Source: Neobacillus sp. PS3-12 (GTDB lineage Bacteria > Bacillota > Bacilli > Bacillales > Cytobacillaceae). From it: DNA of 64,000 nucleotides. The translations under genes and the position numbers were made by a program. This document shows, piece by piece, positions 1 to 64,000 of this stretch; position 1 is the first letter of the stretch; each line of letters begins with the position of its first letter. The stretch spans positions 3,942,001 through 4,006,000 of the forward strand of contig NZ_CP133268.1 in NCBI RefSeq assembly GCF_030915385.1, written 5' to 3'. The notes below the pieces were generated by a model. That model was given only the letters and a program-made list of their open reading frames with translations, did no database searches and was not told the origin of the DNA.

Positions 1-1322
1 AATGCGACTTTTCTCTCATCACCAAATTTTTCTGCATGTGCTGTTTGGAGCAAGTAATTATCATCAGAATCTGCAACGAAAAAGCCGAAGTTATTTTTCC
101 CACTGGAAGTTACTGTAATAAGCCCGATTGATTTGAAAATCCCATGTAAATAGTAATCAATTGCTCTTAAAATGGGCATTGGTAAGTCGGAATAATCATA
201 TCTTACACCAGATATAGTTAAATTATACGCTGCTTGCTTTAAAGACATATCAAGTTTATTGGACGTATGTCTATAATTAGGAAGTACTTCATTAAATCTA
301 TCCTCTACGATTTGAGGATTAATTGTAACCATATTGAATGCATTTAAGGTTTCAACAACATCATCTTCATTTTCACATAATTGAAGTAATAATGTTAAGG
401 TATATTGCATAAATGGTGAATCTTTCCCTTGAACTACAGTTCTTCCAGTGTCGTAACAGTTAATTACTACCCTATAATCATCAGATGTAAGCGTAAAATT
501 GATACATCCCTGTCTTTCTGTATTGGTATACAATTTGAAATTAGGATTTTCAGATTGGATTAAATCAAAAATTAATTCTAATTCTTCTCGATCAATTCCG
601 TAAATAGTTATACCACCATCTTTATTTGAACGAATTCCTTTTTTTAAGAGGGCGCCTTTAGCTAATTTATCTGCTATTTCATTAAAATTAATGCTAGAAT
701 GAGCTTTTACCTTATTAAAAGTTACAGTAATCCCCCTAGAAGCATTGTCAAATAAGGTTACATAATCTTTCGAAATATTTTTTTTGGCAGCCCAGTCTCT
801 CTTAGCCCATTTTTCAATTCCTTCATAATCATAAGAAATAATAACATGTTCGTAACCTGATTCTTTAGCCCAGTTAATAGCATCAATACATGCAAACACT
901 TCTCCCGGAACCTGACGTGATTCAATATATCTTTCATCGTTACCAGAAAATGATTTCTTCTTTAATACGTCGTTTTCTTTAACAGCAACCCAACCTGAAC
1001 CATAAATTGGAGGGGTGTGTGAATACGATCCATCAACATAGATTTCTATACTATTATGCTGTTCTGTAATGGAAAATTCAGAAGTTTGGGTTGGGGATTT
1101 ATGTATTTCTTCTTGCTCAACAACTGCCTGTATGTTGCCTGTATGTACTTCGTTTAAAACAGACTTACTGTTATTATCGAAGAATTTTTGAGCTTCTTTG
1201 TTAGTTTTAAACGATTTATAAATAGCTCCTGAGAACCCTTTAACTTGTTCTTCTGTTTCAGCCCAAGTCATATAAATACCCGGCCTTCGACCTACTTTAA
1301 CTGCATAAAATTTACTCAACAA
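1..1322 (-). CDS. RNase H fused to RnlA-like (RNase LS toxin) domain, partial
   Basis: The gene runs off the left edge, so only its N-terminal ~440 residues are seen. A TTG start at 1322 (or the adjacent TTG at 1319) follows AAGGGAG at good spacing. Residues ~3-48 match the hybrid-binding (viroplasmin-like) domain of RNase HI (KFYAVKVGRRPGIY). Residues ~92-215 are an RNase H fold with all acidic residues: VDGSYS (D97), PGEVFACIDA (E), the D in ISYDYEG, and the last D in NEIADKLAKG. After ~residue 225 the chain resembles the middle of E. coli RnlA (tyrosine- and leucine-rich, YNLTISGVRYD...SDLP...GIFKSIGL). E. coli RNase HI is known to work with RnlA, so the fusion makes functional sense. The HEPN-like RnlA catalytic end and any RnlB antitoxin would lie outside the window. 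The RNase H call is firm; the RnlA call rests on recalled similarity. Confidence 0.8.
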   Translation of the reverse strand, partial: MLSKFYAVKVGRRPGIYMTWAETEEQVKGFSGAIYKSFKTNKEAQKFFDNNSKSVLNEVHTGNIQAVVEQEEIHKSPTQTSEFSITEQHNSIEIYVDGSYSHTPPIYGSGWVAVKENDVLKKKSFSGNDERYIESRQVPGEVFACIDAINWAKESGYEHVIISYDYEGIEKWAKRDWAAKKNISKDYVTLFDNASRGITVTFNKVKAHSSINFNEIADKLAKGALLKKGIRSNKDGGITIYGIDREELELIFDLIQSENPNFKLYTNTERQGCINFTLTSDDYRVVINCYDTGRTVVQGKDSPFMQYTLTLLLQLCENEDDVVETLNAFNMVTINPQIVEDRFNEVLPNYRHTSNKLDMSLKQAAYNLTISGVRYDYSDLPMPILRAIDYYLHGIFKSIGLITVTSSGKNNFGFFVADSDDNYLLQTAHAEKFGDERKVA

Positions 1323-1576
1323 TATCAACTCCCTTACTACTCATAATACCACTCAATTTCGACAAATATAAAGAAATCCTTCTAATAATAGTAAATAAAG
1401 ATAAAAATGTAATTTTGGGTGTATATAAGGTATTTTTGTCTCCATTTGTATCGTCGCTAAATAATAAAATAAGTTATAAATAGAGGGGGTTAAAGAATAT
1501 TATCAGATTTCTAAATCTATAAATATTCTATTGAGAAAAAGTAAACGATTATATTAGGAAAGGATGTTTCATAAAC

Positions 1577-1699
1577 ATGATTCTAGTGGGATTATCAAAA
1601 AAGATTTTTGAAACATATTCAAATTTAAACCTAAGTGGTATACAGAAGAGATATAAGCTTGAAATTTTTTTGAATTGTGAAGAATTGTACTTAAAGTAA
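1577..1699 (+). CDS. Possible 40-residue peptide
   Basis: An ATG preceded by GGAAAGGATG (spacing a little long) opens a 40-codon frame rich in Lys, Leu and Ile. It ends 34 bp before a strong terminator. There is no recognised domain. The frame may be a real small gene or a chance ORF in eroded DNA; the ribosome binding site and the terminator downstream are its only support. Confidence 0.25.
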   Translation: MILVGLSKKIFETYSNLNLSGIQKRYKLEIFLNCEELYLK

Positions 1700-1733
1700 A
1701 GGGTGCTTTTGTTCAATATCCCCCATTATGTAA

Positions 1734-1786
1734 AAGCCGAGAATATGCAAGTTTTTATTCATTTCTTGCTTATTCTCGGCTTTTTT
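1734..1786. terminator. Strong hairpin terminator
   Basis: The arms AAGCCGAGAATA and TATTCTCGGCTT extend by TGCAAG/CTTGCT with one mismatch, and T6 follows on the + strand. A shorter T-run on the other side would also serve the decayed minus-strand gene at 1793-1960. Confidence 0.8.
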
Positions 1787-1792
1787 ACATTC

Positions 1793-1960
1793 AAAAATCA
1801 TACTGCCAAAAACAACATCTTCAAATGCCAAATACATTCCGTATAGTAGAAAGAATCTTTTTGAAATCTTTATACTTTTACCAATAGTTATAACCTACTA
1901 AATGAACCAGTTTATAAGCTTCTAATTTACTTCCACCTTCCTTTAAAATCCTATAAGGGG
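1793..1960 (-). pseudogene. Decayed excisionase-type HTH protein
   Basis: On the minus strand, two adjacent frames reproduce parts of the helix-turn-helix protein encoded at 11795-11989. One frame reads KLEAYKLVH, like KQAYELVH in the intact copy. After a frame change the next reads ITIGKSIKISKR, like VITIGKRIKISKK. Further downstream it drifts to LLYGMYLAFEDVVFWQYDF and a stop. This is a frameshifted, 5'-truncated paralogue of the MerR/excisionase-like (HTH_17) gene of the rolling-circle operon. It suggests a second, decayed copy of that element next to the RNase H-RnlA gene. Boundaries are approximate. Confidence 0.6.
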
Positions 1961-2587
1961 TAAATTTTTTTTGGAAAAATTGCGGGAGGATGTAGGTTTG
2001 ATAAAATTTGTTAATCTGAGCGTTTTATGCCCCACCCCCTTTATCAAAAAGGGTTTGACCATTAATTTTGTGCAGTGTTAATACGTATCGACCGAAACCA
2101 GTGCAACAGACAGTTTATGATGAACAAGATTTAATATTTATCTTTTGACTCCTACATTTGAAATATAAAGTAATTTAAATCCTACAAGGGTATTGCGACA
2201 GACTACCAAAAAAATTAGGGATATCCCCTTCGGGAAGCAGGTAGAAGCATTTTCTAATAGTTCATGTCATTAATAATTCAAAGTGGCTGGTTTATTATTT
2301 ACTTTAATTTACGAATGAATAAGCATAATTAATACCATGATGAACAACTTGTTCAATGAAATGGCAATGAGCTATGAGCTATGAAATGGCAATGACCAAT
2401 GACATACCAATGTAAAAGACTGAATTTTTTAAAAATACATTGTTAATAGTTATAAACGGTGGTAATATCCAAAAGGAAGTTAAGTAATATTAGTTTTAAT
2501 TCATAAAAGAACTGATAAGGATATATAAAGTCGCCTAACGGCTCCAAGTTCTTTAGAATAAGAAAAATAAACATAGGAGGTATTACC

Positions 2588-3208
2588 ATGAAATATCTTA
2601 AATGGGGATACAACAAGTTAACAGAAGAACAAGAGAATCAAATATGGAGTAGATTCCAAGATAGAAAATCGGTAAAAGATTTTATTGGGAATTTGGAACT
2701 CTTTTTTGATCAAATGCTTATTTTAAATGGTAAAGTCAGACCCAAGGGTCAAATGGAATTAGAGCTACTAATTATAGCCAGAACTGAAATGGAAACAATC
2801 ATTAATAAAATTAGTGAAAATAACCAATTATCTTTGTTTACTGAAATTGAAATTCAAAAAATTAATAGGTTTCTAGAAATGAGTAATCTGGGGGCAAGAG
2901 GAAAATTATTAGCAGCTGGTATGTATCCCAAAGAAATTCCTTTTGGTAGAAGCATGCTAGGTTATGAAAACAAATCTCTAGAAGAAAAAAAGATACAAGA
3001 GCTTATAGAACATGGGCAAAGTCTTGGGATTAGTAGTATGGAAAGGTTTAAGAAGATATTGGAAAATAAAGACAGGCAAATAATACGTTACCAACAGGAA
3101 AGAGAAAAATTTTTTTATGAGATTGATTATTTGAGGGAAAGAGTACATATTTTAGAACAAATGCTAGCAGAAAAAGAAAATAACAACAATTCTCAGACTG
3201 AAAAATAA
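2588..3208 (+). CDS. Hypothetical protein with C-terminal coiled coil
   Basis: The gene encodes 206 residues. The ATG follows a near-perfect AGGAGG (ATAGGAGGTATTACC), so the gene is very probably translated. I do not recognise the family. The N-terminal ~130 residues are mixed alpha-helical (WSRFQDRKSV, FFDQMLILNG, ARTEMETIIN). Residues ~145-200 are strongly charged with heptad spacing (MERFKKILENKDRQIIRYQQ... YLRERVHILEQMLAEKE), which predicts a coiled coil. There are no signal peptide, membrane segment or cysteine motif. It stands alone between eroded sequences in the defence-rich island, which gives no strong functional hint. Confidence 0.7.
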   Translation: MKYLKWGYNKLTEEQENQIWSRFQDRKSVKDFIGNLELFFDQMLILNGKVRPKGQMELELLIIARTEMETIINKISENNQLSLFTEIEIQKINRFLEMSNLGARGKLLAAGMYPKEIPFGRSMLGYENKSLEEKKIQELIEHGQSLGISSMERFKKILENKDRQIIRYQQEREKFFYEIDYLRERVHILEQMLAEKENNNNSQTEK

Positions 3209-5329
3209 TACTATCAAAATTTAAATACCCCTTATAAGGACGTTTTTAAGCCATCAAGGTCATTTGATTGTCGAGATGTATTAATGATGGTGCCTGACTT
3301 TATTTTAGTGTTAAAGGCTTACATTTTTGTCAAATACACCATAACTGAATCGATAATTTAAAAACGTCCTATTCTAATCTGAATTATCCAGAGTTATAAA
3401 TCGAATATGGATAAACAAATTAATGAACCAGTGGAAAACGCAGCTTAGACGTCCTTGAAGCCTATTATACCCCAGTTAAAGCCAAGTGCTGCCACAAGCT
3501 CTCACACAAGGATACTGGCATTGTTGTAACACTTTAGAAGGAGCTGCAAGGGTAGTTTTGAGATGATTGGTGAGAATGAATTCACAACATCTTTGACAGT
3601 AAAGATTAATTGTCGACATTGAAGGTCCCAAAATTGCCGTCAAAAAAGTCTTTAGCAACAAAAGCATTGCTTCAACTTGAATAATTTACTTAAATAGTCA
3701 ATTACCAGGTTTTATATTGGTTCATTAAACATGATTTCATATTCTTGTTTAATGTAATCATCATGGTTTTTAACATAAAACCGTTGTTAATACAAAACTA
3801 GATACAAAATTCACTTTAATCTTCTTCCAATGTTGCTGACCATGAACTATCTTTGTGGTTGTAAAATTTGAATGAATTTACGTGGACATTCGTTTCTTCT
3901 ACCAACCATGAAAAAAGTCTATTGGTATAATTTGAACTAAAAAATACGAATGAATTAACAAAAGTACGAACGTATTGTGACAATTTCATGAACGTTTTTT
4001 TGAGTTGTACAAATACCCCAAGTTTTTCTGTTATTTATATATATAGAGGCACTTTTTGATACAAGGCCTTGAACCAACAAGAATCATAAGTAACATGGTA
4101 ACTAATTCTAGAATTGGAAAAAGAGTATTAGCAAGATAACCTTGAAACAATAAGTCTCACATGAACCACAGGGAATCCTGTTACATGATCATACACATGT
4201 AACAGAATACATAGACATGAAAGATTCATGTGCCTAACGGGTCCATAGGGGAGAACTATGCCCAAAAAAGAGTCGTCCATGTAACCGAAGTGGACAAGAA
4301 TCAAGATTCGGGATACAAGGCGTTGGTACCTTTATTTTAGAAGAACTAAAAGGCGCACGAGAATCAAGATTCAACATAACACAGTATCTATTTCTAAATA
4401 AAAAATCATGATACATATTCGTGATTTTTCTTAATGCGCGTTTTTACACATATTTGAATACTTGGTATATTATGGTATTAGAAATAAAGTGTTGATCTAT
4501 ATCCCTTTTTTGGATCTTATTGTCATCAATGAACAAAGTGGAAAAGGATTCATTCCGTCAAGATTTGTAACTCGCCAGTAGAAAGGTAAATGACACCTTT
4601 TTACATCTTGTTGAATAGAACAAACTGAGACACAATCAATATTATTATAATTCAATCGTTTAGCAATAAAACAGATTGTTTCTATGAAAAAAATATTTTG
4701 CAGATTGCCTTCAGCAAATATAAGTTTTATACTCTTAATATTTTCGATCTTCACCACATTTATTAGTTGTATAGAACTGCCTCGACTAAATTTCCCCTGA
4801 CAAACTACGATACTTTAGCGTTTTGCCTCTTACAATTGGTATCCAACATACAATGAATTTTTGCGAATTTCCAAAATCATCAACGTAATTATGCCATCAG
4901 GCATTGATTAACATTTGTCAGTGTTTAATGGTACTTATTCACTTATCCTTTTCCTTGGTCAATTTTAGTTGTTGGTTTCGTTGTATTATAGCTACATTTT
5001 CATTATCCTTATTGAGATGTTCTATACTACTGAGTAATACACGAATTGGGCCCCGAGTGAATAAGGTAATGATCTATGGCATCATACAAGGTCCATTTTG
5101 GCTGATTGCGAAGTATGGAAGGGGTCCGTACCTTTTTATCCTTTAACTCTTGAATGATGCTTATATAACGTCTCAAATGATAATGGCTTCATTAGATAAA
5201 TCTCTTTGTGAATGAGACAGATGAAGTAATCATGATATTCTAAAAATAAATTAAAGTAAATGTGTAGGATGAAGATGAATAGAGAATGTATTGTAGATAT
5301 AGGATGATACATAAAAGGAGAGTGTTATA
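3209..5329. other. Eroded 2.1-kb stretch without a credible gene
   Basis: Open frames here are short, lack ribosome binding sites and have atypical composition. A 14-15 bp inverted repeat (ATAAGGACGTTTTTAA at ~3235, partner at ~3358) brackets 110 bp. Between 4058 and 4372 short motifs recur: GATACAAGGCNTTG at 4058 and 4312, and the palindrome GAATCAAGATTC at 4298 and 4361. Around 3470-3670 there is a cysteine-rich minus-strand frame that could be a relic of a zinc-ribbon protein, but I cannot assign it. A weak 57-residue minus-strand ORF is listed separately. The whole stretch looks like decayed mobile DNA. Confidence 0.5.
3816..3989 (-). CDS. Weak 57-residue ORF
   Basis: A minus-strand ATG opens 57 codons (starting MKLSQYVRTFVNSF, ending SWSATLEED). 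The composition is protein-like, with a plausible acidic C-terminus. There is no ribosome binding site, no recognised domain, and the surrounding DNA is eroded. It may be the remains of a longer gene. Confidence 0.2.
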   Translation of the reverse strand: MKLSQYVRTFVNSFVFFSSNYTNRLFSWLVEETNVHVNSFKFYNHKDSSWSATLEED

Positions 5330-5563
5330 TTGAATTTTATTTTTGAAGAGTGCCATGAAAATGAGGCTACACACGTTAAAGTTTTAGAAGATGAATCCAA
5401 ACATTATAAATTTGTTAATGTAAGAGTTGGCAAAGTATATGAATTATTAAAGAACGATGATGAAGGCTTTGAAGGTGAAGAAATGATACGAGCTGATGAC
5501 GGAAATTTTATTTGTAGTTTTTCATTATTTTTGAATGTAAAATGGTTGAAGATTAGCTCGTAA
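5330..5563 (+). CDS. Small acidic hypothetical protein
   Basis: The gene encodes 77 residues from a TTG start preceded by AAAGGAGAGTGTTATA, a good ribosome binding site. The protein is acidic (many Glu/Asp, for example EECHENEATHVKVLEDESKHY) with a beta-rich pattern (FVNVRVGKVYELL) that could be an SH3-like barrel. No family is recognised. There are no membrane segments. It is monocistronic, with a terminator ~240 bp downstream. Confidence 0.6.
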   Translation: MNFIFEECHENEATHVKVLEDESKHYKFVNVRVGKVYELLKNDDEGFEGEEMIRADDGNFICSFSLFLNVKWLKISS

Positions 5564-6100
5564 TACAAGAGAAATTTGGAAATGTAGATATGAGAATTGA
5601 ATTACAAGGAAAGACTTGTGGCATGTCTTCAATAAGATTTTATTCAAATAATAGTTTTTTATAACTTGGGGCAATTCAGCACCATTATTGAATATGAAGA
5701 AAAGCAAAGCGCGGAGAATAAAAGTAGCAAATTATAGCTTACATAGGATTCTAAATCCATGATATTAAAATTAAGTCCTGTGGGTAAAGGAGATATGAAA
5801 CAAAAAGAGTCAAGAATTGCTCACTTTCCTTTGAGATTCTTGGCTCTTTTTTGTTATATTACTAGTGTTAAATTGGAATTAATCGATGTAATTTTATCGT
5901 GATAAAGAATATCTATTACTGGTGCGTTCACAGAGCTAAGAACTCAGTTTCTGGTTACTTAATAAGTGTATCCATATAGATAAGTTGGATAGATGTGGTA
6001 TACCTCTGATTCAAGTATTCAATCTGCTGTTCGTTTTTTTTGCTGCTACTTTAAAAATGGTAAAGGTCTGCTCAATTAAGTTTCAACAAAACTTGTTAAA
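5564..6100. other. Non-coding spacer
   Basis: The spacer lies between the convergent 77-residue gene and the large STAND gene. It contains the terminator at 5803-5852. I see no further gene. Confidence 0.6.
5803..5852 (+). terminator. Rho-independent terminator
   Basis: The arms AAAGAGTCAAGAATT and AGATTCTTGGCTCTTT pair with minor mismatches and T6 follows. It ends the transcript of the 77-residue gene. Confidence 0.75.
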
Positions 6101-9100
6101 TTACTCGATATCTACTTGTAAACGAATTAGGATTCTTTCAGCTACAGATGATTGAATTGGCTGGCTGGCCAACTTGCTAAGAAGAACGTAGCATTGTTCT
6201 CTTTCAGTTCTCGTCAATTCTACTCTTCCTGAAATTTGATGAATAACTTCAGCTGCATAATCTGCTACTTCTCTCCATGAATGATAATCGTGTTTTTGGG
6301 GATTTCTTGCATCTAACTCATCTGGGTTAGCAAGGATCCGAAGTATAAATAAATTAATTAATTCAACAGCATCAATTGAATGAATCATTTCAATCTTGTT
6401 TCTACTTATTCCAAAGATAACAGTAAAAACTTCTGGACGCTCGCCTTCAATTATTACTCTTTTCACCATTGAATAAATTGATTGCCACCATTTCAAGAGA
6501 TCGGTGATTTTCATTTCTTTCTCGGGGTTAACTATCCAATGCATGGCAAAAAGTATTAAATCTTTTTCTCGATAACTTTCCTTCTGTTTGAGCTTTTCCC
6601 AAATACGAAGTAGCCAATCCCCATATTCATATGCAAGTTGATTATTGCTAACAGAAATACAAGCCACTTCTTTCAAGCCAAATACGATTCCAGTCAAGAA
6701 ATCTACTTGATTCTTATCATCATCGAGTAATGGAAACTCTGAAGGTTTTGTTATAATGTCATCAACCAAGTTCCTTGCAAATAGTCGTTCATTTTTATGA
6801 TTGGTCAACAAAGCCCGATAGCCGACAAGTTTTCCTAGTTTAGTTAAAAATTCATCAATAAACGGAATCGACTTTTTGCTCAATAATTTTCTTATCACCT
6901 GGTCTAATTGGGTATCAGTAAAACACTCTAAAAGCCGAATACCCCAGCTGAGGGCACTACCAGTTGTAGTATCTCCTAAAATGAGTTCTTCCAATAATTC
7001 GACTCTTTTCTTGTCAGTTCGAAACCAGTGCCACTCAGGAATCGCCAATACGCAAAGATATTGTTGATAAGGAAGAGTTTGGCTATAAACTTTTTTTATT
7101 TCAGTATAAACAATATCGAATATATCATCCCTATTACGAATAGTATCTTCTCTCATCACCTGTTCAAGTAAAAACAAGCTTTCTGTCCAAGAATCTGTGG
7201 GAATCATCATACTATGTCCCTGTGAAAAGTTTTCAGGTGTTTCTGGAAGGCTGCTGTGCTGCAGTAATGCCGTAGCAATTTGTGCAATCATGGTAGAGGT
7301 TTCAGCTGGAATAGGCAGTAATTCTGCACGATTAGCAGCAGTCTCAAGTTTCTCATGATAACTTTTTAGCAAATGCTGCAGCTCTCTAATTGGCCACGTA
7401 TTAATTTTTAACTGATTCAGTGATGCGGCCAATCCTGGTAACACATGTTCAAGTAGAACGATAACATTATTAATTTTGTCCACTGAAGGTGAATTATTTG
7501 GATGCACAAGCTCATTCATCCGTTCATAAAACTTAATCATTAACTCTTTATCAATAGGATCGTCCCACTCTCCTACTGCACTTAAGATGTAGCGTTTATT
7601 ATCACTTGAAGATACATTCTTCCAAACGGTACCATCAATTTCTTCTCTTGGGTCTCTAAGAATGGTGGAATACTCCTGTTCATGAAAATTCTTCAAGATA
7701 GATTTTAAATCTTCACTATCACTGATAGATATACTGGACAACAATATCCCTGCAACATACACACCATTTATGTAGTCAGAATGAGAAACATTGATCAAAA
7801 TGCTATAAATCTGCATTATTTCTTCTTCTTTGACCGAATCCCACATTGTCTGAAACGTCCGAACCAACCAATAATGGCTTCCCCTTACATGATATATTCG
7901 TTCATCAAGAATCATTTCTTTTACTACTGAGAAGAGTTTTTCACCATTTTTCTCTTCTAAAAACAGCTGAATTAAAAAGATTCGAATACTAGCCAGAGGT
8001 GAATTTAAAATGAATGGAATAATCTGGTCTATGAAAAATTCAGGTTTTGTAGCCAGCCAATTTTTTAAACGCCGATGAACCCCTTTTAGAAGTTTAACCT
8101 CCATATCATTCTCATAGATACTATTCCAATAATAATAGCCAGATTGATCGTCAAGTAGCTTTTTGCCTGATTGTACCTCCACCTCTGAGCCTTGACGATA
8201 AGAAGCAATATAGTTTTCGTTTAAGTGTATGGCTAAAAGAAGATCAAGCGTAATGGGAAAAAAAGTGCATGGCAATTGGTCGATCAAAGGAGGAGCCTTG
8301 ATACTATTGGTTCCTAATAATGACCAATCAATGACATAATACTCTAACATATTCTCAGAGGCTATTGTTTTATCCAAAGTAGGAAAATGCCCATCGTGAG
8401 ATAGTCCTATTAATCTACAATATAATTCTCCCAACAGTTTGGAATAGCCTTTTTTTTCGGTTTGAACTCGATCCGCAAGTAATACTAAATATTCAAGAGC
8501 TGTGTGCCTTGTTCGCCCTGTGATTCTAAGAATTTCTTTTGATAGCCAGTCAATTACCAGTTCAAGATTTGCCCATCTGCATATAGTGGGAATGAGGTGC
8601 ATCATCACCCATGAATCATTTTTTCTCAATTCGGTTTGAAATTTCCTTGCCTTTGTCCATTCTAAAATGGTATTTGCTATTAATTGGATATGGTTCCTTC
8701 CTTCATTGGCATGATTTTGTCGATAACCAGCTATAACTTCAAGATAATTAGCAAGCCGTTCTATTGTACCTTCTCCAATCCACGTTTGTTGTTCCACCCA
8801 AATTTTTGATGAGGACCAAGTTGAAAATACAGATACCCAGTCACTGTTCAAATGATATTGTGCTGAACGGATTAATGAATCGACGAAGTTGGGTTTAGGT
8901 TTTTTATTCCATTCTTTGATATTCATTGCCATATTCGGGAAAAGTCCTCCAAGGATACGAGCAATTTGTTCTTTTTCATGATCACTTGCATGGAAAACGT
9001 ATTCTTCAATTGTGCACCCGTTTATATGGGACAATTCATTAACATCAGAAATAGCTTCTAATAATGCCCGTTGCGCACCAAACCGAATAATCACAGAAGA

Positions 9101-10894
9101 CTGAACCGCATCTAATCTTGAAGCAATAATATCTGGATCTTCTTCACTTTCTTCTAGTATCCATTGTGCAATGGCAAAGTCTCGTAACAGAGAGTGGCGA
9201 AAATCGTAACGTGCCCGAGAGTTTACTCGTGTGATTAACCCCGACGATATTAATGATTCCAAAATTCCATCATCAATTTTCCCGGAGGGCACCCAATAAT
9301 TTTTATTAGAAATTTGTTCGCAAGCTTCCTTAAGAACCTTCCAAATTTGAAGATGTTGTTCATTTAGAACAACATGTTCCCAATAAGCATTTAATAACCC
9401 GTGCCTTGTCTGAACATATTCCCCTGTTATAGAAGAGCCTGCAAATACACGGATAAAAATATCTAGATAAAGAGGGATTCTAATCAGAGTTTTGATACCT
9501 TTGCTAACATCTCGACTTATACCGTGCTGTTTTAATACAGACCTTACGACAGTTTCTGGCCATTCAGTCAAAAATAGTTTCTGCCATGTTTGCAAATTTT
9601 CCTTTAGCTTTCCTTGCTCGTTCCAATCTACTTTACGACATGTGACTACTCCCAAAAATCCCTCTCGCTGACTAACTGTGTGTAAAAGGGAAGATAGCAT
9701 AGCTCGTTGTGGTTTCGCAATTTGATCTAATCCATCGACAAGTAGAATCAACCGTTTTTCGCATAATACTGCCAGATCTACTAATAAAAGAAGCGAACCT
9801 AAAAGAACAGATTTTTTCTCCTCTGATAGATAACTCACAACATCTTCGCTCATTAGCGAGAATATCTCAAATTTTGAAGAGGATGTATTTTTTAATTGTT
9901 TATTAAGCTCATATAAGGATCGTGATTTTCCATAACCAGCATCCGCTAAAAGAGCGATTGACTGTAGTTGTGTGTTCCAATCAATCTTAAAAATATTGTA
10001 TTGTACTTCTTTTAATGATTTAGGTTGCAGACCTACTTCTTTCGTGAATTTGCCTTTCCAGTTGCTTAAGCAACCATGGTTATATTCATTCTTGAGTAAC
10101 TGTGCAAGACGGAGGACATCGGAATCTTGTTCTAAAAATTTCTCTAATAATTTTATTTCACGAATCATTTGTGAAACAGTAAATAAATGAATTTTGTCAA
10201 CCTCACTTGTAGCACAGTGGTTTACCCAGCCTTCAAGCTGATGCCGTAAAACGGAAGGTTCTGTTATAAATGTCAGCCTTTCAATCATCGATTCAACTTT
10301 CTGCTCCAATTCTTTACCGGAAACTAGAAAAAGCTTAAAACGAGCCAGTACAGATAAAGCAAATTCTTTGGAAACTTTACTTACTAATTTTCTTTCCCCA
10401 GAAGCTTTGGCTGAACAAATCCAATAAAGAGCCTCTTCAATCAATTGTTTTTCTTTTGCAACACGTTTAGGAGGTTCAAGAGGGACCGTCCATTTATTAT
10501 AATCGTCAAAATTTGCTCGCTCGCTAAGCTGTGATAAAGCTTCAAATGCAGCAGGTAAATTATCTGAATTTATGACCAACCCTGGATATATGCTTTCTTT
10601 TTGTTCAACGTGAAAAATTTCTTCACGAATCCGCAGCCAAAAACTTACGCGGTCTTTTTGGCTAACAGCCCCGCTTTTCACCTCTAAAACAGTATGCTTT
10701 TCGTCTCCAATGACAAGAATGTCCCAATCTGTTGTCCCAGTAACTGGTGTGCGAGCTTCAACCCCAAATTGCTTTTCCTTATGTACCTTCCCTGCAATTT
10801 CATCTCTTTTTTGATTTGCAATATCCATAAAAACCTGGCGCAATAAATACAAATCTTGAAATCTAAACCCAAATCTTGATGTCTGTCCTGACAT
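6101..10894 (-). CDS. Nuclease-STAND NTPase, candidate Avs-type antiphage sensor
   Basis: The protein has 1597 residues from ATG 10894, which follows GAGAGGTGG; an upstream in-frame TTG is less likely. Residues ~1-120 look like a PD-(D/E)XK (Cap4/DUF4297-like) nuclease: FRFQDLYLLRQ, then TTDWDIL (D56/D58) and LEVKSG (E71, K73). A P-loop NTPase follows, with Walker A ADAGYGKS (~317-324), Walker B LILLVDGLDQ (~382-391) and a sensor-like VVTCRKVDW. The remaining ~1100 residues are helical and repeat-like without catalytic motifs, as expected for a ligand-sensing solenoid. This order (effector nuclease, STAND ATPase, long sensor) is that of Avs proteins, which oligomerise on phage proteins and degrade DNA. 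It stands alone and is transcribed toward 6101. The frame is intact over 4.8 kb. The Avs assignment is inference from architecture. Confidence 0.75.
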   Translation of the reverse strand: MSGQTSRFGFRFQDLYLLRQVFMDIANQKRDEIAGKVHKEKQFGVEARTPVTGTTDWDILVIGDEKHTVLEVKSGAVSQKDRVSFWLRIREEIFHVEQKESIYPGLVINSDNLPAAFEALSQLSERANFDDYNKWTVPLEPPKRVAKEKQLIEEALYWICSAKASGERKLVSKVSKEFALSVLARFKLFLVSGKELEQKVESMIERLTFITEPSVLRHQLEGWVNHCATSEVDKIHLFTVSQMIREIKLLEKFLEQDSDVLRLAQLLKNEYNHGCLSNWKGKFTKEVGLQPKSLKEVQYNIFKIDWNTQLQSIALLADAGYGKSRSLYELNKQLKNTSSSKFEIFSLMSEDVVSYLSEEKKSVLLGSLLLLVDLAVLCEKRLILLVDGLDQIAKPQRAMLSSLLHTVSQREGFLGVVTCRKVDWNEQGKLKENLQTWQKLFLTEWPETVVRSVLKQHGISRDVSKGIKTLIRIPLYLDIFIRVFAGSSITGEYVQTRHGLLNAYWEHVVLNEQHLQIWKVLKEACEQISNKNYWVPSGKIDDGILESLISSGLITRVNSRARYDFRHSLLRDFAIAQWILEESEEDPDIIASRLDAVQSSVIIRFGAQRALLEAISDVNELSHINGCTIEEYVFHASDHEKEQIARILGGLFPNMAMNIKEWNKKPKPNFVDSLIRSAQYHLNSDWVSVFSTWSSSKIWVEQQTWIGEGTIERLANYLEVIAGYRQNHANEGRNHIQLIANTILEWTKARKFQTELRKNDSWVMMHLIPTICRWANLELVIDWLSKEILRITGRTRHTALEYLVLLADRVQTEKKGYSKLLGELYCRLIGLSHDGHFPTLDKTIASENMLEYYVIDWSLLGTNSIKAPPLIDQLPCTFFPITLDLLLAIHLNENYIASYRQGSEVEVQSGKKLLDDQSGYYYWNSIYENDMEVKLLKGVHRRLKNWLATKPEFFIDQIIPFILNSPLASIRIFLIQLFLEEKNGEKLFSVVKEMILDERIYHVRGSHYWLVRTFQTMWDSVKEEEIMQIYSILINVSHSDYINGVYVAGILLSSISISDSEDLKSILKNFHEQEYSTILRDPREEIDGTVWKNVSSSDNKRYILSAVGEWDDPIDKELMIKFYERMNELVHPNNSPSVDKINNVIVLLEHVLPGLAASLNQLKINTWPIRELQHLLKSYHEKLETAANRAELLPIPAETSTMIAQIATALLQHSSLPETPENFSQGHSMMIPTDSWTESLFLLEQVMREDTIRNRDDIFDIVYTEIKKVYSQTLPYQQYLCVLAIPEWHWFRTDKKRVELLEELILGDTTTGSALSWGIRLLECFTDTQLDQVIRKLLSKKSIPFIDEFLTKLGKLVGYRALLTNHKNERLFARNLVDDIITKPSEFPLLDDDKNQVDFLTGIVFGLKEVACISVSNNQLAYEYGDWLLRIWEKLKQKESYREKDLILFAMHWIVNPEKEMKITDLLKWWQSIYSMVKRVIIEGERPEVFTVIFGISRNKIEMIHSIDAVELINLFILRILANPDELDARNPQKHDYHSWREVADYAAEVIHQISGRVELTRTEREQCYVLLSKLASQPIQSSVAERILIRLQVDIE

Positions 10895-10980
10895 AATCCC
10901 ACCTCTCAAATCATATTAGTTTCATTTTGAAGAAACGGTAGCGATAGATAAAGTTGATCAAAGGTCAATTAAATTTTAGC

Positions 10981-11033
10981 AAAAAAAGAAGCATTGGTTA
11001 ACTCATGTTCCGAGTTTTTCCAAGCTTCTTTTA
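10981..11033 (-). terminator. Terminator of the rolling-circle operon
   Basis: AAAAGAAGCATTGG pairs with CCAAGCTTCTTTT (one bulge). On the minus strand the hairpin is followed by T7. It lies just downstream of the 248-residue gene. Confidence 0.75.
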
Positions 11034-11055
11034 TGTTATTTTCATGCCGATGTCA

Positions 11056-11802
11056 TCAAGATAAAGAGTATCTATTAAGAATAGTAAATCCTGCTTGTGA
11101 ATCAAAGAACTCTTCCGAATAATGGTACGGGTAATCTATCAGTTTGTTTTCACGAATGAATTCTTCGGCCTCATGATCCCATAAAATAGTAGGATCAGAA
11201 AGTGAACTATTAAACGATATCGGGCCAACATGTGAATTTAACGGATTCAATAGTGAATTCAAGTAGGCGGATGTCAATAATAGAATAAGTTCGCTCTGGG
11301 AAGGAAACAAGATTTCTAAATCATTTCTCCATATATCAGATAAATACAACAGATCATCAATTAATATAGGTACTTCTTCATTACTCCACTCATCATCGTT
11401 CTCATATAAATATTTTGGATCCAATATCTTTTTATTCAATTTGCACGTTAGCATGTAAATGGGAATATTTATAACCAGCTGAACATAACCGAATTTATGG
11501 TACTTATTAGGAAGTTCTAAAACTGCAAAATACACAGGCTTCTTTACACCACTGGATTTTTTCAAAGCATGCACAAATTGGTTAACCTTATGCTCAATAC
11601 TATCAAAATCTGTAATTTTCATGGTGAATAGAGTATAATCGTCACCATTACCAAAGTTGGTTCTGAGGGTCCATTTTAAACCAAGCAATCCTTCTTCGGA
11701 CACTTCACGTTCTAATCCTAATTGTTTAATAGGTTCGCAAGATTTATAGTCATATACATAAATATTATTGCCACAGTTAACAAGCTTAGTATATTCAGGC
11801 AT
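11056..11802 (-). CDS. Hypothetical protein of the rolling-circle operon
   Basis: The protein has 248 residues, the third gene of a tight minus-strand operon. It overlaps the preceding HTH gene by 8 bp, which suggests translational coupling. I do not recognise the family. The sequence is acidic and hydrophobic-rich (IYVYDYKSCEPIKQLG, YFAVLELPNKYHKFGYVQLVINIPIYM, WSNEEVPILIDDLLYLSDIW) with no clear membrane helix or signal peptide. Constant association with a Rep and an excisionase-like HTH would point to replication, copy control or maintenance of the element. A strong terminator follows. Confidence 0.65.
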   Translation of the reverse strand: MPEYTKLVNCGNNIYVYDYKSCEPIKQLGLEREVSEEGLLGLKWTLRTNFGNGDDYTLFTMKITDFDSIEHKVNQFVHALKKSSGVKKPVYFAVLELPNKYHKFGYVQLVINIPIYMLTCKLNKKILDPKYLYENDDEWSNEEVPILIDDLLYLSDIWRNDLEILFPSQSELILLLTSAYLNSLLNPLNSHVGPISFNSSLSDPTILWDHEAEEFIRENKLIDYPYHYSEEFFDSQAGFTILNRYSLS

Positions 11803-11989
11803 GATTCAATTCTCCTTCAATCCAATTAAAAAGCACCTTTTTTGATATCTTGATACGTTTTCCAATCGTAATAACATGAAACTTTCCGGAATGAACTAAC
11901 TCATAAGCTTGTTTTCGGCCAATTCCTAAAATTTGCTGCAAGTCAGATACATTTAACACATCTGGATAATTCTCATAGTCCTTGTACAT
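11795..11989 (-). CDS. Excisionase-type helix-turn-helix protein
   Basis: The protein has 64 residues. It matches the HTH_17/excisionase (MerR-like winged helix) pattern: LNVSDLQQILGIGRKQAYELVHSG is the HTH, followed by FHVITIGKRIKISKKVLFNWI, the wing and closing helix. It would bind DNA as an excisionase or small regulator for the element. It overlaps the rep gene by 17 bp and the downstream gene by 8 bp, so the three are co-translated. A decayed relative lies at 1793-1960. Confidence 0.85.
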   Translation of the reverse strand: MYKDYENYPDVLNVSDLQQILGIGRKQAYELVHSGKFHVITIGKRIKISKKVLFNWIEGELNHA

Positions 11990-12737
11990 AATCCATTATC
12001 TCCTTTACGTTCTCTACATAGTAATTGTGATACAGTATTTCACCGTACAGTTTGGAGTGGTATGAACCACTTTCAAGTTCTTTGATGTTGCATGAATTTA
12101 TGTGTTCGTAAAAGTCTTCCAAATTGTTAATAATGATACTTAAAGGCTTTTTTAATCCATGTGATCTTAAATATTTCTTCTTGCCTGTTAATCTTTCATC
12201 CATGATACCTTTATTTAGGTAATAGATTATTTTTTTATTAGTGGTTGGATTAGATTTAATGACTTTTCGGTTAATCCATCCAAAGTCCCATAGCATTTCA
12301 AGATCATGCAACGGTATTTTTATTAGGTCGCATACAAAATGATAATGGACTGCACCAGAGCCTTGAAATTCAGTTACACCAATATATTTGAATGGTGGTA
12401 ACTGTTTCTTTTCAAGATAATAATTAAGCCGCTTCTTAAAGTCGCAAAATTGTTTGTAACAAGCTTCTAAATCGGTAATGTCATGCTCCTTTGATGGCCT
12501 GAAGGTTAGTGTTAGAAATGCATATTGCTTGGGAAAATTGCATTCTAGTAGTCTCTTTATTTCAGCGCGAGCACGATTAATACTAATCTTTTTATTCGTA
12601 TCATGAATCATTTTGTCAACTGATCCATAAGGTTTACGCCCACCTAATGATTTTCTTGATACAAGAGGTGGAGTTGATTGTTGCGAAACTTCCATTAATC
12701 TCCCACTTAATATTACCTTTGTATAAGATTTATTCAT
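11973..12737 (-). CDS. HUH rolling-circle replication initiator
   Basis: The protein has 254 residues from ATG 12737, which is preceded by AGGAGG; an upstream in-frame start lacks a site. The three motifs of rolling-circle Rep proteins are visible in order: motif 1 YAFLTLTF; the HUH metal-binding motif GAVHYHFV; and the tyrosine motif KKIIYYLNKG, with the nicking tyrosine followed by a lysine three to four residues on. The protein would nick one strand at a double-strand origin and stay covalently bound to the 5' end. It heads a three-gene operon with an excisionase-like protein, which suggests an integrated plasmid-like or phage-satellite element. No integrase lies beside it. Confidence 0.8.
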   Translation of the reverse strand: MNKSYTKVILSGRLMEVSQQSTPPLVSRKSLGGRKPYGSVDKMIHDTNKKISINRARAEIKRLLECNFPKQYAFLTLTFRPSKEHDITDLEACYKQFCDFKKRLNYYLEKKQLPPFKYIGVTEFQGSGAVHYHFVCDLIKIPLHDLEMLWDFGWINRKVIKSNPTTNKKIIYYLNKGIMDERLTGKKKYLRSHGLKKPLSIIINNLEDFYEHINSCNIKELESGSYHSKLYGEILYHNYYVENVKEIMDYVQGL

Positions 12738-13628
12738 GTATCTTCCTCCTGTTACTTTCGTCAAATTAATCACTAAATATCATGTTATTTTTTTGCCACA
12801 TGGCTCTTTTGTTACACCGGTGTTTATTGAAGTACTTCCTAGTAATATTATGTATTAGTTTTGGAAATTTCTTAAGTTTACTCTTGAAGCAATATGAATG
12901 GATTAGGATTAATATAGGTGTAAATAGTAGATGTATCTTTATATATTGAATTGATGCTATATTTATTAACGAATTGCTCGTATTAGCTATAAATCCTAAA
13001 TACTAAGCCATTATGAACTAAAAAACCGACCAATCCGACTGAATAAGTGGACAAAGTATATTTAAAATATCGTGGAAGGAATATGCAAGGGATGATAAAG
13101 GGAGTTATTAAACCGTTATAAATATAGTGAAAATTGCTTTAACTACATAGACATTATTTTGAATCCTTTTTTAGATTCAATCGGCCGTAAACAGAATTTG
13201 TATAACTATTTTGGTTAATGCCTCCATTTACTCCCTCTCTTAATTTATCTTCCTAGCTGAAATACCTAAATTTCCCGTAAGTGGCAGAGGTAAAAGCAGG
13301 AAATAGTACCTAATATATCGAATGATAAAAGAAAAAAAGGTAAAGTGGTAAAATAATTTATTTTTAGAAACTATTTGTTTTAAGTATTTTTAATTTAGAT
13401 GTTACATTACATAAATATTTTGTTAACATTAAAAGGGTAATTGTAAAAAACTTTGGAAATACACCTTTTCATGTTATTCAAATTGAACATAATGATAGAA
13501 ATTTAATATGTTATTTTGTTGGTTTACGGAAAGGGATAGTGACTTTTGAATACTAGGGCAAAAGCGTCTATATAATCAATTGTGAAGTAAATATACAAAG
13601 TTTAAACGCATAAATGGGAGACTCTGTG
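12738..13628. other. Intergenic region between rep operon and hsd locus
   Basis: This 0.9-kb AT-rich region probably carries the divergent promoters and, if the element is alive, an origin. TTGAATCcttttttaGATTCAA near 13148-13170 is an inverted repeat. From ~13371 to 13556 a frame without any ATG, GTG or TTG start encodes a protein-like stretch (GNTPFHVIQIEHNDRNLICY), possibly the tail of a lost gene. Confidence 0.45.
13371..13556 (+). pseudogene. Possible start-less gene fragment
   Basis: About 60 codons are open up to TAG 13554. The end reads HVIQIEHNDRNLICYFVGLRKGIVTFEY, a believable protein C-terminus. No start codon lies in frame after the preceding stop, so it can only be a remnant. 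It sits just ahead of hsdM. The family is unknown. Confidence 0.25.
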
Positions 13629-15587
13629 ATGATTAATATTAGAAAACTTGAGACCGAATTATGGGAATCAGCCGATTTGCTACGACAAGGTTCAAAACTA
13701 ACTTCAAATGAATACTGTATGCCTGTTCTTGGATTAATTTTTCTTCGTTATGCATACAGCAGATTTAAGATGGTAGAAACAGAAATATTAAAAGATCGTC
13801 CTGTTCGCGGCGGTCGTGTGCTTCCAGTTGAACCAAAAGACTTTAAAACCAAAAATGCCTTATATTTACCGGAAGAAGCTAGATATAATTACTTGGTCAC
13901 TCTCTCGGATGATGTAAACATAGGGAAAGCTGTCAATGATGCAATGGAGTTAATAGAGCAGCAAAGTCCTCAACTGGTCGGTATTCTTCCAAAAACATAT
14001 ACTTCTTTTAGAGATGAACTTTTGCGAGAACTATTACGCATCTTTAATAATAAAACGCTAGATGAAGTAGACGGCGATATTATTGGAAGGATTTATGAAT
14101 ATTTCCTCAGCAAATTCGCTCCAGCTGTCGCTTCAGATGATGGTGTGTTCTTTACTCCTAAATCATTGGTACAAATGATTGTAAACGTAATCGAACCAAA
14201 ACGAGGCATTCTCCTTGATCCTGCTTGCGGAAGTGGCGGTATGTTTGTACAAACTGGTGATTTCGTAAATGCGAACGGAATTAGTGCTAACACTGCTATG
14301 ACATTTTATGGTCAGGAAAAAGTTGAATACAATTCAAAGTTGTGTCTGATGAACATGGCAGTACATGGACTAAACGGAAACATCAAGTCCGGTGACGAAG
14401 CCAATACCTTTTATAGCGATGCGCATAATCTTGAAGGCAAATGTGATTATGTAATGGCAAATCCGCCTTTTAATGTAGACAAAGTTAAATCAGAAAGTGC
14501 ATACAATGCTGGTAGATTGCCATTCGGTTTACCGAGTGTTAATGACAAGAAGGAAGTGTCCAATGCCAATTATCTTTGGATATCCTATTTTTATGCCTAT
14601 CTTAATGAAACTGGCAGAGCTGGCTTTGTAATGCCGGCTTCAGCTACCGATAGTGGAGGAAAAGACAGGGAAATTCGCAAACAATTGCTTGAAAATGGCT
14701 CGGTAGATGTGATGCTTTCAGTAGGAAATAACTTTTTTTATACGAAATCTTTGCCGTGCACCTTATGGTTCCTTGATAAGGCTAAGAACGACGATATTAT
14801 TGACAAAATGTTGTTTATCGATGCCAAAAATTATTACACCGTTGTTGATAGAACTTTGAATGAATGGAGTCCATGGCAGCTTAAAAACCTCAATGCAATT
14901 GTATGGCTGCATCGTGGAGAAACTGAGAAATATTTAAATTTACTCAAAGAGTATAAGCAAGAAATTTTGGGACGACTCACGGTACTCTTAGTAACTATGG
15001 AAAATGACCTTGCACTTTTGGAACGTTTCGCTGATCCTCTTAAAGAATTATATAAGGAAATCCAAACTGTATTAAAAGAAGCTTTCACATTGCAGAATTT
15101 ATATACTTTGAATGACTTTCTTAAGAAATATATATCGGCCATGAATGAACAGTCAAAGGCTCTTTATTCTTATGGGGATGGTTTGGAAAAAGATGAGGTT
15201 AAAACGTATGTGCAAAAAATTAGTCAGGTCTTAACTACATGGACGCAATTTAAAAGGGGTACATCAGCTACTTTTGAATCAACAATTCAAGAAATTAAAA
15301 CCTGTCGTAAAATAATCAAGGATGCTAAATGGCTTACTGAAAAATTTGGCGACGGGACTTATCAAGATGTGCTCGGTTTGTGTAAAAGTGCTTCACATTC
15401 TGAAATTGAAGAGAAAAATTATTCCTTTACTCCCGGTGTGTATGTGGGTGTTGCCCCTGTAGTTGAGACAGAAGATAATTTTGCGGAAAGAATGGTTGAG
15501 CTTCACAATGAACTTCTAACTCTTCAGACAGAAGAAAACGAGTTAATGGATAAAATTTTAGCTAACTTCGCGGGGTTGGGTTTATGA
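13629..15587 (+). CDS. hsdM: Type I restriction-modification methyltransferase subunit
   Basis: The protein has 652 residues from ATG 13629, spaced 8 bases after GGGAG; an ATG 15 bases upstream is possible. HsdM transfers a methyl group from S-adenosylmethionine to adenine in the target recognised by HsdS. The N-terminal helical domain (ELWESADLLRQGSKLTSNEY) is followed by the N6-adenine methylase core with DPACGSGG (motif I, ~196) and NPPF (motif IV, ~278). The typical GRIYEYFLSKF precedes motif I. The C-terminal ~200 residues form an unusually long, coiled-coil-rich extension. It overlaps hsdS by 4 bp (ATGA), so the two subunits are translationally coupled. Confidence 0.95.
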   Translation: MINIRKLETELWESADLLRQGSKLTSNEYCMPVLGLIFLRYAYSRFKMVETEILKDRPVRGGRVLPVEPKDFKTKNALYLPEEARYNYLVTLSDDVNIGKAVNDAMELIEQQSPQLVGILPKTYTSFRDELLRELLRIFNNKTLDEVDGDIIGRIYEYFLSKFAPAVASDDGVFFTPKSLVQMIVNVIEPKRGILLDPACGSGGMFVQTGDFVNANGISANTAMTFYGQEKVEYNSKLCLMNMAVHGLNGNIKSGDEANTFYSDAHNLEGKCDYVMANPPFNVDKVKSESAYNAGRLPFGLPSVNDKKEVSNANYLWISYFYAYLNETGRAGFVMPASATDSGGKDREIRKQLLENGSVDVMLSVGNNFFYTKSLPCTLWFLDKAKNDDIIDKMLFIDAKNYYTVVDRTLNEWSPWQLKNLNAIVWLHRGETEKYLNLLKEYKQEILGRLTVLLVTMENDLALLERFADPLKELYKEIQTVLKEAFTLQNLYTLNDFLKKYISAMNEQSKALYSYGDGLEKDEVKTYVQKISQVLTTWTQFKRGTSATFESTIQEIKTCRKIIKDAKWLTEKFGDGTYQDVLGLCKSASHSEIEEKNYSFTPGVYVGVAPVVETEDNFAERMVELHNELLTLQTEENELMDKILANFAGLGL

Positions 15588-16696
15588 TTTTTACTGATTT
15601 AATTGAGTTAAACCCGACAATTCCGTTTGAAAAGGGGAAGGAATACCCATTTATAGAAATGGCCAATGTAGATACTTACTCAAGAAGTCCAAAAGCTGTT
15701 GAAACTAAGAGATATTCTTCTGGGGTCAAGTTTCAAAAGGGAGACACAGTAATAGCAAGGATTGAACCTTGCCTTCAAAACGGAAAAGGATTTTTTGTAA
15801 ACGAGTTGACATGTGGTTTCGGTTCAACTGAATTTCTCGTTTTTAGACCTAAATCCGAGGATGTGGATAATCGTTTTCTCTACTACTTTTTGCAGACTGA
15901 CTATATACGAAAAAGTATGATCGCATCAATGACAGGTGCAACGGGTCGACAAAGAGTAAATAATAAAATTTTTGATTCCCTTGACATTACAATTCCAGAC
16001 ATTAGTACCCAGTGCCGTATTGCAGATATTCTCTCATCCTACGATGACTTAATTGAAAACAAGCAAAAACAAATTAAGTTGCTAGAGGAAGCTGCCATGG
16101 GGTTATATAAAGAATGGTTTGTAAAATTAAGATTTCCGGGATATGAGACCACCATTATTAAAGATGGAATACCGGATGGATGGAAAAAACTACCTTTGTC
16201 TGAAATATCGTCATTTAAATATGGAAAAATGCCTAAAAAAGAAAAAATTAGAGATAAGGGGTTTCCAGTATATTCAGGTTATAGAATCGTTGGATATTAT
16301 GATGAGTTTATGTTTGAAAATGAAATGCTTATTGTTATCGCTAGAGGTGTAGGGGGAACAGGAGATGTAAAATTATCTCCAAAATACTGTTATTTAACTA
16401 ATTTATCAATAGCATTTTTATTAAATGAGGAAACATATAAATACTACCTCTTTCAGTGTTTTAATCATAAAAATCTTAGAGAATTAGACACTGGGGCTGC
16501 ACAATCGCAAATAACCATTGATAATTTGAGTAGATTCAAAGTGTTAATTCCTTCAGATGATTTATTAATAGAATTTAATGGTTTTATTTTCCCAATTCGA
16601 AGCAAAATTGACATTCTAGAGCAACAAATAAAAAAATTGACCGAGGCTCGCGACAAACTACTCCCTAGACTTATGAGCGGTGAAATAGAAGTGTAG
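15584..16696 (+). CDS. hsdS: Type I restriction-modification specificity subunit
   Basis: The protein has 370 residues. HsdS holds the two target-recognition domains that define the bipartite DNA site. The two conserved helical spacers are visible: the central one ILSSYDDLIENKQKQIKLLEEAA...LYKEWFVKLRFPG and the distal one LEQQIKKLTEARDKLLPRLMSGEIEV. Recognition domain 1 spans ~1-140 and domain 2 ~200-330. It starts at the ATGA overlap with hsdM and is followed 15 bp later by hsdR. As usual for the family, the recognition domains are the variable part, so the target site cannot be read from sequence. Confidence 0.93.
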   Translation: MIFTDLIELNPTIPFEKGKEYPFIEMANVDTYSRSPKAVETKRYSSGVKFQKGDTVIARIEPCLQNGKGFFVNELTCGFGSTEFLVFRPKSEDVDNRFLYYFLQTDYIRKSMIASMTGATGRQRVNNKIFDSLDITIPDISTQCRIADILSSYDDLIENKQKQIKLLEEAAMGLYKEWFVKLRFPGYETTIIKDGIPDGWKKLPLSEISSFKYGKMPKKEKIRDKGFPVYSGYRIVGYYDEFMFENEMLIVIARGVGGTGDVKLSPKYCYLTNLSIAFLLNEETYKYYLFQCFNHKNLRELDTGAAQSQITIDNLSRFKVLIPSDDLLIEFNGFIFPIRSKIDILEQQIKKLTEARDKLLPRLMSGEIEV

Positions 16697-16711
16697 AAAG
16701 AAGGTCTTATA

Positions 16712-19700
16712 ATGAGCTGGGAATACTCCGAGAACATGTTAGTTCAAAATAGTTCTGGTAATCTACTACATGATACTTTGGGTTGGGATGTCGTCTATGC
16801 ATACAATAAGGAGATATTGGGTGAAGGTGGAACAGTAGGCAGAAAAACATATAAAGAAATTGTCCTGGTGCGTTATCTCAAAAGAGCCCTTTTTGAGAAC
16901 AACGACTGGCTTACGGACGAATTATGTGAAGAAGCCATTAAAAACCTGATGGCATATTCTTCTTCCAATTCTCTGATACAGATCAACCAAGAGAAATATG
17001 CTATGTTAAAAGATGGCATTCCTATTCAATTTAAAAAAACTAACAATGAATTTGAAATTCGGCGTGTTAAGGTATTTAACTTCAAAGAGCCGGAGAAAAA
17101 TCATTTTCTAGCGGTAAAGGAAATGAAAATTCATGGTGATCTTTATCGTCGAAGAACAGATATTGTCGGGTTTGTTAATGGTATTCCACTTCTCTTTATT
17201 GAGCTTAAGAAGCAAAATGTAGATGTAAGAGATGCCTACGACTGTAACTATAGAGATTATCAAGATACAATTCCTCAATTATTTCATTTCAATGCCTTCC
17301 TGATGCTTTCAAATGGATTGGAAGCAAAGGTTGGTACGCTCGGAAGTAAGTATGACTTTTTTCACGAATGGAAACGTTTAAATGAGGAAGATGTCGGTTC
17401 TGTTGATTTAGAGACCATGCTTCTCGGTATTTGCCAAAAGAAAAATTTTATGGACTTATTTGAAAATTTCATACTCTTCGATAATTCAGGTGGTAGAACA
17501 GCAAAGATATTGGCGCGCAACCACCAGTTTCTTGGAGTAAACGATGCCATAGAGTCATATAAAGCACGCAAGATAAGAAAAGGAAAGTTGGGGGTATTTT
17601 GGCATACTCAAGGTAGTGGAAAAAGCTATTCTATGGTTTTTCTTTCACAAAAAATTCGCAGGAAATTCACAGGTTCTCCTACTTTCGTTATCTTGACTGA
17701 CCGAGATGAACTTAATAAGCAGATTAGTGATACGTTTGAGGCTTGTGGATGTCTAGGTAATGTAGAAGCTAAGCAGTTTATTCCTTCAAGTGGTACAAGG
17801 TTAGTAGAAATGCTTAAAGGCAATCCAAGTTTTATTTTTACGCTCATTCACAAGTTTAATCAAACTGATGTTGAACCGATTATTCCAGATCATGACATCA
17901 TTGTTTTGTCTGATGAGGCACACCGGACACAAAATGGTATTTTCGCTGATAATATGTGTGCATTACTCCCAACAGCATCAAGAATAGGATTTACCGGCAC
18001 ACCTCTTTTCGCATATGACAATATTACTGAACGTACTTTTGGAAGCTATATATCAATTTACGATTTCAAAAGAGCAGTCGAAGATGGCGCAACTGTACCA
18101 CTTTATTACGAGAATCGAGCAGACATGCTAGATATTAAGAATCCTGAAATTAATGATGAGTTATTAAATGCCATTGAAGCAGCAGATTTGGATGTAAACC
18201 AGCAGGCAAAATTGGAACGTGAAATGGCCAAAGATATTCATATTCTTACTAGTAAGAAACGTCTAGATGAAATTGCACAAGATTTTGTTAATCACTATAC
18301 CGAACTATGGACAACCGGCAAGGCAATGTTCGTTTGTGTTAATAAGATAACTGCTGTTCGAATGTACAACCTTGTTCAGGAATACTGGGATCGGAAAATT
18401 GCAGAAGTTGAAAAGGAACTTGAAGGGGCCACACAGCAAGAGCACATGGAAATCAGTCGTAAGCTACAATGGATGAAAGAGACAGAAATGGCTGTCATCA
18501 TTAGCCAAGAACAGAATGAAATTGCCACATTTCAGAAATGGGGATTGGATATAAAACCACACCGCGAGAAGATGGAGAAACGAGAAATGGATAAAGATTT
18601 TAAAAATCCTGATCATCCATTCCGTATTGTGTTTGTCTGTGCAATGTGGCTAACTGGTTTTGATGTAAAATCATTATCTACTATCTATATGGACAAACCA
18701 TTGAAGGCCCATACTCTGATGCAAACCATTGCCCGCGCTAATCGCGTCTACGAAGGCAAGAGTAATGGTTTAATCGTGGATTATGTTGGAGTTGTCAAAG
18801 CCCTTAGAAAGGCACTTGCTGATTATACTGCTAAAAAGGGAGGAGATACCTCTGACCCAACGCCTGACAAAGAAAAGTTACTGTTGCGAATTTTTGAATT
18901 ACTAAAAGAGATTACGGATTACATGGCTGAGAAAGAGTTCAATTTGTCAAATCTTGTCCGTTCATCTGACTTTGTGAAGCTCGCGTTAGTAAGAGAAGGG
19001 GCCAATGTGATGTGTGTGTCTGCTGAAGTTAAGAAACGGTTTGAAATCATGGCAAGAGAACTATTCAAGCTATTTAAATATGTTGAGCGCAATGAAGTGT
19101 CTGATGACCATAGAGCGTATAAGAATGCAATAAGTGCAGTTTATGACCAGATGCAAGAGAAACGAAAACATTCCGACACTAGTGATCTGATGATTCAACT
19201 TCATAATATTGTCAGCGAATATATAATTGTTCTCGACGATTTTAAAGTATCTGAAGAAACTAAGAGGTTTGATATCAGTCGCATTGATTTTGAACGCTTG
19301 CAACAAGAATTTGCTAAAGCACGCAACAAGAATCTTTTGCTGAAAGACTTAAAAGACCTAGTTGAAGATCGTCTTGCAGAAATGATGAATCGAAATCCTG
19401 CTCGAATCAATTATTACGAACGTTACCAGAAAATCATTGAGGAATTTAATGCCGAACAGGATAAGGCAGTAATTGAAAAGACCTTTATTGATCTCACCAA
19501 TTTTGTAAATGATCTCAATGATGAAGAAAAACGCTATGCTCGTGAAGGGTTCGATAGTGATGAGGAATTAGCAATTTATGATCTTCTCTTGAAAGATTCA
19601 TTGACTACGAATGAAATTAAGAGAATAAAGCAGTTATCAAAAATATTACTGGAAAAAATTAAGGTAAAAATTGCTGAACTTGATCACTGGACAGATAAAG

Positions 19701-19840
19701 AAGAGACACAAGCTGCTGTAGATGTTCTAATAAGGGATACATTATGGAGTGAATTACCTGAAAGTTATGATGACTCGTCACTTACTTATTATCGACAAAA
19801 AGTATATGAATTTGTTTATACAGCATACCGAGCATCATGA
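16712..19840 (+). CDS. hsdR: Type I restriction endonuclease subunit
   Basis: The protein has 1042 residues and starts after AAGAAGGTCTTATA. HsdR translocates DNA with ATP and cleaves where translocating complexes stall. The N-terminal nuclease motif is RRRTDIVGF (D150) and FIELKKQN (E164, K166). The motor has Walker A TQGSGKS (~299-305), the DEAH box DEAHRT (~401) and FTGTPL (motif III). Later helicase motifs include FVCAMWLTGFDVKSLSTIYMDKP and QTIARANRVYEG. The length is normal and the frame intact, so the hsdMSR locus looks functional. A terminator follows within 15 bp. Confidence 0.95.
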   Translation: MSWEYSENMLVQNSSGNLLHDTLGWDVVYAYNKEILGEGGTVGRKTYKEIVLVRYLKRALFENNDWLTDELCEEAIKNLMAYSSSNSLIQINQEKYAMLKDGIPIQFKKTNNEFEIRRVKVFNFKEPEKNHFLAVKEMKIHGDLYRRRTDIVGFVNGIPLLFIELKKQNVDVRDAYDCNYRDYQDTIPQLFHFNAFLMLSNGLEAKVGTLGSKYDFFHEWKRLNEEDVGSVDLETMLLGICQKKNFMDLFENFILFDNSGGRTAKILARNHQFLGVNDAIESYKARKIRKGKLGVFWHTQGSGKSYSMVFLSQKIRRKFTGSPTFVILTDRDELNKQISDTFEACGCLGNVEAKQFIPSSGTRLVEMLKGNPSFIFTLIHKFNQTDVEPIIPDHDIIVLSDEAHRTQNGIFADNMCALLPTASRIGFTGTPLFAYDNITERTFGSYISIYDFKRAVEDGATVPLYYENRADMLDIKNPEINDELLNAIEAADLDVNQQAKLEREMAKDIHILTSKKRLDEIAQDFVNHYTELWTTGKAMFVCVNKITAVRMYNLVQEYWDRKIAEVEKELEGATQQEHMEISRKLQWMKETEMAVIISQEQNEIATFQKWGLDIKPHREKMEKREMDKDFKNPDHPFRIVFVCAMWLTGFDVKSLSTIYMDKPLKAHTLMQTIARANRVYEGKSNGLIVDYVGVVKALRKALADYTAKKGGDTSDPTPDKEKLLLRIFELLKEITDYMAEKEFNLSNLVRSSDFVKLALVREGANVMCVSAEVKKRFEIMARELFKLFKYVERNEVSDDHRAYKNAISAVYDQMQEKRKHSDTSDLMIQLHNIVSEYIIVLDDFKVSEETKRFDISRIDFERLQQEFAKARNKNLLLKDLKDLVEDRLAEMMNRNPARINYYERYQKIIEEFNAEQDKAVIEKTFIDLTNFVNDLNDEEKRYAREGFDSDEELAIYDLLLKDSLTTNEIKRIKQLSKILLEKIKVKIAELDHWTDKEETQAAVDVLIRDTLWSELPESYDDSSLTYYRQKVYEFVYTAYRAS

Positions 19841-19852
19841 TGAAATAAGAGT

Positions 19853-19877
19853 GGAGGAGATTTATCTTCTCCTTTTT
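19853..19877 (+). terminator. Terminator of the hsd operon
   Basis: GGAGGAGA-TTTA-TCTTCTCC forms an 8-bp stem with one wobble pair, followed by T5, directly after the hsdR stop codon. Confidence 0.75.
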
Positions 19878-20292
19878 GTTTACACAAAAATTTTAAATCT
19901 AATTTATATTGTGGTTACCAGAAATGTAAAGTAGAACGATAATTAACATTGATGAATTGTATCAAAAATACTCATAATATTGTTACAGTTATAAATTAAT
20001 GGTTTTTTTCAGCAAACAGGTCAATATCTTTTATCGAGCGTTATGTAATTTTGCTTTTAGTAAAAAATAATTTGGTTTTTAACATTAACAAAAATTTTTA
20101 ATGCGAATGATATAATTAAAGTATTATTTTCAAGGAAACAGTTATTGCTATTCTTCAAAAATCAAATTCTTATAGGGCACTTTTAAAAACAAAAAAACAA
20201 ATTTTCTAAAAGACTTTTGATTAATAATAATGGGAGGTTTTTAATGTATATTGAGTAATAAAAAATCCAAAAATTGAAAGGATTAATGGATT
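19878..20292. other. Upstream region of the AAA-subtilase pair, with a mini-ORF
   Basis: The region is AT-rich and likely carries the promoter of the next operon (a TATAAT-like hexamer at ~20110). At 20244-20258 GGGAGG precedes a 4-codon ORF (ATG TAT ATT GAG TAA), 34 bp before the ATPase start. It may be a regulatory upstream ORF or chance. Confidence 0.4.
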
Positions 20293-21300
20293 ATGAATGC
20301 TGATTTGTATAAAAGACTTTTTAAAGCAATTTTCTCTGAGGATATAATTGCTTTAAAAAAAATAGCAGATGTCATTATTTCAAGTGAACGGCAGAACAAC
20401 CATAATGTTTTAGCTAATTCTTTAGAAAAAATCAAGTACAATGAAAAACCCAAGGTGAAAAACGGATTTGCTAAATTCATAAATGAAAAAAACAGTAGTA
20501 GTAGTAGTAGTATGGGCGCTTTACCAACTAGTAAACGAAATAATATGCAGTTGGTTTCATATGTTCCACGTAATCAATTAAAGCATCATATGATTCTAAA
20601 TAATGAAATTGAAAATAAACTTTTGTGTATTGAAAAGGAATATATGGCGAAAGAACGTCTTGCCAAGTTTAACCTAACACCAAAGAAAAAGGTTCTTTTG
20701 TATGGAGCACCTGGATGTGGGAAGACTCTTGCAGCGGAGAGATTGGCATGGAATTTAGGGCTACCTTTATTAAAGGTTAGGTTTGATTCATTATTGTCAT
20801 CGTATTTTGGGGAATCAGCTTCAAATTTACGAGCTGTTTTTGATTTTTGTAAAAACGAACCTGTTGTTTTGTTACTTGATGAATGCGATTTTATTGCAAA
20901 GTCTAGAATAACTAGCCAAGATGTTGGAGAGGTGCCTCGAATTGTAAATATGCTGCTCATGCTATTGGATGAATATAATTCACCGGGTTTAGTAGTTGCT
21001 ACTACAAATTTGAAAGTATCTCTTGATGAAGCACTATTTAGAAGATTTGATGTTGTCATTGAGATACCTAAACCATCTGTTGATGAAATAAAAAAATTAC
21101 TTTATACTACATTTTCTGCAATGAATGTTAGCAAGGATATAGATTGGGATTCTCTTGCTAAACAACTTAATGGACATTCTGCAGCTAATATCGTTTCAAT
21201 TGCACAAAATGCTGCTAAAAGTTGTATCTTGGAAGGCTCAAATATCGTGAAAAAAGAGCATATTTTAGGAGTAATTAAAGATATATCTATGAAATATTAG
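20293..21300 (+). CDS. AAA+ ATPase paired with subtilase
   Basis: The protein has 335 residues from ATG 20293, preceded by AAAGGA. The classical AAA+ core spans ~95-330. Walker A is GAPGCGKT (~138-145), Walker B LLLDECD (~193-199), sensor 1 VVATTN (~235), and an arginine finger RRF at ~250. A small helical lid follows (AANIVSIAQNAAKSC). The N-terminal ~90 residues are helical and end in a serine run encoded by six AGT repeats. The pore-like FGESASNLRAVF resembles substrate-unfolding AAA+ proteins. The next gene, an S8 protease, starts 12 bp downstream, so the ATPase probably regulates or feeds that protease. Such pairs recur in defence islands; this role is inferred. Confidence 0.88.
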   Translation: MNADLYKRLFKAIFSEDIIALKKIADVIISSERQNNHNVLANSLEKIKYNEKPKVKNGFAKFINEKNSSSSSSMGALPTSKRNNMQLVSYVPRNQLKHHMILNNEIENKLLCIEKEYMAKERLAKFNLTPKKKVLLYGAPGCGKTLAAERLAWNLGLPLLKVRFDSLLSSYFGESASNLRAVFDFCKNEPVVLLLDECDFIAKSRITSQDVGEVPRIVNMLLMLLDEYNSPGLVVATTNLKVSLDEALFRRFDVVIEIPKPSVDEIKKLLYTTFSAMNVSKDIDWDSLAKQLNGHSAANIVSIAQNAAKSCILEGSNIVKKEHILGVIKDISMKY

Positions 21301-21312
21301 TGAGGTGGAACC

Positions 21313-23883
21313 ATGCCAAATAGAGACGATTTTTCGCATCTTCCTTTACCATTAATTTTAACTGGCAAACCAAAAATAAGAGCCGTTGTACCACCAGATC
21401 CAAGAACTTTAGAAAACAGGGCAAATAGAAAAAATCATGGAGGGTATATTAAAGGGCAAACTTCACGGTTATCAAAATTTTGGAAGGAAAAACAAGAAGA
21501 GCGAATAAAAGAGCATTTACCAGAAATAAAAACTGGTATTCCTATTCTATTAGAAATTGATCCTAACAGTGATGTAAGTTTTCTAAAGGGCTTGGGTTTT
21601 GAAGTTATTTCTGAACTTGAAAATGGCTATGTAATTGTTTCAAATGGAGATACTGATTTTGCAGTTTTAAATCAAAAGACAGATGAGTTTATAAATGAAG
21701 TTTCGACAAGGTGTAATACACCTGCTCGTGTGTATGCTTTACACGAAGATGATTCTAGGTTAAAAAAAATCTTTGGAAAAAACTTAATGAAAATCTGGGA
21801 AACAATAAAAGATGACTATAAATATGACGTAGATGTCAGTATTAGTTGTTCAGGAAATATATTTAATTTGGAACAGCCACCACAAAAAGAAGAGGGAATG
21901 AATGAGCAAGAATATAAAGCTAGTGTAAGATATAGAAATTGGGAAAGAAAGTATTACCAGGCTTACGACGAGTGGGATCAATTAAAATTTGAACGTGAGC
22001 ATCAATTCGAAAGTTTTATCCACCATTATAATGGTAAATTTATTGGATCTTATGTTGATAATGATCCCATTTTTTTAGAGCTATGTGATAGCTTCTCAGT
22101 AAGAGTAAATGTAAATGGAAAATGCTTAAAGGATTTAGTATATAACTTTTCACCCATATTTGAAATTGAATATGTTGGTGATTTATGCATTGGAAAATCA
22201 ATGGAATCTCCTTTGGGTGAGGTAAATCCTAGTGTTACAATACTTCCTCCTGATGATGATGCTCCTATTGTTGCAGTTATTGATAGTGGAATCGAGGAAG
22301 CACATAAATACATAGAACCAGCAGTACTTGTTGCTGATTCAAAATGTTATGTTCAGGGAACAACATCTGTTTCAGATGAAGTGAAAGATGGAGGGCATGG
22401 TACAAGAGTAGCGGGGGCGATCCTGTATCCAGCTGGAATACCACAGGAAGGTACATATAAATTACCTTGTTACATTAGAAATGCCCGTGTTTTAAATGAA
22501 AACAACGAGCATTCGGTACAGTGCAGTATTTTTCCTCCACTTATTATAAAAAAGGTTGTAGATGAGTTTTCAAAAGTAGCTCAAAGAAAGACTAAGATTT
22601 TTAATCATTCTATCGCTGAAATTGGTTCATGCGAAATAAAACATATGTCACCATGGGCTGCAGAAATTGATGTGCAAAGTTATGAAAATGACATTCTATT
22701 TATTCAAGCCACTGGTAATATTTATGATAATACAATAAAAGATTTCTACAAAGATGGGTTTACGTATCCAAAGTATTTGTTTGAAGAACAATCTAGAATA
22801 GCAAATCCGGCACAGAGTATGCAGGCCTTAACAGTTGGATCTATTTCACATTCCAATTATGAAACAGAAGATGCAATAAGCATTGGATTTGAAAATGAAC
22901 CTTCTGCATTTTCACGTACAGGTGCAGGGATTTGGAATTCTATTAAGCCTGATGTAGTAGAATATGGTGGAACATGGGTGAAAAACAAAGAAGGTGAAGA
23001 AATACAACTCACAACACCTCCAGAAGTTTGTCCTGAGCTGCTAAGAACTTCTCCTGAAGGTCCCGCATTTTCCAAAGATGCAATAGGTACATCTTTTGCT
23101 GCACCTAAAGTTGCATATATTGCTGCAGAAATTCAAAAATTATTTCCTACATCTTCAGCATTATTATATAGAGCCTTGATAGCACAATCTGCCAGATGGC
23201 CGATCAGTGTAAATAAAAAGTTTGAAAATGCACAGGACATTATTAGACATGTTGGATATGGTCTTCCCAATGTTATCAGAGCAACTCAAAATAATGAATA
23301 TCGTATTACTTTGGTTACAGAGGAAACTTTATTTTTATCTGAAGGACAGGCTCATATTTTCAAAATACCTATACCAGAAGAATTGTCTGCTGTTGGTGAA
23401 GATTTTGATATTCTTATAGAAATTACATTATCTTATGCGGCGAAACCAAGAAATACAAGGAGAACGATAAGTAGATATTTATCTACTTGGCTCGACTGGA
23501 GATGTAGTAAAATAGGGGAAAGTATTGATTCTTTTGCAGAAAGAATTTTAATTACTGGTAGCTCAGTTGATGACGATGGAAACTTTAATTGGGTCATTGG
23601 TGAGCAAAGTAATCACGGTCAAGCAAAAGATTTTTCACGTTCTTATAGCTCACTCCAAAAAGATTGGACAATTATTAGGTCAAATCAGCTAACTGACGGT
23701 TTTTGTGTTGCAGTTCGTGGACATAAAGGTTGGGATGCGAATGAGCCAGCTAAATATTCTTTAGTAGTTAGTTTCGAAGCGATAAATCAAGATATAGAAA
23801 TATACGAAAAAATACGTAATCTAATTGAAGTTGAAATTGATAACTTGGAACAAGAGATTGAAGTGGAAAATGTTGATAGGTAG
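21313..23883 (+). CDS. S8 family subtilisin-like serine protease
   Basis: The protein has 856 residues; its ATG follows GTGAGGTGGAACC. It has no signal peptide or membrane anchor, so it is probably cytoplasmic. The S8 triad is present in order: Asp in VAVIDSGI (~323), His in GGHGTRVAG (~362), and Ser in GTSFAAPK (~594), with the oxyanion Asn in FIQATGN. About 310 residues precede the catalytic domain and ~230 follow it. They are not recognisable and may sense a trigger or bind the ATPase. It is co-transcribed with the AAA+ gene. It lies immediately downstream of a type I restriction locus and 10 kb from a STAND nuclease, so a protease-based antiphage role is plausible but unproven. Confidence 0.9.
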   Translation: MPNRDDFSHLPLPLILTGKPKIRAVVPPDPRTLENRANRKNHGGYIKGQTSRLSKFWKEKQEERIKEHLPEIKTGIPILLEIDPNSDVSFLKGLGFEVISELENGYVIVSNGDTDFAVLNQKTDEFINEVSTRCNTPARVYALHEDDSRLKKIFGKNLMKIWETIKDDYKYDVDVSISCSGNIFNLEQPPQKEEGMNEQEYKASVRYRNWERKYYQAYDEWDQLKFEREHQFESFIHHYNGKFIGSYVDNDPIFLELCDSFSVRVNVNGKCLKDLVYNFSPIFEIEYVGDLCIGKSMESPLGEVNPSVTILPPDDDAPIVAVIDSGIEEAHKYIEPAVLVADSKCYVQGTTSVSDEVKDGGHGTRVAGAILYPAGIPQEGTYKLPCYIRNARVLNENNEHSVQCSIFPPLIIKKVVDEFSKVAQRKTKIFNHSIAEIGSCEIKHMSPWAAEIDVQSYENDILFIQATGNIYDNTIKDFYKDGFTYPKYLFEEQSRIANPAQSMQALTVGSISHSNYETEDAISIGFENEPSAFSRTGAGIWNSIKPDVVEYGGTWVKNKEGEEIQLTTPPEVCPELLRTSPEGPAFSKDAIGTSFAAPKVAYIAAEIQKLFPTSSALLYRALIAQSARWPISVNKKFENAQDIIRHVGYGLPNVIRATQNNEYRITLVTEETLFLSEGQAHIFKIPIPEELSAVGEDFDILIEITLSYAAKPRNTRRTISRYLSTWLDWRCSKIGESIDSFAERILITGSSVDDDGNFNWVIGEQSNHGQAKDFSRSYSSLQKDWTIIRSNQLTDGFCVAVRGHKGWDANEPAKYSLVVSFEAINQDIEIYEKIRNLIEVEIDNLEQEIEVENVDR

Positions 23884-24277
23884 GATAAAAAACGGTTGTT
23901 AAAATATGTTGAGCCAGGAATAGTCTTAAGAAGAGATTTAAAGTCGACTTCCAGACTCTTTAGGTTTACTTACAAAAAAATGTTAGGCTCATATAATTGA
24001 AAAAGATGAATAAATTTACTTTTTAATATGTTTTATGAGGTAAGTAAAACTACATCATTTATTAAAATTCTACTATTAGCAGTCAAAATCTATGAAGTGC
24101 GGTAACATTTGGGATGCTACAAAGCATCTGTGGCATCATTTTGGCAACAAACTAAAAATAACTATGGAATATTAACGATTGATTATTTATGAAAAAATGC
24201 CCAAGAATCCTTGATTATGAAGATTTTTGGGCATTATCGGTAACAAGAGGTAACAGTAAATAATTTACTACCCGACC
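23884..24277. other. Spacer between protease and first att-like repeat
   Basis: No gene is seen. The only clear structure is the minus-oriented terminator at 24192-24235. Confidence 0.6.
24192..24235 (-). terminator. Minus-strand terminator next to the integrase tail
   Basis: TGCCCAAGAATC pairs with GATTTTTGGGCA, and read on the minus strand it ends in T6. It lies downstream of the integrase remnant at 24519 and probably terminated that gene. Confidence 0.65.
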
Positions 24278-24320
24278 TTGACAGGGTGGGGGTCACAGGT
24301 TCAAGCCCTGTACAGGTCAT
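24278..24320 (+). repeat. att-like 43-bp repeat, copy 1 (tRNA 3' end)
   Basis: This is one of three identical 43-bp copies (with 26414 and 34985). It contains a T-arm (ACAGG-TTCAAGC-CCTGT) preceded by a GGGTC variable loop and followed by ACAGGTCA, so it reads as the 3' half of a tRNA gene. The 5' half of a tRNA is absent upstream. This is typical of an attachment site left when an element integrates into a tRNA 3' end. The isoacceptor cannot be fixed from the fragment. Confidence 0.75.
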
Positions 24321-24366
24321 TGGGTGCCAAACCCGTAGAACCCTTCGGAACAAAGGGTTCTTTGAT

Positions 24367-24398
24367 AAAAGACTGCTTCTTCGGGAGTGGTCTTTTTT
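24367..24398 (+). terminator. UUCG hairpin terminator after att copy 1
   Basis: AAAAGACTGCTTC-TTCG-GGAGTGGTCTTTTTT forms a stem with a UUCG tetraloop and T6. A second small hairpin (GAACCC/GGGTTC) precedes it. The same pair follows att copy 2. Confidence 0.75.
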
Positions 24399-24518
24399 AT
24401 TGTTTTCTCCTGTATTTTTATACACTGCACAATGACTGCACAGAAATTGCACGAGACCGTCATCCTGTCTTACCGTGTCAATGCCTCCAAACATTCCATT
24501 TTGTATTTTTTTTGTCCA

Positions 24519-24632
24519 TTACGTCCAGAATTGGTTATCGAAACAATCGGCTGTTTTCCGCTGCATTTCTTCATTGGGGTTTGGGAGTAAATATCAAGCG
24601 TAATCCCGACCCTTGAGTGCCCCAGGCATTGA
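24519..24632 (-). pseudogene. Tyrosine integrase C-terminal remnant (copy 1)
   Basis: The minus strand matches the last ~35 codons of the integrase at 26655-27149 (GHSRVGITLDIYSH...EEMQRKTA..FDNQFWT stop) with a few substitutions and a frame change. Homology stops near 24632 and the rest of the gene is missing. Together with the att copy at 24278 it forms a ~350-bp direct repeat with 26414-26765. Confidence 0.8.
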
Positions 24633-25199
24633 GTAATTATATAAAAATCTTAATCTATCAATATTAACTTTTTATACTTTTGAAAAAAAACAACACTTTA
24701 AGAATATTCCCCCCTTAAGGTTCTATTTTTTGCTTAAGCAAAAGCAGTTTGAAAAAATTTTAGCCCTTCTCAATCGAGCGGGGATTTTTCCATTTCATTT
24801 ACCAATTCAGTAATATCCAATCATTATTGTAATAACCTCCAAAATGTCCTCTACCTCGTTGAAAGGATTAAAGCAGAAAAAACTCTCTTCCAAATAATAC
24901 GAGGGGAGATTTTATTTTGACTGCGGTATTGTGAAATATTTGCACTTTAAGCAGGTTTAAAATTAATTGGATTCCTTGAAATTTTTGAACCAAAGCTAAC
25001 TGATATGAAAAACAGTTATTTTAAAATTTTCAAAATATTTTTTGTAACTTTTGTAGTTATTTGTTAGATTCTGTAGGATTTATTATAAATTAAATACATG
25101 TAAGCGCTAACTAAGATTTAACCTGCATTAATGGGCAGTAAGACTCAACTGATGGAAGTTTCACTTTAAATTAATCATACATATTTGGAGGAATGAATA
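24633..25199. other. Upstream region of the asparaginase gene
   Basis: The region is AT-rich with no ORF. It holds a 16-bp palindrome TTTTGCTTAAGCAAAA near 24729, a weak hairpin at ~24879-24920 (CTCTCTT/AGGGGAG with wobbles) and a cre-like site at 25099. Confidence 0.5.
25099..25112 (+). promoter_or_regulatory. cre-like site upstream of asparaginase
   Basis: TGTAAGCGCTAACT matches 13 of 14 positions of the CcpA consensus TGWAANCGNTNWCA; only the last base differs. It lies ~20 bp after a TATAAA-like -10 region, a position where CcpA would block transcription. Carbon catabolite repression of the gene is therefore likely. Confidence 0.6.
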
Positions 25200-26351
25200 A
25201 TGAAGAAACTAACTACAAAGAAAAAAGTTGCTCTCACCGCACTAACATTACTGGCTCCAGGGATTATCATCATCTCTTCAAGTTACACCGATGCACCACA
25301 TCATGTTGAGGCTAAACAGATTACAACATCTAATACAACCAATCCAGTTAAGAAAAAATTACCTAACATTAAAATTCTGGCAACGGGTGGTACCATTGCA
25401 GGAACGGGCTCTACTTCGGTTCAAACTACCGGCTATCAGGCAGGTGTCCTAACTCCAGATCAACTAATAGAAGCGGTTCCAGGGCTAAAAGATATTGCTA
25501 ATATTTCAACTGAGCAGGTGGCACACATTGATTCTGGTATATCTAATACTGATGCTTTAATGGTCAAACTGGCGAAAGAGGTTCAAAAAGCATTGGACGA
25601 TCCAGAGTGTGACGGAGTTGTTATCACCCACGGAACCGATACAATGGAGGAAACGGCTTACTTTCTCAACCAGACTGTTCATTCTGACAAACCGATCGTC
25701 TTGGTTGGCGCAATGCGTCCTTCTACGTCACTCTCTGCTGATGGTCCGTTGAACTTGTATAACGCTGTAACACTGGCTGGTTCCAAGGAAGCTCGCGACA
25801 AGGGAGTCTTGATTTCCATGAATGACAAGATCGGAAGCGCTCGAGACACATTTAAAACGAATACCACCGATGTTGATGCCTTCGAAAATCCGGATCTCGG
25901 CTCCCTCGGCTATATACAAGGCGGTAAACCTTACTTCTATAATGTGCCAATTAAAAAGCACACTACTGAGTCCGAGTTTGATATTCGCAAGATCGCCGAA
26001 GACAATCTGCCTCGTGTTGATATTGTTTATTCTCATGCCAATGATGATCGTGTGATGGTTGACGCTGCAGTTGCTGCTGGTGCGAAGGGAATTATCCATG
26101 CTGGTACAGGTAACGGTTCTATCAATGAAAAGACGCTTCCAGGTCTTCAGGATGCTGTGAAGAAGGGGGTTGTCGTCGTTCGTGACACCCGTGTACCAGA
26201 AGGAATGGTTACTCACGAACAAATCGACGCAGACAACCACTTCGTCAATTCTGGTAACACCAACCCCCAAAAGGCTCGTATCCTATTGATGTTGGCACTC
26301 ACCAAAAACGAAGGTCCGAACAAGATCCAAGAGTACTTCAACGAATATTAA
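25200..26351 (+). CDS. ansB: Secreted type II L-asparaginase
   Basis: The protein has 383 residues; its ATG follows GGAGGAATGAATA. It hydrolyses L-asparagine to aspartate and ammonia outside the membrane. Residues 1-38 are a signal peptide: MKKLTTKKK, a hydrophobic core LTALTLLAPGIIIISSS, then a likely cleavage near VEA-K. No lipobox cysteine is seen, unlike B. subtilis AnsZ. Both active-site threonine motifs are present: ILATGGTIAGTG (~60-71) and ITHGTDTMEETA (~141-152). The length is normal. It is the only gene between att copies 1 and 2, so it is probably cargo of, or stranded between, integrated elements. A cre-like site precedes it. Confidence 0.93.
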   Translation: MKKLTTKKKVALTALTLLAPGIIIISSSYTDAPHHVEAKQITTSNTTNPVKKKLPNIKILATGGTIAGTGSTSVQTTGYQAGVLTPDQLIEAVPGLKDIANISTEQVAHIDSGISNTDALMVKLAKEVQKALDDPECDGVVITHGTDTMEETAYFLNQTVHSDKPIVLVGAMRPSTSLSADGPLNLYNAVTLAGSKEARDKGVLISMNDKIGSARDTFKTNTTDVDAFENPDLGSLGYIQGGKPYFYNVPIKKHTTESEFDIRKIAEDNLPRVDIVYSHANDDRVMVDAAVAAGAKGIIHAGTGNGSINEKTLPGLQDAVKKGVVVVRDTRVPEGMVTHEQIDADNHFVNSGNTNPQKARILLMLALTKNEGPNKIQEYFNEY

Positions 26352-26413
26352 GATCGGGTTAGAATAGCCACTCATTTGAAGAGATGGTCAATATAATTTT
26401 TTGCAATCTGATT

Positions 26414-26456
26414 TTGACAGGGTGGGGGTCACAGGTTCAAGCCCTGTACAGGTCAT
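26414..26456 (+). repeat. att-like 43-bp repeat, copy 2
   Basis: Identical over 43 bp to copies 1 and 3. The following ~310 bp (terminators, TGCACAA repeats and integrase tail) also match copy 1 with ~90% identity, so the whole junction was duplicated or laid down by a second related element. Confidence 0.78.
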
Positions 26457-26512
26457 TGGGTGCCAAACCCGCAGAACCCTTCGGAACAGAGGGTTCTTTG
26501 ATAAAAGACTGC

Positions 26513-26534
26513 TTCTTCGGAAGTGGTCTTTTTT
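26513..26534 (+). terminator. UUCG hairpin terminator after att copy 2
   Basis: AAAAGACTGCTTC-TTCG-GAAGTGGTCTTTT forms the same stem and tetraloop as the terminator at 24367. Confidence 0.7.
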
Positions 26535-26654
26535 ATTGTTTTTCCTCTGTATTTTTATACACTGCACAATGACTGCACAAAAATTGCACGAGACGGTCAT
26601 CCTGTCTTACCTAGTCAATACTTCCATCCATTCGTTTTTGTATTTTTTTGTCCA

Positions 26655-27359
26655 TTACGTCCAGAATTGGTTATCGAAGCGATCAGCTGTTTTTCGCTGC
26701 ATTTCTTCATTGGTATGGGAGTAAATATCAAGGGTAATCCCAACTCTTGAATGCCCTAATCGTTCACTGACCACTTTTGGATTTTCACCCATCCGCATTA
26801 ACATCCTTGCGTGTGTATGCCTCAAATTGTGAAATGGAATCTCCGGGACATTGGCTTTTTTCATTAATATTTTATATTTGCGCAGTAGATTGCGCGGTTC
26901 AAGATAACCACCCGTTTTCGATGGGATCACTAAACCCAGCTTATTTTCCTTTTGCTCTTGCTTGTATTTCTTTAAAACATATAGAGCACTGGGAGAGAGA
27001 AAGACATCACGGTTTGAATTAGCAGTTTTGCCATCCTTGATAAACAAACCTTTTGACTTTGTCCGGGTTAACGATTCCTCCACATGGATGACACCTTTTT
27101 CTAAGTCAACGTTTTTCCATCTTAGCGCAAGAATTTCTCCACGGCGCATTACTTTTGATTAATCCCCATTTAACTGCCTTCTGCAAAGATTTAGATATGA
27201 CATCGTGAATTTTGCGAACAGTAGCAGGTGCCATTCCAGTTCTGCTTCTTTTTTCGTGAGAAAGCCGCCACGGTAAACTTGCTTACGTTTCCCTGTGACT
27301 GGGTTTTTTCCGATATCGGTACGAAAAGCCCAAGTTTTTCCGGTTTTGATGACTGACAT
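26655..27359 (-). pseudogene. int: Tyrosine (phage-type) integrase with internal deletions
   Basis: Read from 27359 on the minus strand, the first ~38 residues are the arm-binding domain (KTGKTWAFRTDIGKNPVTGKRKQVYRGGFLTKKEAE). The frame then shifts to APATVRKIHDVISKSLQKAVKWGLIKSN, the end of the core-binding domain. It shifts again into the catalytic domain MRRGEILALRWKNVDL, with R in MRRGE, HNLRHTHA (H-x-x-R), LGHS and the nucleophile tyrosine in LDIYSH. The pieces between are missing, so at least two deletions (near 27240 and 27150) inactivate it. It is transcribed toward att copy 2, the usual geometry for an integrase beside its attachment site. Confidence 0.85.
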
Positions 27360-27389
27360 GATGTGTTTTCCCCCTTAAGCTAATTGTTT

Positions 27390-27793
27390 GTTGGTTTGAT
27401 TTTAATATTTTTGGAAATCCATTGAAGATATTTAAAGTTTCATATTTTTCCTGTATATACTGATCAATACTTACATTAACAGCTATATTAGTCCCTCGAA
27501 CCTTCGCCTTTTCCCAATCGTCCTTTGACACTAAATATTCTTCAAAATCCTTTTGTAATCGACTACTATTAACCCAAATATCACCAGAACGGATATAGTT
27601 TTTGAGTCCTGTTAAGGCAGCTATTTCATAATATTGAAGGTTAATGTTACTTTCATCATCAAAAACATGTTTTTGCCAACTTTCAGGAACAAAATTTAAA
27701 GGTGAACCGTCAGGGATTGGCGTTTGGTAGCAGCCTTTGTGGATACCTGCCGGATTAATAAAAGAACATCCGCAGAAATAATTTCTACTTGTT
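27390..27793 (-). pseudogene. Tn3-family transposase fragment
   Basis: About 115 codons on the minus strand read FVPESWQKHVFD, YYEIAALTGLKNYIRSGDIW and VNSSRLQKDFEEYLVSKDDW. This is the conserved block of Tn3-family transposases just before the catalytic DDE domain (LRSGDIWV, then S..Y..F..YL). No start is visible, and the frame breaks near 27390, where the integrase remnant begins. It is therefore an internal fragment. The segment upstream (GCSFINPAGIHKGCYQTPIPDG) may not be part of the transposase. Confidence 0.75.
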
Positions 27794-27857
27794 ACTTTTT
27801 AGATAACCAAATTTGGGAAACAATCGAATAATTTCCAAAGTAAGGGGGAAACTTTAA

Positions 27858-27884
27858 CCAAATAATTTTATAAAAATTATTTGG
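27858..27884. promoter_or_regulatory. Perfect 12-bp inverted repeat before the ger operon
   Basis: CCAAATAATTTT-ATA-AAAATTATTTGG is a 27-bp perfect palindrome ending 13 bp before the start codon of the germination operon. It overlaps or adjoins the ribosome binding site, so it could be an operator for a dimeric regulator or a translational hairpin. Confidence 0.5.
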
Positions 27885-27897
27885 TAAGGGGAATAGT

Positions 27898-29492
27898 ATG
27901 ATGAAAAAAGTTCGTAAGACGAGGCCTTTAAAAAGAGCCATCCAGGAATTAGAGAGTACCAGCATACTACCCCAGAATGCTCAAAATGAGGTACTCGTAC
28001 CGGATATATCCGTAAATGAACAAGTCTTAAAACAAGTTTTTGAAAATTGTTCTGACATTATCTTTCGTCCGATTCTGATTCATAGGAAAACGAAAATTCT
28101 TTTGATTTACATAGATGGATTAGTGGATACAAAAATAATAGAACAGGTGTTTTTGAAACCGATGTTGTTTGAAGACATGGCTAATGGATTAGATAATTTT
28201 GGTTCAACAGGGGAAATCATCCAAGATCGGCTTATCGCTTTTGCTCAAGTAAAAGTGGTTTCAAATATGCGTGAGGTGATAAACGGGGTATTGAAAGCGA
28301 ATATTGCCGTTCTAACAGATGGGAATGATCAGGGGCTAGTTGCTGATTTAAAAGGGTTTGAAAAACGCAGCATTGAAGAACCCAGTGCGGAAGTTTCTGT
28401 TCGGGGTCCCGGGAAGGATTTACGGAAACACTCAGGGTCAATACGAGTCTTGTGCGCCGCAGAATTCGGAGCCCGAGACTAAAAATGGAACCCTATACGA
28501 TTGGGGAATTAACGCAGACGGATATAGCCATTACCTATATTGAGGGGATTGCTCCAAATTCAGTTTTGGAAGAAGTTCGCAAAAGGGTTCAGCGAATTCA
28601 AATTGATGGGGTTTTAGATTCAGCTTTCATTGAAGAGTTTATCGAGGATCTTCCTTTTTCTCCCTTTCCTCAAGTTCAGAATACCGAGCGTCCGGATGTT
28701 GTGTGTGCAAGCCTATTAGAGGGAAAAGTCGCCATATTAGTGGATAACACCCCTTTTGTTCTGATCGTTCCTATGACGTTCTGGGCAGGAGTACAAGCAG
28801 CAGAGGATTATTATGAACGATCCATCTACGCAACCTTTGTTCGATGGATACGTTTTGTATTAATAAATATCTCATTAGTTCTCCCATCTCTTTACGTTGC
28901 GATTACAACCTATCATCCGCAATTAATCCCGACAACGTTGCTCATCAGCATTGCGGCAGCACGGGAAGGAGTTCCTTTCCCTGCGCTCGTAGAAGCGTTA
29001 ATGATGGAATTTTTGTTTGAAGGATTAAGGGAAGCGGGCATTCGTTTGCCAAAACCGATTGGATCTGCGGTCAGTATCGTAGGAGCGCTTGTCATTGGAC
29101 AAGCTGCCGTGCAGGCCGGAATTATTTCGGCTCCTATGGTCATTATTGTCGCAACCACCGGAATTGCGTCGTTTTCTTTTCCGCGATACAACATGGGAAC
29201 AGCCTATCGGATGCTGCGATTCCCGATGCTGCTATTGGCTGGCATTGTGGGGTTGTTTGGAATTGCATGTGGAATCCTTACTATGATCATACATCTCAGT
29301 AACATACGCTCCTTTGGTATTCCATATCTAAGTCCAGTTGCCCCTCAGATTCCTCGTGAACTGAAGGATGTATTGATTCGGGCACCTCGATGGAACATGA
29401 CCCATCGTCCCTCGCTAATATCAGGGAAAGAGAAAATACGCACACCAGTCGGTCGACAACCCGGCCCGAAACGAGGGGAGCAGACAGAATGA
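27898..29492 (+). pseudogene. gerKA: Spore germinant receptor A subunit, frameshifted
   Basis: The gene belongs to the GerA/SpoVAF family, the A subunit of an inner-membrane germinant receptor. The first frame (27898-28482) carries the N-terminal soluble domain. The second (from ~28408) restores the family sequence ETLRVNTSLVRRRIRSPRLKME, TYIEGIAP, the membrane helices and the C-terminal tail. The expected motif RGPREGFTETLR is broken at 28408-28410, where CCCC appears to have become CCC. One added base would give a ~530-residue intact protein. It starts after GGTAAGGGGAATAGT. It overlaps gerC by 4 bp. This is either a real frameshift or a homopolymer error; gerB of the same operon has the same kind of lesion. 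Confidence 0.88.
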
Positions 29493-30667
29493 TCCGACAC
29501 AAGTCGTTTTGTCTTATCCTGGTCTTTTCTTTATTTTTCTTAACAGGCTGCTGGGACCGCATGGAATTAAACGATCTTGCAATTGAATTGGGATGGGGAC
29601 TTGATCAAGCGAAGAAAAACAAGGTCCAAATCAGTGCTCAATTTATCATCCCTTCGAAAATTGGATTAGGGCAGACCGGAAGAAGTGGATCAGGAAAGAC
29701 TGTTTTTATAGAATCAGGAACTGGAAAGGATACTCTTTCAGCTGTAGAGAATATGCAGAAAAAATTATCAAGAGAAGTTTTTAGAGGGCATCGGCGTGTT
29801 ATCGTAATTGGAGAAAAGTTGGCGAGGCGAGGTCTCGCTTCCATTTTAGATACGTATAGCCGCGATCCTGATATTCGATTACGAACAGATATGCTTATCG
29901 TAAAGGGGAGCACAGCGAAGGATTTTCTTGAAGCATCCTATCCTTTAGAAGATATCCCGGCGCTCGGGGCACTGAAAGAACACAACCAAGTGGGGGGGCT
30001 GGGAGATACATCTTTATTAAATTTTATTATTGCCTCCATGAGTGAAGGAATCACTCCAGTCTTGCCCGTTATTGAACTGATCCCTAGTTCTAAAAAACAA
30101 GAACGAAAGAGTATCAAAGGATTTCAAATGGCAGGTCTTGCGATTTTTAACAAAGACCTTAAATTGATTGGGACCTTAAATATAAATGAAAGTAAAAACT
30201 ATCTTTGGCTGATCAATCGCTTAACCAAACAGTCCATTACGGTAGATGTGCCACAAGGCAATGGAATTGCCAGTTTATCATTATTAAAAATGAACAGCAA
30301 AATCAAACCCATTATTCAAGGTAAAACCGTCAAGTGTAACATTGTTCTTTCTGGTGTAGGATCTATCCGGGAGAACAATACAAATTTAGATCTTACACAA
30401 TCGAAAAGCCTCACTCGTTTACAACATATATTGGAAAAAAAGGCCGAAAAACAAGCTCTTCAAACGATTGGAAAGGTTCAAAAACAATATGGAACCGATA
30501 TCTTTGGCTTTGGAGAGGTCATTCATCAAAAATATCCATCCCAATGGAAGGGGCTAAAGAAAAACTGGGCCAGCCATTTCCGAAAGGCAGAGGTCTCGGT
30601 CCAAGCAAACCTGACCATTCGTCGGGTAGGTCTGACCGGACCATCGTTACAGCTCAAGAAAAATTAA
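29489..30667 (+). CDS. gerKC: Spore germinant receptor C subunit (lipoprotein)
   Basis: The protein has 392 residues from the ATG that overlaps the A-subunit stop (ATGA), preceded by GAGGGGAG. GerC-type proteins are lipoproteins on the outer face of the spore inner membrane. The signal peptide ends in a lipobox: LIFSLFF-like core, LTGC, then WDRMELND, the hallmark CWD/NR(E)L start of the family. The remainder matches the Ger(x)C domain (GWGLDQ, VVVIGEKLARRGL-like segment, RRVIVIGEK). The order A-C-B is that of B. subtilis gerK. The frame is intact, unlike its two partners. Confidence 0.92.
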   Translation: MIRHKSFCLILVFSLFFLTGCWDRMELNDLAIELGWGLDQAKKNKVQISAQFIIPSKIGLGQTGRSGSGKTVFIESGTGKDTLSAVENMQKKLSREVFRGHRRVIVIGEKLARRGLASILDTYSRDPDIRLRTDMLIVKGSTAKDFLEASYPLEDIPALGALKEHNQVGGLGDTSLLNFIIASMSEGITPVLPVIELIPSSKKQERKSIKGFQMAGLAIFNKDLKLIGTLNINESKNYLWLINRLTKQSITVDVPQGNGIASLSLLKMNSKIKPIIQGKTVKCNIVLSGVGSIRENNTNLDLTQSKSLTRLQHILEKKAEKQALQTIGKVQKQYGTDIFGFGEVIHQKYPSQWKGLKKNWASHFRKAEVSVQANLTIRRVGLTGPSLQLKKN

Positions 30668-30690
30668 ACGAATAAGGAGATATGAGGATT

Positions 30691-31799
30691 GTGGCAAAAT
30701 CAATGAAAATCTCTGGGTCACAAATTTTTTGGATGATGTATACATTTGAAGTGGGAAATTCTATTCTTCTTACCCTATCATCTACGATCCGTGCTGCCAA
30801 ACAAGATGCATGGATCTCGATGATGGTTGCGGGGACGGTTGGAGTTGCCATTACTTTTTTGGCAACCACACTCAGTAAGCTGTACCCGAAACAAACCATG
30901 ATTGAATTTAGTCAAACGATTCTCGGTAAATGGCTTGGAAAGCTGCTCATGATTCCTTTTCTCCTTTATTGGTACCCATCAATGGGGGTAATCGTTCGTG
31001 AATTTGGTGATTTCATTATTACTGCATTGTTTCATAAAACCCCTATATGGATCATTGTATTGATGACCATTTTACTGCTTATTTTTATCATCTACCAAGG
31101 CGGGATAGAAGGCATAGGGCGTTTAAGTGAAATCGTTGGTCCAATGGTGCTTTTGATGATCGTAGTCTTAATCAGTTTAAATTTGGGCAATATGAATTGG
31201 CATTATATGCTGCCTGTTTATCAAGATACCGGATGGCTGCCAATCCTTAAAGGTTCTTATACCCCCATGGCCTCCTTTTTTGGTGAATCTGTCATGATGA
31301 CCATGTTTGTCTTTTTTATGGATAAACCGGAACAAGCATCATCACAGGCGATGTGGGGAATAGGGGTGGCCGTTTTCATGGTGACCATCGGAACATTGGC
31401 GGTAATTTTCACATTCGGCCGGTTCTGCCTTCAAGACTTTTGTTTCCGTTTTACGATATGAGCCGATTCATCTCCGTCATGGAATTCATTCAAAATGTGG
31501 ATATTCTGATTGTCATTATTTGGTTTTTTAGTATCTTTATTAAGCTGTCGCTATATATGTTTCTTGCTTGTTATGGAACGGCTCAATGGTTTAACTTAAA
31601 GGATTGGCGCAAGGTTGTGTGGTTTCTTTCTCCTATTGTGTTTATTTTGGCAGTGTCGATTAAAAATATCCAAATATTCTCCCAGTATTATGACAAGTTT
31701 TTCTTGCTGCCATTTGTATTCCCCGTTAACATGATTGGGATTCCCTTGCTATTGTTGGTTGTTGGCGTGATTCGAAGAAAATATGCCTATACCCAATAA
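30691..31799 (+). pseudogene. gerKB: Spore germination permease (B subunit), frameshifted
   Basis: The gene is a GerB-type amino-acid/polyamine/organocation permease homologue with ~10 membrane helices. A GTG at 30691, ten bases after AAGGAG, fits the family start (AKSMKISGSQIFWMMYTFEVG); ATG 30682 is too close to the site. The first frame ends at 31461. The second resumes as VLPSRLLFPFYDMSRFISVMEFIQN and runs to 31799. The break falls at GGCCGG (31417-31422), where GGCCCGG would give the expected TFGPVLP. With one added C the protein would be ~370 residues, normal for GerB. See the A subunit for the parallel lesion. Confidence 0.88.
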
Positions 31800-31944
31800 G
31801 GGTTCTACCATTCTTTCAAACATTCTGGCTATAGAATTGATGCCTCTTATAGTGTTTATGGAAAGGGTCCGTAACTATTTCAAGGATTGCAGATTGGAAT
31901 ACACTTTATGGAAATACGATGGATTTAAGCGGCACTTTTTTCCG

Positions 31945-32466
31945 TTCAAATACCAAAGCGCCTATGAAATTATCGGGCCTGTCATGGTTGGGCCATCTAG
32001 CTCTCATACCGCGGAGGCTGTCCGCATCGGTAATATTGCACACCAGTTGTTAAACGAAAAACCATTATATGTAAGGTTTTCGTTAATGGGGTCCTTCGCC
32101 GAAACCTATCAAGGCCATGGGACAGACCTGGCGCTAATAGCCGGTGTGATGGGGCTTTCGACCATGGATGATTGTTGCCGTAATCTTTTCTCCGATATCA
32201 GGGATAGACTGGATCTTAATGTTGTGGATAAATTTTATTTCTATTTGGGATTAGCTTGCGGGAATATTGCAAATATCTTAAACCCCAACACAATTGTTAT
32301 TGGTGGAGGAGTATCAGCCGCTGGAGAAATGCTGATCAATGGAGTACAGGAATACTTTAATAAGTTTGCATTTCCTCAAGTAAGAACAAGTACGAAAATT
32401 AAACTGGTACAGTTAAGAAATGATGCCGGGGTAATTGGAGCGGCATCGTTAGATAAACACTCATGA
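31945..32466 (+). pseudogene. In-frame fusion remnant: serine dehydratase beta / ROK glucokinase
   Basis: The open frame joins two unrelated gene fragments. The first ~75 residues (YQSAYEIIGPVMVGPSSSHTAE...MGSFAETYQGHGTDLALIAG) are the N-terminus of the L-serine dehydratase beta subunit (SdaAB). After MGLSTMDD (~32172) the chain becomes the C-terminal third of a ROK-family glucokinase (YLGLACGNIANILNP, TIVIGGGVSAAGE, RNDAGVIGAASL). Neither part keeps a catalytic domain: the glucokinase lacks its ATP-binding start and HxCxxGxxGC zinc motif. The frame is open upstream to 31783, without a family match. A deletion that joined the two genes is the simplest explanation. Confidence 0.85.
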
Positions 32467-32757
32467 TAATGTATTTTAGATAAATAATAGAATAATAAAT
32501 AAATTTAGAAATTTTAAAATTGTTATTGAGAAAAAGAATTAGCTTTGCTAGAATTAAAAAAGTATCGGAGAAGTTTTTTGCTCAAGTGGGACATAAAATG
32601 TCATATGTGGTCAAAAAAAGTCCATCGGTATGTAATTCGCAAAAGTATCGGATCGATGACAAAGGAAAAAGTGACAGTTTCAAACATTCAAGGGCAATAA
32701 AACAAATAGTAAATTACATAGCGAAAAAGATATTTTACTTTAAAAGAGGTGGTGTAA
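32467..32757. other. Spacer with a degenerate copy of the 37-bp palindrome element
   Basis: The sequence around 32530-32625 (GCTTTGCTAGAATTAAAAAAG, then GGGACATAAAATGTC...GTCC) resembles the repeat at 53025-53115. A frame of 87 codons opens here, but it overlaps the repeat and has no ribosome binding site, so I do not call it a gene. Confidence 0.5.
32588..32623. repeat. Palindromic repeat element, degenerate copy
   Basis: GGGACATAAAATGTC, seven bases, then a decayed right arm ending AGTCC. The upstream flank (~50 bp) also resembles that of the copy at 53079. Confidence 0.5.
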
Positions 32758-32949
32758 TTGAAATCAAAAGAAGAAATCCTTGAGGATTTAAAAAAAGAAT
32801 TGCTTAGAATTGGTTCAACGAACCAAGTTCAGTATGATTTGTTAAGAAGAAAAGGCCAAGTTTTAAGTACGACTATTTGCCGCAGGTTAAAACTAAGTTG
32901 GGTTGAAGCTGTTGAACGGACAGGTTTAAAGCGCAATAAAACAAGTTGA
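32758..32949 (+). CDS. Small hypothetical protein, possibly DNA-binding
   Basis: The protein has 63 residues from a TTG start after AGAGGTGGTGTAA. It is basic, with helical segments [16 protein letters not shown] and [20 protein letters not shown] that could form a helix-turn-helix like those found beside HNH endonuclease domains. It sits alone between a fusion pseudogene and fba. No family is assigned with confidence. Confidence 0.5.
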
Positions 32950-33010
32950 TTTTAAGAATATCCACATTTTAATTACTTTATATAAATCAGAATTTAGGAG
33001 GATTCATGAT

Positions 33011-33871
33011 ATGACGTTAGTTTCAATGAAAGAGATGTTAGACAAAGCTTTAAAGGAAAGTTATGCGGTTGGGCAATTCAATATCAATAACCTTGAATGG
33101 ACTCAAGCGATTCTAGCAGCTGCTGAGGAAGAAAAAGCACCTGTGATTCTTGGGGTTTCTGAAGGTGCAGCACGTCATATGGGCGGTTTTTCCGTAGTAA
33201 CTGCAATGGTAAAAGCACTAATTGCAGAAATGAATATTATAGTTCCAGTAGCGATTCATTTGGACCATGGCTCCAGCGTTGAAAAATGTAAAGCAGCCAT
33301 TGATGCTGGATTTACTTCAGTGATGATCGACGCTTCCCATCATACATTTGAAGAAAACGTGAAAGTAACACAGCAAGTAGTGGAATATGCACATGAACGC
33401 GGCATCTCTGTAGAAGCTGAATTGGGAACAGTTGGCGGACAAGAAGACGATGTGATTGCCGATGGTGTTATTTATGCAGACCCGAAAGAATGTAAGGAGC
33501 TTGTTAGACGTACAGGTATTGATTGCTTGGCACCAGCATTAGGCTCTGTTCATGGTCCATACAAAGGGGAGCCAAATTTAGGCTTTAAGGAAATGGAAGA
33601 GATTTGTAAAACCATTGAACTTCCGTTAGTTTTACATGGAGGTACCGGTATTCCTACTGATCAAATCAAAAAATCCATCTCATTAGGAACAGCAAAGATA
33701 AATGTAAATACAGAAAATCAAATCGCCTTTACAAATACTGTTCGAGAGGTATTAAATACAAATTCCGACGTATATGATCCAAGGAAATATATAGGTCCAG
33801 GACGTGAAGCGATTAAAGAAACTGTTATTGGGAAAATACGAGAGTTTGGTTCATCGGGTAAAGCGCTCTGA
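33011..33871 (+). CDS. fba: Class II fructose-1,6-bisphosphate aldolase
   Basis: The protein has 286 residues from ATG 33011 after TAGGAGG. It catalyses reversible cleavage of fructose-1,6-bisphosphate to glyceraldehyde-3-phosphate and dihydroxyacetone phosphate, using zinc. The zinc and active-site motifs are visible: HLDHG (~82-86), EAELGTVGG (~132), [11 protein letters not shown] (~178) and VLHGGTGIP (~208). The last residues, [13 protein letters not shown], are typical of the FbaA/IolJ/TagD-like subfamily. Because a chromosomal fba usually sits elsewhere, and this copy lies between att-like repeats 2 and 3, it may be an accessory aldolase. The substrate could be another phospho-sugar. A terminator follows at once. 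Confidence 0.92.
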
Positions 33872-33877
33872 AAAACT

Positions 33878-33905
33878 GCTTCCTCCTCTTGAGGAAGCTT
33901 TTTGT
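33878..33905 (+). terminator. Terminator of fba
   Basis: GCTTCCTC-CTCTT-GAGGAAGC forms an 8-bp perfect stem followed by T5. Confidence 0.85.
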
Positions 33906-33987
33906 ATTCGCCCACTATTTTTTTATAAACTATCATCTTAAATATAGTAAATTAATAAGAAATATTATAGGAAGGAAACAAACTAGA

Positions 33988-34812
33988 ATGACATATAAAA
34001 TGATTGTCCTGGATTTAGATGATACCTTGCTGCGTGATGATTTGACAATCTCACTGCGGACAAAGCAATCTCTCATGGAAGCGCAGGAAGCGGGTGTAAA
34101 AGTAGTGCTGGCTTCTGGACGCCCAACAATCGCGATGCTGCCCATTGCCGAAGAACTGTGTTTAAAAGAATACGGCAGCTTCATTCTTTCATTTAACGGA
34201 GGAAAAATTATCAGTTGCCAAACAGGTGATGAATGGTTTAAGTCTACATTGCCAATTGAGACAGTTCATCAATTATACGAAATCAGCCGCCGTGAAAATG
34301 TGTGGATTCATACGTATGTCGGCGAGACAATTATTACGGAAGAATCAAATCAGTTTACAGATATTGAAGGAGTAATAACAAAGCTTGAAATAAAGGTGGT
34401 CGACAGTTTTATCGATACAGTGACAGTGCCTGTTGTCAAGGTATTAATGCTTCAAGAACCTTCGATTCTCGCAAAAGTGGAAAATAAACTACAAAAGGAA
34501 TTTGCAGGAAGCCTAAGTATTATGCGATCAAAACCGTTCTTTTTGGAGTTTACTGAGGCGGGTGTAACAAAGGGAACAAGCTTAAACAGCCTCATTCAAC
34601 GGCTTGGCATTAACCGAGATGAAGTCATTGCGATTGGTGACAGCAATAATGATCTGTCAATGATACAATTTGCAGGTCTTGGGGTTGCAATGGGTAATGC
34701 ATCTGAAGAGATAAAAGCCCAGGCTGATTTTGTAACAGATACCAATATGAATGACGGCGTTGCTAAAGTAGTTGAGGATTTTATCCTAAAAAACGTGCTA
34801 GCAAAGACTTAA
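33988..34812 (+). CDS. HAD superfamily (Cof-type) sugar phosphatase
   Basis: The protein has 274 residues from ATG 33988 after AGGAAGG; an earlier in-frame ATG has no ribosome binding site. The Cof/IIB HAD fold is clear: motif I DLDDTLL (nucleophile D9), motif II VVLASGRP, and motif IV GDSNNDLSMI (~216) with GVAMGNA. Such enzymes dephosphorylate sugar phosphates or other small phosphates; the substrate cannot be told. The final lysine-rich GVAKVVEDFIL is the usual C-terminus. Its position after fba fits sugar-phosphate metabolism, but it has its own spacer after a terminator. Confidence 0.88.
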   Translation: MTYKMIVLDLDDTLLRDDLTISLRTKQSLMEAQEAGVKVVLASGRPTIAMLPIAEELCLKEYGSFILSFNGGKIISCQTGDEWFKSTLPIETVHQLYEISRRENVWIHTYVGETIITEESNQFTDIEGVITKLEIKVVDSFIDTVTVPVVKVLMLQEPSILAKVENKLQKEFAGSLSIMRSKPFFLEFTEAGVTKGTSLNSLIQRLGINRDEVIAIGDSNNDLSMIQFAGLGVAMGNASEEIKAQADFVTDTNMNDGVAKVVEDFILKNVLAKT

Positions 34813-34984
34813 ATGAATACAGACCACTTGCTCACCATCTTGTTAACACATTTGCTAACGTACTTATTTTTTTGAGCTATATTTATTTAACACAGTTTAT
34901 TTTGCCACCCCATAAAGCCTAAATAAGTAAGCATTTATTTACTTATTTATTTAAGTTTAATTAGTTTGATTTTGATTCATAAGA

Positions 34985-35027
34985 TTGACAGGGTGGGGGT
35001 CACAGGTTCAAGCCCTGTACAGGTCAT
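34985..35027 (+). repeat. att-like 43-bp repeat, copy 3
   Basis: Identical over 43 bp to copies 1 and 2, but the following DNA differs: a different terminator, with no integrase tail. Arm-like TGCAC motifs appear about 97 bp downstream, as in the other copies. It marks the right boundary of the scar zone, or the left boundary of one more lost element. Confidence 0.78.
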
Positions 35028-35033
35028 CAAATA

Positions 35034-35080
35034 AAAAAAGCGTCAAACCTTTGGAATGAACAAGGGTTTGACGCTTTTTT
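35034..35080. terminator. Strong terminator after att copy 3
   Basis: AAAAAAAGCGTCAAACC pairs with GGGTTTGACGCTTTTTT, so the hairpin works in both directions. Confidence 0.85.
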
Positions 35081-35181
35081 ATTTCGTTCCTTTTTTGGAC
35101 TCATCCACCTAATCAGGTGAAATTGCACATTTTTTGTACAAATGCTGCACTTTTATTTTTGCATGATTGCGTATATTTTTT

Positions 35182-36072
35182 TTAGCTTGTTAGGGAGGTA
35201 TCACCTATTTCATTGTCAAATTGTTTTAAAAAATCGACAAATGCGTTAACTGCAGCCAATGAAAGCGACCTTTCTCTATAAAGGATCCATGTGTTTCTTG
35301 TCAAAGGTTTATTATTCTTTTTGGGTAATTTTATTTTGTGAACGTCGTCGTCTTTTTTTAAACAAATTGATGGAAGAATGGCATAACCTAAACCCATGAG
35401 AACCATTTCTTTACAAGTATCAATTCTGTCTACCTCCATTCTCACGATAGGTGACTGGTCAAACGTTTCCTGCCACCAATTATCGATTAATGTCTTTTGG
35501 GTTTGGTCTGTTTCATAATTAATTCTTGGCAGACTTGGTAATTCCCTTATATTTTGTATTGGTTTTTTCGATACAATTAGCATAGGCTCTTGACGAAATA
35601 AATATTTTTCTTCTGGCCAGATATGATTTCCTCTGACTATACCAACGTGAACTTCTTCTTTATGAAGCAAGTGGTTAATTTCAGCGCTCCACCCAGTTTT
35701 GACATTAACTTCTACATTAGGATACTGACTTATGAATTCATTTAAAATAGCAGGAAGTTCGTATCTCGCAAAAATGCCGGAAACTCCGATTCTTAATGCT
35801 CCTCTAATTTCCTTGCCCATGTTTTGTACGAATTCTTTTGTATTCCGAAGCTGCAAGGTCATGCTTCTAGCATATTGGGCTATATATTCGCCTTGTGCTG
35901 TGAATTCTACTCCTCTTTTTCCTCTGGCAACAATCATTGTTCCGAATTCCTTTTCCAATTGCTGTAAACGATAGGTCAACGCAGGTTGAGAAATGTAAAG
36001 TTTTTCTGCGGCCTTCGTAATATTTCTCTCCTCAAAGATTGTTTGGAGAATGACCCAATCCTTCTCATCCAT
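35182..36072 (-). CDS. LysR family transcriptional regulator
   Basis: The protein has 296 residues from ATG 36072, preceded by AGGGGGAA. The N-terminal winged helix is canonical: ILQTIFEERNITKAAEKLYISQPALTYRLQQLEKEFG, then V.FTAQGE. Residues ~90-290 are the periplasmic-binding-like effector domain (LRIGVSGIFARYELPAIL). It is transcribed divergently from the tricarboxylate transporter at 36560 across a 487-bp spacer. The usual LysR logic therefore makes it the likely activator of the citrate lyase/tricarballylate genes, responding to a tricarboxylate. Confidence 0.93.
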   Translation of the reverse strand: MDEKDWVILQTIFEERNITKAAEKLYISQPALTYRLQQLEKEFGTMIVARGKRGVEFTAQGEYIAQYARSMTLQLRNTKEFVQNMGKEIRGALRIGVSGIFARYELPAILNEFISQYPNVEVNVKTGWSAEINHLLHKEEVHVGIVRGNHIWPEEKYLFRQEPMLIVSKKPIQNIRELPSLPRINYETDQTQKTLIDNWWQETFDQSPIVRMEVDRIDTCKEMVLMGLGYAILPSICLKKDDDVHKIKLPKKNNKPLTRNTWILYRERSLSLAAVNAFVDFLKQFDNEIGDTSLTS

Positions 36073-36559
36073 TGAACCAGTTCCCCCTTATTATAAGATG
36101 TATTTATCTCATTTTAGTAAATAGGCAAATTATTTCTATAATTCATACTATACTAAAATTATTTATTTTCCAATATAAAAATACAATTTATTTGGTCTTT
36201 GCTATAAAAAGGTAGTGGTTTATTTTGATGTTTTTCAGAAACAACAAAGTAAATTGTTTCTGAAAGCAAATTGTTAAGTAGTTTCTACTAATTAGAAATA
36301 CGGAAATTTGTAAAAGGTTCTTTTCCAAAGTAATGAAAGTTCTGATAATCGTTATGCTGATATTGTTTTATCTTGCATATCCAATATAAGAACTTTTTAT
36401 GTAAACATAAAAAGATTTTATGGAGATTAATAAATATTCAATATTTTTTCTATTCTTTATATTGTGATAACTTTTATATAGCGCTATTGAAAAGACTGCA
36501 GTTGACAAATCAGAAGGGGAGGAATGTAACTAGTATGAAAACAAAATGGAGGAATTATC
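36073..36559. promoter_or_regulatory. Divergent control region of the tricarboxylate locus
   Basis: This AT-rich 487-bp region lies between the LysR gene and the transporter. It includes the shared element at 36439-36477 and should contain both promoters and the LysR sites. A 64-codon frame at 36373 lacks a ribosome binding site and is not called. Confidence 0.55.
36439..36477 (+). repeat. Shared AT-rich upstream element A
   Basis: CAATATTTTTTCTATTCTTT followed by ATATTGTGATAACTTTTA. It is nearly identical (about 36 of 39 bases) to element D at 44236 upstream of the second transporter and related to elements B and C at 38071 and 38453. Confidence 0.6.
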
Positions 36560-37939
36560 ATGAATAATTTGGGCCTTAATATAGCAAATCGTATGGATCG
36601 GCTGCCTATTTCTTCACTTCACAAGAAAATTATTTTTGCTTTAGCTGTTGCTTACTTCTTTGAATTCGCAGATTTGAATACGTTTTCATACGCTTCACCC
36701 GCCTTGGTGAAACAATGGCATTTACCATTAAATATTATCGCAGCCATTAACTCCAGTGCCTTTTTCGGAATGTTTTTAGGAGCCTCTGTAGGGGGATGGC
36801 TTGGTGATAAGGCCGGCAGAAAGAAATCAATCATTATTTCACTTATTCTATTATCTGTATTCTCCGCTTTGAATGCGCTTTCTTGGGATGTTTGGTCGCT
36901 AGCTATTTCCCGCTTTGTAACAGGGATGGCTACTTCTGCTTTATTAGTTAATGCGAATACGTATATTATCGAGTTCTTTCCAAAAGCTGTTCGCGGTAAG
37001 TATCAAGGCTTGGCTGTTGCGATCGGGATCACGGGTATTCCGATTACCGGTTATGTCTCCAGTTGGGTAATACCAATGGCAGACTATGGATGGCGCCTCG
37101 TGTTTGTATGGGGAGCATTCGGGGTCTTTGCATTATTCGGTATTGTTAAAATGTTTGAATTGCCGCGTTGGTATGAAATGAGAGGACAAGTAAATAAAGC
37201 AAAAGAAACTTTAGAACAAATTGAAAGAATAGTGGCAAGAGAAAAAGGGCCCCTAGCTAAACCGGAACCAGAAGTAATGGCTGCTCCGATAACAACAGGA
37301 AAGATGTCTGATATTTTCAAGGGAATTTACCTTAAACGCACGGTCATTCTTATTAGTGTCTGGATCCTTCAAACTATTGCTTTCTACGGCTTTGGATCCT
37401 GGGTTCCAACATTATTAGTAAAACAAGGGATTGGACTTTCCCACTCCTTGCTTTACAGTACATTAATTACTTTAGGTGCACCATTAGGGTCCTTAACCGG
37501 TGCAATGATTTCTGACCGTTTTGAGAGGAAAACAAATATTATTGCCTCCTGTTTCTTCATTGCCATTGCAGTATTTTTATTCGGAGCTTCGTTAAATCCT
37601 GTGATGATTGTTGTATTCGGCTTCCTTATTAACTATATCGAAAGAACCTTCTCTTCTAACCTTTATACGTATACATCAGAACTTTATGGAACAGAGGTAC
37701 GTTCCTTTGGACAAGGGTTAACGTACGGGATCGGAAGAGCTTCCAATGTAATCGGGCCTTTTATTATTAGTTTTGTTTACACAGGCTACGGATATTTAAA
37801 TGTATTTATTTTGATTTCACTTGTTTGGGCTGCAACAGCAGTCGCAATATTCTTTGGACCAAAAACTTCTAAGCGAAGCCTGGAAGAAATCAATGGAACC
37901 CAGTCTTCGAATTCCTACTCAGCATCATCTAATCTCTAA
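36560..37939 (+). CDS. MFS transporter, probable tricarboxylate importer
   Basis: The protein has 459 residues; its ATG follows ATGGAGGAATTATC. It has twelve predicted helices with MFS loop motifs: GGWLGDKAGRKKS (between helices 2 and 3) and the related SDRFERK in the second half. The central loop lies at ~200-250. It resembles the NiaP/AAHS acid:proton symporter group. Its place at the head of citrate lyase and tricarballylate genes suggests import of citrate, aconitate or tricarballylate. This matches the role of TcuC in Salmonella, but the substrate is inferred. A second, frameshifted copy (about 80% similar) lies at 44329. A terminator follows. Confidence 0.88.
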   Translation: MNNLGLNIANRMDRLPISSLHKKIIFALAVAYFFEFADLNTFSYASPALVKQWHLPLNIIAAINSSAFFGMFLGASVGGWLGDKAGRKKSIIISLILLSVFSALNALSWDVWSLAISRFVTGMATSALLVNANTYIIEFFPKAVRGKYQGLAVAIGITGIPITGYVSSWVIPMADYGWRLVFVWGAFGVFALFGIVKMFELPRWYEMRGQVNKAKETLEQIERIVAREKGPLAKPEPEVMAAPITTGKMSDIFKGIYLKRTVILISVWILQTIAFYGFGSWVPTLLVKQGIGLSHSLLYSTLITLGAPLGSLTGAMISDRFERKTNIIASCFFIAIAVFLFGASLNPVMIVVFGFLINYIERTFSSNLYTYTSELYGTEVRSFGQGLTYGIGRASNVIGPFIISFVYTGYGYLNVFILISLVWAATAVAIFFGPKTSKRSLEEINGTQSSNSYSASSNL

Positions 37940-37970
37940 TATTGATAGTTTACTATTATGGAACCTTTAA

Positions 37971-38004
37971 AAAGAAGCTAATTCAGTTATTAGCTTCTTT
38001 TTTT
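37971..38004 (+). terminator. Terminator of the first transporter
   Basis: AGAAGCTAAT-TCAGT-TATTAGCTTCT is followed by T7, 30 bp after the stop codon. Confidence 0.85.
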
Positions 38005-38036
38005 CTGGAAATTCAAATCAGAAGACACATCATTTA

Positions 38037-38112
38037 TCATAAAAATTTTCAATGAACTTATATAAATTATTGATATTTTTTTTATTATAAAAATTATAAT
38101 ATGCTTATTTTA
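38037..38112 (+). repeat. 76-bp upstream repeat B
   Basis: The segment starting TCATAAAAATTTTCAATGAA is ~85% identical over 76 bp to repeat C at 38419. Its second half belongs to the same family as elements A and D. It lies immediately upstream of the 53-residue gene and probably carries its promoter. Confidence 0.65.
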
Positions 38113-38157
38113 AAGGATCTTCATCATACAAGGACCAATTAAATGGAGGGGATATCA

Positions 38158-38319
38158 ATGTGGATTATCACTGTTTATTCAAACGATAAAGGCATTACAA
38201 TATATGAATTTGACACCGAAAAGGAAGCAAGAGAAGCCTTAAAGGATGTTAAGGGTTATAAAATTCTTTCAGAAATTATTTATTTAAATGAACCAACTCC
38301 AGCTTTGGTAGCTGTTTAA
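38158..38319 (+). CDS. 53-residue hypothetical protein
   Basis: The ATG follows GGAGGGGATATCA. The sequence MWIITVYSNDKGITIYEFDT, then EKEAREALKDVKGYKILSEI and a short tail, predicts a small beta-alpha-beta protein. It is soluble, acidic and lacks cysteine motifs. It sits between the transporter and citrate lyase genes with its own shared-type upstream repeat and its own terminator. It is therefore probably expressed with the regulon. No family name is known to me. Confidence 0.7.
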   Translation: MWIITVYSNDKGITIYEFDTEKEAREALKDVKGYKILSEIIYLNEPTPALVAV

Positions 38320-38363
38320 TATTTTTGTGGATGGATAGAGCTTTCAACAAATGGTTTACGGAC

Positions 38364-38394
38364 CAAGCTTTAGGGATCAACCTAAAGCTTTTTT
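38364..38394 (+). terminator. Terminator of the 53-residue gene
   Basis: AAGCTTTAGG-GATCAA-CCTAAAGCTT forms a perfect 10-bp stem followed by T6. Confidence 0.88.
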
Positions 38395-38418
38395 GCGTCG
38401 TTTTTAAAGACCTTGTTA

Positions 38419-38494
38419 TCATAAAATTTTTCAATGAACTTATATAAATTTCCAATATTTTTTTTATTGTAAAAACTATAATATGATCATTTTG
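38419..38494 (+). repeat. 76-bp upstream repeat C
   Basis: A near copy of repeat B (38037), with about 11 mismatches in 76 bp, placed ~165 bp upstream of citC. It probably carries the citrate lyase promoter and a common regulator site. Confidence 0.65.
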
Positions 38495-38572
38495 TAACCA
38501 GCAAACGGGACAGCTGCTCTCGATGCCAGCATGCTAGGAGAAAACTGAGAATTCTAGAAGGAGGCACGCATA

Positions 38573-38626
38573 TTGAATCTTAAAGAAAAGGTATTGCAGC
38601 TTTATAGGAGTTTAAATCAAAAGTAG
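38573..38626 (+). CDS. 17-codon leader ORF before citC
   Basis: A TTG start follows AGAAGGAGGCACGCA, one of the best ribosome binding sites in the region. It opens MNLKEKVLQLYRSLNQK and stops 35 bp before citC. It may be a leader peptide coupling translation to the operon, or the stub of a deleted gene. Confidence 0.4.
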   Translation: MNLKEKVLQLYRSLNQK

Positions 38627-38660
38627 TAACGAAAATCTAACAAACAATGGTGAACATGAT

Positions 38661-39728
38661 ATGTGGTCTTTCAACTTAACTGAAAAGATTGTAAACCTTC
38701 AATCGCATGTAGAAATGGATCAGCTGGAGGAATTTATCGAGAAACAGAATTTATCTCTGGATCGGGATGTTGAATATACAATTGCTATATTTGATGGTCA
38801 AAAGATAGTGGCTACAGGTTCCTTTGGTGGAAGAATTCTAAAATGCATTGCTGTCGATGAGGACTATAAGAACATGGGGTTGTCTGCAAAACTTGTCACC
38901 CATCTTGTCCACGAGGCCTATTCAAGAGGAAAATCACACCTCTTTATCTATACAATGCCGGAAAACAAGACAATATTCTCTCACTTGGGGTTTTATTCAG
39001 TCGCCGAAGTTCCTTCAAAGGTCGTTCTATTGGAAAACCGCCCTGCGGGGATTAAAAACTACTTGAAACAAATCATCCGAGAAAAAGAAGAAGTTATCCC
39101 TGATGCAGGGAGCAAGAATCGTGCAGGAGCTGTCATAGTAAATTGCAATCCGTTTACTTTAGGGCATCAGTACCTGATCGAGTATGCAGCGTCCAAATGC
39201 GAAACGCTCCATATTTTTATTCTTGACGAGGACAAGTCAAGTTTTCCTTCAGCAGTAAGATACAGGCTTGTAAAAGAAGGAGTTAAACACTTGGATAATG
39301 TTGTTCTTCATTCTGGAAAGGATTATATCATATCGGATGCAACTTTCCCATCCTACTTTATCAAAGAGTTCCATGATGTGGTCGAAACCCATGCGTGGCT
39401 GGACATAGACATATTTGGACGCTGTATTGCTCCGGCACTTGGAATTAAAAAAAGGTTTGTTGGTGAGGAACCTTACTGCAAGGTTACATCAAGGTATAAC
39501 TCGATTATGCAAGAAATCCTCCCTGCCCATGATATTGAGGTTCAGGTTATTCCAAGGATGTTATATGAAAAGGAACCGATTAGCGCTTCAAGAGTAAGGG
39601 AACTGATCCATGCAGGGAAGCTTGACGAAGTGAAGAAGCTGGTTCCCGAAACAACGTATCAATTTCTTTTATCCCCTGACGCAGAGGAGATTATCAAGCG
39701 GATTATGAAAGGCCATAAACGACATTAA
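38661..39728 (+). CDS. citC: [Citrate (pro-3S)-lyase] ligase
   Basis: The protein has 355 residues. CitC acetylates the phosphoribosyl-dephospho-CoA thiol of the lyase acyl carrier protein with acetate and ATP, switching citrate lyase on. Residues ~20-135 form a GNAT-like domain (IAVDEDYKNMGLSAKLVTHLV). The nucleotidyltransferase part begins VIVNCNPFTLGHQYLIEYAA (~158-178), with the T/HxGH-type nucleotide motif, and ends with ISASRVREL. The ribosome binding site is modest (GGTGAAC). It is the first gene of citC-D-E-F-X, in the usual citrate lyase order. Confidence 0.95.
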   Translation: MWSFNLTEKIVNLQSHVEMDQLEEFIEKQNLSLDRDVEYTIAIFDGQKIVATGSFGGRILKCIAVDEDYKNMGLSAKLVTHLVHEAYSRGKSHLFIYTMPENKTIFSHLGFYSVAEVPSKVVLLENRPAGIKNYLKQIIREKEEVIPDAGSKNRAGAVIVNCNPFTLGHQYLIEYAASKCETLHIFILDEDKSSFPSAVRYRLVKEGVKHLDNVVLHSGKDYIISDATFPSYFIKEFHDVVETHAWLDIDIFGRCIAPALGIKKRFVGEEPYCKVTSRYNSIMQEILPAHDIEVQVIPRMLYEKEPISASRVRELIHAGKLDEVKKLVPETTYQFLLSPDAEEIIKRIMKGHKRH

Positions 39729-39744
39729 TGGAGGTTGAAGAAAA

Positions 39745-40059
39745 ATGTTGATGTTGCCAGAAAAAATAAAAGTTTTGGATGTAGGAATTGCAGGGACGCT
39801 TGAGTCAAGCGATATCACCATTCATATTGAAAAAAATGAAGGTAAAGGAATCGAACTTGAACTCAAAAGCACTGTCGCTAATCAGTTTGGTAAACAAATT
39901 AAAAAGGTGATTCTAGAGACATTATTAGAGTTAGGGGTAGAGAATGCATTAGTCCTGGCGAATGATAAAGGGGCTTTAGATTGCACCATCCGGGCTAGAG
40001 TTAGGACGGCAGTAAGCAGGGCCGCCCATCAAAATTGTTTCCCCTGGGGGGTGAAATAA
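39745..40059 (+). CDS. citD: Citrate lyase acyl carrier protein (gamma)
   Basis: The protein has 104 residues; its ATG follows ATGGAGG. It carries the 2'-(5''-phosphoribosyl)-3'-dephospho-CoA prosthetic group on a serine. The family motif AGTLESSD is present at ~16-23, and the Ser after the Glu (S21) aligns with the modified S14 of Klebsiella CitD. It is directly followed by citE with no gap. Confidence 0.95.
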   Translation: MLMLPEKIKVLDVGIAGTLESSDITIHIEKNEGKGIELELKSTVANQFGKQIKKVILETLLELGVENALVLANDKGALDCTIRARVRTAVSRAAHQNCFPWGVK

Positions 40060-40956
40060 GTGGGCCGACTGAGAAGGAGTATGTTGTATGTACCAGGAAA
40101 CAATCCAGGGATGATTAGGGACGCTCATATCTATGGATCGGACGCCATCATGTTTGACTTGGAAGATTCAGTTTCCCTTAATGAAAAAGACGCAGCGAGA
40201 CTTTTAGTCTATGAAGCGCTGAGAACTTGTGATTTTGGACGAACGGAAGTTGTGGTCCGCGTAAATGGTTTACATACACCTTATGGCAGAGCTGATTTTG
40301 AAGCTATGGTCAGAGCAATGCCAGATGTGATCCGACTGCCTAAAACCGAGACACCAGAAGATGTAGTGGAAGCTGATCAATTAATTACACAGATTGAAAA
40401 GGAAAATGGCATCGAACTGGGGACCATCAAACTTATTGCGGCTGTTGAAAGCGCTTTGGGAGTTATTAATGCTTATAAAATTGCAAAGGCGAGTTCGCGG
40501 CTTATTGGAATTGCAATAGGAGCTGAGGATTTTGTAACTGACCTAAAAACCACAAGGTCCCCAGATGGGATTGAATTACTCGCTGCAAGGAGTCAAATCC
40601 TCTTTGCGGCACGGGCTGCAGGAATAGATGCCTTGGATACTGTTTTTTCCGATGTGAATGATGAAGAAGGATTTATCCGCGAAGTTAGACTTATCAAACA
40701 ACTGGGGTTTGATGGGAAATCCCTTATTAATCCACGCCAAATTAATATTTTGCATCATATCTATGCACCAACGGAAGAGGAAATTCAGAAATCCATTCGG
40801 GTTATCGAAGCAGCGAAGGAAGCGGAGAAAAGAGGATCGGGTGTTATTAGCATGGACGGTAAAATGGTTGACAAGCCCATCATCGAAAGAGCATATCGTG
40901 TCCTTGAACTGGCTGATGCTGTATATAGAGAAAGTATAGAGGAGGTGTGGCAATAA
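40060..40956 (+). CDS. citE: Citrate lyase beta subunit
   Basis: The protein has 298 residues from a GTG start immediately after the citD stop, with GGGGGGTGAAATA as its site. CitE cleaves citryl-ACP to acetyl-ACP and oxaloacetate. The HpcH/HpaI TIM-barrel signature is clear: RSMLYVPGNNPGM, MFDLEDSV (Mg-binding Glu/Asp), RVNGLHTPYG, AAVESALGVINAY, GAEDF, and INPRQINILH. The normal length is kept. It overlaps citF at TAATG. Confidence 0.96.
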   Translation: MGRLRRSMLYVPGNNPGMIRDAHIYGSDAIMFDLEDSVSLNEKDAARLLVYEALRTCDFGRTEVVVRVNGLHTPYGRADFEAMVRAMPDVIRLPKTETPEDVVEADQLITQIEKENGIELGTIKLIAAVESALGVINAYKIAKASSRLIGIAIGAEDFVTDLKTTRSPDGIELLAARSQILFAARAAGIDALDTVFSDVNDEEGFIREVRLIKQLGFDGKSLINPRQINILHHIYAPTEEEIQKSIRVIEAAKEAEKRGSGVISMDGKMVDKPIIERAYRVLELADAVYRESIEEVWQ

Positions 40957-42506
40957 TGTTTAATAGAGTTGGACGGAATAAACCGGTAGAGATTTTTGGA
41001 CTCGGAGCATTGCCACTGTTTGATTCAAATGGATTGGTGAAAAATACACAGCGTTCTAAAGACCGCCTTAAGAATCCTGATCGAAATAAAATCCTTGATT
41101 CTATTGAAACAGCGATTCGTGAAACAGGCTTAAAAGATGGGATGACGATTTCCTTCCATCATCATTTTCGAAATGGTGATTATATCATTAATATGGTTCT
41201 GAATGCCATTTCACGTATGGGAATTAAGGATCTTGTTTTAGCACCAAGCTCTCTTTCGGGCATCCATGCACCATTGATTCATCATATCAAAAGAGGAGTG
41301 ATTCGGAGGATTGAGACAAGCGGACTGCGAGGTGAATTGGCTGATGCTATTTCAAACGGCTTGATGGACATACCCATTGTGATCAATTCTCATGGCGGCA
41401 GAGCCAGGGCGATCACCTCAGGAGAATTGCCAATTGATGTTGCCTTTTTAGGTGTGCCATCCTGCGACCCTGCCGGCAATGCAAATGGATATGCAAGGGA
41501 CAATTCAGCGGCAGCAGAGTGCGGTTCATTGGGATATGCCAAGGTGGATGCCCAACATGCTAAAAAAGTAGTTTTAATCACGGATCATTTGGTCGAATAT
41601 CCTAATACACCTTTCGCTATACCTGAGTCTCAGGTTGATTATATCGTGGTTGTGGATTCAATCGGTGATCCAAAAGGAATTATGTCGGGAGCAACCCGTT
41701 TTACCAAGAATCCCAAAGATTTGCTAATCGCTCAGAATGTAGCCGAAGTTATAGCTGCTTCAGGCTATTTCATAGACGGATTTTCACTGCAAACAGGATC
41801 AGGCGGAGCTTCTCTGGCTGCAACAAGATTTTTAAGAGAAAAGATGATTGAGAGAAATATTAAAGCGAGCTTTGCGTTGGGCGGGATTACAGGTCAGATT
41901 GTTGCTCTCCATGAGGAAGGACTAATTAAAAGATTACTAGATGTACAAGGCTTTGACCTTAAAGCGGACGAATCGCTAAAAAATAATCGCTTCCACCAAC
42001 AGATTGATGCTGAGTATTATGCAAGTCCTGATAATCCGGGAAGTGCAGTAAATCAATTAGACATAACAGTGTTAAGCGCATTAGAAGTCGATCTTGATTT
42101 TAATGTGAACGTCATCACTGGGTCTGACGGTGTCATTCGCGGTGCTTCAGGCGGACACTGTGATTCAGCTGCAGGTGCAGCCTGCTCAATTATTGTCGCT
42201 CCACTCATTAGGGGCAGGATGCCAACTATTCTCGATAGGGTGCATACGGTAGTCACCCCGGGCTGCTCTATTGATGTATTGGTTACCGACCAAGGGATTG
42301 CTGTGAATCCTCGAAGGCAGGATTTGTATCATAACCTAAAAAAAGCAAATCTGCCGGTTATATCCATTGAAGTACTCAAGGCAAAAGCCAATCAAATAGT
42401 CGGAATTCCAGAACCAATCAAGGTTGAAGATAAGATTGTCGGTGTGGTTAAGTATCGGGATGGCTCAGTGATTGATGTGATTCACCAGGTAAAGAAGGAG
42501 TATTGA
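40956..42506 (+). CDS. citF: Citrate lyase alpha subunit
   Basis: The protein has 516 residues from ATG 40956, which overlaps the citE stop and follows GAGGAGG. CitF is the citrate:acetyl-ACP transferase that exchanges acetate for citrate on CitD. The CoA-transferase-like sequence includes TISFHHHFRNGDYIIN, SSLSGIHAPLIHHIK, GEASLAATRFLRE-like and SGGHCDSAAGA. It ends at the citX start in a coupled arrangement. Confidence 0.95.
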   Translation: MFNRVGRNKPVEIFGLGALPLFDSNGLVKNTQRSKDRLKNPDRNKILDSIETAIRETGLKDGMTISFHHHFRNGDYIINMVLNAISRMGIKDLVLAPSSLSGIHAPLIHHIKRGVIRRIETSGLRGELADAISNGLMDIPIVINSHGGRARAITSGELPIDVAFLGVPSCDPAGNANGYARDNSAAAECGSLGYAKVDAQHAKKVVLITDHLVEYPNTPFAIPESQVDYIVVVDSIGDPKGIMSGATRFTKNPKDLLIAQNVAEVIAASGYFIDGFSLQTGSGGASLAATRFLREKMIERNIKASFALGGITGQIVALHEEGLIKRLLDVQGFDLKADESLKNNRFHQQIDAEYYASPDNPGSAVNQLDITVLSALEVDLDFNVNVITGSDGVIRGASGGHCDSAAGAACSIIVAPLIRGRMPTILDRVHTVVTPGCSIDVLVTDQGIAVNPRRQDLYHNLKKANLPVISIEVLKAKANQIVGIPEPIKVEDKIVGVVKYRDGSVIDVIHQVKKEY

Positions 42507-42508
42507 AG

Positions 42509-43039
42509 ATGACTGCAACCCATCAAATAACGCTTGAGCAATTATTAGAGGCTCGTGAGCTTAGGGCAGCCCATCAGAAGGAATTAATTGAGAAATACAG
42601 ATTGCCATTGGTATCATTCACAGTGAATATGCCAGGTGCGAGCAAGAAAACGCCAGACAGCTCCATTATTTTTCGTGAGGGCTGCAATGCACTGGTGAAA
42701 AGACTCAAGGAGACCGACTGCGTATTGGAGTATTACGTTTCTAAAGATCCAGATACTGGATTTGAGGCGTTCTTTGTGGTGAAAACCGATGAACTGTCTT
42801 TAAAAGCACTTATGCTTGAGATTGAGAATGACCATTCACTTGGCCGGCTGTTTGATTTAGATGTCATTGGGATTGATGGAATGCCTATTTCCAGGGAAAC
42901 CTTAGGTAATTTAAAACGTAAATGCCTGCTCTGTAAACAGGATGCCCATATTTGCGGGCGGAACGGAGGACATACAACAGAGGCACTCATTGAGAAGATC
43001 CATAGTATGGTTGATTCTTATATAAAAATTATCACTTAA
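42509..43039 (+). CDS. citX: Holo-citrate lyase ACP synthase
   Basis: The protein has 176 residues from ATG 42509 after AAGGAG. CitX transfers the triphosphoribosyl-dephospho-CoA precursor onto apo-CitD. Recognisable family features are LLEARELRAAHQKEL, VSFTVNMPGASKK, LFDLDVIGIDG and the cysteine/histidine motif RKCLLCKQDAHICGR near the C-terminus. It is the last gene of the tightly packed citC-X block; citG follows after 100 bp. Confidence 0.94.
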   Translation: MTATHQITLEQLLEARELRAAHQKELIEKYRLPLVSFTVNMPGASKKTPDSSIIFREGCNALVKRLKETDCVLEYYVSKDPDTGFEAFFVVKTDELSLKALMLEIENDHSLGRLFDLDVIGIDGMPISRETLGNLKRKCLLCKQDAHICGRNGGHTTEALIEKIHSMVDSYIKIIT

Positions 43040-43044
43040 ATTAG

Positions 43045-43100
43045 ATATGAAGGCCAAACTCCGATAATCCTCTAGGAAAATTATGGGGTTTGGTCATATT
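43045..43100 (+). other. Imperfect hairpin between citX and citG
   Basis: GGCCAAACTCC can pair with GGGGTTTGGTC across a ~20-base loop. No T-run follows, so it may be a processing or attenuation element rather than a terminator. Confidence 0.35.
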
Positions 43101-43141
43101 AATAGTATGTTTGCAAGCTTGAAAGGAGAAATAGATTAAAC

Positions 43142-44050
43142 ATGGATGAATCTTGGATGCAAACTATTTCGCAAAAAGCGCTGCGTGCTTTACTTTATGA
43201 GGTTTCAGCAAGCCCCAAACCCGGGCTTGTAGACAGATTCAACCAAGGGGCACATTCCGATATGGATTTCTTTACGTTTATAGATAGTAGTTCTACACTG
43301 AGTAACTATTTCACTTACTGTGTTGCGGAAGGCGTAAAGTACTCGGGGAAAAATCCTGAAGAACTGTTTCAAACCTTAAGAGGCCTTGGGATTAATGCTG
43401 AAAAAGAGATGTTTGAGGCAACGGATGGTGTAAATACTCATAAGGGCCTGATTTTTTCTTTAGGTGTCATTTGTGCCGCAGCTTCTTGCACCATCATTGA
43501 AAAAGAATCCGAAGGTGTGGAGATCGAGATGATCTGTGAAAAGGTTTCTCTAATGACGCAGGGGTTGTGTTTAAGGGAACTAACTTTTATGAACAAGTCC
43601 GAAGGCCTTTCTTACGGGGAAAAACTATTTCTGAAATATGGTCTGAGGGGTATACGTGGAGAAGTAGAAAGCGGTTTTGCTACCGTGCGCAATTACTCTC
43701 TTCCTGTACTAAGGAAATTAAAATCTTTAAAATCCTTTCATATCAACGATATTCTGGTGCAGATACTCCTTCATCTAATGGCGGTAAACGAGGATACCAA
43801 TATCGTTGCAAGACATGATTTAAAAACGTTGGAATATGTTCAATGTTATGCCCAACAGGTACTGGATCTAGGAGGTATGTTAACACCAAAAGGTATGGAG
43901 ATGGTGTTTGAAATGGACAAGGAATTTATTCGAAGAAACATCAGTCCGGGAGGATCAGCAGATCTTTTGGCAGTAACCGTTATGTTGGACCTTCTGTTAC
44001 AGGGATTACCTTTTTCTGGTTCGAGTATCCAGCGAAATTGTGTGGTATAA
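43142..44050 (+). CDS. citG: Triphosphoribosyl-dephospho-CoA synthase
   Basis: The protein has 302 residues; its ATG follows AAAGGAG. CitG makes 2'-(5''-triphosphoribosyl)-3'-dephospho-CoA from dephospho-CoA and ATP, the substrate of CitX. The family signatures ALLYEVSASPKPGLVDRFNQGAH, GVNTHKGLIFSLG and SPGGSADLLAVTVML are intact. It completes the set needed to build active citrate lyase. Confidence 0.94.
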   Translation: MDESWMQTISQKALRALLYEVSASPKPGLVDRFNQGAHSDMDFFTFIDSSSTLSNYFTYCVAEGVKYSGKNPEELFQTLRGLGINAEKEMFEATDGVNTHKGLIFSLGVICAAASCTIIEKESEGVEIEMICEKVSLMTQGLCLRELTFMNKSEGLSYGEKLFLKYGLRGIRGEVESGFATVRNYSLPVLRKLKSLKSFHINDILVQILLHLMAVNEDTNIVARHDLKTLEYVQCYAQQVLDLGGMLTPKGMEMVFEMDKEFIRRNISPGGSADLLAVTVMLDLLLQGLPFSGSSIQRNCVV

Positions 44051-44058
44051 ATAAAAAA

Positions 44059-44089
44059 GTATGATGTTATTACCTACGTTAAATCATAC
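44059..44089 (+). terminator. Weak hairpin after citG
   Basis: GTATGAT and ATCATAC pair around a 17-base loop; only a poor T-run follows (CATATTTATT). It is a possible weak terminator. Confidence 0.35.
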
Positions 44090-44235
44090 GCATATTTATT
44101 AAAAATTTTCAATCTTCCAAATTTAATTTATTCTTTATTTTATTTTAAATTAGTAATTCAAGAATCCTTTTATCTAAACAGTATATAAATTTTTTTCTTT
44201 ATCATAAAAGGTATTTATGATTGTTAATAAACAAT

Positions 44236-44276
44236 CAATATTTTTTTTATTCTTTATATTATGATAACTTTTAATT
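44236..44276 (+). repeat. Shared AT-rich upstream element D
   Basis: CAATATTTTTTTTATTCTTT followed by ATATTATGATAACTTTTA, almost identical to element A. It lies ~50 bp upstream of the second transporter. Confidence 0.6.
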
Positions 44277-44328
44277 ATCAAATTTGATAAGAATTAACTG
44301 TTGAAGAACATAAAAAGGGGGGGTTTTC

Positions 44329-45710
44329 ATGAATAAATCCAGCGGCCTTAATATAGCAAATCGGATGGATCGGTTGCCTTTTTCTTCGATTCACAAAAAG
44401 GTTCTTATTCCTTTATCTATTGCCTATTTTTTTGAGTACGCCGATTTAAATACGTTTTCATATGCATCTCCCGCTTTGGTAAAACAATGGCACTTGCCTT
44501 TAAGTGTTATAGCAACTATCAACTCCATTGCCTTCTTTGGAATGTTTTTAGGGGCCTCAGTTGGCGGTTGGCTTGGCGATAAGATAGGAAGAAAGAAAGC
44601 TATTATTATTTCTCTTCTATTGTTATCTTTTTTTCGGCGGTGAATGCGCTTTCGTGGGATGCCTGGTCACTGGCCATTTCCAGATTTATTACCGGAATGG
44701 CGACCTCGTCATTAATTGTTAATGCAAACACGTATATTATCGAATTCTTTCCGAAAGCAACTCGCGGTAAGTTTCAAGGGCTGGCAATCGCTATTGGTAC
44801 AACGGGTATTCCAGTTACAGGCTGGGTTTCCAGATATTTGATCCCTCTTGGAGATTGGGGTTGGAGACTCGTATTTGTTTGGGGAGCATTAGGAATTTTC
44901 GCCATATTTAGTATAGCAAAATTGTTTGAGTTACCGCGATGGTATGAAATGAAAGGGCAGGCAAATAAGGCAAAAGAAGTAATGGAAAAACTTGAAAAAG
45001 TCGCCGCAAGTGAAAAGGGGCCTTTAGCTAAGCCTGCGCTTGAGGTATCCAATCATACCGTAACAAAAGGGAAAATGTCTGATGTTTTTAAGGGAATTTA
45101 CCTTAAACGTACAATCATTCTTATTAGTGTATGGGTCTTTCAAACAATCGCATTTTACGGATTTGGTTCCTGGGTTCCAACATTGCTGGTAAAACAGGGG
45201 ATAGGACTTACTGATTCCTTGGTTTACAGTACACTAATTACTCTGGGTGCTCCAATAGGATCGTTAGCCGGTGCACTTATTTCTGATCGCTTTGAGAGAA
45301 AAACAAATATCATTTTCACCTGTTTCTTCATTGCAATTGCGGTATTTTTATTCGGGGCAACACTAAGTCCTGTACTAATTGTTGTATTTGGTTTCTTCAT
45401 AAATTTTATCGAAAGAACTTTCTCTTCCAATCTTTACACGTATACATCAGAACTTTATGGAACGGACGTACGTTCTTTTGGCCAGGGGATAACATACGGC
45501 ATTGGTAGATTTTCTAATGTTTTGGGACCATTTGTTATTAGTTTTGTTTACACGGGTTTTGGATATTTACATGTATTTATTTTGATTTCACTTGTTTGGG
45601 TTGCATCAGGATTAGCCGTATTCTTTGGACCTCGAACCTCTAAAAGGAGCTTGGAGGAAATCAATGGAATGAAGTCAGATAATCCCTATTCGGCAGCACA
45701 AAATCTCTAA
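44329..45710 (+). pseudogene. Second MFS tricarboxylate transporter, frameshifted
   Basis: The gene is a paralogue of the transporter at 36560, following AAGGGGGGG. The first frame (44329-44643) ends LLLLSFFRR; the second (from 44640) resumes NALSWDAWSLAISRF. The expected joint is LLLSFFSAVNALSWD, which needs eight T residues where seven are present (44628-44634). One inserted T would restore a ~460-residue protein. The sequence is otherwise intact, including SDRFERK and the C-terminal SKRSLEEINGMKS. A homopolymer error or a recent inactivation of the duplicate are both possible. Confidence 0.88.
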
Positions 45711-45844
45711 TACTTACAAAACAGTAGACTTGCTGGTCAGATTCAGTTCTTCGTTTGAGTAGTTAGAGATGAATTAGTCGAACTTAAACATAATATTTTT
45801 TTAAAATTATAGTTTTTCAAAAGAAAGACAATGGAGGTTAAAGT

Positions 45845-47026
45845 ATGTTTGATTATGGTCAATTACACAAGATTCCAACTGTTATTATGAGAGGGGGGAC
45901 AAGTAAGGGACTCATCCTAAGAAGATCCGACCTCCCTGCAGATGAAGTATTAAGGGATGGGGTCATCTTAAGGATTTATGGCAGTCCTGACAACAGCCAA
46001 ATTGATGGTTTGGGTGGCGGAACCTCAACAACTAGTAAATTAGCAATTGTTGGTCCATCCTCCCATCCTGATGCAAATATTGATTATACTTTTGGTCAGG
46101 TGAGCCTGGATCGCCAAGTGGTTGACTATAATGTTACCTGTGGAAATTTTGTGACTGCAGTAGGCTTGTATGCTATCGAAGAAGGTTATGTTCCATTAAC
46201 TGAACCCATTACTTCCGTTAAAATATACAACACAAATACAAAAAAACTCATTGTTGCAGAAATACCTGTAAAAAATGGCCAAATTCAATATGAGGGGGGA
46301 TTTTCTATTGCCGGCGTTCCTGGTTTATCGTCCAGAATCATGCTTAACTTTTTAGATGCGGGAGGAACCTTTACAGGAAAAACACTCCCTACCAATAGCC
46401 CAACAGATATCATCAAGTTAGACAATGGCAAGGAATATGAGGTAAGTATTGTTGATTGTGTTAATACACTTGTGTTCGTGCGGGCAGAAGATGTTGGACA
46501 AACAGGAGCCGAGCTTCCCAATGAAGTAAACGGAAATACTGAATTACTTAATACCCTAGAGCAAATTCGTGTTAAAGTCGGGATTAAGATCGGCCTCATT
46601 CAAGAAGGTGAAAATGTCACTCCTTCAACCCATGCATTGCCGAAAATCGCCATGGTTTCGAAGCCAAAAGAGTATACAACAGTCAATCAACAGCTTGTAA
46701 AACAAGAAGATGTCGATGTTCTTTCGCGCTATATTACGATGGGATCTCTTCATAGGGCACATGCTGTGAGCGGAGCGATGGCTCTTGCGGCAGCAGCCAA
46801 AATTAATGGAACGATCCCAAATCATATTGTTTCAAATACCCACGCTGGTATTAATGTGGGACATCCATCGGGAACGTTATATGCTGATGCAACCGTAGAG
46901 AAAATCGGAGAAGAGTGGTTGGTGGCACAGGCAGGAAATGGCCGGACTGCAAGGAGATTAATGGAAGGCTACGCATATGTACCTGCCTCCATTTTCGTTG
47001 GCAAAAAGGACACGATGATGGCTTGA
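45845..47026 (+). CDS. prpF: PrpF-like methylaconitate/aconitate isomerase
   Basis: The protein has 393 residues; its ATG follows ATGGAGG. PrpF proteins (diaminopimelate epimerase fold) isomerise 2-methylaconitate, and relatives interconvert trans- and cis-aconitate. Family features are IPTVIMRGGTSKGLILRRSDLP at the start, GGGTSTTSKLAIV, and the C-terminal GRTARRLMEGYAYVP. There are no AcnD/PrpB/PrpC genes beside it, but it neighbours tricarballylate dehydrogenase genes. An aconitate isomerase role in tricarboxylate use is more likely than a role in methylcitrate metabolism. A terminator follows. Confidence 0.88.
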   Translation: MFDYGQLHKIPTVIMRGGTSKGLILRRSDLPADEVLRDGVILRIYGSPDNSQIDGLGGGTSTTSKLAIVGPSSHPDANIDYTFGQVSLDRQVVDYNVTCGNFVTAVGLYAIEEGYVPLTEPITSVKIYNTNTKKLIVAEIPVKNGQIQYEGGFSIAGVPGLSSRIMLNFLDAGGTFTGKTLPTNSPTDIIKLDNGKEYEVSIVDCVNTLVFVRAEDVGQTGAELPNEVNGNTELLNTLEQIRVKVGIKIGLIQEGENVTPSTHALPKIAMVSKPKEYTTVNQQLVKQEDVDVLSRYITMGSLHRAHAVSGAMALAAAAKINGTIPNHIVSNTHAGINVGHPSGTLYADATVEKIGEEWLVAQAGNGRTARRLMEGYAYVPASIFVGKKDTMMA

Positions 47027-47064
47027 GCAGTTTTCATATTTCTAGTTCTCGATTTATTGGATTT

Positions 47065-47097
47065 AAGAAAAGGAGTATTACTTCTTTTCTTTTTTTG
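47065..47097 (+). terminator. Terminator after prpF
   Basis: AAGAAAAGGAGT-ATT-ACTTCTTTTCTT, with one mismatch, runs into T7. Confidence 0.75.
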
Positions 47098-47184
47098 ACA
47101 AGTAAAATTCGTAATCTCTATTTCTCTTGTAATTGCTTAACCAATTAGTTAGCTAAAAGGTTAATTTGAAAGGAGTTTTAAAAT

Positions 47185-48576
47185 ATGGAGACTGATGTTT
47201 TAGTAGTCGGCGGAGGGAACGCTGCTCTCTCTGCTGCACTGTCAGCCCGCGACCAAGGGGCAAAGGTGCTGGTCATTGAACGGGCTCCTAAATTTTATCG
47301 AGGCGGAAATAGCCGACTAACCCGGGATTATAGGGTGATGAATACACGTGAGAACAAGTATATGACAGGCACGTATCCTGAGGAAGAATTCATGGAGGAT
47401 TTAAGGCGTGTTGCAGGAGGGGAAATAAATGAATCCATTGCAAGATTAGTTGTGCGTAAATCCGAAGAACTTCCGGACTGGCTTAACAAGCAGGGGATTC
47501 AATGGCAGCCCGCACTGTCTGGAACCCTTCATTTAGGAAGAACGAATATCTTTCAACTTGGCGGCGGCAAGGCGGTGATGAATTCCTACTATCAAACGGC
47601 TAAGGAAAAAGGGGTAGAAGTCTGGTACGATTCAATGCTTGAAGATATAGAAATGAATGGTACTGAGTTCAAGGCTGCAAAAGTTCGCAGGAACAACAGA
47701 ATCGAGACCATCAATGCAAAAGCTATCATATTTGCTTCAGGTGGTTTTGAAGCAAATATAGAATGGCACAAACGTTACTGGGGAGAGGCTGCTGAGAATT
47801 TTATCATTCGTGGTACCCCATATAATCAAGGGAATGTTCTTGAAATGCTTCTTAATAAAGGGGCTGCCCAGGTCGGAGAACCAGATGCGTTTCACGCAGT
47901 CGCAGTTGATGGCAGGGCTCCAAAGTTTGACGGAGGAATTGTTACCCGTCTTGACAGTGTTCCATTTGGGATTGTCGTAAATAAAAAGGGTGAGCGGTTC
48001 TATGACGAGGGAGAAGATTTCTGGCCAAAACGATATGCTATTTGGGGTGGACTCATTGCCCGGCAGCCCGATCAAGTTGCATACTCAATTATTGACAGTA
48101 AGGCACTTGGAAAATTCATGCCTTCGGTTTTCAAACCAATTTCTGCAGGGTCAATCGAGGAATTGGCTGAAAAACTTGGTCTTAATCCTAAAGTGGTGGC
48201 TAAGACCGTTAATGACTTTAACAAGGCCGTTCGCCCAGGAACATTTAATCCAGCTGAATTAGACAACTGTAAAACAGAAGGATTAGGACCTGTGAAAAGT
48301 CATTGGGCGGTACGGATTGATGAGCCTCCATTTTATGCATATCCACTGAGGACTGGCATTACATTTACCTACCTCGCAGTCGAAGTTAACGAACAGGCAA
48401 GGATCAAGTGGAAGGATGGACGCCTATGTGGCAATATGTTTGCAGCAGGAGAAATGGCAGCAGGTAATGTACTGCGCCGTGGATATTTGGCTGGTTTTGG
48501 TCTCACTATGGGTGCAGTTTTAGGAAGAATTGCAGGGGAGGAAGCAGCAAATGCAATCAAAAGAGTTACTAGATGA
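47185..48576 (+). CDS. tcuA: FAD-dependent tricarballylate dehydrogenase-like protein
   Basis: The protein has 463 residues; its ATG follows AAAGGAG. The N-terminal FAD-binding motif is DVLVVGGGNAALSAALSARD, with VIERAPKFYRGGNSRLTRDYR after it. Later parts match fumarate-reductase/KsdD-like flavoproteins (IIFASGGFEAN, LAVEVNEQARI, GEMAAGNVLRRGYLAGFGLT). TcuA of Salmonella oxidises tricarballylate to cis-aconitate. The following gene encodes the TcuB partner and overlaps it by 26 bp, which supports the assignment. Close relatives act on other dicarboxylates, so the substrate is inferred from context. Confidence 0.88.
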   Translation: METDVLVVGGGNAALSAALSARDQGAKVLVIERAPKFYRGGNSRLTRDYRVMNTRENKYMTGTYPEEEFMEDLRRVAGGEINESIARLVVRKSEELPDWLNKQGIQWQPALSGTLHLGRTNIFQLGGGKAVMNSYYQTAKEKGVEVWYDSMLEDIEMNGTEFKAAKVRRNNRIETINAKAIIFASGGFEANIEWHKRYWGEAAENFIIRGTPYNQGNVLEMLLNKGAAQVGEPDAFHAVAVDGRAPKFDGGIVTRLDSVPFGIVVNKKGERFYDEGEDFWPKRYAIWGGLIARQPDQVAYSIIDSKALGKFMPSVFKPISAGSIEELAEKLGLNPKVVAKTVNDFNKAVRPGTFNPAELDNCKTEGLGPVKSHWAVRIDEPPFYAYPLRTGITFTYLAVEVNEQARIKWKDGRLCGNMFAAGEMAAGNVLRRGYLAGFGLTMGAVLGRIAGEEAANAIKRVTR

Positions 48577-49708
48577 TGGAAAACGTCAAATGAAATTGTG
48601 CAACGCCTGCCGTTACTGTGAAGGATACTGTGCCGTATGGCAATCGATTGAGTGGCGATTAGATTTTACTGATAATGACATGACTTATTTAGCCAATCTG
48701 TGCCATGATTGCAGGGACTGCTATTATGCATGTCCATTTACCACACCGCACGAGTTTGGCATTAATCCGCCAAAATTGTTTGCTCAATTGCGTGAAGAAA
48801 CGTATCAAAAGTATGCAAGTCCGAGATTATTCGCTAAGGCACTTGGAGAAAAGCCTAGCGGCTTCTGGATCACATTTTTCTTTGGAATCATTTTAATGTT
48901 AGCGTTAATTTTGGGAACCACGGGAGCTTCTGGACTTTTGAAAGCACATGTAGGAACCGGGTCATTTTATGAGTCTCTTTCTGAGGTTGTAATGATTGTT
49001 GTTTTCTTGGCATTAGGAATTTGGATGGTGGGCGGCTGGATTGTCGGAATGAGCAGATTCTGGCAAGATATTAAGTCACCAAAATCAGAGAAGGTTATCG
49101 GTAAAGATTTTGTTACTGGTACAAAATATGCGTTAAGTCTGCGTTACCTTGGCGGAGAAGGATCCGGTTGCACTTATCCAACAGACGAGCCTTCTACTAC
49201 TCGCCGTAAATTTCACCATTTTGTATCTTATGGATTCATGCTTGATTTAGCTTCAACAGCATTAGGAGCATTCTATGCACACGTATTACACATTCCAGCT
49301 CCATATCCTGTGTATCATCCAGTTGTAATTCTAGGGATCCTGGGCGGACTTGGAATCATAATTGGGGTTGTTGGACTTTTAGTTCTTAAAACAAAAAGTG
49401 ACCCTGAAGTCCATGATGAAGGTGCCAAAAAGTCAGGAACTTCTTTTGCAGTTGTATTATTAACAGTTGCCGTGACAGGGATGATCTTATTACTAGCTCG
49501 TGAAACTGCGGCAATGGGTATTTTTTTGGCAATCCACCTAGGAAGTGTGGCGGCTCTATTCTTCACAGCTCCATATACCAAGTTTGCCCACTTCGTTTAT
49601 CGTTATTTAGCTCTTATCCGTTATGCACAAGAAAAAAGAATAGCAATGGGGGCAATTGAAAAAGTGAAAACACAAAAACAACCTATTGAGCAAGTGCAAC
49701 ATTTATGA
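48551..49708 (+). CDS. tcuB: Tricarballylate utilisation protein B (Fe-S membrane protein)
   Basis: The protein has 385 residues from ATG 48551, after GGGGAGG within the end of tcuA. TcuB re-oxidises FADH2 of TcuA and passes electrons to the membrane. Two ferredoxin-type clusters are visible: CNACRYCEGYC (C17, C20, C23, C27) and CHDCRDCYYACP. Several hydrophobic helices follow (FFFGIILMLALILG, VVMIVVFLALGIWMVGGWI, ILGILGGLGIIIGVVGLL). The CitB/TcuB family length is normal. A bidirectional terminator closes the operon. Confidence 0.92.
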   Translation: MQSKELLDDGKRQMKLCNACRYCEGYCAVWQSIEWRLDFTDNDMTYLANLCHDCRDCYYACPFTTPHEFGINPPKLFAQLREETYQKYASPRLFAKALGEKPSGFWITFFFGIILMLALILGTTGASGLLKAHVGTGSFYESLSEVVMIVVFLALGIWMVGGWIVGMSRFWQDIKSPKSEKVIGKDFVTGTKYALSLRYLGGEGSGCTYPTDEPSTTRRKFHHFVSYGFMLDLASTALGAFYAHVLHIPAPYPVYHPVVILGILGGLGIIIGVVGLLVLKTKSDPEVHDEGAKKSGTSFAVVLLTVAVTGMILLLARETAAMGIFLAIHLGSVAALFFTAPYTKFAHFVYRYLALIRYAQEKRIAMGAIEKVKTQKQPIEQVQHL

Positions 49709-49754
49709 GAAGCAATGATAACAAGTTTAAGATATTAAGATGATGTATAAATAA

Positions 49755-49790
49755 TAAAAAAGAACAACGACATTTTCGCTGTTCTTTTTT
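49755..49790. terminator. Bidirectional terminator after tcuB
   Basis: AAAAAAGAACA pairs with TGTTCTTTTTT. It also serves the decayed minus-strand PTS gene. Confidence 0.85.
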
Positions 49791-49840
49791 AAATAAATAG
49801 TTACAAATAAATTAAAGTATTTTGCTCTTTCCGTCTAACT

Positions 49841-50518
49841 CTATGCAGCTTTTTCATTTTCAATATCGTTTTCTTTTTTCATAGGTTTCAAGAATCCAAC
49901 AATAAGTGCAGTGACAATGGAACCAATCAAAATTGCCAAAGCATAAAGGAATGGATTGCCGATGACGATTGGTATGACAAAGACTCCACCGTGCGAGGCA
50001 GGTAAGCCAATTTTAAATAACATGGTTTAGGCACCTGCGAATGGAATTGCACCCTCAGTTATAACCCCATGATATAGCTTGTTTTGCCTGCTTCCCGTTC
50101 TTGGACTGTAAATTTGTTACGGAATAATGTAGTCGAAAGGGCAAGACCTAATGGTGCAACCATCCCACCCGCCATTATTGCAGCATGGGGTGCAAATTTT
50201 CCTGCATTAATCATCGCTATCCCAAATGTGAGTGCAGCTTTATTAACAGGGCCACCCATATCAATTGACATCATCCCACCAAGAATTAATCCTAATAGCA
50301 ATAGATTTGTTGTCCCTAATCCTTATCCTTTTAACCAACCTGTTAATCCATCATTAAGAGCCTTTACAGGATTAATAATGATATACATCATGATAAGGCT
50401 TGTCAGTAATACACCAAGTAAAGGGTATAATAAAACTGGCTTAATTCCATCTAAGGATTGCGGTAGGCGACTAAGTACTTTCTTTAAACTAACGACAAAT
50501 TTACTCAACAAACCCTAG
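49841..50518 (-). pseudogene. Decayed fructose-type PTS EIIC tail
   Basis: Three broken minus-strand frames line up with the C-terminal half of the FruA permease at 61074-62964: SLDGIKPVLLYPLLGVLLTSL, then MMSIDMGGPVNKAALTFG...EREAGKTSYIMG, then ITEGAIPFAGA and ASHGGVFVIPIV. A stop interrupts the first joint, and about 25 residues (the DPFRVIPANM...ITGALTM equivalent) are deleted near 50023-50040. The EIIA, EIIB and N-terminal EIIC parts are gone. It is an old paralogue of a fructose PTS permease. Confidence 0.88.
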
Positions 50519-50814
50519 AAAAATGTCGAGTTTTATCGAAAAGAAATTCTTTACTGAATCCGTTTTCAATGTATAGAATCGGATTTACCTACTAAATATT
50601 ATGAAAATTTATTCTTTTTAGGTAATTATTGAATTTCGGAAAGATTCAATTATTAGTAGGGAAAAAGTAAAAAAATGAGAAAACTTCCTTAAGACACACT
50701 AATGTAATTTTTGTGGAGGCAGTCAAAATGGTGAAATTATTTACCACTCAATAAAAATTACTTTTTAGTGAAAACAATTTATAAAACTAACTAACAGAAA
50801 GGGGAATCATACAA
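50519..50814. other. Spacer, no gene seen
   Basis: This AT-rich stretch lies between the PTS remnant and the zinc-ribbon gene. I see no clear structure in it. Confidence 0.5.
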
Positions 50815-50934
50815 ATGGATAATTGTATTTATTGTGGAAATGAATTATCAAAAATGGAGAGAAACAGAAGCGAATGTTGGGATTGCAGAGATAAGACAAT
50901 CGAATCATATGAGGAAGACAATGTAACCGAATAG
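50815..50934 (+). CDS. 39-residue zinc-ribbon protein
   Basis: The ATG follows GAAAGGGGAATCATACAA. The sequence has two CxxC pairs, CIYC near the start and CWDC at ~21-24, separated by GNELSKMERNRSE. That spacing fits a treble-clef or zinc-ribbon knuckle. The acidic tail ends the protein. It stands alone, and its function is unknown. Confidence 0.6.
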   Translation: MDNCIYCGNELSKMERNRSECWDCRDKTIESYEEDNVTE

Positions 50935-51314
50935 TTTAAACCAACTGTAATCCTAGTTGGCAACCTATTTATCGTAAAATATAATAAATACATTTAGTAT
51001 TTCCAAAGATATGGAAAGGCACCAAGGTCAGTAAATAGATTTGGTTGTAATAAAGGGATGAAGATGGAAAAATTTTTTTATAAAACGATGGGACGTTTTT
51101 TGTCCTTTAAGGATAAAAAATGTCCCGATAAACGAGGATTCATTCTGTTTTTTCCATTCATACCCCAAAAGACTCCAATATGATGGTTATTACACCGAAA
51201 ATTAAAGGGTAAAAAGGATCTCTTTTTACGCAATTGTTTTTTTGAATTGAACTGAAATAGTTAATTATTCAAATTTTTAAATAAATTTATTCCAAAATTC
51301 AAGGGGGATTTATT
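50935..51314. other. Spacer with palindromic repeat upstream of gapN
   Basis: The only clear structure is the 37-bp palindrome at 51090-51126. The gapN promoter must lie after it. Confidence 0.5.
51090..51126. repeat. 37-bp palindromic repeat element
   Basis: GGGACGTTTTTTGTCC-TTTAA-GGATAAAAAATGTCCC: 16-base arms with two mismatches. It has the same size and end sequence as the element at 53079. Confidence 0.7.
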
Positions 51315-52769
51315 ATGACGACAAACGTATTATCCTTAACAGCTTATCCTTTTTATATAAATGGGGAATGGAGAGTAAGTAAGTCTGGTGAAACAATTAA
51401 AATCACTTCGCCATATCTTTATGAAGTGATTGGAGAAGTACAAGCCATAACAACGGAAGAGGTTGATGAGGCAATTTATCATGCCCATAATGCACAAAAA
51501 AGTTGGGCAGAAGCTTCACTTCAGGAACGGGCGAAGTTTTTGTATCAATGGGCAGATGAATTAGAAAACATGCAGGATGAAATTGCTGAAATTATTATGA
51601 AAGAAGTAGGAAAAAGCTACAAGGATGCAAAGAGTGAAGTCGTTCGTACAGCAACTTTTATTCGATACACGGTAGAAGAAGCATTGCATATGAATGGTGA
51701 AAGTTTGAAAGGAGACAGCTTTCCAGGCGGTTCAAAGTCAAAGATTGCGATTGTTGATCGTGTTCCGCTAGGTGTAGTCCTGGCCATCCCTCCGTTTAAC
51801 TATCCTGTTAATTTAGCTGCAGCTAAACTGGCACCGGCTCTTATTTCAGGAAATGCAGTCATCTTTAAACCTGCCACACAAGGAGCAATTAGTGGTATTA
51901 AAATGATTGAGGCTCTTCATAAGACAAATCTTCCAAAAGGACTGGTTAATATCGTAACAGGCCGTGGTTCCGTTATTGGTGATTACTTGGTTGAGCATGA
52001 AGGAATTAATATGATTTCCTTTACTGGCGGTACAAATACTGGAACTCGCTTAGCGAAAAAAGCAGCCATGATCCCACTGGTCCTGGAGCTTGGCGGGAAA
52101 GACCCCGGGATAGTACGTGAAGATGCTGACTTAAACGAAGCGGCCAAACATATTATCAGCGGTGCATTTTCCTATTCCGGTCAGCGCTGCACAGCGATTA
52201 AACGTGTATTAGTTCATAACAGCGTGGCAGACGAGCTTGCTTCTATTTTAAAAGAGGAAATTGATAAATTGGCGGTCGGCTCTCCGGAAGAGGGAAGCAC
52301 GGTCGTTCCGTTAATTGATGAACAATCTGCTGACTTTGTACAAGGGTTAATTGAGGATGCCATCGATAAGGGGGCAACCCTTTTAACAGGAAATAAGCGT
52401 GAACGTAATTTAATTTATCCTACTCTTCTCGATCATGTGACAGAAGATATGCGCGTAGCCTGGGAAGAACCATTCGGGCCAGTTCTGCCAATTATCCGTG
52501 TATCATCTGATGAAGAAGCGATCAATATTGCGAATGAATCTGAATTTGGCTTACAGGCAAGCGTCTTTACGAAAGACATTAACAAAGCATTTGCGATTGC
52601 GAATAAAATGGAAACAGGCTCTGTTCAAATTAATGGCCGTACGGAACGCGGTCCTGATCATTTCCCATTTATTGGAGTAAAGGGATCCGGTATGGGAGCA
52701 CAAGGAATCCGTAAGAGCATTGAATCAATGACACGTGAAAAAGTCACTGTATTAAATCTTGCTGAGTAA
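51315..52769 (+). CDS. gapN: NADP-dependent glyceraldehyde-3-phosphate dehydrogenase
   Basis: The protein has 484 residues; its ATG follows AAGGGGGATTT. It is a non-phosphorylating aldehyde dehydrogenase superfamily enzyme that oxidises glyceraldehyde-3-phosphate directly to 3-phosphoglycerate and makes NADPH. Visible motifs are IPPFNYPVNLAAAKLAPALISGNAVIFKPA, FTGGTNTG, LELGGKDP (catalytic Glu, ~258) and SGQRCTAIKRVLV (catalytic Cys, ~291). The RCTA.KR signature distinguishes GapN from general aldehyde dehydrogenases. It is monocistronic with a terminator. Confidence 0.93.
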   Translation: MTTNVLSLTAYPFYINGEWRVSKSGETIKITSPYLYEVIGEVQAITTEEVDEAIYHAHNAQKSWAEASLQERAKFLYQWADELENMQDEIAEIIMKEVGKSYKDAKSEVVRTATFIRYTVEEALHMNGESLKGDSFPGGSKSKIAIVDRVPLGVVLAIPPFNYPVNLAAAKLAPALISGNAVIFKPATQGAISGIKMIEALHKTNLPKGLVNIVTGRGSVIGDYLVEHEGINMISFTGGTNTGTRLAKKAAMIPLVLELGGKDPGIVREDADLNEAAKHIISGAFSYSGQRCTAIKRVLVHNSVADELASILKEEIDKLAVGSPEEGSTVVPLIDEQSADFVQGLIEDAIDKGATLLTGNKRERNLIYPTLLDHVTEDMRVAWEEPFGPVLPIIRVSSDEEAINIANESEFGLQASVFTKDINKAFAIANKMETGSVQINGRTERGPDHFPFIGVKGSGMGAQGIRKSIESMTREKVTVLNLAE

Positions 52770-52803
52770 TCTAAATTTGTAAAATTGTAACTTGAATTCC
52801 TAA

Positions 52804-52836
52804 TAAGGGGGCCTTGTTGGCCCTTCTTTGTTTTTT
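52804..52836 (+). terminator. Terminator of gapN
   Basis: AAGGGGGCC-TTGTT-GGCCCTTC is followed by TTTGTTTTTT. Confidence 0.8.
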
Positions 52837-53318
52837 CTTTTGAAGCTTTAAAAGATATTAGCATTGCATTGGGTGCCAGCAATTCTAGACGTCATTTCCG
52901 ATAGTAGAACAATCATTATTTTTTTCGATAAAAGCAATAACGGTATATCTTCAGTTACAATTGATAATCTGAATGCCTAAGTATTTTTTATATATAAGAA
53001 GGAATATTTAGAAATTTGAAAAATGAATTTAGCTTTGCTAAAATAAAAAAGTATTGAAATGATTTTTTCTGCACAGGCGGGACATTATTTGTCACTTAAG
53101 GACAAATAATGTCCCTTGATAATTTTTGCGAAATGAACAGAATATCAATTCTCTTTATAAAAATTACTAGTCATCAATAGATTGAGAAGGAAGCATAGCT
53201 GGAAATAAAGATAAAACTTGATCATTTTATAGTTCAGACGACAGGATTTGAATACCAAACCAATAATGTCTTAATTGAAACTCATTAATTTTTCAGAAAT
53301 CAGGAGAATGGAGGCTAT
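52837..53318. other. Spacer with palindromic repeat upstream of the sensor kinase
   Basis: The spacer holds the perfect 37-bp palindrome at 53079 and its conserved flank (TTTAGCTTTGCTAAAATAAA). No gene is seen. Confidence 0.55.
53079..53115. repeat. 37-bp perfect palindromic repeat element
   Basis: GGGACATTATTTGTC-ACTTAAG-GACAAATAATGTCCC has 15-base arms with no mismatch. The upstream ~50 bp match those of the degenerate copy at 32588, so the repeat unit is larger than the palindrome. Confidence 0.75.
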
Positions 53319-56054
53319 ATGAAATTTCGAACAAAGCTTTATGGCGGCTTAGGACTTATATTACTTTTTAACATTATCTTTCTAATAATTTTAATTAAAA
53401 TGATCGATCAGCAGACAGTTAGTATGAATTCAGTAGTTTCAGATTTAGACCAGAGGAAGTTGATGGCCTCCACGGTTCAGTCTGAAATCAATAACATGGG
53501 AAGGGAGCTTAGTGATATTGCATCGACTCCACCTGCTCATGTACTTCCACAAGTGGTGAACGAATGGGAACAATCAAGATTAAATATCAAGGCCTCTCTT
53601 GAAACTCTTGAAAAGATGGATTCTCGAAAAGAAACACAGAACCTTATTTCCAAATTTGATACGATTTACAAAACATATGAAGACGTCGGTGAACAAATCA
53701 TTATTTTGCAAAAAACGGATAAAAACTCTAATGATTACGAAAAGTTGATTTGGGGAGATGTAAAGCGAGATAGGGTAAGGCTGCAACAGATTACTGATTT
53801 GTTATATTCCTTACAGGAACAAGAAATGAAGGATCAGCTTTTAAGAACAAAACAAACTTATAATCTTGCGCTAGATATGATTTATATCGTCGTTGTCATT
53901 GGTTGTCTATTCGGTCTCGTTATTGCTATTTTGATCATTAGAAGCTTAACAAAAAATTTACAGCGGGTTACTTCTGTTATGAGTAATGTTGCGCTTTATC
54001 AGGGAACACAGTTTCCGCGGATTAAGGTGGCTACTAAAGATGAGATTGGAGCAATCTCTATTGCCTATAATCAAATGGCTCAAGCATTGGAAGAAAAAGT
54101 GGAACATGAAAAAACTTTAGTCGAAAAAGCAGAGGAGCATAGCTGGCTTAAATCAAAAGTGGCTCAGATTACTTCTATCTATACTTCTGTTGAAGACTTT
54201 AAGACATTATCCCGTCTATTTATCCAAAATATTACACCGATGGTAGAAGCACATTATGGGGTTTTTTATATAAACGAAAGAATGAACGGTGAAGAACTGC
54301 TGAAAAGTATGGCTTCTTATGCTTATAATCACGACCTGGTTCTATCAAGAAGTTTCCGTCTTGGTGAGGGACTTGTTGGTCAATGTGCTGCTGAAAAGAA
54401 GCCAATTATGATTTCAGATATTCCTGATAATTATGTAAAAATTAATTCTGGAATCGGTGAAGCAGCCCCAAGGAATATACTAATTCTCCCTGCAGAACTT
54501 GAAGGGGAGGTTTTGGCAGTTCTTGAGGTAGCTTCCTTTAAACCATTTAACGAAGTTCAACAAGCTCTACTCAATGAAGTAATGGCCCATATCGGCATTA
54601 CCATTAACAGTATCGGAAACCGAATGCAGGTTAAAAAATTATTACAAGAATCACAGGCCTTAACAGAAGAGTTGCAAAGCCAATCGGAAGAGCTTCAACA
54701 GCAGCAAGAGGAATTAAGAGTGATTAACGAAGAGCTCGAAAAACAATATAAAAATTCTGAGATGAAGAAAGAGGAATTGGAGAAAATTAGTGCGGCCCTT
54801 GAAGAGAAAGCACAAGAACTAGCTCTTACTTCCCAATATAAATCCGAATTTCTTGCTAATATGTCACACGAGCTTCGTACTCCTCTGAACAGTTTATTAA
54901 TACTTGCTCAAATGCTAATGGAAAAAAAGAATGAAAACTTAACAGAAAAACAGTTACAGTATATCCAAACTATTCATTCATCAGGAAATGATTTACTTCA
55001 TTTGATTAATGAAATTTTGGACTTGGCAAAGGTTGAGGCTGGAAAAATTGAAATTATTCTTGGAGAAGTTCCACTGGAAAGAATCATTACATTTGTAGAC
55101 CGGAATTTTTCTCCTTTAGCTCGTCAGAAAAATTTAGAGTTTACTATTTTTGCAGATGGGGATTTACCGGATTCCATTTACACTGATGAACACTATCTTA
55201 ATCAAATTTTAAGTAATCTTATTTCTAATGCCTATAAATTCACTGAAAATGGATGTATCTCGTTCATTATTGGTCTGAACAAGTCATTTTCAGATAATAA
55301 ACAGATAATTAGTTTTACGGTAGCGGATACAGGAATTGGCATTTCAAAAGATAAGCAGGAATTAATCTTTCATGCTTTTGTACAAGCTGATGGTACGACC
55401 AGCCGAAAATATGGAGGGACAGGTTTAGGATTATCAATTAGCCGCGAATTTGCTCACTTGCTGGGAGGCTTTATTGATTTAAATAGTGAAGAGGGTGCTG
55501 GTAGTTCCTTCACTCTTAATCTGCCGATCCATGAACTGAAAGAAAGTCGAAAGAACGATTCTGTATTATTAGAAACGGCCACTGCACTTTTTGAAGAGGA
55601 AGGGTCTTTAATCGGCTGGGAAGAGCTTCATTCAGAGCAAAACTTAAATGACGGAGAACTCGATCGCGAATACTCATTAATTAATGGGAAGAAAATTCTT
55701 ATCGTGGATGACGATATGCGAAATATTTATGCCTTATCCTCTGCCCTGGAGGAATATGAAATAGAAGTTTTGTTCGCAGAAAGCGGTATAGAAGGTATAG
55801 AGGTTTTACAAGAAAATCCCGACATTGACCTCATTTTGATGGATATTATGATGCCAGAAATGGATGGATTTGAGGCAATGCGTAAAATTCGAAAAAAACC
55901 GCAGTTTCAAGGTTTACCGATTATTGCAATAACAGCCAAGGCGATGAAACATAATCGTGAAGAATGTATTGAGGCCGGCGCATCCGATTACATTAGCAAA
56001 CCGATTGATTTAGATCAGCTATTCTCACTAATACAGGTTTGGCTGTATAGATAG
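53319..56054 (+). CDS. rsbK: RsbK-like hybrid sensor histidine kinase
   Basis: The protein has 911 residues; its ATG follows CAGGAGAATGGAGGC. Domain order is: TM helix ~8-28; extracellular CHASE3-like helices ~29-187; TM helix ~188-208; HAMP ~209-262; GAF ~285-425; a coiled coil ~430-505; HisKA with SHELRTP (H517); HATPase_c (NLISNAYKFTENG, DTGIGI, GGTGLGLSI); and a C-terminal REC domain (LIVDDD, phospho-acceptor in LILMDIMMPEMDG). This is the architecture and length of B. cereus RsbK, which controls sigma-B through RsbY. The next gene is a CheR-type methyltransferase, as RsbM is. No rsbY or sigB is in the window, so the output is inferred. Confidence 0.85.
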   Translation: MKFRTKLYGGLGLILLFNIIFLIILIKMIDQQTVSMNSVVSDLDQRKLMASTVQSEINNMGRELSDIASTPPAHVLPQVVNEWEQSRLNIKASLETLEKMDSRKETQNLISKFDTIYKTYEDVGEQIIILQKTDKNSNDYEKLIWGDVKRDRVRLQQITDLLYSLQEQEMKDQLLRTKQTYNLALDMIYIVVVIGCLFGLVIAILIIRSLTKNLQRVTSVMSNVALYQGTQFPRIKVATKDEIGAISIAYNQMAQALEEKVEHEKTLVEKAEEHSWLKSKVAQITSIYTSVEDFKTLSRLFIQNITPMVEAHYGVFYINERMNGEELLKSMASYAYNHDLVLSRSFRLGEGLVGQCAAEKKPIMISDIPDNYVKINSGIGEAAPRNILILPAELEGEVLAVLEVASFKPFNEVQQALLNEVMAHIGITINSIGNRMQVKKLLQESQALTEELQSQSEELQQQQEELRVINEELEKQYKNSEMKKEELEKISAALEEKAQELALTSQYKSEFLANMSHELRTPLNSLLILAQMLMEKKNENLTEKQLQYIQTIHSSGNDLLHLINEILDLAKVEAGKIEIILGEVPLERIITFVDRNFSPLARQKNLEFTIFADGDLPDSIYTDEHYLNQILSNLISNAYKFTENGCISFIIGLNKSFSDNKQIISFTVADTGIGISKDKQELIFHAFVQADGTTSRKYGGTGLGLSISREFAHLLGGFIDLNSEEGAGSSFTLNLPIHELKESRKNDSVLLETATALFEEEGSLIGWEELHSEQNLNDGELDREYSLINGKKILIVDDDMRNIYALSSALEEYEIEVLFAESGIEGIEVLQENPDIDLILMDIMMPEMDGFEAMRKIRKKPQFQGLPIIAITAKAMKHNREECIEAGASDYISKPIDLDQLFSLIQVWLYR

Positions 56055-56067
56055 GGAGGCGAAGATC

Positions 56068-56916
56068 ATAACAAATCATATCGATAAGAAATATTACGAT
56101 CATCAGCTGCAGAAAATTGAAATTGACTTATTACTTGAAGCCATTTATCGCCAGTATGGATATGATTTTCGCAACTATGCCGCTCCATTTATCCAAAGGA
56201 GAATTTTTAATCGGATGGCTGCGGAAAATGTAGAGACTGTATCGGGATTACAGGAACAAGTTTTACACGAACCTCGCGTGATGGAGAGATTATTTAATGA
56301 TTTTTCTATAAATGTAACTGAGATGTTTCGGGACCCCGCCTTTTTTAGGATTTTGCGAAAAAAGGTAATCCCAGCTCTAAGAGAATATCCGGTGATCAGG
56401 ATCTGGCATGTTGGCTGTGGTTCAGGAGAAGAAGTTTATTCGATGGCTATTTTGTTGCATGAAGAAGGATTATATGAAAAATCAAAAATTTATGCTACCG
56501 ATATCAATCAAATCAATTTAGAGAAAGCGAAACAAGGTTCTTTTCCCTTGGAAAAAATGAAACTTTACACAACAAACTACATTCAATCTGGGGGAGAAAA
56601 AGCTTTTTCGGAGTATTATACGGTAAAAAACGAAGTAGCGGCGTTTCATTCCTTCCTAAAAAAGAATATTGTCTTTTTTCAACACAATTTGGTTACAGAT
56701 CAATCATTTAACGAGTTTCATATTATTATTTGCCGAAATGTTATGATTTACTTTAATAAAAAATTGCAAAATTATGTTCATCATTTATTATACGAAAGCC
56801 TATTTCATTCAGGTTATATAGGGCTTGGAAATAGAGAGGAGGTACGTTTTACCGATTATGCAGAATACTATGAGGTACTCAATTCAGGAGAAAAACTTTA
56901 CCGAAAAACCAAATAA
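56068..56916 (+). CDS. rsbM: CheR-type methyltransferase (RsbM-like), apparent ATA start
   Basis: The protein has 282 residues if it starts at ATA 56068; the first ATG in frame is 56215. The earlier residues are clearly part of the protein: IDLLLEAIYRQYGYDFRNYAAPFIQRRIFNRM is the CheR N-terminal helical domain. GGGAGG lies 8 bases before the ATA, and no ATG, GTG or TTG fits that site. The methylase core has HVGCGSGEEVYSMA (SAM motif, ~113-126), YATDIN and IIICRNVMIYFN. RsbM methylates RsbK in B. cereus and dampens its signalling; the gene order here is the same. The start is either a rare AUA codon or a mutated ATG. Confidence 0.85.
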   Translation: MTNHIDKKYYDHQLQKIEIDLLLEAIYRQYGYDFRNYAAPFIQRRIFNRMAAENVETVSGLQEQVLHEPRVMERLFNDFSINVTEMFRDPAFFRILRKKVIPALREYPVIRIWHVGCGSGEEVYSMAILLHEEGLYEKSKIYATDINQINLEKAKQGSFPLEKMKLYTTNYIQSGGEKAFSEYYTVKNEVAAFHSFLKKNIVFFQHNLVTDQSFNEFHIIICRNVMIYFNKKLQNYVHHLLYESLFHSGYIGLGNREEVRFTDYAEYYEVLNSGEKLYRKTK

Positions 56917-58954
56917 AGCAGAATCAGAAATAATTAATATTTTAATGGTGGATGATCTCAAGGAAAATTTAGTAGCATTGGAAGCCGTACTCTCATCATC
57001 CGGCTATCGTTTGGTTACTGCGAGGTCCGGTGAAGAAGCGTTAAAATGTATTCTAAAACAAGATTTCGCTGTCATTTTGCTGGATGTTCAAATGCCTGGA
57101 CTAAATGGCTTTGAAACGGCCAAGCTTATTAAAGCCAGAAAAAGGTCGAAAAATATCCCAATTATATTTATAACCGCCATCAGTCAAGATATGGAACATG
57201 TCCTCCATGGATATTCAGTCGGTGCAATTGATTATATTTTCAAACCGTTTAATCCTGAGACATTAAAAAGAAAAGTAGAACAATTTGTTGCAATTCATCA
57301 AAGTCACACGGTAAGTTTGAAGCAATTCGAATGGAAAAAGTCAATCGAGCTTGAAGAAATAAATTTAAAATTGAATCGTACAACCGTTGATTTATATAAA
57401 ACGGAAACCTTATCAAAAGTGATTGGTGAAACATTGCTGGATACGATCGTTACCTTTGATGAATCTGGTGCCATTTTATCGGCAAATCCAATCGTTCGAA
57501 AAATGTTTGACTATTACGATGTGGAGTTAATAGGGAAACATTTAGCCACCATTCTTCCTGTGGTTAAGCAAGATGGTGAAAGGATGGGTCCCTTATCCAT
57601 TCAATCAATTACCAAGTCTTCAATAGGAAAAATATTGGAGGGTGTAGCTTTACGGAAAGATAAAAACCGTTTTCCTGTAGATATTCAAATTGGAGAAGCA
57701 AGAATCGAAAATAGTCTTCTTTTTGTTTGTACCATTCGTGATGTTACGGAACGGAAAGAAATGGAGAAAATTAAAAACCAACAATTCAATCTCCTTAAAA
57801 AGGTAGTTGAAGAGCGAACCTTAGATTTGTTGTCTACAAATGAGAAGCTTAAAGAAGAAATTCAGGAGCGAAAAAAAGTAGCGGAGGATCTATTCGTTTC
57901 ACATGAACGATTTAAAAGGATTTTTGAAGCAAGTCCTTGCTTAATGGCTATTCGTTCCATAAAGGATGGAAGATTTATCGATGTTAACAAGGCTTGGTTA
58001 CATTTTACAGGTTACGAATTCGAAAAAGTAAAGAATCAAGTTTTTGACTGGCCTTTTTTTAAGTGTATGGATGGGAATAAAGTTGATTTAGCTGATCCCC
58101 TATTGAAAGAACCGTTAATCAATTTAAAGGTGACTTTCCAGTCAAAAAACGGGGAAGTATGTTGCGGATTGTTATCGACAGAAATTATTGAAGTTGAAAA
58201 CAAGCCATGCGTTCTCATAGTGGTAAATGATATTACTGAAACAGAACGGTTGGAAAAAGAAGTGTTACGCTTAGATAGGTTAAATTTAATTGGCGAGATG
58301 GCTGCCGGGATTGCACACGAAATCCGAAATCCGATGACAACGGTCCATGGATTTTTACAATTAGGAAAAGTTGACAATTCACATCTAACTCCGAAATACA
58401 TTGATCTTATGCTTGATGAATTAAACAGAGCCAATAGCATCATTAAAGAATTTTTAACTCTGGCCAAAAACAAAGCAAGTGATAAAACAAATCAGTCTTT
58501 AAATAGAATTATCGAAACCATTTTGCCTCTAATTAACGCTGAAGCTAATCTTGCAGGGAAAAGTGTTCAGCATCAATTGAAGCAATGTCCTGAACTGTCT
58601 TTAGATGAAAAAGAGATTCGGCAGCTTTTCTTAAATCTTGCATTAAATGGACTTGAAGCCATGAAACATGGCGGCACATTGACAGTAAGAACTTACAGTG
58701 AAGAAGAGAGAGTTGTTTTAGAGGTGAAGGATAGTGGAGAAGGAATAAAACCTAACATTCTCGACAAAATTGGAACACCTTTTTTTACGACAAAAGAGCA
58801 TGGGACCGGATTGGGACTGGCAGTTTGTTATAGTATTGCTGATCGGCATAATGCAAAAATCAAAATTCGGACAGGGAATGAAGGAACCTGTTTTTCAATT
58901 TACTTTAATCGATATTCAGATGAAAAGCAGTGTTTGAATGGTGATAAACAGTGA
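56858..58954 (+). CDS. REC-PAS-PAS sensor histidine kinase
   Basis: The protein has ~698 residues from ATG 56858, overlapping the methyltransferase end; a TTG at 56825 or ATG 56870 are alternatives. An N-terminal REC domain (MVDDLKENLVAL, acceptor in VILLDVQMPGLNG, IFITA, DYIFKPF) is followed by two PAS domains (TIVTFDESGAILSANP; MAIRSIKDGRFIDVNKAWLHFTGYE) and a helix. HisKA follows with AAGIAHEIRNPMTTVHGFLQL, then HATPase_c with NLALNGLEAM, DSGEGI and GTGLGLAVCYSIA. The kinase part resembles sporulation kinases. There is no membrane segment. The next gene, a sugar-binding protein, overlaps its end by 4 bp. Confidence 0.9.
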   Translation: MQNTMRYSIQEKNFTEKPNKAESEIINILMVDDLKENLVALEAVLSSSGYRLVTARSGEEALKCILKQDFAVILLDVQMPGLNGFETAKLIKARKRSKNIPIIFITAISQDMEHVLHGYSVGAIDYIFKPFNPETLKRKVEQFVAIHQSHTVSLKQFEWKKSIELEEINLKLNRTTVDLYKTETLSKVIGETLLDTIVTFDESGAILSANPIVRKMFDYYDVELIGKHLATILPVVKQDGERMGPLSIQSITKSSIGKILEGVALRKDKNRFPVDIQIGEARIENSLLFVCTIRDVTERKEMEKIKNQQFNLLKKVVEERTLDLLSTNEKLKEEIQERKKVAEDLFVSHERFKRIFEASPCLMAIRSIKDGRFIDVNKAWLHFTGYEFEKVKNQVFDWPFFKCMDGNKVDLADPLLKEPLINLKVTFQSKNGEVCCGLLSTEIIEVENKPCVLIVVNDITETERLEKEVLRLDRLNLIGEMAAGIAHEIRNPMTTVHGFLQLGKVDNSHLTPKYIDLMLDELNRANSIIKEFLTLAKNKASDKTNQSLNRIIETILPLINAEANLAGKSVQHQLKQCPELSLDEKEIRQLFLNLALNGLEAMKHGGTLTVRTYSEEERVVLEVKDSGEGIKPNILDKIGTPFFTTKEHGTGLGLAVCYSIADRHNAKIKIRTGNEGTCFSIYFNRYSDEKQCLNGDKQ

Positions 58955-59898
58955 AAAGAAGATGGTTGATCTTAATTATTTTTGGATTCTTAGTCTGTAG
59001 TGTTTTGGGCTTTTTTTACAAAGTTTATGCATCAGAAAAGCCGACAGTTGCTGTCGTTTTGAAAAATACAAAGTCAGAGTATTGGGCTATCATGGTCTCG
59101 GGGATTGAAAAGGGATTAGAAAACTTTGGTATGAAGGGGGAAATTTTTTCCTCTGACCACAACAATGAAAATCAGCTCTCTATTTTGGAAAAGGTACTAA
59201 AGGAAAAACCGAACGCACTCATTTTCTCTCCGGAAAATCCTTCAGCCTCTATTCCGATATTAAAGGAATTTCAAAAGGAACATATTCCAGTGCTGCTTGT
59301 TGATACTGGAGTCAATTGGTCCGGTCAAACTTCATTTATTGGAACCGATAACGTTTCATTAGGTGAAAAAGCAGGAGAATTATTGTCCTCAATGATGCAG
59401 CCCGATGACAAAGTAGCACTTATTGGCAAAATTTCAAGAAATACAGTATATACAGATCGGATTCACGGAGCGGAAACAGCTTTACGTGCAGTTGGAATTA
59501 ACACGGTCGAAGGCAATATACTGGTTGATGATGCTAATGCCAAAGTTATTCCAGTCATCGCCATATTACTGAGGAATAATCCAGATATCAAAGGTGTTTT
59601 TGCACCTAGTGACGAGATGGCTCTAGAAGTATTAAAGTATTTACATCAAAATGGGGTAAACATCCCAGTTGTAGGGGCAGACGGAATTATCGATATGCTG
59701 AAATATATCGATAATGGGACGTTGAAAGGCACGGTCGCCCAGAACCCATATGATATGGGCTATATTTGTGTGGAAAATGCCTTAAAGGCTGTAAAAGGAC
59801 AAAGAGTAGAAAAAAAGATTAACAGTGACGTCGACATTATTACAGGGGAAAATGCTAAAAGCAAAATAGACTTCTTAGAAGGAATATTAAAAAAATAA
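58951..59898 (+). CDS. LacI-type sugar-binding protein, membrane anchored
   Basis: The protein has 315 residues from a GTG at the GTGA overlap with the kinase. An N-terminal anchor (LILIIFGFLVCSVLGFFYKVYA) is followed by a Peripla_BP_4 domain: VAVVLKNTKSEYWAIMVSGIEKG, FSPENPSASIPILKE, DRIHGAETALRA, GVFAPSDEMALEVL and GTVAQNPYDMGYI. There are no transporter genes nearby. Its coupling to a two-component kinase suggests that it senses a sugar or similar ligand outside the membrane for the signalling cassette. Confidence 0.88.
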   Translation: MKRRWLILIIFGFLVCSVLGFFYKVYASEKPTVAVVLKNTKSEYWAIMVSGIEKGLENFGMKGEIFSSDHNNENQLSILEKVLKEKPNALIFSPENPSASIPILKEFQKEHIPVLLVDTGVNWSGQTSFIGTDNVSLGEKAGELLSSMMQPDDKVALIGKISRNTVYTDRIHGAETALRAVGINTVEGNILVDDANAKVIPVIAILLRNNPDIKGVFAPSDEMALEVLKYLHQNGVNIPVVGADGIIDMLKYIDNGTLKGTVAQNPYDMGYICVENALKAVKGQRVEKKINSDVDIITGENAKSKIDFLEGILKK

Positions 59899-60004
59899 AC
59901 TGTTAAGGTTGGATGACATATCATATTACTACCTAGGGATGGGAGTTCCCTTCGGAATTAACGCTATAGAGTGATGGAAGAAAACTGTTTCCTTAAATTA
60001 GAGA

Positions 60005-60042
60005 AAAAGTAGAGGCTAGGATCAAAATCCTGCCTCTTTTTA
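60005..60042 (+). terminator. Terminator of the signalling operon
   Basis: AGAGGCTAGGAT-CAAA-ATCCTGCCTCT is followed by T5. Confidence 0.8.
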
Positions 60043-60089
60043 ATCTATTCAAAAATGCTAGTTAGAAATTCTAAAAATCGTTCACAATC

Positions 60090-60117
60090 TTTCAAAATAT
60101 GAATGTTTTTGAAAGAA
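60090..60117. promoter_or_regulatory. Candidate FruR operator
   Basis: CTTTCAAAA and TTTTTGAAAG form an inverted repeat just upstream of the fru promoter, a plausible binding site for the DeoR-type repressor encoded next. Confidence 0.45.
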
Positions 60118-60122
60118 AATGA

Positions 60123-60151
60123 TTGATTTTTGTAAACGATTTCATTATAAT
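60123..60151 (+). promoter_or_regulatory. fru operon promoter with perfect cre site in the spacer
   Basis: TTGATT (-35) and TATAAT (-10) are separated by 17 bp. The spacer contains TGTAAACGATTTCA (60131-60144), which matches all 14 positions of the cre consensus TGWAANCGNTNWCA. CcpA bound there would block RNA polymerase, so catabolite repression is strongly indicated. Confidence 0.8.
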
Positions 60152-60185
60152 CAAAACAAGATAGAAAATTCAAGGTGGTGATGAA

Positions 60186-60938
60186 TTGTTAACGCCAGAA
60201 CGTCATCAAATCATTCTTCAATTATTGAAAGACCAAAATACCGTTAAGATTCAAGAAATTATGGAATTAACGAACTCATCGGAATCAACAATTCGACGGG
60301 ACCTATCTCTGTTAGAGGAGCAAAAATTTTTAAAACGGATTCACGGCGGTGCACAAAGATTACAGGGGAAGCTGCAAGAACCAAGCATGATTGAGAAATC
60401 TTCCAAAAACCTTCAGGAAAAACGTTTAATTGCTAAATATGCTGCAGGATTAGTGGAAGAAGGGGATTGCATTTACCTAGATGCAGGCTCAACGATTTTT
60501 GAAATGATTGAGTTTCTGACTGCAAAAGACATCGTGGTTGTAACGAACGGTCTAATGCATGCTGCACCATTATTAAATAAAGGGATTGCTACTTATTTAA
60601 TTGGCGGATTTGTAAAAGCGAAAACGAATGCCTTTGTTGGGCGGGGTTCATTAACAAGTCTTGATCTATATCGCTTTGATAAATGCTTTTTAGGAGTGAA
60701 TGGAATTCACCAAGAATTTGGCTTTACCACTCCTGACCAGGAAGAAGCAATGGTAAAGCAAAAGGCGATTTCCTTATCGAGAGAGAGTTATGTTTTGGCA
60801 GACAGTACCAAGTTTTCGGAAATCTCATTTGCGAAAATTGTGGATATCCATCAGGCAGCTATTATAACCAATGAATTAGATGATGATAGTGTGCAAATTT
60901 ATAAAGATAGAACAAATATAATGGTAGTGACAATGTGA
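60186..60938 (+). CDS. fruR: DeoR family repressor of the fructose operon
   Basis: The protein has 250 residues from a TTG after AAGGTGGTGATGAA. The N-terminal HTH is typical (RHQIILQLLKDQNTVKIQEIMELTNSSESTIRRDLSLLEEQ, then RIHGGA). The C-terminal DeoR sugar-phosphate sensor has GDCIYLDAGST, VVVTNGLMHA, ADSTKF and FCLGVNG-like segments. It is the first gene of a fruR-fruK-fruA order. The expected inducer is fructose-1-phosphate. The fruK start overlaps its stop codon. Confidence 0.9.
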   Translation: MLTPERHQIILQLLKDQNTVKIQEIMELTNSSESTIRRDLSLLEEQKFLKRIHGGAQRLQGKLQEPSMIEKSSKNLQEKRLIAKYAAGLVEEGDCIYLDAGSTIFEMIEFLTAKDIVVVTNGLMHAAPLLNKGIATYLIGGFVKAKTNAFVGRGSLTSLDLYRFDKCFLGVNGIHQEFGFTTPDQEEAMVKQKAISLSRESYVLADSTKFSEISFAKIVDIHQAAIITNELDDDSVQIYKDRTNIMVVTM

Positions 60939-61056
60939 TTAACACGGTAACTTTGAACCCTTCGGTCGATTAAATGAAGAAGCATTTTCAATTGGTCTAT
61001 GTACAACAGAAATGGTAAATAAACTCCTTCTGCAGGTCCAAATAAACGAAATATAA
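60935..61056 (+). pseudogene. fruK: 1-phosphofructokinase reduced to its two ends
   Basis: GTG 60935 opens INTVTLNPSVD, the standard first residues of FruK, and then meets a stop at 60971. Shortly after, in another frame, AFSIGLCTTEMVNKLL and VQINEI stop at 61056, which matches the last ~28 residues of FruK. The ~260 residues between, including the substrate and ATP sites, are missing. One internal deletion of about 0.8 kb explains it. Start coupling to fruR and spacing to fruA are unchanged. Confidence 0.88.
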
Positions 61057-61073
61057 ATAAGGGAGAGAAATGA

Positions 61074-62964
61074 ATGAAAATTACTGAATTGCTATCAAAA
61101 GACACGATTCTCCTTCATATGGATGGTAGTCAAAAAGAAGAAGCCATCAACCAGCTTGTTGATGTCCTTTACAAGGCTGAAAAAATATCTGATTGCGGTG
61201 CATTTAAAGCAGAAATTGTAAAGCGTGAACAACTTAGCACGACCGGCATTGGTGATGGAATTGCGATCCCGCATGCGAAAACAAAAGCGGTAAAGAAAGC
61301 TGCCATTGCTTTTGGTAAATCCGTATCTGGTATAAATTATGAAGCATTAGATAATAAACCTTCACATTTATTTTTCATGATCGCTGCGCCTGAAGGAGCA
61401 AATAATACTCATTTAGATGCATTGGCACGCCTTTCCAGGAATGCTGATGAAAGCAGAGGTTCGTTATCAGCTTTTAACAGCAACAACAGCTGAAGAAATC
61501 ATAGAAATTATTAATCAATATGATAAAGAAGAAGTACAAGAAACAACATCTGTTGGCAAGAAAAATTTCATTGTTGCAGTAACAGGCTGTCCAACGGGAA
61601 TTGCTCACACTTATATGGCAGCGGATTCATTAAAGGCTAAAGCTGCTGAAATGGGTGTAGATATTAAGGTAGAAACAAATGGTTCAGGAGGGGCTAAAAA
61701 CGTCCTGACGAAAAATGAAATTGAAAACGCTGTAGCTGTTATTATTGCTGCTGACATAAATGTGGAAATGGAGCGCTTTAAAGGTAAACATGTCATTCAG
61801 GCAGCAGTTGCAGATGGTATCAGAAAGTCGGAACAATTAATTAACAGAGCAATAAAACAAGATGCCCCAATTTACAGCGGGAATGGCAGCAGCGGACAAA
61901 CTAAAGAAAAAGACTCTAGAAGAGGCTTTTATAAGCACTTAATGAATGGTGTTTCCAATATGTTACCGTTTGTAGTCGGCGGAGGCATATTGATTGCCTT
62001 ATGCTTTATGTTTGGGTACAAATCCTTTGATCCAAAAGATCCGTCGTATAACCCAATTGCTGCAACCTTGATGACCATTGGCGGTGGTACAGCATTTAAG
62101 CTGCTGGTTCCAGTTCTTGCTGGTTTCATCGCTCTCAGTATAGCAGACCGTCCAGGCTTTGCACCAGGTATGGTTGGCGGTATGATGGCTGCAAATGCCG
62201 GAGCAGGTTTCCTTGGTGGGCTGATTGCCGGTTTCCTTGCTGGGTATATTGTGGTAATGCTTAAAAAGTTATTTGCAAACATGCCGAAGTCTTTAGAGGG
62301 AATTAAAAGTATTTTAATTTATCCATTACTGGGAATTATGCTTACTGGCTTTATTATGAATTACGTTGTTGACAATCCAGTTGCTTGGCTAAATACGGAA
62401 ATAAGCACTTTGTTAAAAGGTCTCGGATCTACAAACGCTATTTTTCTTGGTATTCTTTTAGGTTTAATGATGGCATTTGATATGGGAGGTCCAGTAAATA
62501 AAGCAGCCTATGTATTTGGTACAGGTTTGTTAGCCAGTGGTGTATACGGGCCAATGGCTGCCATCATGGCCGCAGGTATGGTACCGCCTTTAGCTCTTGC
62601 CATTGCAACAACGATCTTTAAAAATAAATTCAACCATGAAGATAGAGATGCTGGAAAAGCGTGTTATGTAATGGGGCTGTCATTTATTACCGAAGGTGCT
62701 ATTCCATTTGCAGCAGCAGATCCTTTCCGGGTCATTCCGGCAAATATGATTGGTGCTGCTATTACCGGGGCACTAACAATGGCATTTGGAATTGGACTCC
62801 GAGCACCGCACGGCGGAATATTTGTTGTACCGCTAGTGCAAGGTGGTGCCCTTAAATATGCTTTAGCAATTTTAATCGGGTCTGTCATATCCGCATTGTT
62901 GATCGGATTCCTCAAAAAAACTGTAGAAGTAGAACAAAAACAGGGCACTGAACATGCAGCTTAA
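61074..62964 (+). pseudogene. fruA: Fructose PTS EIIABC permease, frameshifted
   Basis: The gene order inside the protein is EIIA-EIIB-EIIC. EIIA has the phosphorylated His in GDGIAIPHAKT. EIIB begins IVAVTGCPTGIAHTYMAA with its Cys. EIIC has NGVSNMLPFVVGGG, FDMGGPVNKAAY and EGAIPFAAADPFRVIP. The first frame (61074-61493) ends within EIIA; the second resumes MLMKAEVRYQLLTATTAEEI. The expected joint LARLSRMLMKAEV is broken by an extra A at 61437-61441 (AGGAATG for AGGATG). Restored, the protein would be ~630 residues. It starts after AAGGGAGAG. Without a local fruK, fructose-1-phosphate would have no kinase here. Confidence 0.9.
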
Positions 62965-62986
62965 CCATTCAAAATAAAATAAAGAT

Positions 62987-63022
62987 AAAAGCTGGGGTCA
63001 ATATTTGCACCTCAGCTTTTTT
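62987..63022 (+). terminator. Terminator of the fru operon
   Basis: AAAGCTGGGGT and ACCTCAGCTTT pair with one wobble and T6 follows. Confidence 0.8.
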
Positions 63023-63191
63023 AATGTGGTTTTATGTTGTAGTTTCAAATGCATTTTTTTTCGGCCAACGATGGACTTAATATTTGAATTTTTTGTGGAA
63101 GTTCTGATTAAAGCCTTTAAACTATATCTCCATTAAAACTATAATATAAAATATTGTGAAATGTTGAGCAAATCTAAAAGGAGATCATGAT

Positions 63192-64000
63192 ATGTCGTCA
63201 TACAATTGGTTGGATGCAATTAATGTAACAGAAGAAATGCTAAAACAAACTGACACCCGCTTGCCTGTGATCTGGATCAGCGCATTGGATTGTACAGGGT
63301 GCAAAGAAGCTTTTACCCGTTCATCTGAGCCATCATCCCTGGATACCATTCTTAATTTTATTTCTTTAGAGTACAGTGAACTTCTTTCAACTGCCAGCGG
63401 ATACCAAGCGGAAGAGCATAAAGAAACCATCTTCGAAAAGTATAAGGGTCAATATGTTTTGGTGGTTGAGGGCGGAATCCCGGGAAGTGATGACTTTCTG
63501 ATGATTGCAGGGAAATCTGTCAGAGAAGAAATTATTCATGCGGCAGCACACGCAAAGACCGTTATTGCTGTTGGAAGCTGCTCTGCCTGGGGGGAATTCC
63601 TGGGGCTGGGTTAAACCCAACCAATTCAGTGGACCTAAGAACCGTTGTTCCAGAGGGGATCCCTGTTGCCCTTGTACCAGGATGTCCGCCAATACCAGAA
63701 GTGATCATTGGGACATTGCTGCACGTTCACTTTCATGACGAATTGCCAGAACTGGATAAAAAGCTTCGCCCTAAAATGTTTTATCAAATGACTGTACATA
63801 TGACCTGCCACAGAAAACCATTTTTTGATCAAAAACTGTATGCAGAGTCTTATGATGATGAAAATGCCAAAAAAGGCTACTGCTTGTTTAAATTGGGCTG
63901 CAAAGGTCCTACAGCCTTTAATTCCTGTGAAACATTGGGGATTGACCGCTGTATCGCTGCCGGATTTTGCTGTATTGCCTGTTCAGAAAAAGGCGTTTGG
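63192..64000 (+). pseudogene. NiFe hydrogenase small subunit, frameshifted and cut by the window edge
   Basis: The ATG follows AAAGGAGATCATGAT. The small subunit passes electrons from the NiFe site through three Fe-S clusters. The proximal cluster ligands are seen as DCTGC near the start, GSCSAWG and PGCPP. Later H/C ligands are MTCHRKP, LGCKGPTAFNSC and CCIACSEKG. The first frame stops at 63614; the second continues as GLNPTNSVDLRTVVPEGIPV to the edge. The break lies in a G6 run (63589-63594), where G7 gives the expected SAWGGIPGAGLNP. No twin-arginine signal is visible at the N-terminus, so the enzyme may be cytoplasmic. The large subunit would follow outside the window. Confidence 0.88.

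Follow-up and report, generated by a model that had tools for sequence, protein, structure and literature searches.

The window, a 64,000-nucleotide stretch of DNA from Neobacillus sp. PS3-12, carries two forward-strand open reading frames at positions 20293–21300 (335 aa) and 21313–23883 (856 aa), separated by 12 bp. The product of the first matches Pfam AAA (E 3.2e-29) and that of the second matches Peptidase_S8 (residues 316–650, E 1.4e-29), which bears out the tightly linked ATPase and subtilase genes described in an earlier note on this sequence. The note's figure of some 540 residues flanking the subtilase domain is also close, with about 521 residues falling outside the Pfam match. PADLOC assigns the first gene to IetA (PDLC02196, E 1.1e-72, residues 11–326) and the second to IetS (PDLC02198, E 4.5e-60), placing both in the IetAS family, and we therefore refer to them as ietA, encoding the antitoxin-like partner, and ietS, encoding the toxin-like partner. 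A protease-based defence or toxin module was thus correctly foreseen, but the idea that it is of a new kind is ruled out, as PADLOC already has names for both genes.

The pair lies on an island of ~63.5 kb in tRNA-Val(GAC) that also contains a type I restriction system and two GmrSD-like genes. ietA and ietS are the last gene pair before its right attachment site, a 43-bp copy of the 3' part of tRNA-Val(GAC) at 24278–24320 on the forward strand, 394 bp past ietS. An empty site for the island is likely present in genome G001, judging from an intact tRNA-Val(GAC) with its left flank (75% over 421 columns) and, beyond the 43-bp core, a single right-flank block (79% over 72 columns, E 8e-13); window positions 35173–36100 found no match at this site. 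Since the right flank matches over 72 columns only, this assignment falls short of proof. Three weaker matches on other contigs were also seen in the comparison. The hsdM/hsdS/hsdR genes of the restriction-modification system, identified by their ORFs, PADLOC and Pfam (13614–19840, forward strand), are directly upstream of the pair, as the earlier note had said, but a 452-bp gap and a terminator-like hairpin (19853–19872, forward strand) intervene between hsdR and ietA. The hairpin is only suggestive of a terminator separating the two genes, as such sites occur at near the chance number (three in the sequence, 1.9 on average after shuffling). A promoter scan returned 19 candidates against 23.5 expected.

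We next consider how the pair relates to described IetAS systems. It has in common with IetAS (ietA/ietS of Agrobacterium pTiC58; Gao_ietAS) an ATPase gene that precedes a subtilase gene at tight spacing, both domain types, a homologous N-terminal region and intact catalytic residues. The best NCBIfam matches are the models for an anti-phage ATPase and an anti-phage S8 peptidase (IteA/IteS; NF042959 and NF042956), but these fall well below the equivalog cut-offs (212 against 510 bits for the ATPase and 134.6 against 900 bits for the peptidase), and anti-phage function is therefore not transferable by identity. Profile-profile comparison of this IetS subfamily with ten other IetS proteins aligned 742 columns (E 2.3e-82). 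The N-terminal 305 residues alone gave E 4.1e-9 at a probability of 96%, compared with at most 0.3% for column-shuffled controls (n = 10), and by these profiles the N-terminal region shares homology with its counterpart in other IetS proteins. The two groups differ in the length of one segment: the stretch between IetS positions 183 and 240 has 43–65 residues in 59 subfamily members but 19–25 in the ten others, and the surrounding module 2 (residues 169–290) has 99–127 against 74–92, which makes module 2 longer by about 30 residues in this subfamily. Total length does not discriminate, being 856 aa here and 751–865 aa in the ten other proteins. From its sequence, we conclude that the pair is IetA and IetS of the already described IetAS toxin-antitoxin/anti-phage system, a divergent member that is genuine yet largely ordinary.

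IetA comprises a three-helix N-domain (residues about 1–50), a disordered linker (51–73) and an AAA part (about 88–335). Its AlphaFold model (pLDDT 79.6) returned p97, 26S proteasome ATPases, FtsH and PAN in the top Foldseek rows. In a full-length alignment of 59 proteins, G138, G143, K144, D196, E197, N239, R250 and R251 are invariant; residues 171–174 (YFGE) form what we take to be a pore-loop-like motif, in which position 171 is tyrosine in 41 sequences and phenylalanine in 18, and G173 and E174 are invariant. The names Walker A, Walker B and pore-loop-like follow general usage for such ATPases. The earlier note had also drawn attention to a serine linker encoded by six AGT repeats. The tract is real (20494–20512, forward strand; 6.3 copies at 100% match by TRF, giving six serines), but it is no hallmark of the family, as it is absent from the 58 other aligned IetA sequences, where the longest serine run anywhere is two or three; it is a local expansion within a variable, disordered linker. 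A role for the repeat as a phase-variation switch was rejected, as three-base units keep the frame and the 58 relatives are without the tract.

The catalytic subtilase domain of IetS spans residues 314–660 (22252–23292, forward strand), as delimited by Pfam and VIA-align. D324, H362, N469 and S594 are invariant in all 59 aligned sequences, and from the subtilase motifs DSG, GHGT and GTS we take D324, H362 and S594 to be the catalytic triad, in agreement with the nomination of S594 (codon 23092–23094) as the active-site serine. The best 19-residue Kyte-Doolittle mean within residues 1–60 is 0.68, so there is no long hydrophobic N-terminal stretch; because of this absence IetS is compatible with a cytoplasmic protein, as had been proposed, and is probably one.

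The AlphaFold model of IetS (pLDDT 87.1, pTM 0.90) suggests how the remaining sequence is organised. Module 1 (residues 71–145; 21523–21747, forward strand) is an alpha/beta unit in the model, and its order of strands and helices is like that of a ferredoxin-like propeptide, which may reflect a related fold. Module 2 (21817–22182, forward strand) appears propeptide-like. VIA-align superposed residues 169–659 of the model, a range known by its ends, on residues 6–365 of 3whi_B (330 residues, rmsd 3.3, Z 26.2); rows for mature subtilisin aligned about 240–260 residues, and the surplus in the 3whi_B alignment suggests that it takes in roughly 80 residues of propeptide. Module 2 thus seems to sit on the catalytic domain in the manner of the pro-subtilisin E propeptide. 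A C-terminal beta domain like those of KP-43 and Tk-SP (residues 661–823; 23293–23781, forward strand) was delimited by alignment to 1wmd (Z 28.1, 390 residues, ending at IetS 821) and 3afg_A (Z 26.8, 460 residues, ending at 839), in a VIA-align list that probed little beyond residues 306–668. KP-43, Tk-SP and pro-subtilisin E share the subtilase core and have a propeptide and/or C-terminal beta domain positioned as in the model, at 19–23% identity in the structural alignments; they are secreted enzymes not known to have an ATPase partner. A sequence search of solved structures gave just short matches to ordinary subtilisins (E up to 0.01). Between module 2 and the catalytic domain, residues 291–313 form a linker of 22–24 residues that is variable in sequence across all 59 proteins, which hints at a possible site of autocatalytic propeptide removal.

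To examine whether the two genes travel together we inspected 77 loci from GTDB genomes, scoring as paired those with a same-strand IetA ORF that stops fewer than 400 bases ahead of IetS. Sixty-nine could be judged, the others being seven in which the sequence ahead of the IetS ORF is shorter than 700 bases, and one (L114) without an intact IetS ORF. Of the 69, 68 have IetA immediately before IetS, which answers the earlier call for a search for conserved two-gene neighbourhoods, and the sole exception (L110) is a mere piece of ietS. The gap between ORF-called genes is −11 to 26 bases in 65 of 67 loci and 218 and 268 in the other two. A Tautonia locus (L061) that resembled an orphan ietS was discarded as such when tblastn located IetA at 3596–4597, under an overlapping minus-strand ORF. 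Outside this count, a Planctomyces plasmid (L038) has no IetA in the 18.5 kb of sequence covered; its IetS lacks about the first 43 residues and so looks truncated. The pair was also present in 10/10 IMG/VR loci. The alignments comprise the window pair and 58 of the 67 ORF-paired loci, picked for full length, and their invariance, including an intact Asp-His-Ser triad and Walker A/B motifs in 59/59 pairs, is therefore that of a filtered set. DNA similarity is confined to the genes themselves: comparison of window positions 19701–24400 with a 22.6-kb P. abyssi locus (L039) gave a single block at 20292–23867 (76%), and the DNA upstream of ietA had no BLAST match there at E 1e-3.

Subfamily records are of Bacillota, cyanobacterial, planctomycete, acidobacterial, proteobacterial and Bacteroidota types, with phyla read from organism names. 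In a set of 50,697 phage records there were 10 matches to IetS, and none of these extended over 80% of the protein. Occurrence is uneven among related bacteria, with one of two genomes positive in the genus and 13 of 193 in the family at E below 1e-8, the source genome included. This patchiness, together with the lack of a hydrophobic N-terminus on IetS and the location on a mobile island, argues against an ordinary protease, housekeeping or secreted, that has an ATPase for its maturation. Such an explanation could draw on weak matches to other subtilases in the same bacterial family (in 20 of 33 genomes with matches the E-values are all above 1e-5, mostly over 50–150 residues), but we consider it extremely unlikely.

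Related pairs have been characterised elsewhere. In SgiAT of Salmonella Genomic Island 1, the S025 protease is toxic and the S026 ATPase is its antitoxin (PMC5006074). In TA132/3 of Mycoplasma mycoides subsp. capri the AAA ATPase antitoxin has 353 aa and the subtilisin-like toxin 757 aa; assays in E. coli and B. subtilis are described as overall rather inconclusive in that study, although TA132/3 itself worked in E. coli and M. capricolum (PMC8562856). SgiAT likewise joins an AAA ATPase to a subtilase partner and resides on a chromosomal integrative element, although that element is enterobacterial and mobilizable, and TA132/3 is a chromosomal pair of the same kind; both are likened here by their published descriptions. 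The family is listed as Gao_ietAS among defence systems, phage core replication proteins being named as activators, and a 2023 paper describes its mechanism as still awaiting description (PMC9958689). The literature searched, which omits most subscription papers, yielded no account of the IetAS mechanism. The original ietAS work is reportedly that of Yamamoto (2009), Gao (2020) and Stokar-Avihail (2023).

These precedents bear on the direction in which the ATPase acts. The earlier note had envisaged an ATP-gated protease, but the relatives' protease is described as toxic without the ATPase and neutralised with it (PMC5006074, PMC8562856), so that the ATPase acts as a brake. This is the reverse of what would be required of a true unfoldase feeding phage or host proteins into IetS as an FtsH- or Clp-like machine. 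The aromatic residue kept in the pore-loop-like motif in 59/59 sequences and the resemblance of IetA to p97, proteasome ATPases and FtsH would suit such a feeder; IetS, however, is an S8 subtilase similar to free-standing enzymes. In FtsH/Clp-type AAA+ proteases the ATPase is fused to the peptidase or works with a peptidase of the FtsH or ClpP kind, whereas here ATPase and S8 peptidase are encoded by separate genes. We regard a feeding role as quite unlikely.

We also asked what surrounds subfamily members. Up to two proteins per side were taken from 31 of the 77 loci, namely those with both genes complete and flanks of 5 kb or more (124 proteins), and compared with 120 control proteins from 20 regions at hand-picked round coordinates on 10 of the 31 contigs, at a distance of more than 40 kb from IetAS; the ORF callers differed slightly, and false ORFs may occur in either set. 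Among the families listed (the first 25 for each set, out of 123 and 187 Pfam families), restriction, integrase and resolvase families are commoner near IetAS than in controls. Any single family is matched by just 3–5 of the 124 neighbours, and this is therefore an enrichment rather than a rule. The neighbours matched 250 PADLOC models, of which the first 25 were listed, and the controls 8, figures that count models and not genes, as one methyltransferase matches many. The earlier note had named homologues lying mostly outside defence islands, or in a housekeeping system, as what would tell against it; we instead found this enrichment and near-universal pairing.

The position of ietA and ietS beside the right attachment site raises the alternative that the two genes work chiefly as an addiction module keeping the tRNA-Val island in the chromosome, with phage defence secondary or absent. 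Relatives are reported to stabilise pTiC58 and SGI1 (PMC8562856, PMC5006074), and IetS-like matches occur in 472 of 72,556 plasmid records, in 10 of which they cover 80% or more of IetS. On the other hand, restriction and other defence-type genes occur on the island and around relatives, and the SGI1 operon, though it promotes SGI1 maintenance, is reported not to cause post-segregational killing when expressed from its native promoter on a test plasmid (PMC5006074). We hold addiction as the main role to be a real but minority possibility; the two roles are mutually compatible.

The reading we favour, and consider quite probable, is of a chromosomal, island-borne IetAS in which IetA restrains a zymogen-like IetS until phage infection releases the protease. 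IetS would be made as a probably cytoplasmic subtilase whose N-terminal module, in the predicted structure, occupies the position of a subtilisin propeptide and may inhibit the enzyme. IetA, by assumed direct binding, would keep it harmless. An infecting phage would upset this check, perhaps through replication proteins, the activators named for ietAS, and by analogy with the relatives freed IetS would cut cell proteins, leading to growth arrest or cell death before phage release. A more elaborate version has two locks: module 2 would shut the active site, a p97-like IetA would hold this state, and a phage replication protein would engage the additional helical segment in module 2 and pull the propeptide off. 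We think this version unlikely as it stands, but, if true, it would describe a bacterial protease-toxin switch operated by an AAA remodeller. Assigning domains to the long stretches of IetS that lacked annotation provides a concrete, testable model of toxin restraint. Moreover, if other subfamily members score like the window pair, the only one scored, the equivalog cut-offs would miss them.

The AAA ATPase gene, ietA (20293–21300, + strand, 335 aa), and the S8 subtilase gene, ietS (21313–23883, + strand, 856 aa), are separated by 12 bp. The earlier note had read the two as a defence module. That reading was sound and the module is real, but it had been described before, under the name IetAS; PADLOC names both genes (IetA, E 1.1e-72; IetS, E 4.5e-60). 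The best NCBIfam models were 'anti-phage ATPase IteA' (212 bits against 510 required) and 'S8 family anti-phage peptidase IteS' (134.6 against 900 bits). Because these scores lie below those required, the pair is a divergent member and not the curated equivalog. The module type itself is therefore known; what is new is the domain reading, a divergent subfamily with a longer second N-terminal module, and the island context.

S594 is indeed the catalytic serine of IetS, the site being completed by D324, H362 and N469, and all four are invariant in the 59 aligned full-length members of the subfamily, as are G138, G143, K144, D196, E197, N239, R250 and R251 of IetA. The AGT repeat noticed earlier is also real; it falls within an IetA linker (residues 51–73) that is predicted to be disordered (pLDDT < 50), and a serine run longer than three is absent from all 58 other aligned IetA proteins.

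The AlphaFold model of IetS (mean pLDDT 87.1, pTM 0.90) was compared with known structures using Foldseek and VIA-align. It aligned with ProN-Tk-SP (3afg_A) over 460 residues (model 103–839, Z 26.8, rmsd 5.6), KP-43 (1wmd) over 390 residues (Z 28.1) and unprocessed pro-subtilisin E (3whi_B) over 330 residues (model 169–659, Z 26.2, rmsd 3.3). Since mature subtilisins aligned over only about 240–260 residues, the 3whi_B superposition appears to take in roughly 80 propeptide residues, and residues ~169–290 of IetS therefore appear to occupy the propeptide position, a placement based on the lengths and end points of the alignments rather than on coordinates. Residues 71–145 are modelled with a strand-helix order similar to that of this propeptide-like module, and residues 661–823 match the C-terminal beta domain of KP-43 and Tk-SP. 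The first 305 residues share homology with the N-terminal regions of ten other IetS proteins (E 4.1e-9, probability 96%, against at most 0.3% for ten shuffled controls). The stretch between positions 183 and 240 comprises 43–65 residues in the 59 subfamily members and 19–25 in the ten others, so that about 30 residues, predicted to be helical in the window protein, set the subfamily apart. The linker at 291–313 is weakly conserved in sequence and 22–24 residues long in 59/59 members; we would guess that it is a candidate processing site.

A GTDB scan gave 77 loci, the nearest in Paenibacillus abyssi (74%), and IetA lies directly upstream of IetS in 68 of the 69 that could be judged (67 by ORF calling, one by tblastn), as in 10/10 IMG/VR loci. 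The P. abyssi locus shares with the window one block of DNA similarity, which covers both genes and nothing flanking, and the pair therefore looks like a mobile unit. Among 193 genomes of this bacterial family, a match was obtained in 33, of which 20 had only weak ones, to other subtilases. Among the 12 stronger loci IetA adjoins IetS on the same strand in nine, the genes are convergent rather than an operon in one (L007, 318–3846), and IetA was not found within the short stretch examined in two. IetS matches occur in 472 of 72,556 plasmid records, covering at least 80% of its length in ten; in the five of these that were compared (Leptolyngbya twice, Synechocystis, Burkholderia and Planctomyces) identity to the window IetS is 41–42%. 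On the Planctomyces plasmid (L038), ietS (7974–10529) lies directly 3' of ParA and ParB genes, with the catalytic triad intact. IetA is absent from the 18.5 kb examined there and IetS is without about its first 43 residues, apparently an orphan, truncated toxin.

The earlier note had held that homologues lying mostly outside defence islands would count against a defence role. This is not what was found, because 124 proteins around 31 relatives are richer in defence-type matches than 120 control proteins from ten of the same contigs: 250 PADLOC models, counted as models, were matched by neighbours at E ≤ 1e-15 and 8 by controls. The commonest neighbour Pfam families listed (E 1e-5) were ResIII (5) and DEAD (5), together with N6_Mtase, Methylase_S, Resolvase, Phage_integrase, Recombinase and HsdM_N (3 each), every family drawn from few loci; none is among the 25 control families listed.

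The pair itself lies on an island. The 3' part of tRNA-Val(GAC) is repeated as a 43-bp copy at 24278–24320, and the intact gene lies about 63.5 kb leftward on the same chromosome (L118, 1473–1545), followed by a tyrosine integrase gene (L120, 7956–9131). By eye, an integrase-like remnant is seen at 26655–27149. The repeat recurs at 26414 and at 34985, which suggests stacked, serial integrations at one tRNA-Val(GAC). Another genome of the genus (G001) has an intact tRNA-Val(GAC) with the same left flank; past the core, the sequence downstream of 34985 is matched there by one short block of 72 columns, which makes this a likely empty site. The island also carries hsdM/hsdS/hsdR and two adjacent GmrSD_N genes (L122, 6383–9508), the second also with GmrSD_C, which are candidates for modification-dependent restriction. 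Also on the island is a 1602-aa protein (6101–10909, − strand) in which a P-loop-like segment and an N-terminus resembling a nuclease were recognised by eye; it had no Pfam or NCBIfam match at E 1e-3 and only a weak PADLOC match (PDC-M54A, E 4.9e-6), and is possibly a STAND-type defence protein. A replication-associated protein of REP_ORF2-G2P type (11973–12773, − strand, E 7.3e-15) suggests an element able to replicate.

Relatives have been tested elsewhere. In SGI1, the subtilase S025 is reported as toxin and the ATPase S026 as antitoxin, both homologous to IetS/IetA of pTiC58 (PMC5006074). In E. coli, the Mycoplasma mycoides subtilase T133 reportedly lowered counts by 5 logs in one set-up and by 3 in another, and co-expressed A132 neutralised it fully; further assays in E. 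coli and B. subtilis were called inconclusive in that study (PMC8562856). Defence systems listed for the B. cereus group include ietAS (PMC11811056), phage core replication machinery is given as the activator of a list of systems including it (PMC10732053), and a 2023 account stated that its mechanism had yet to be described (PMC9958689). By analogy with these reports, in which a protease toxin is paired with a neutralising partner, IetS is most likely a protease toxin that would be held by IetA, an ATPase antitoxin, and freed from this restraint on infection. The modelled architecture suggests that the propeptide-like module may provide a second, internal lock.
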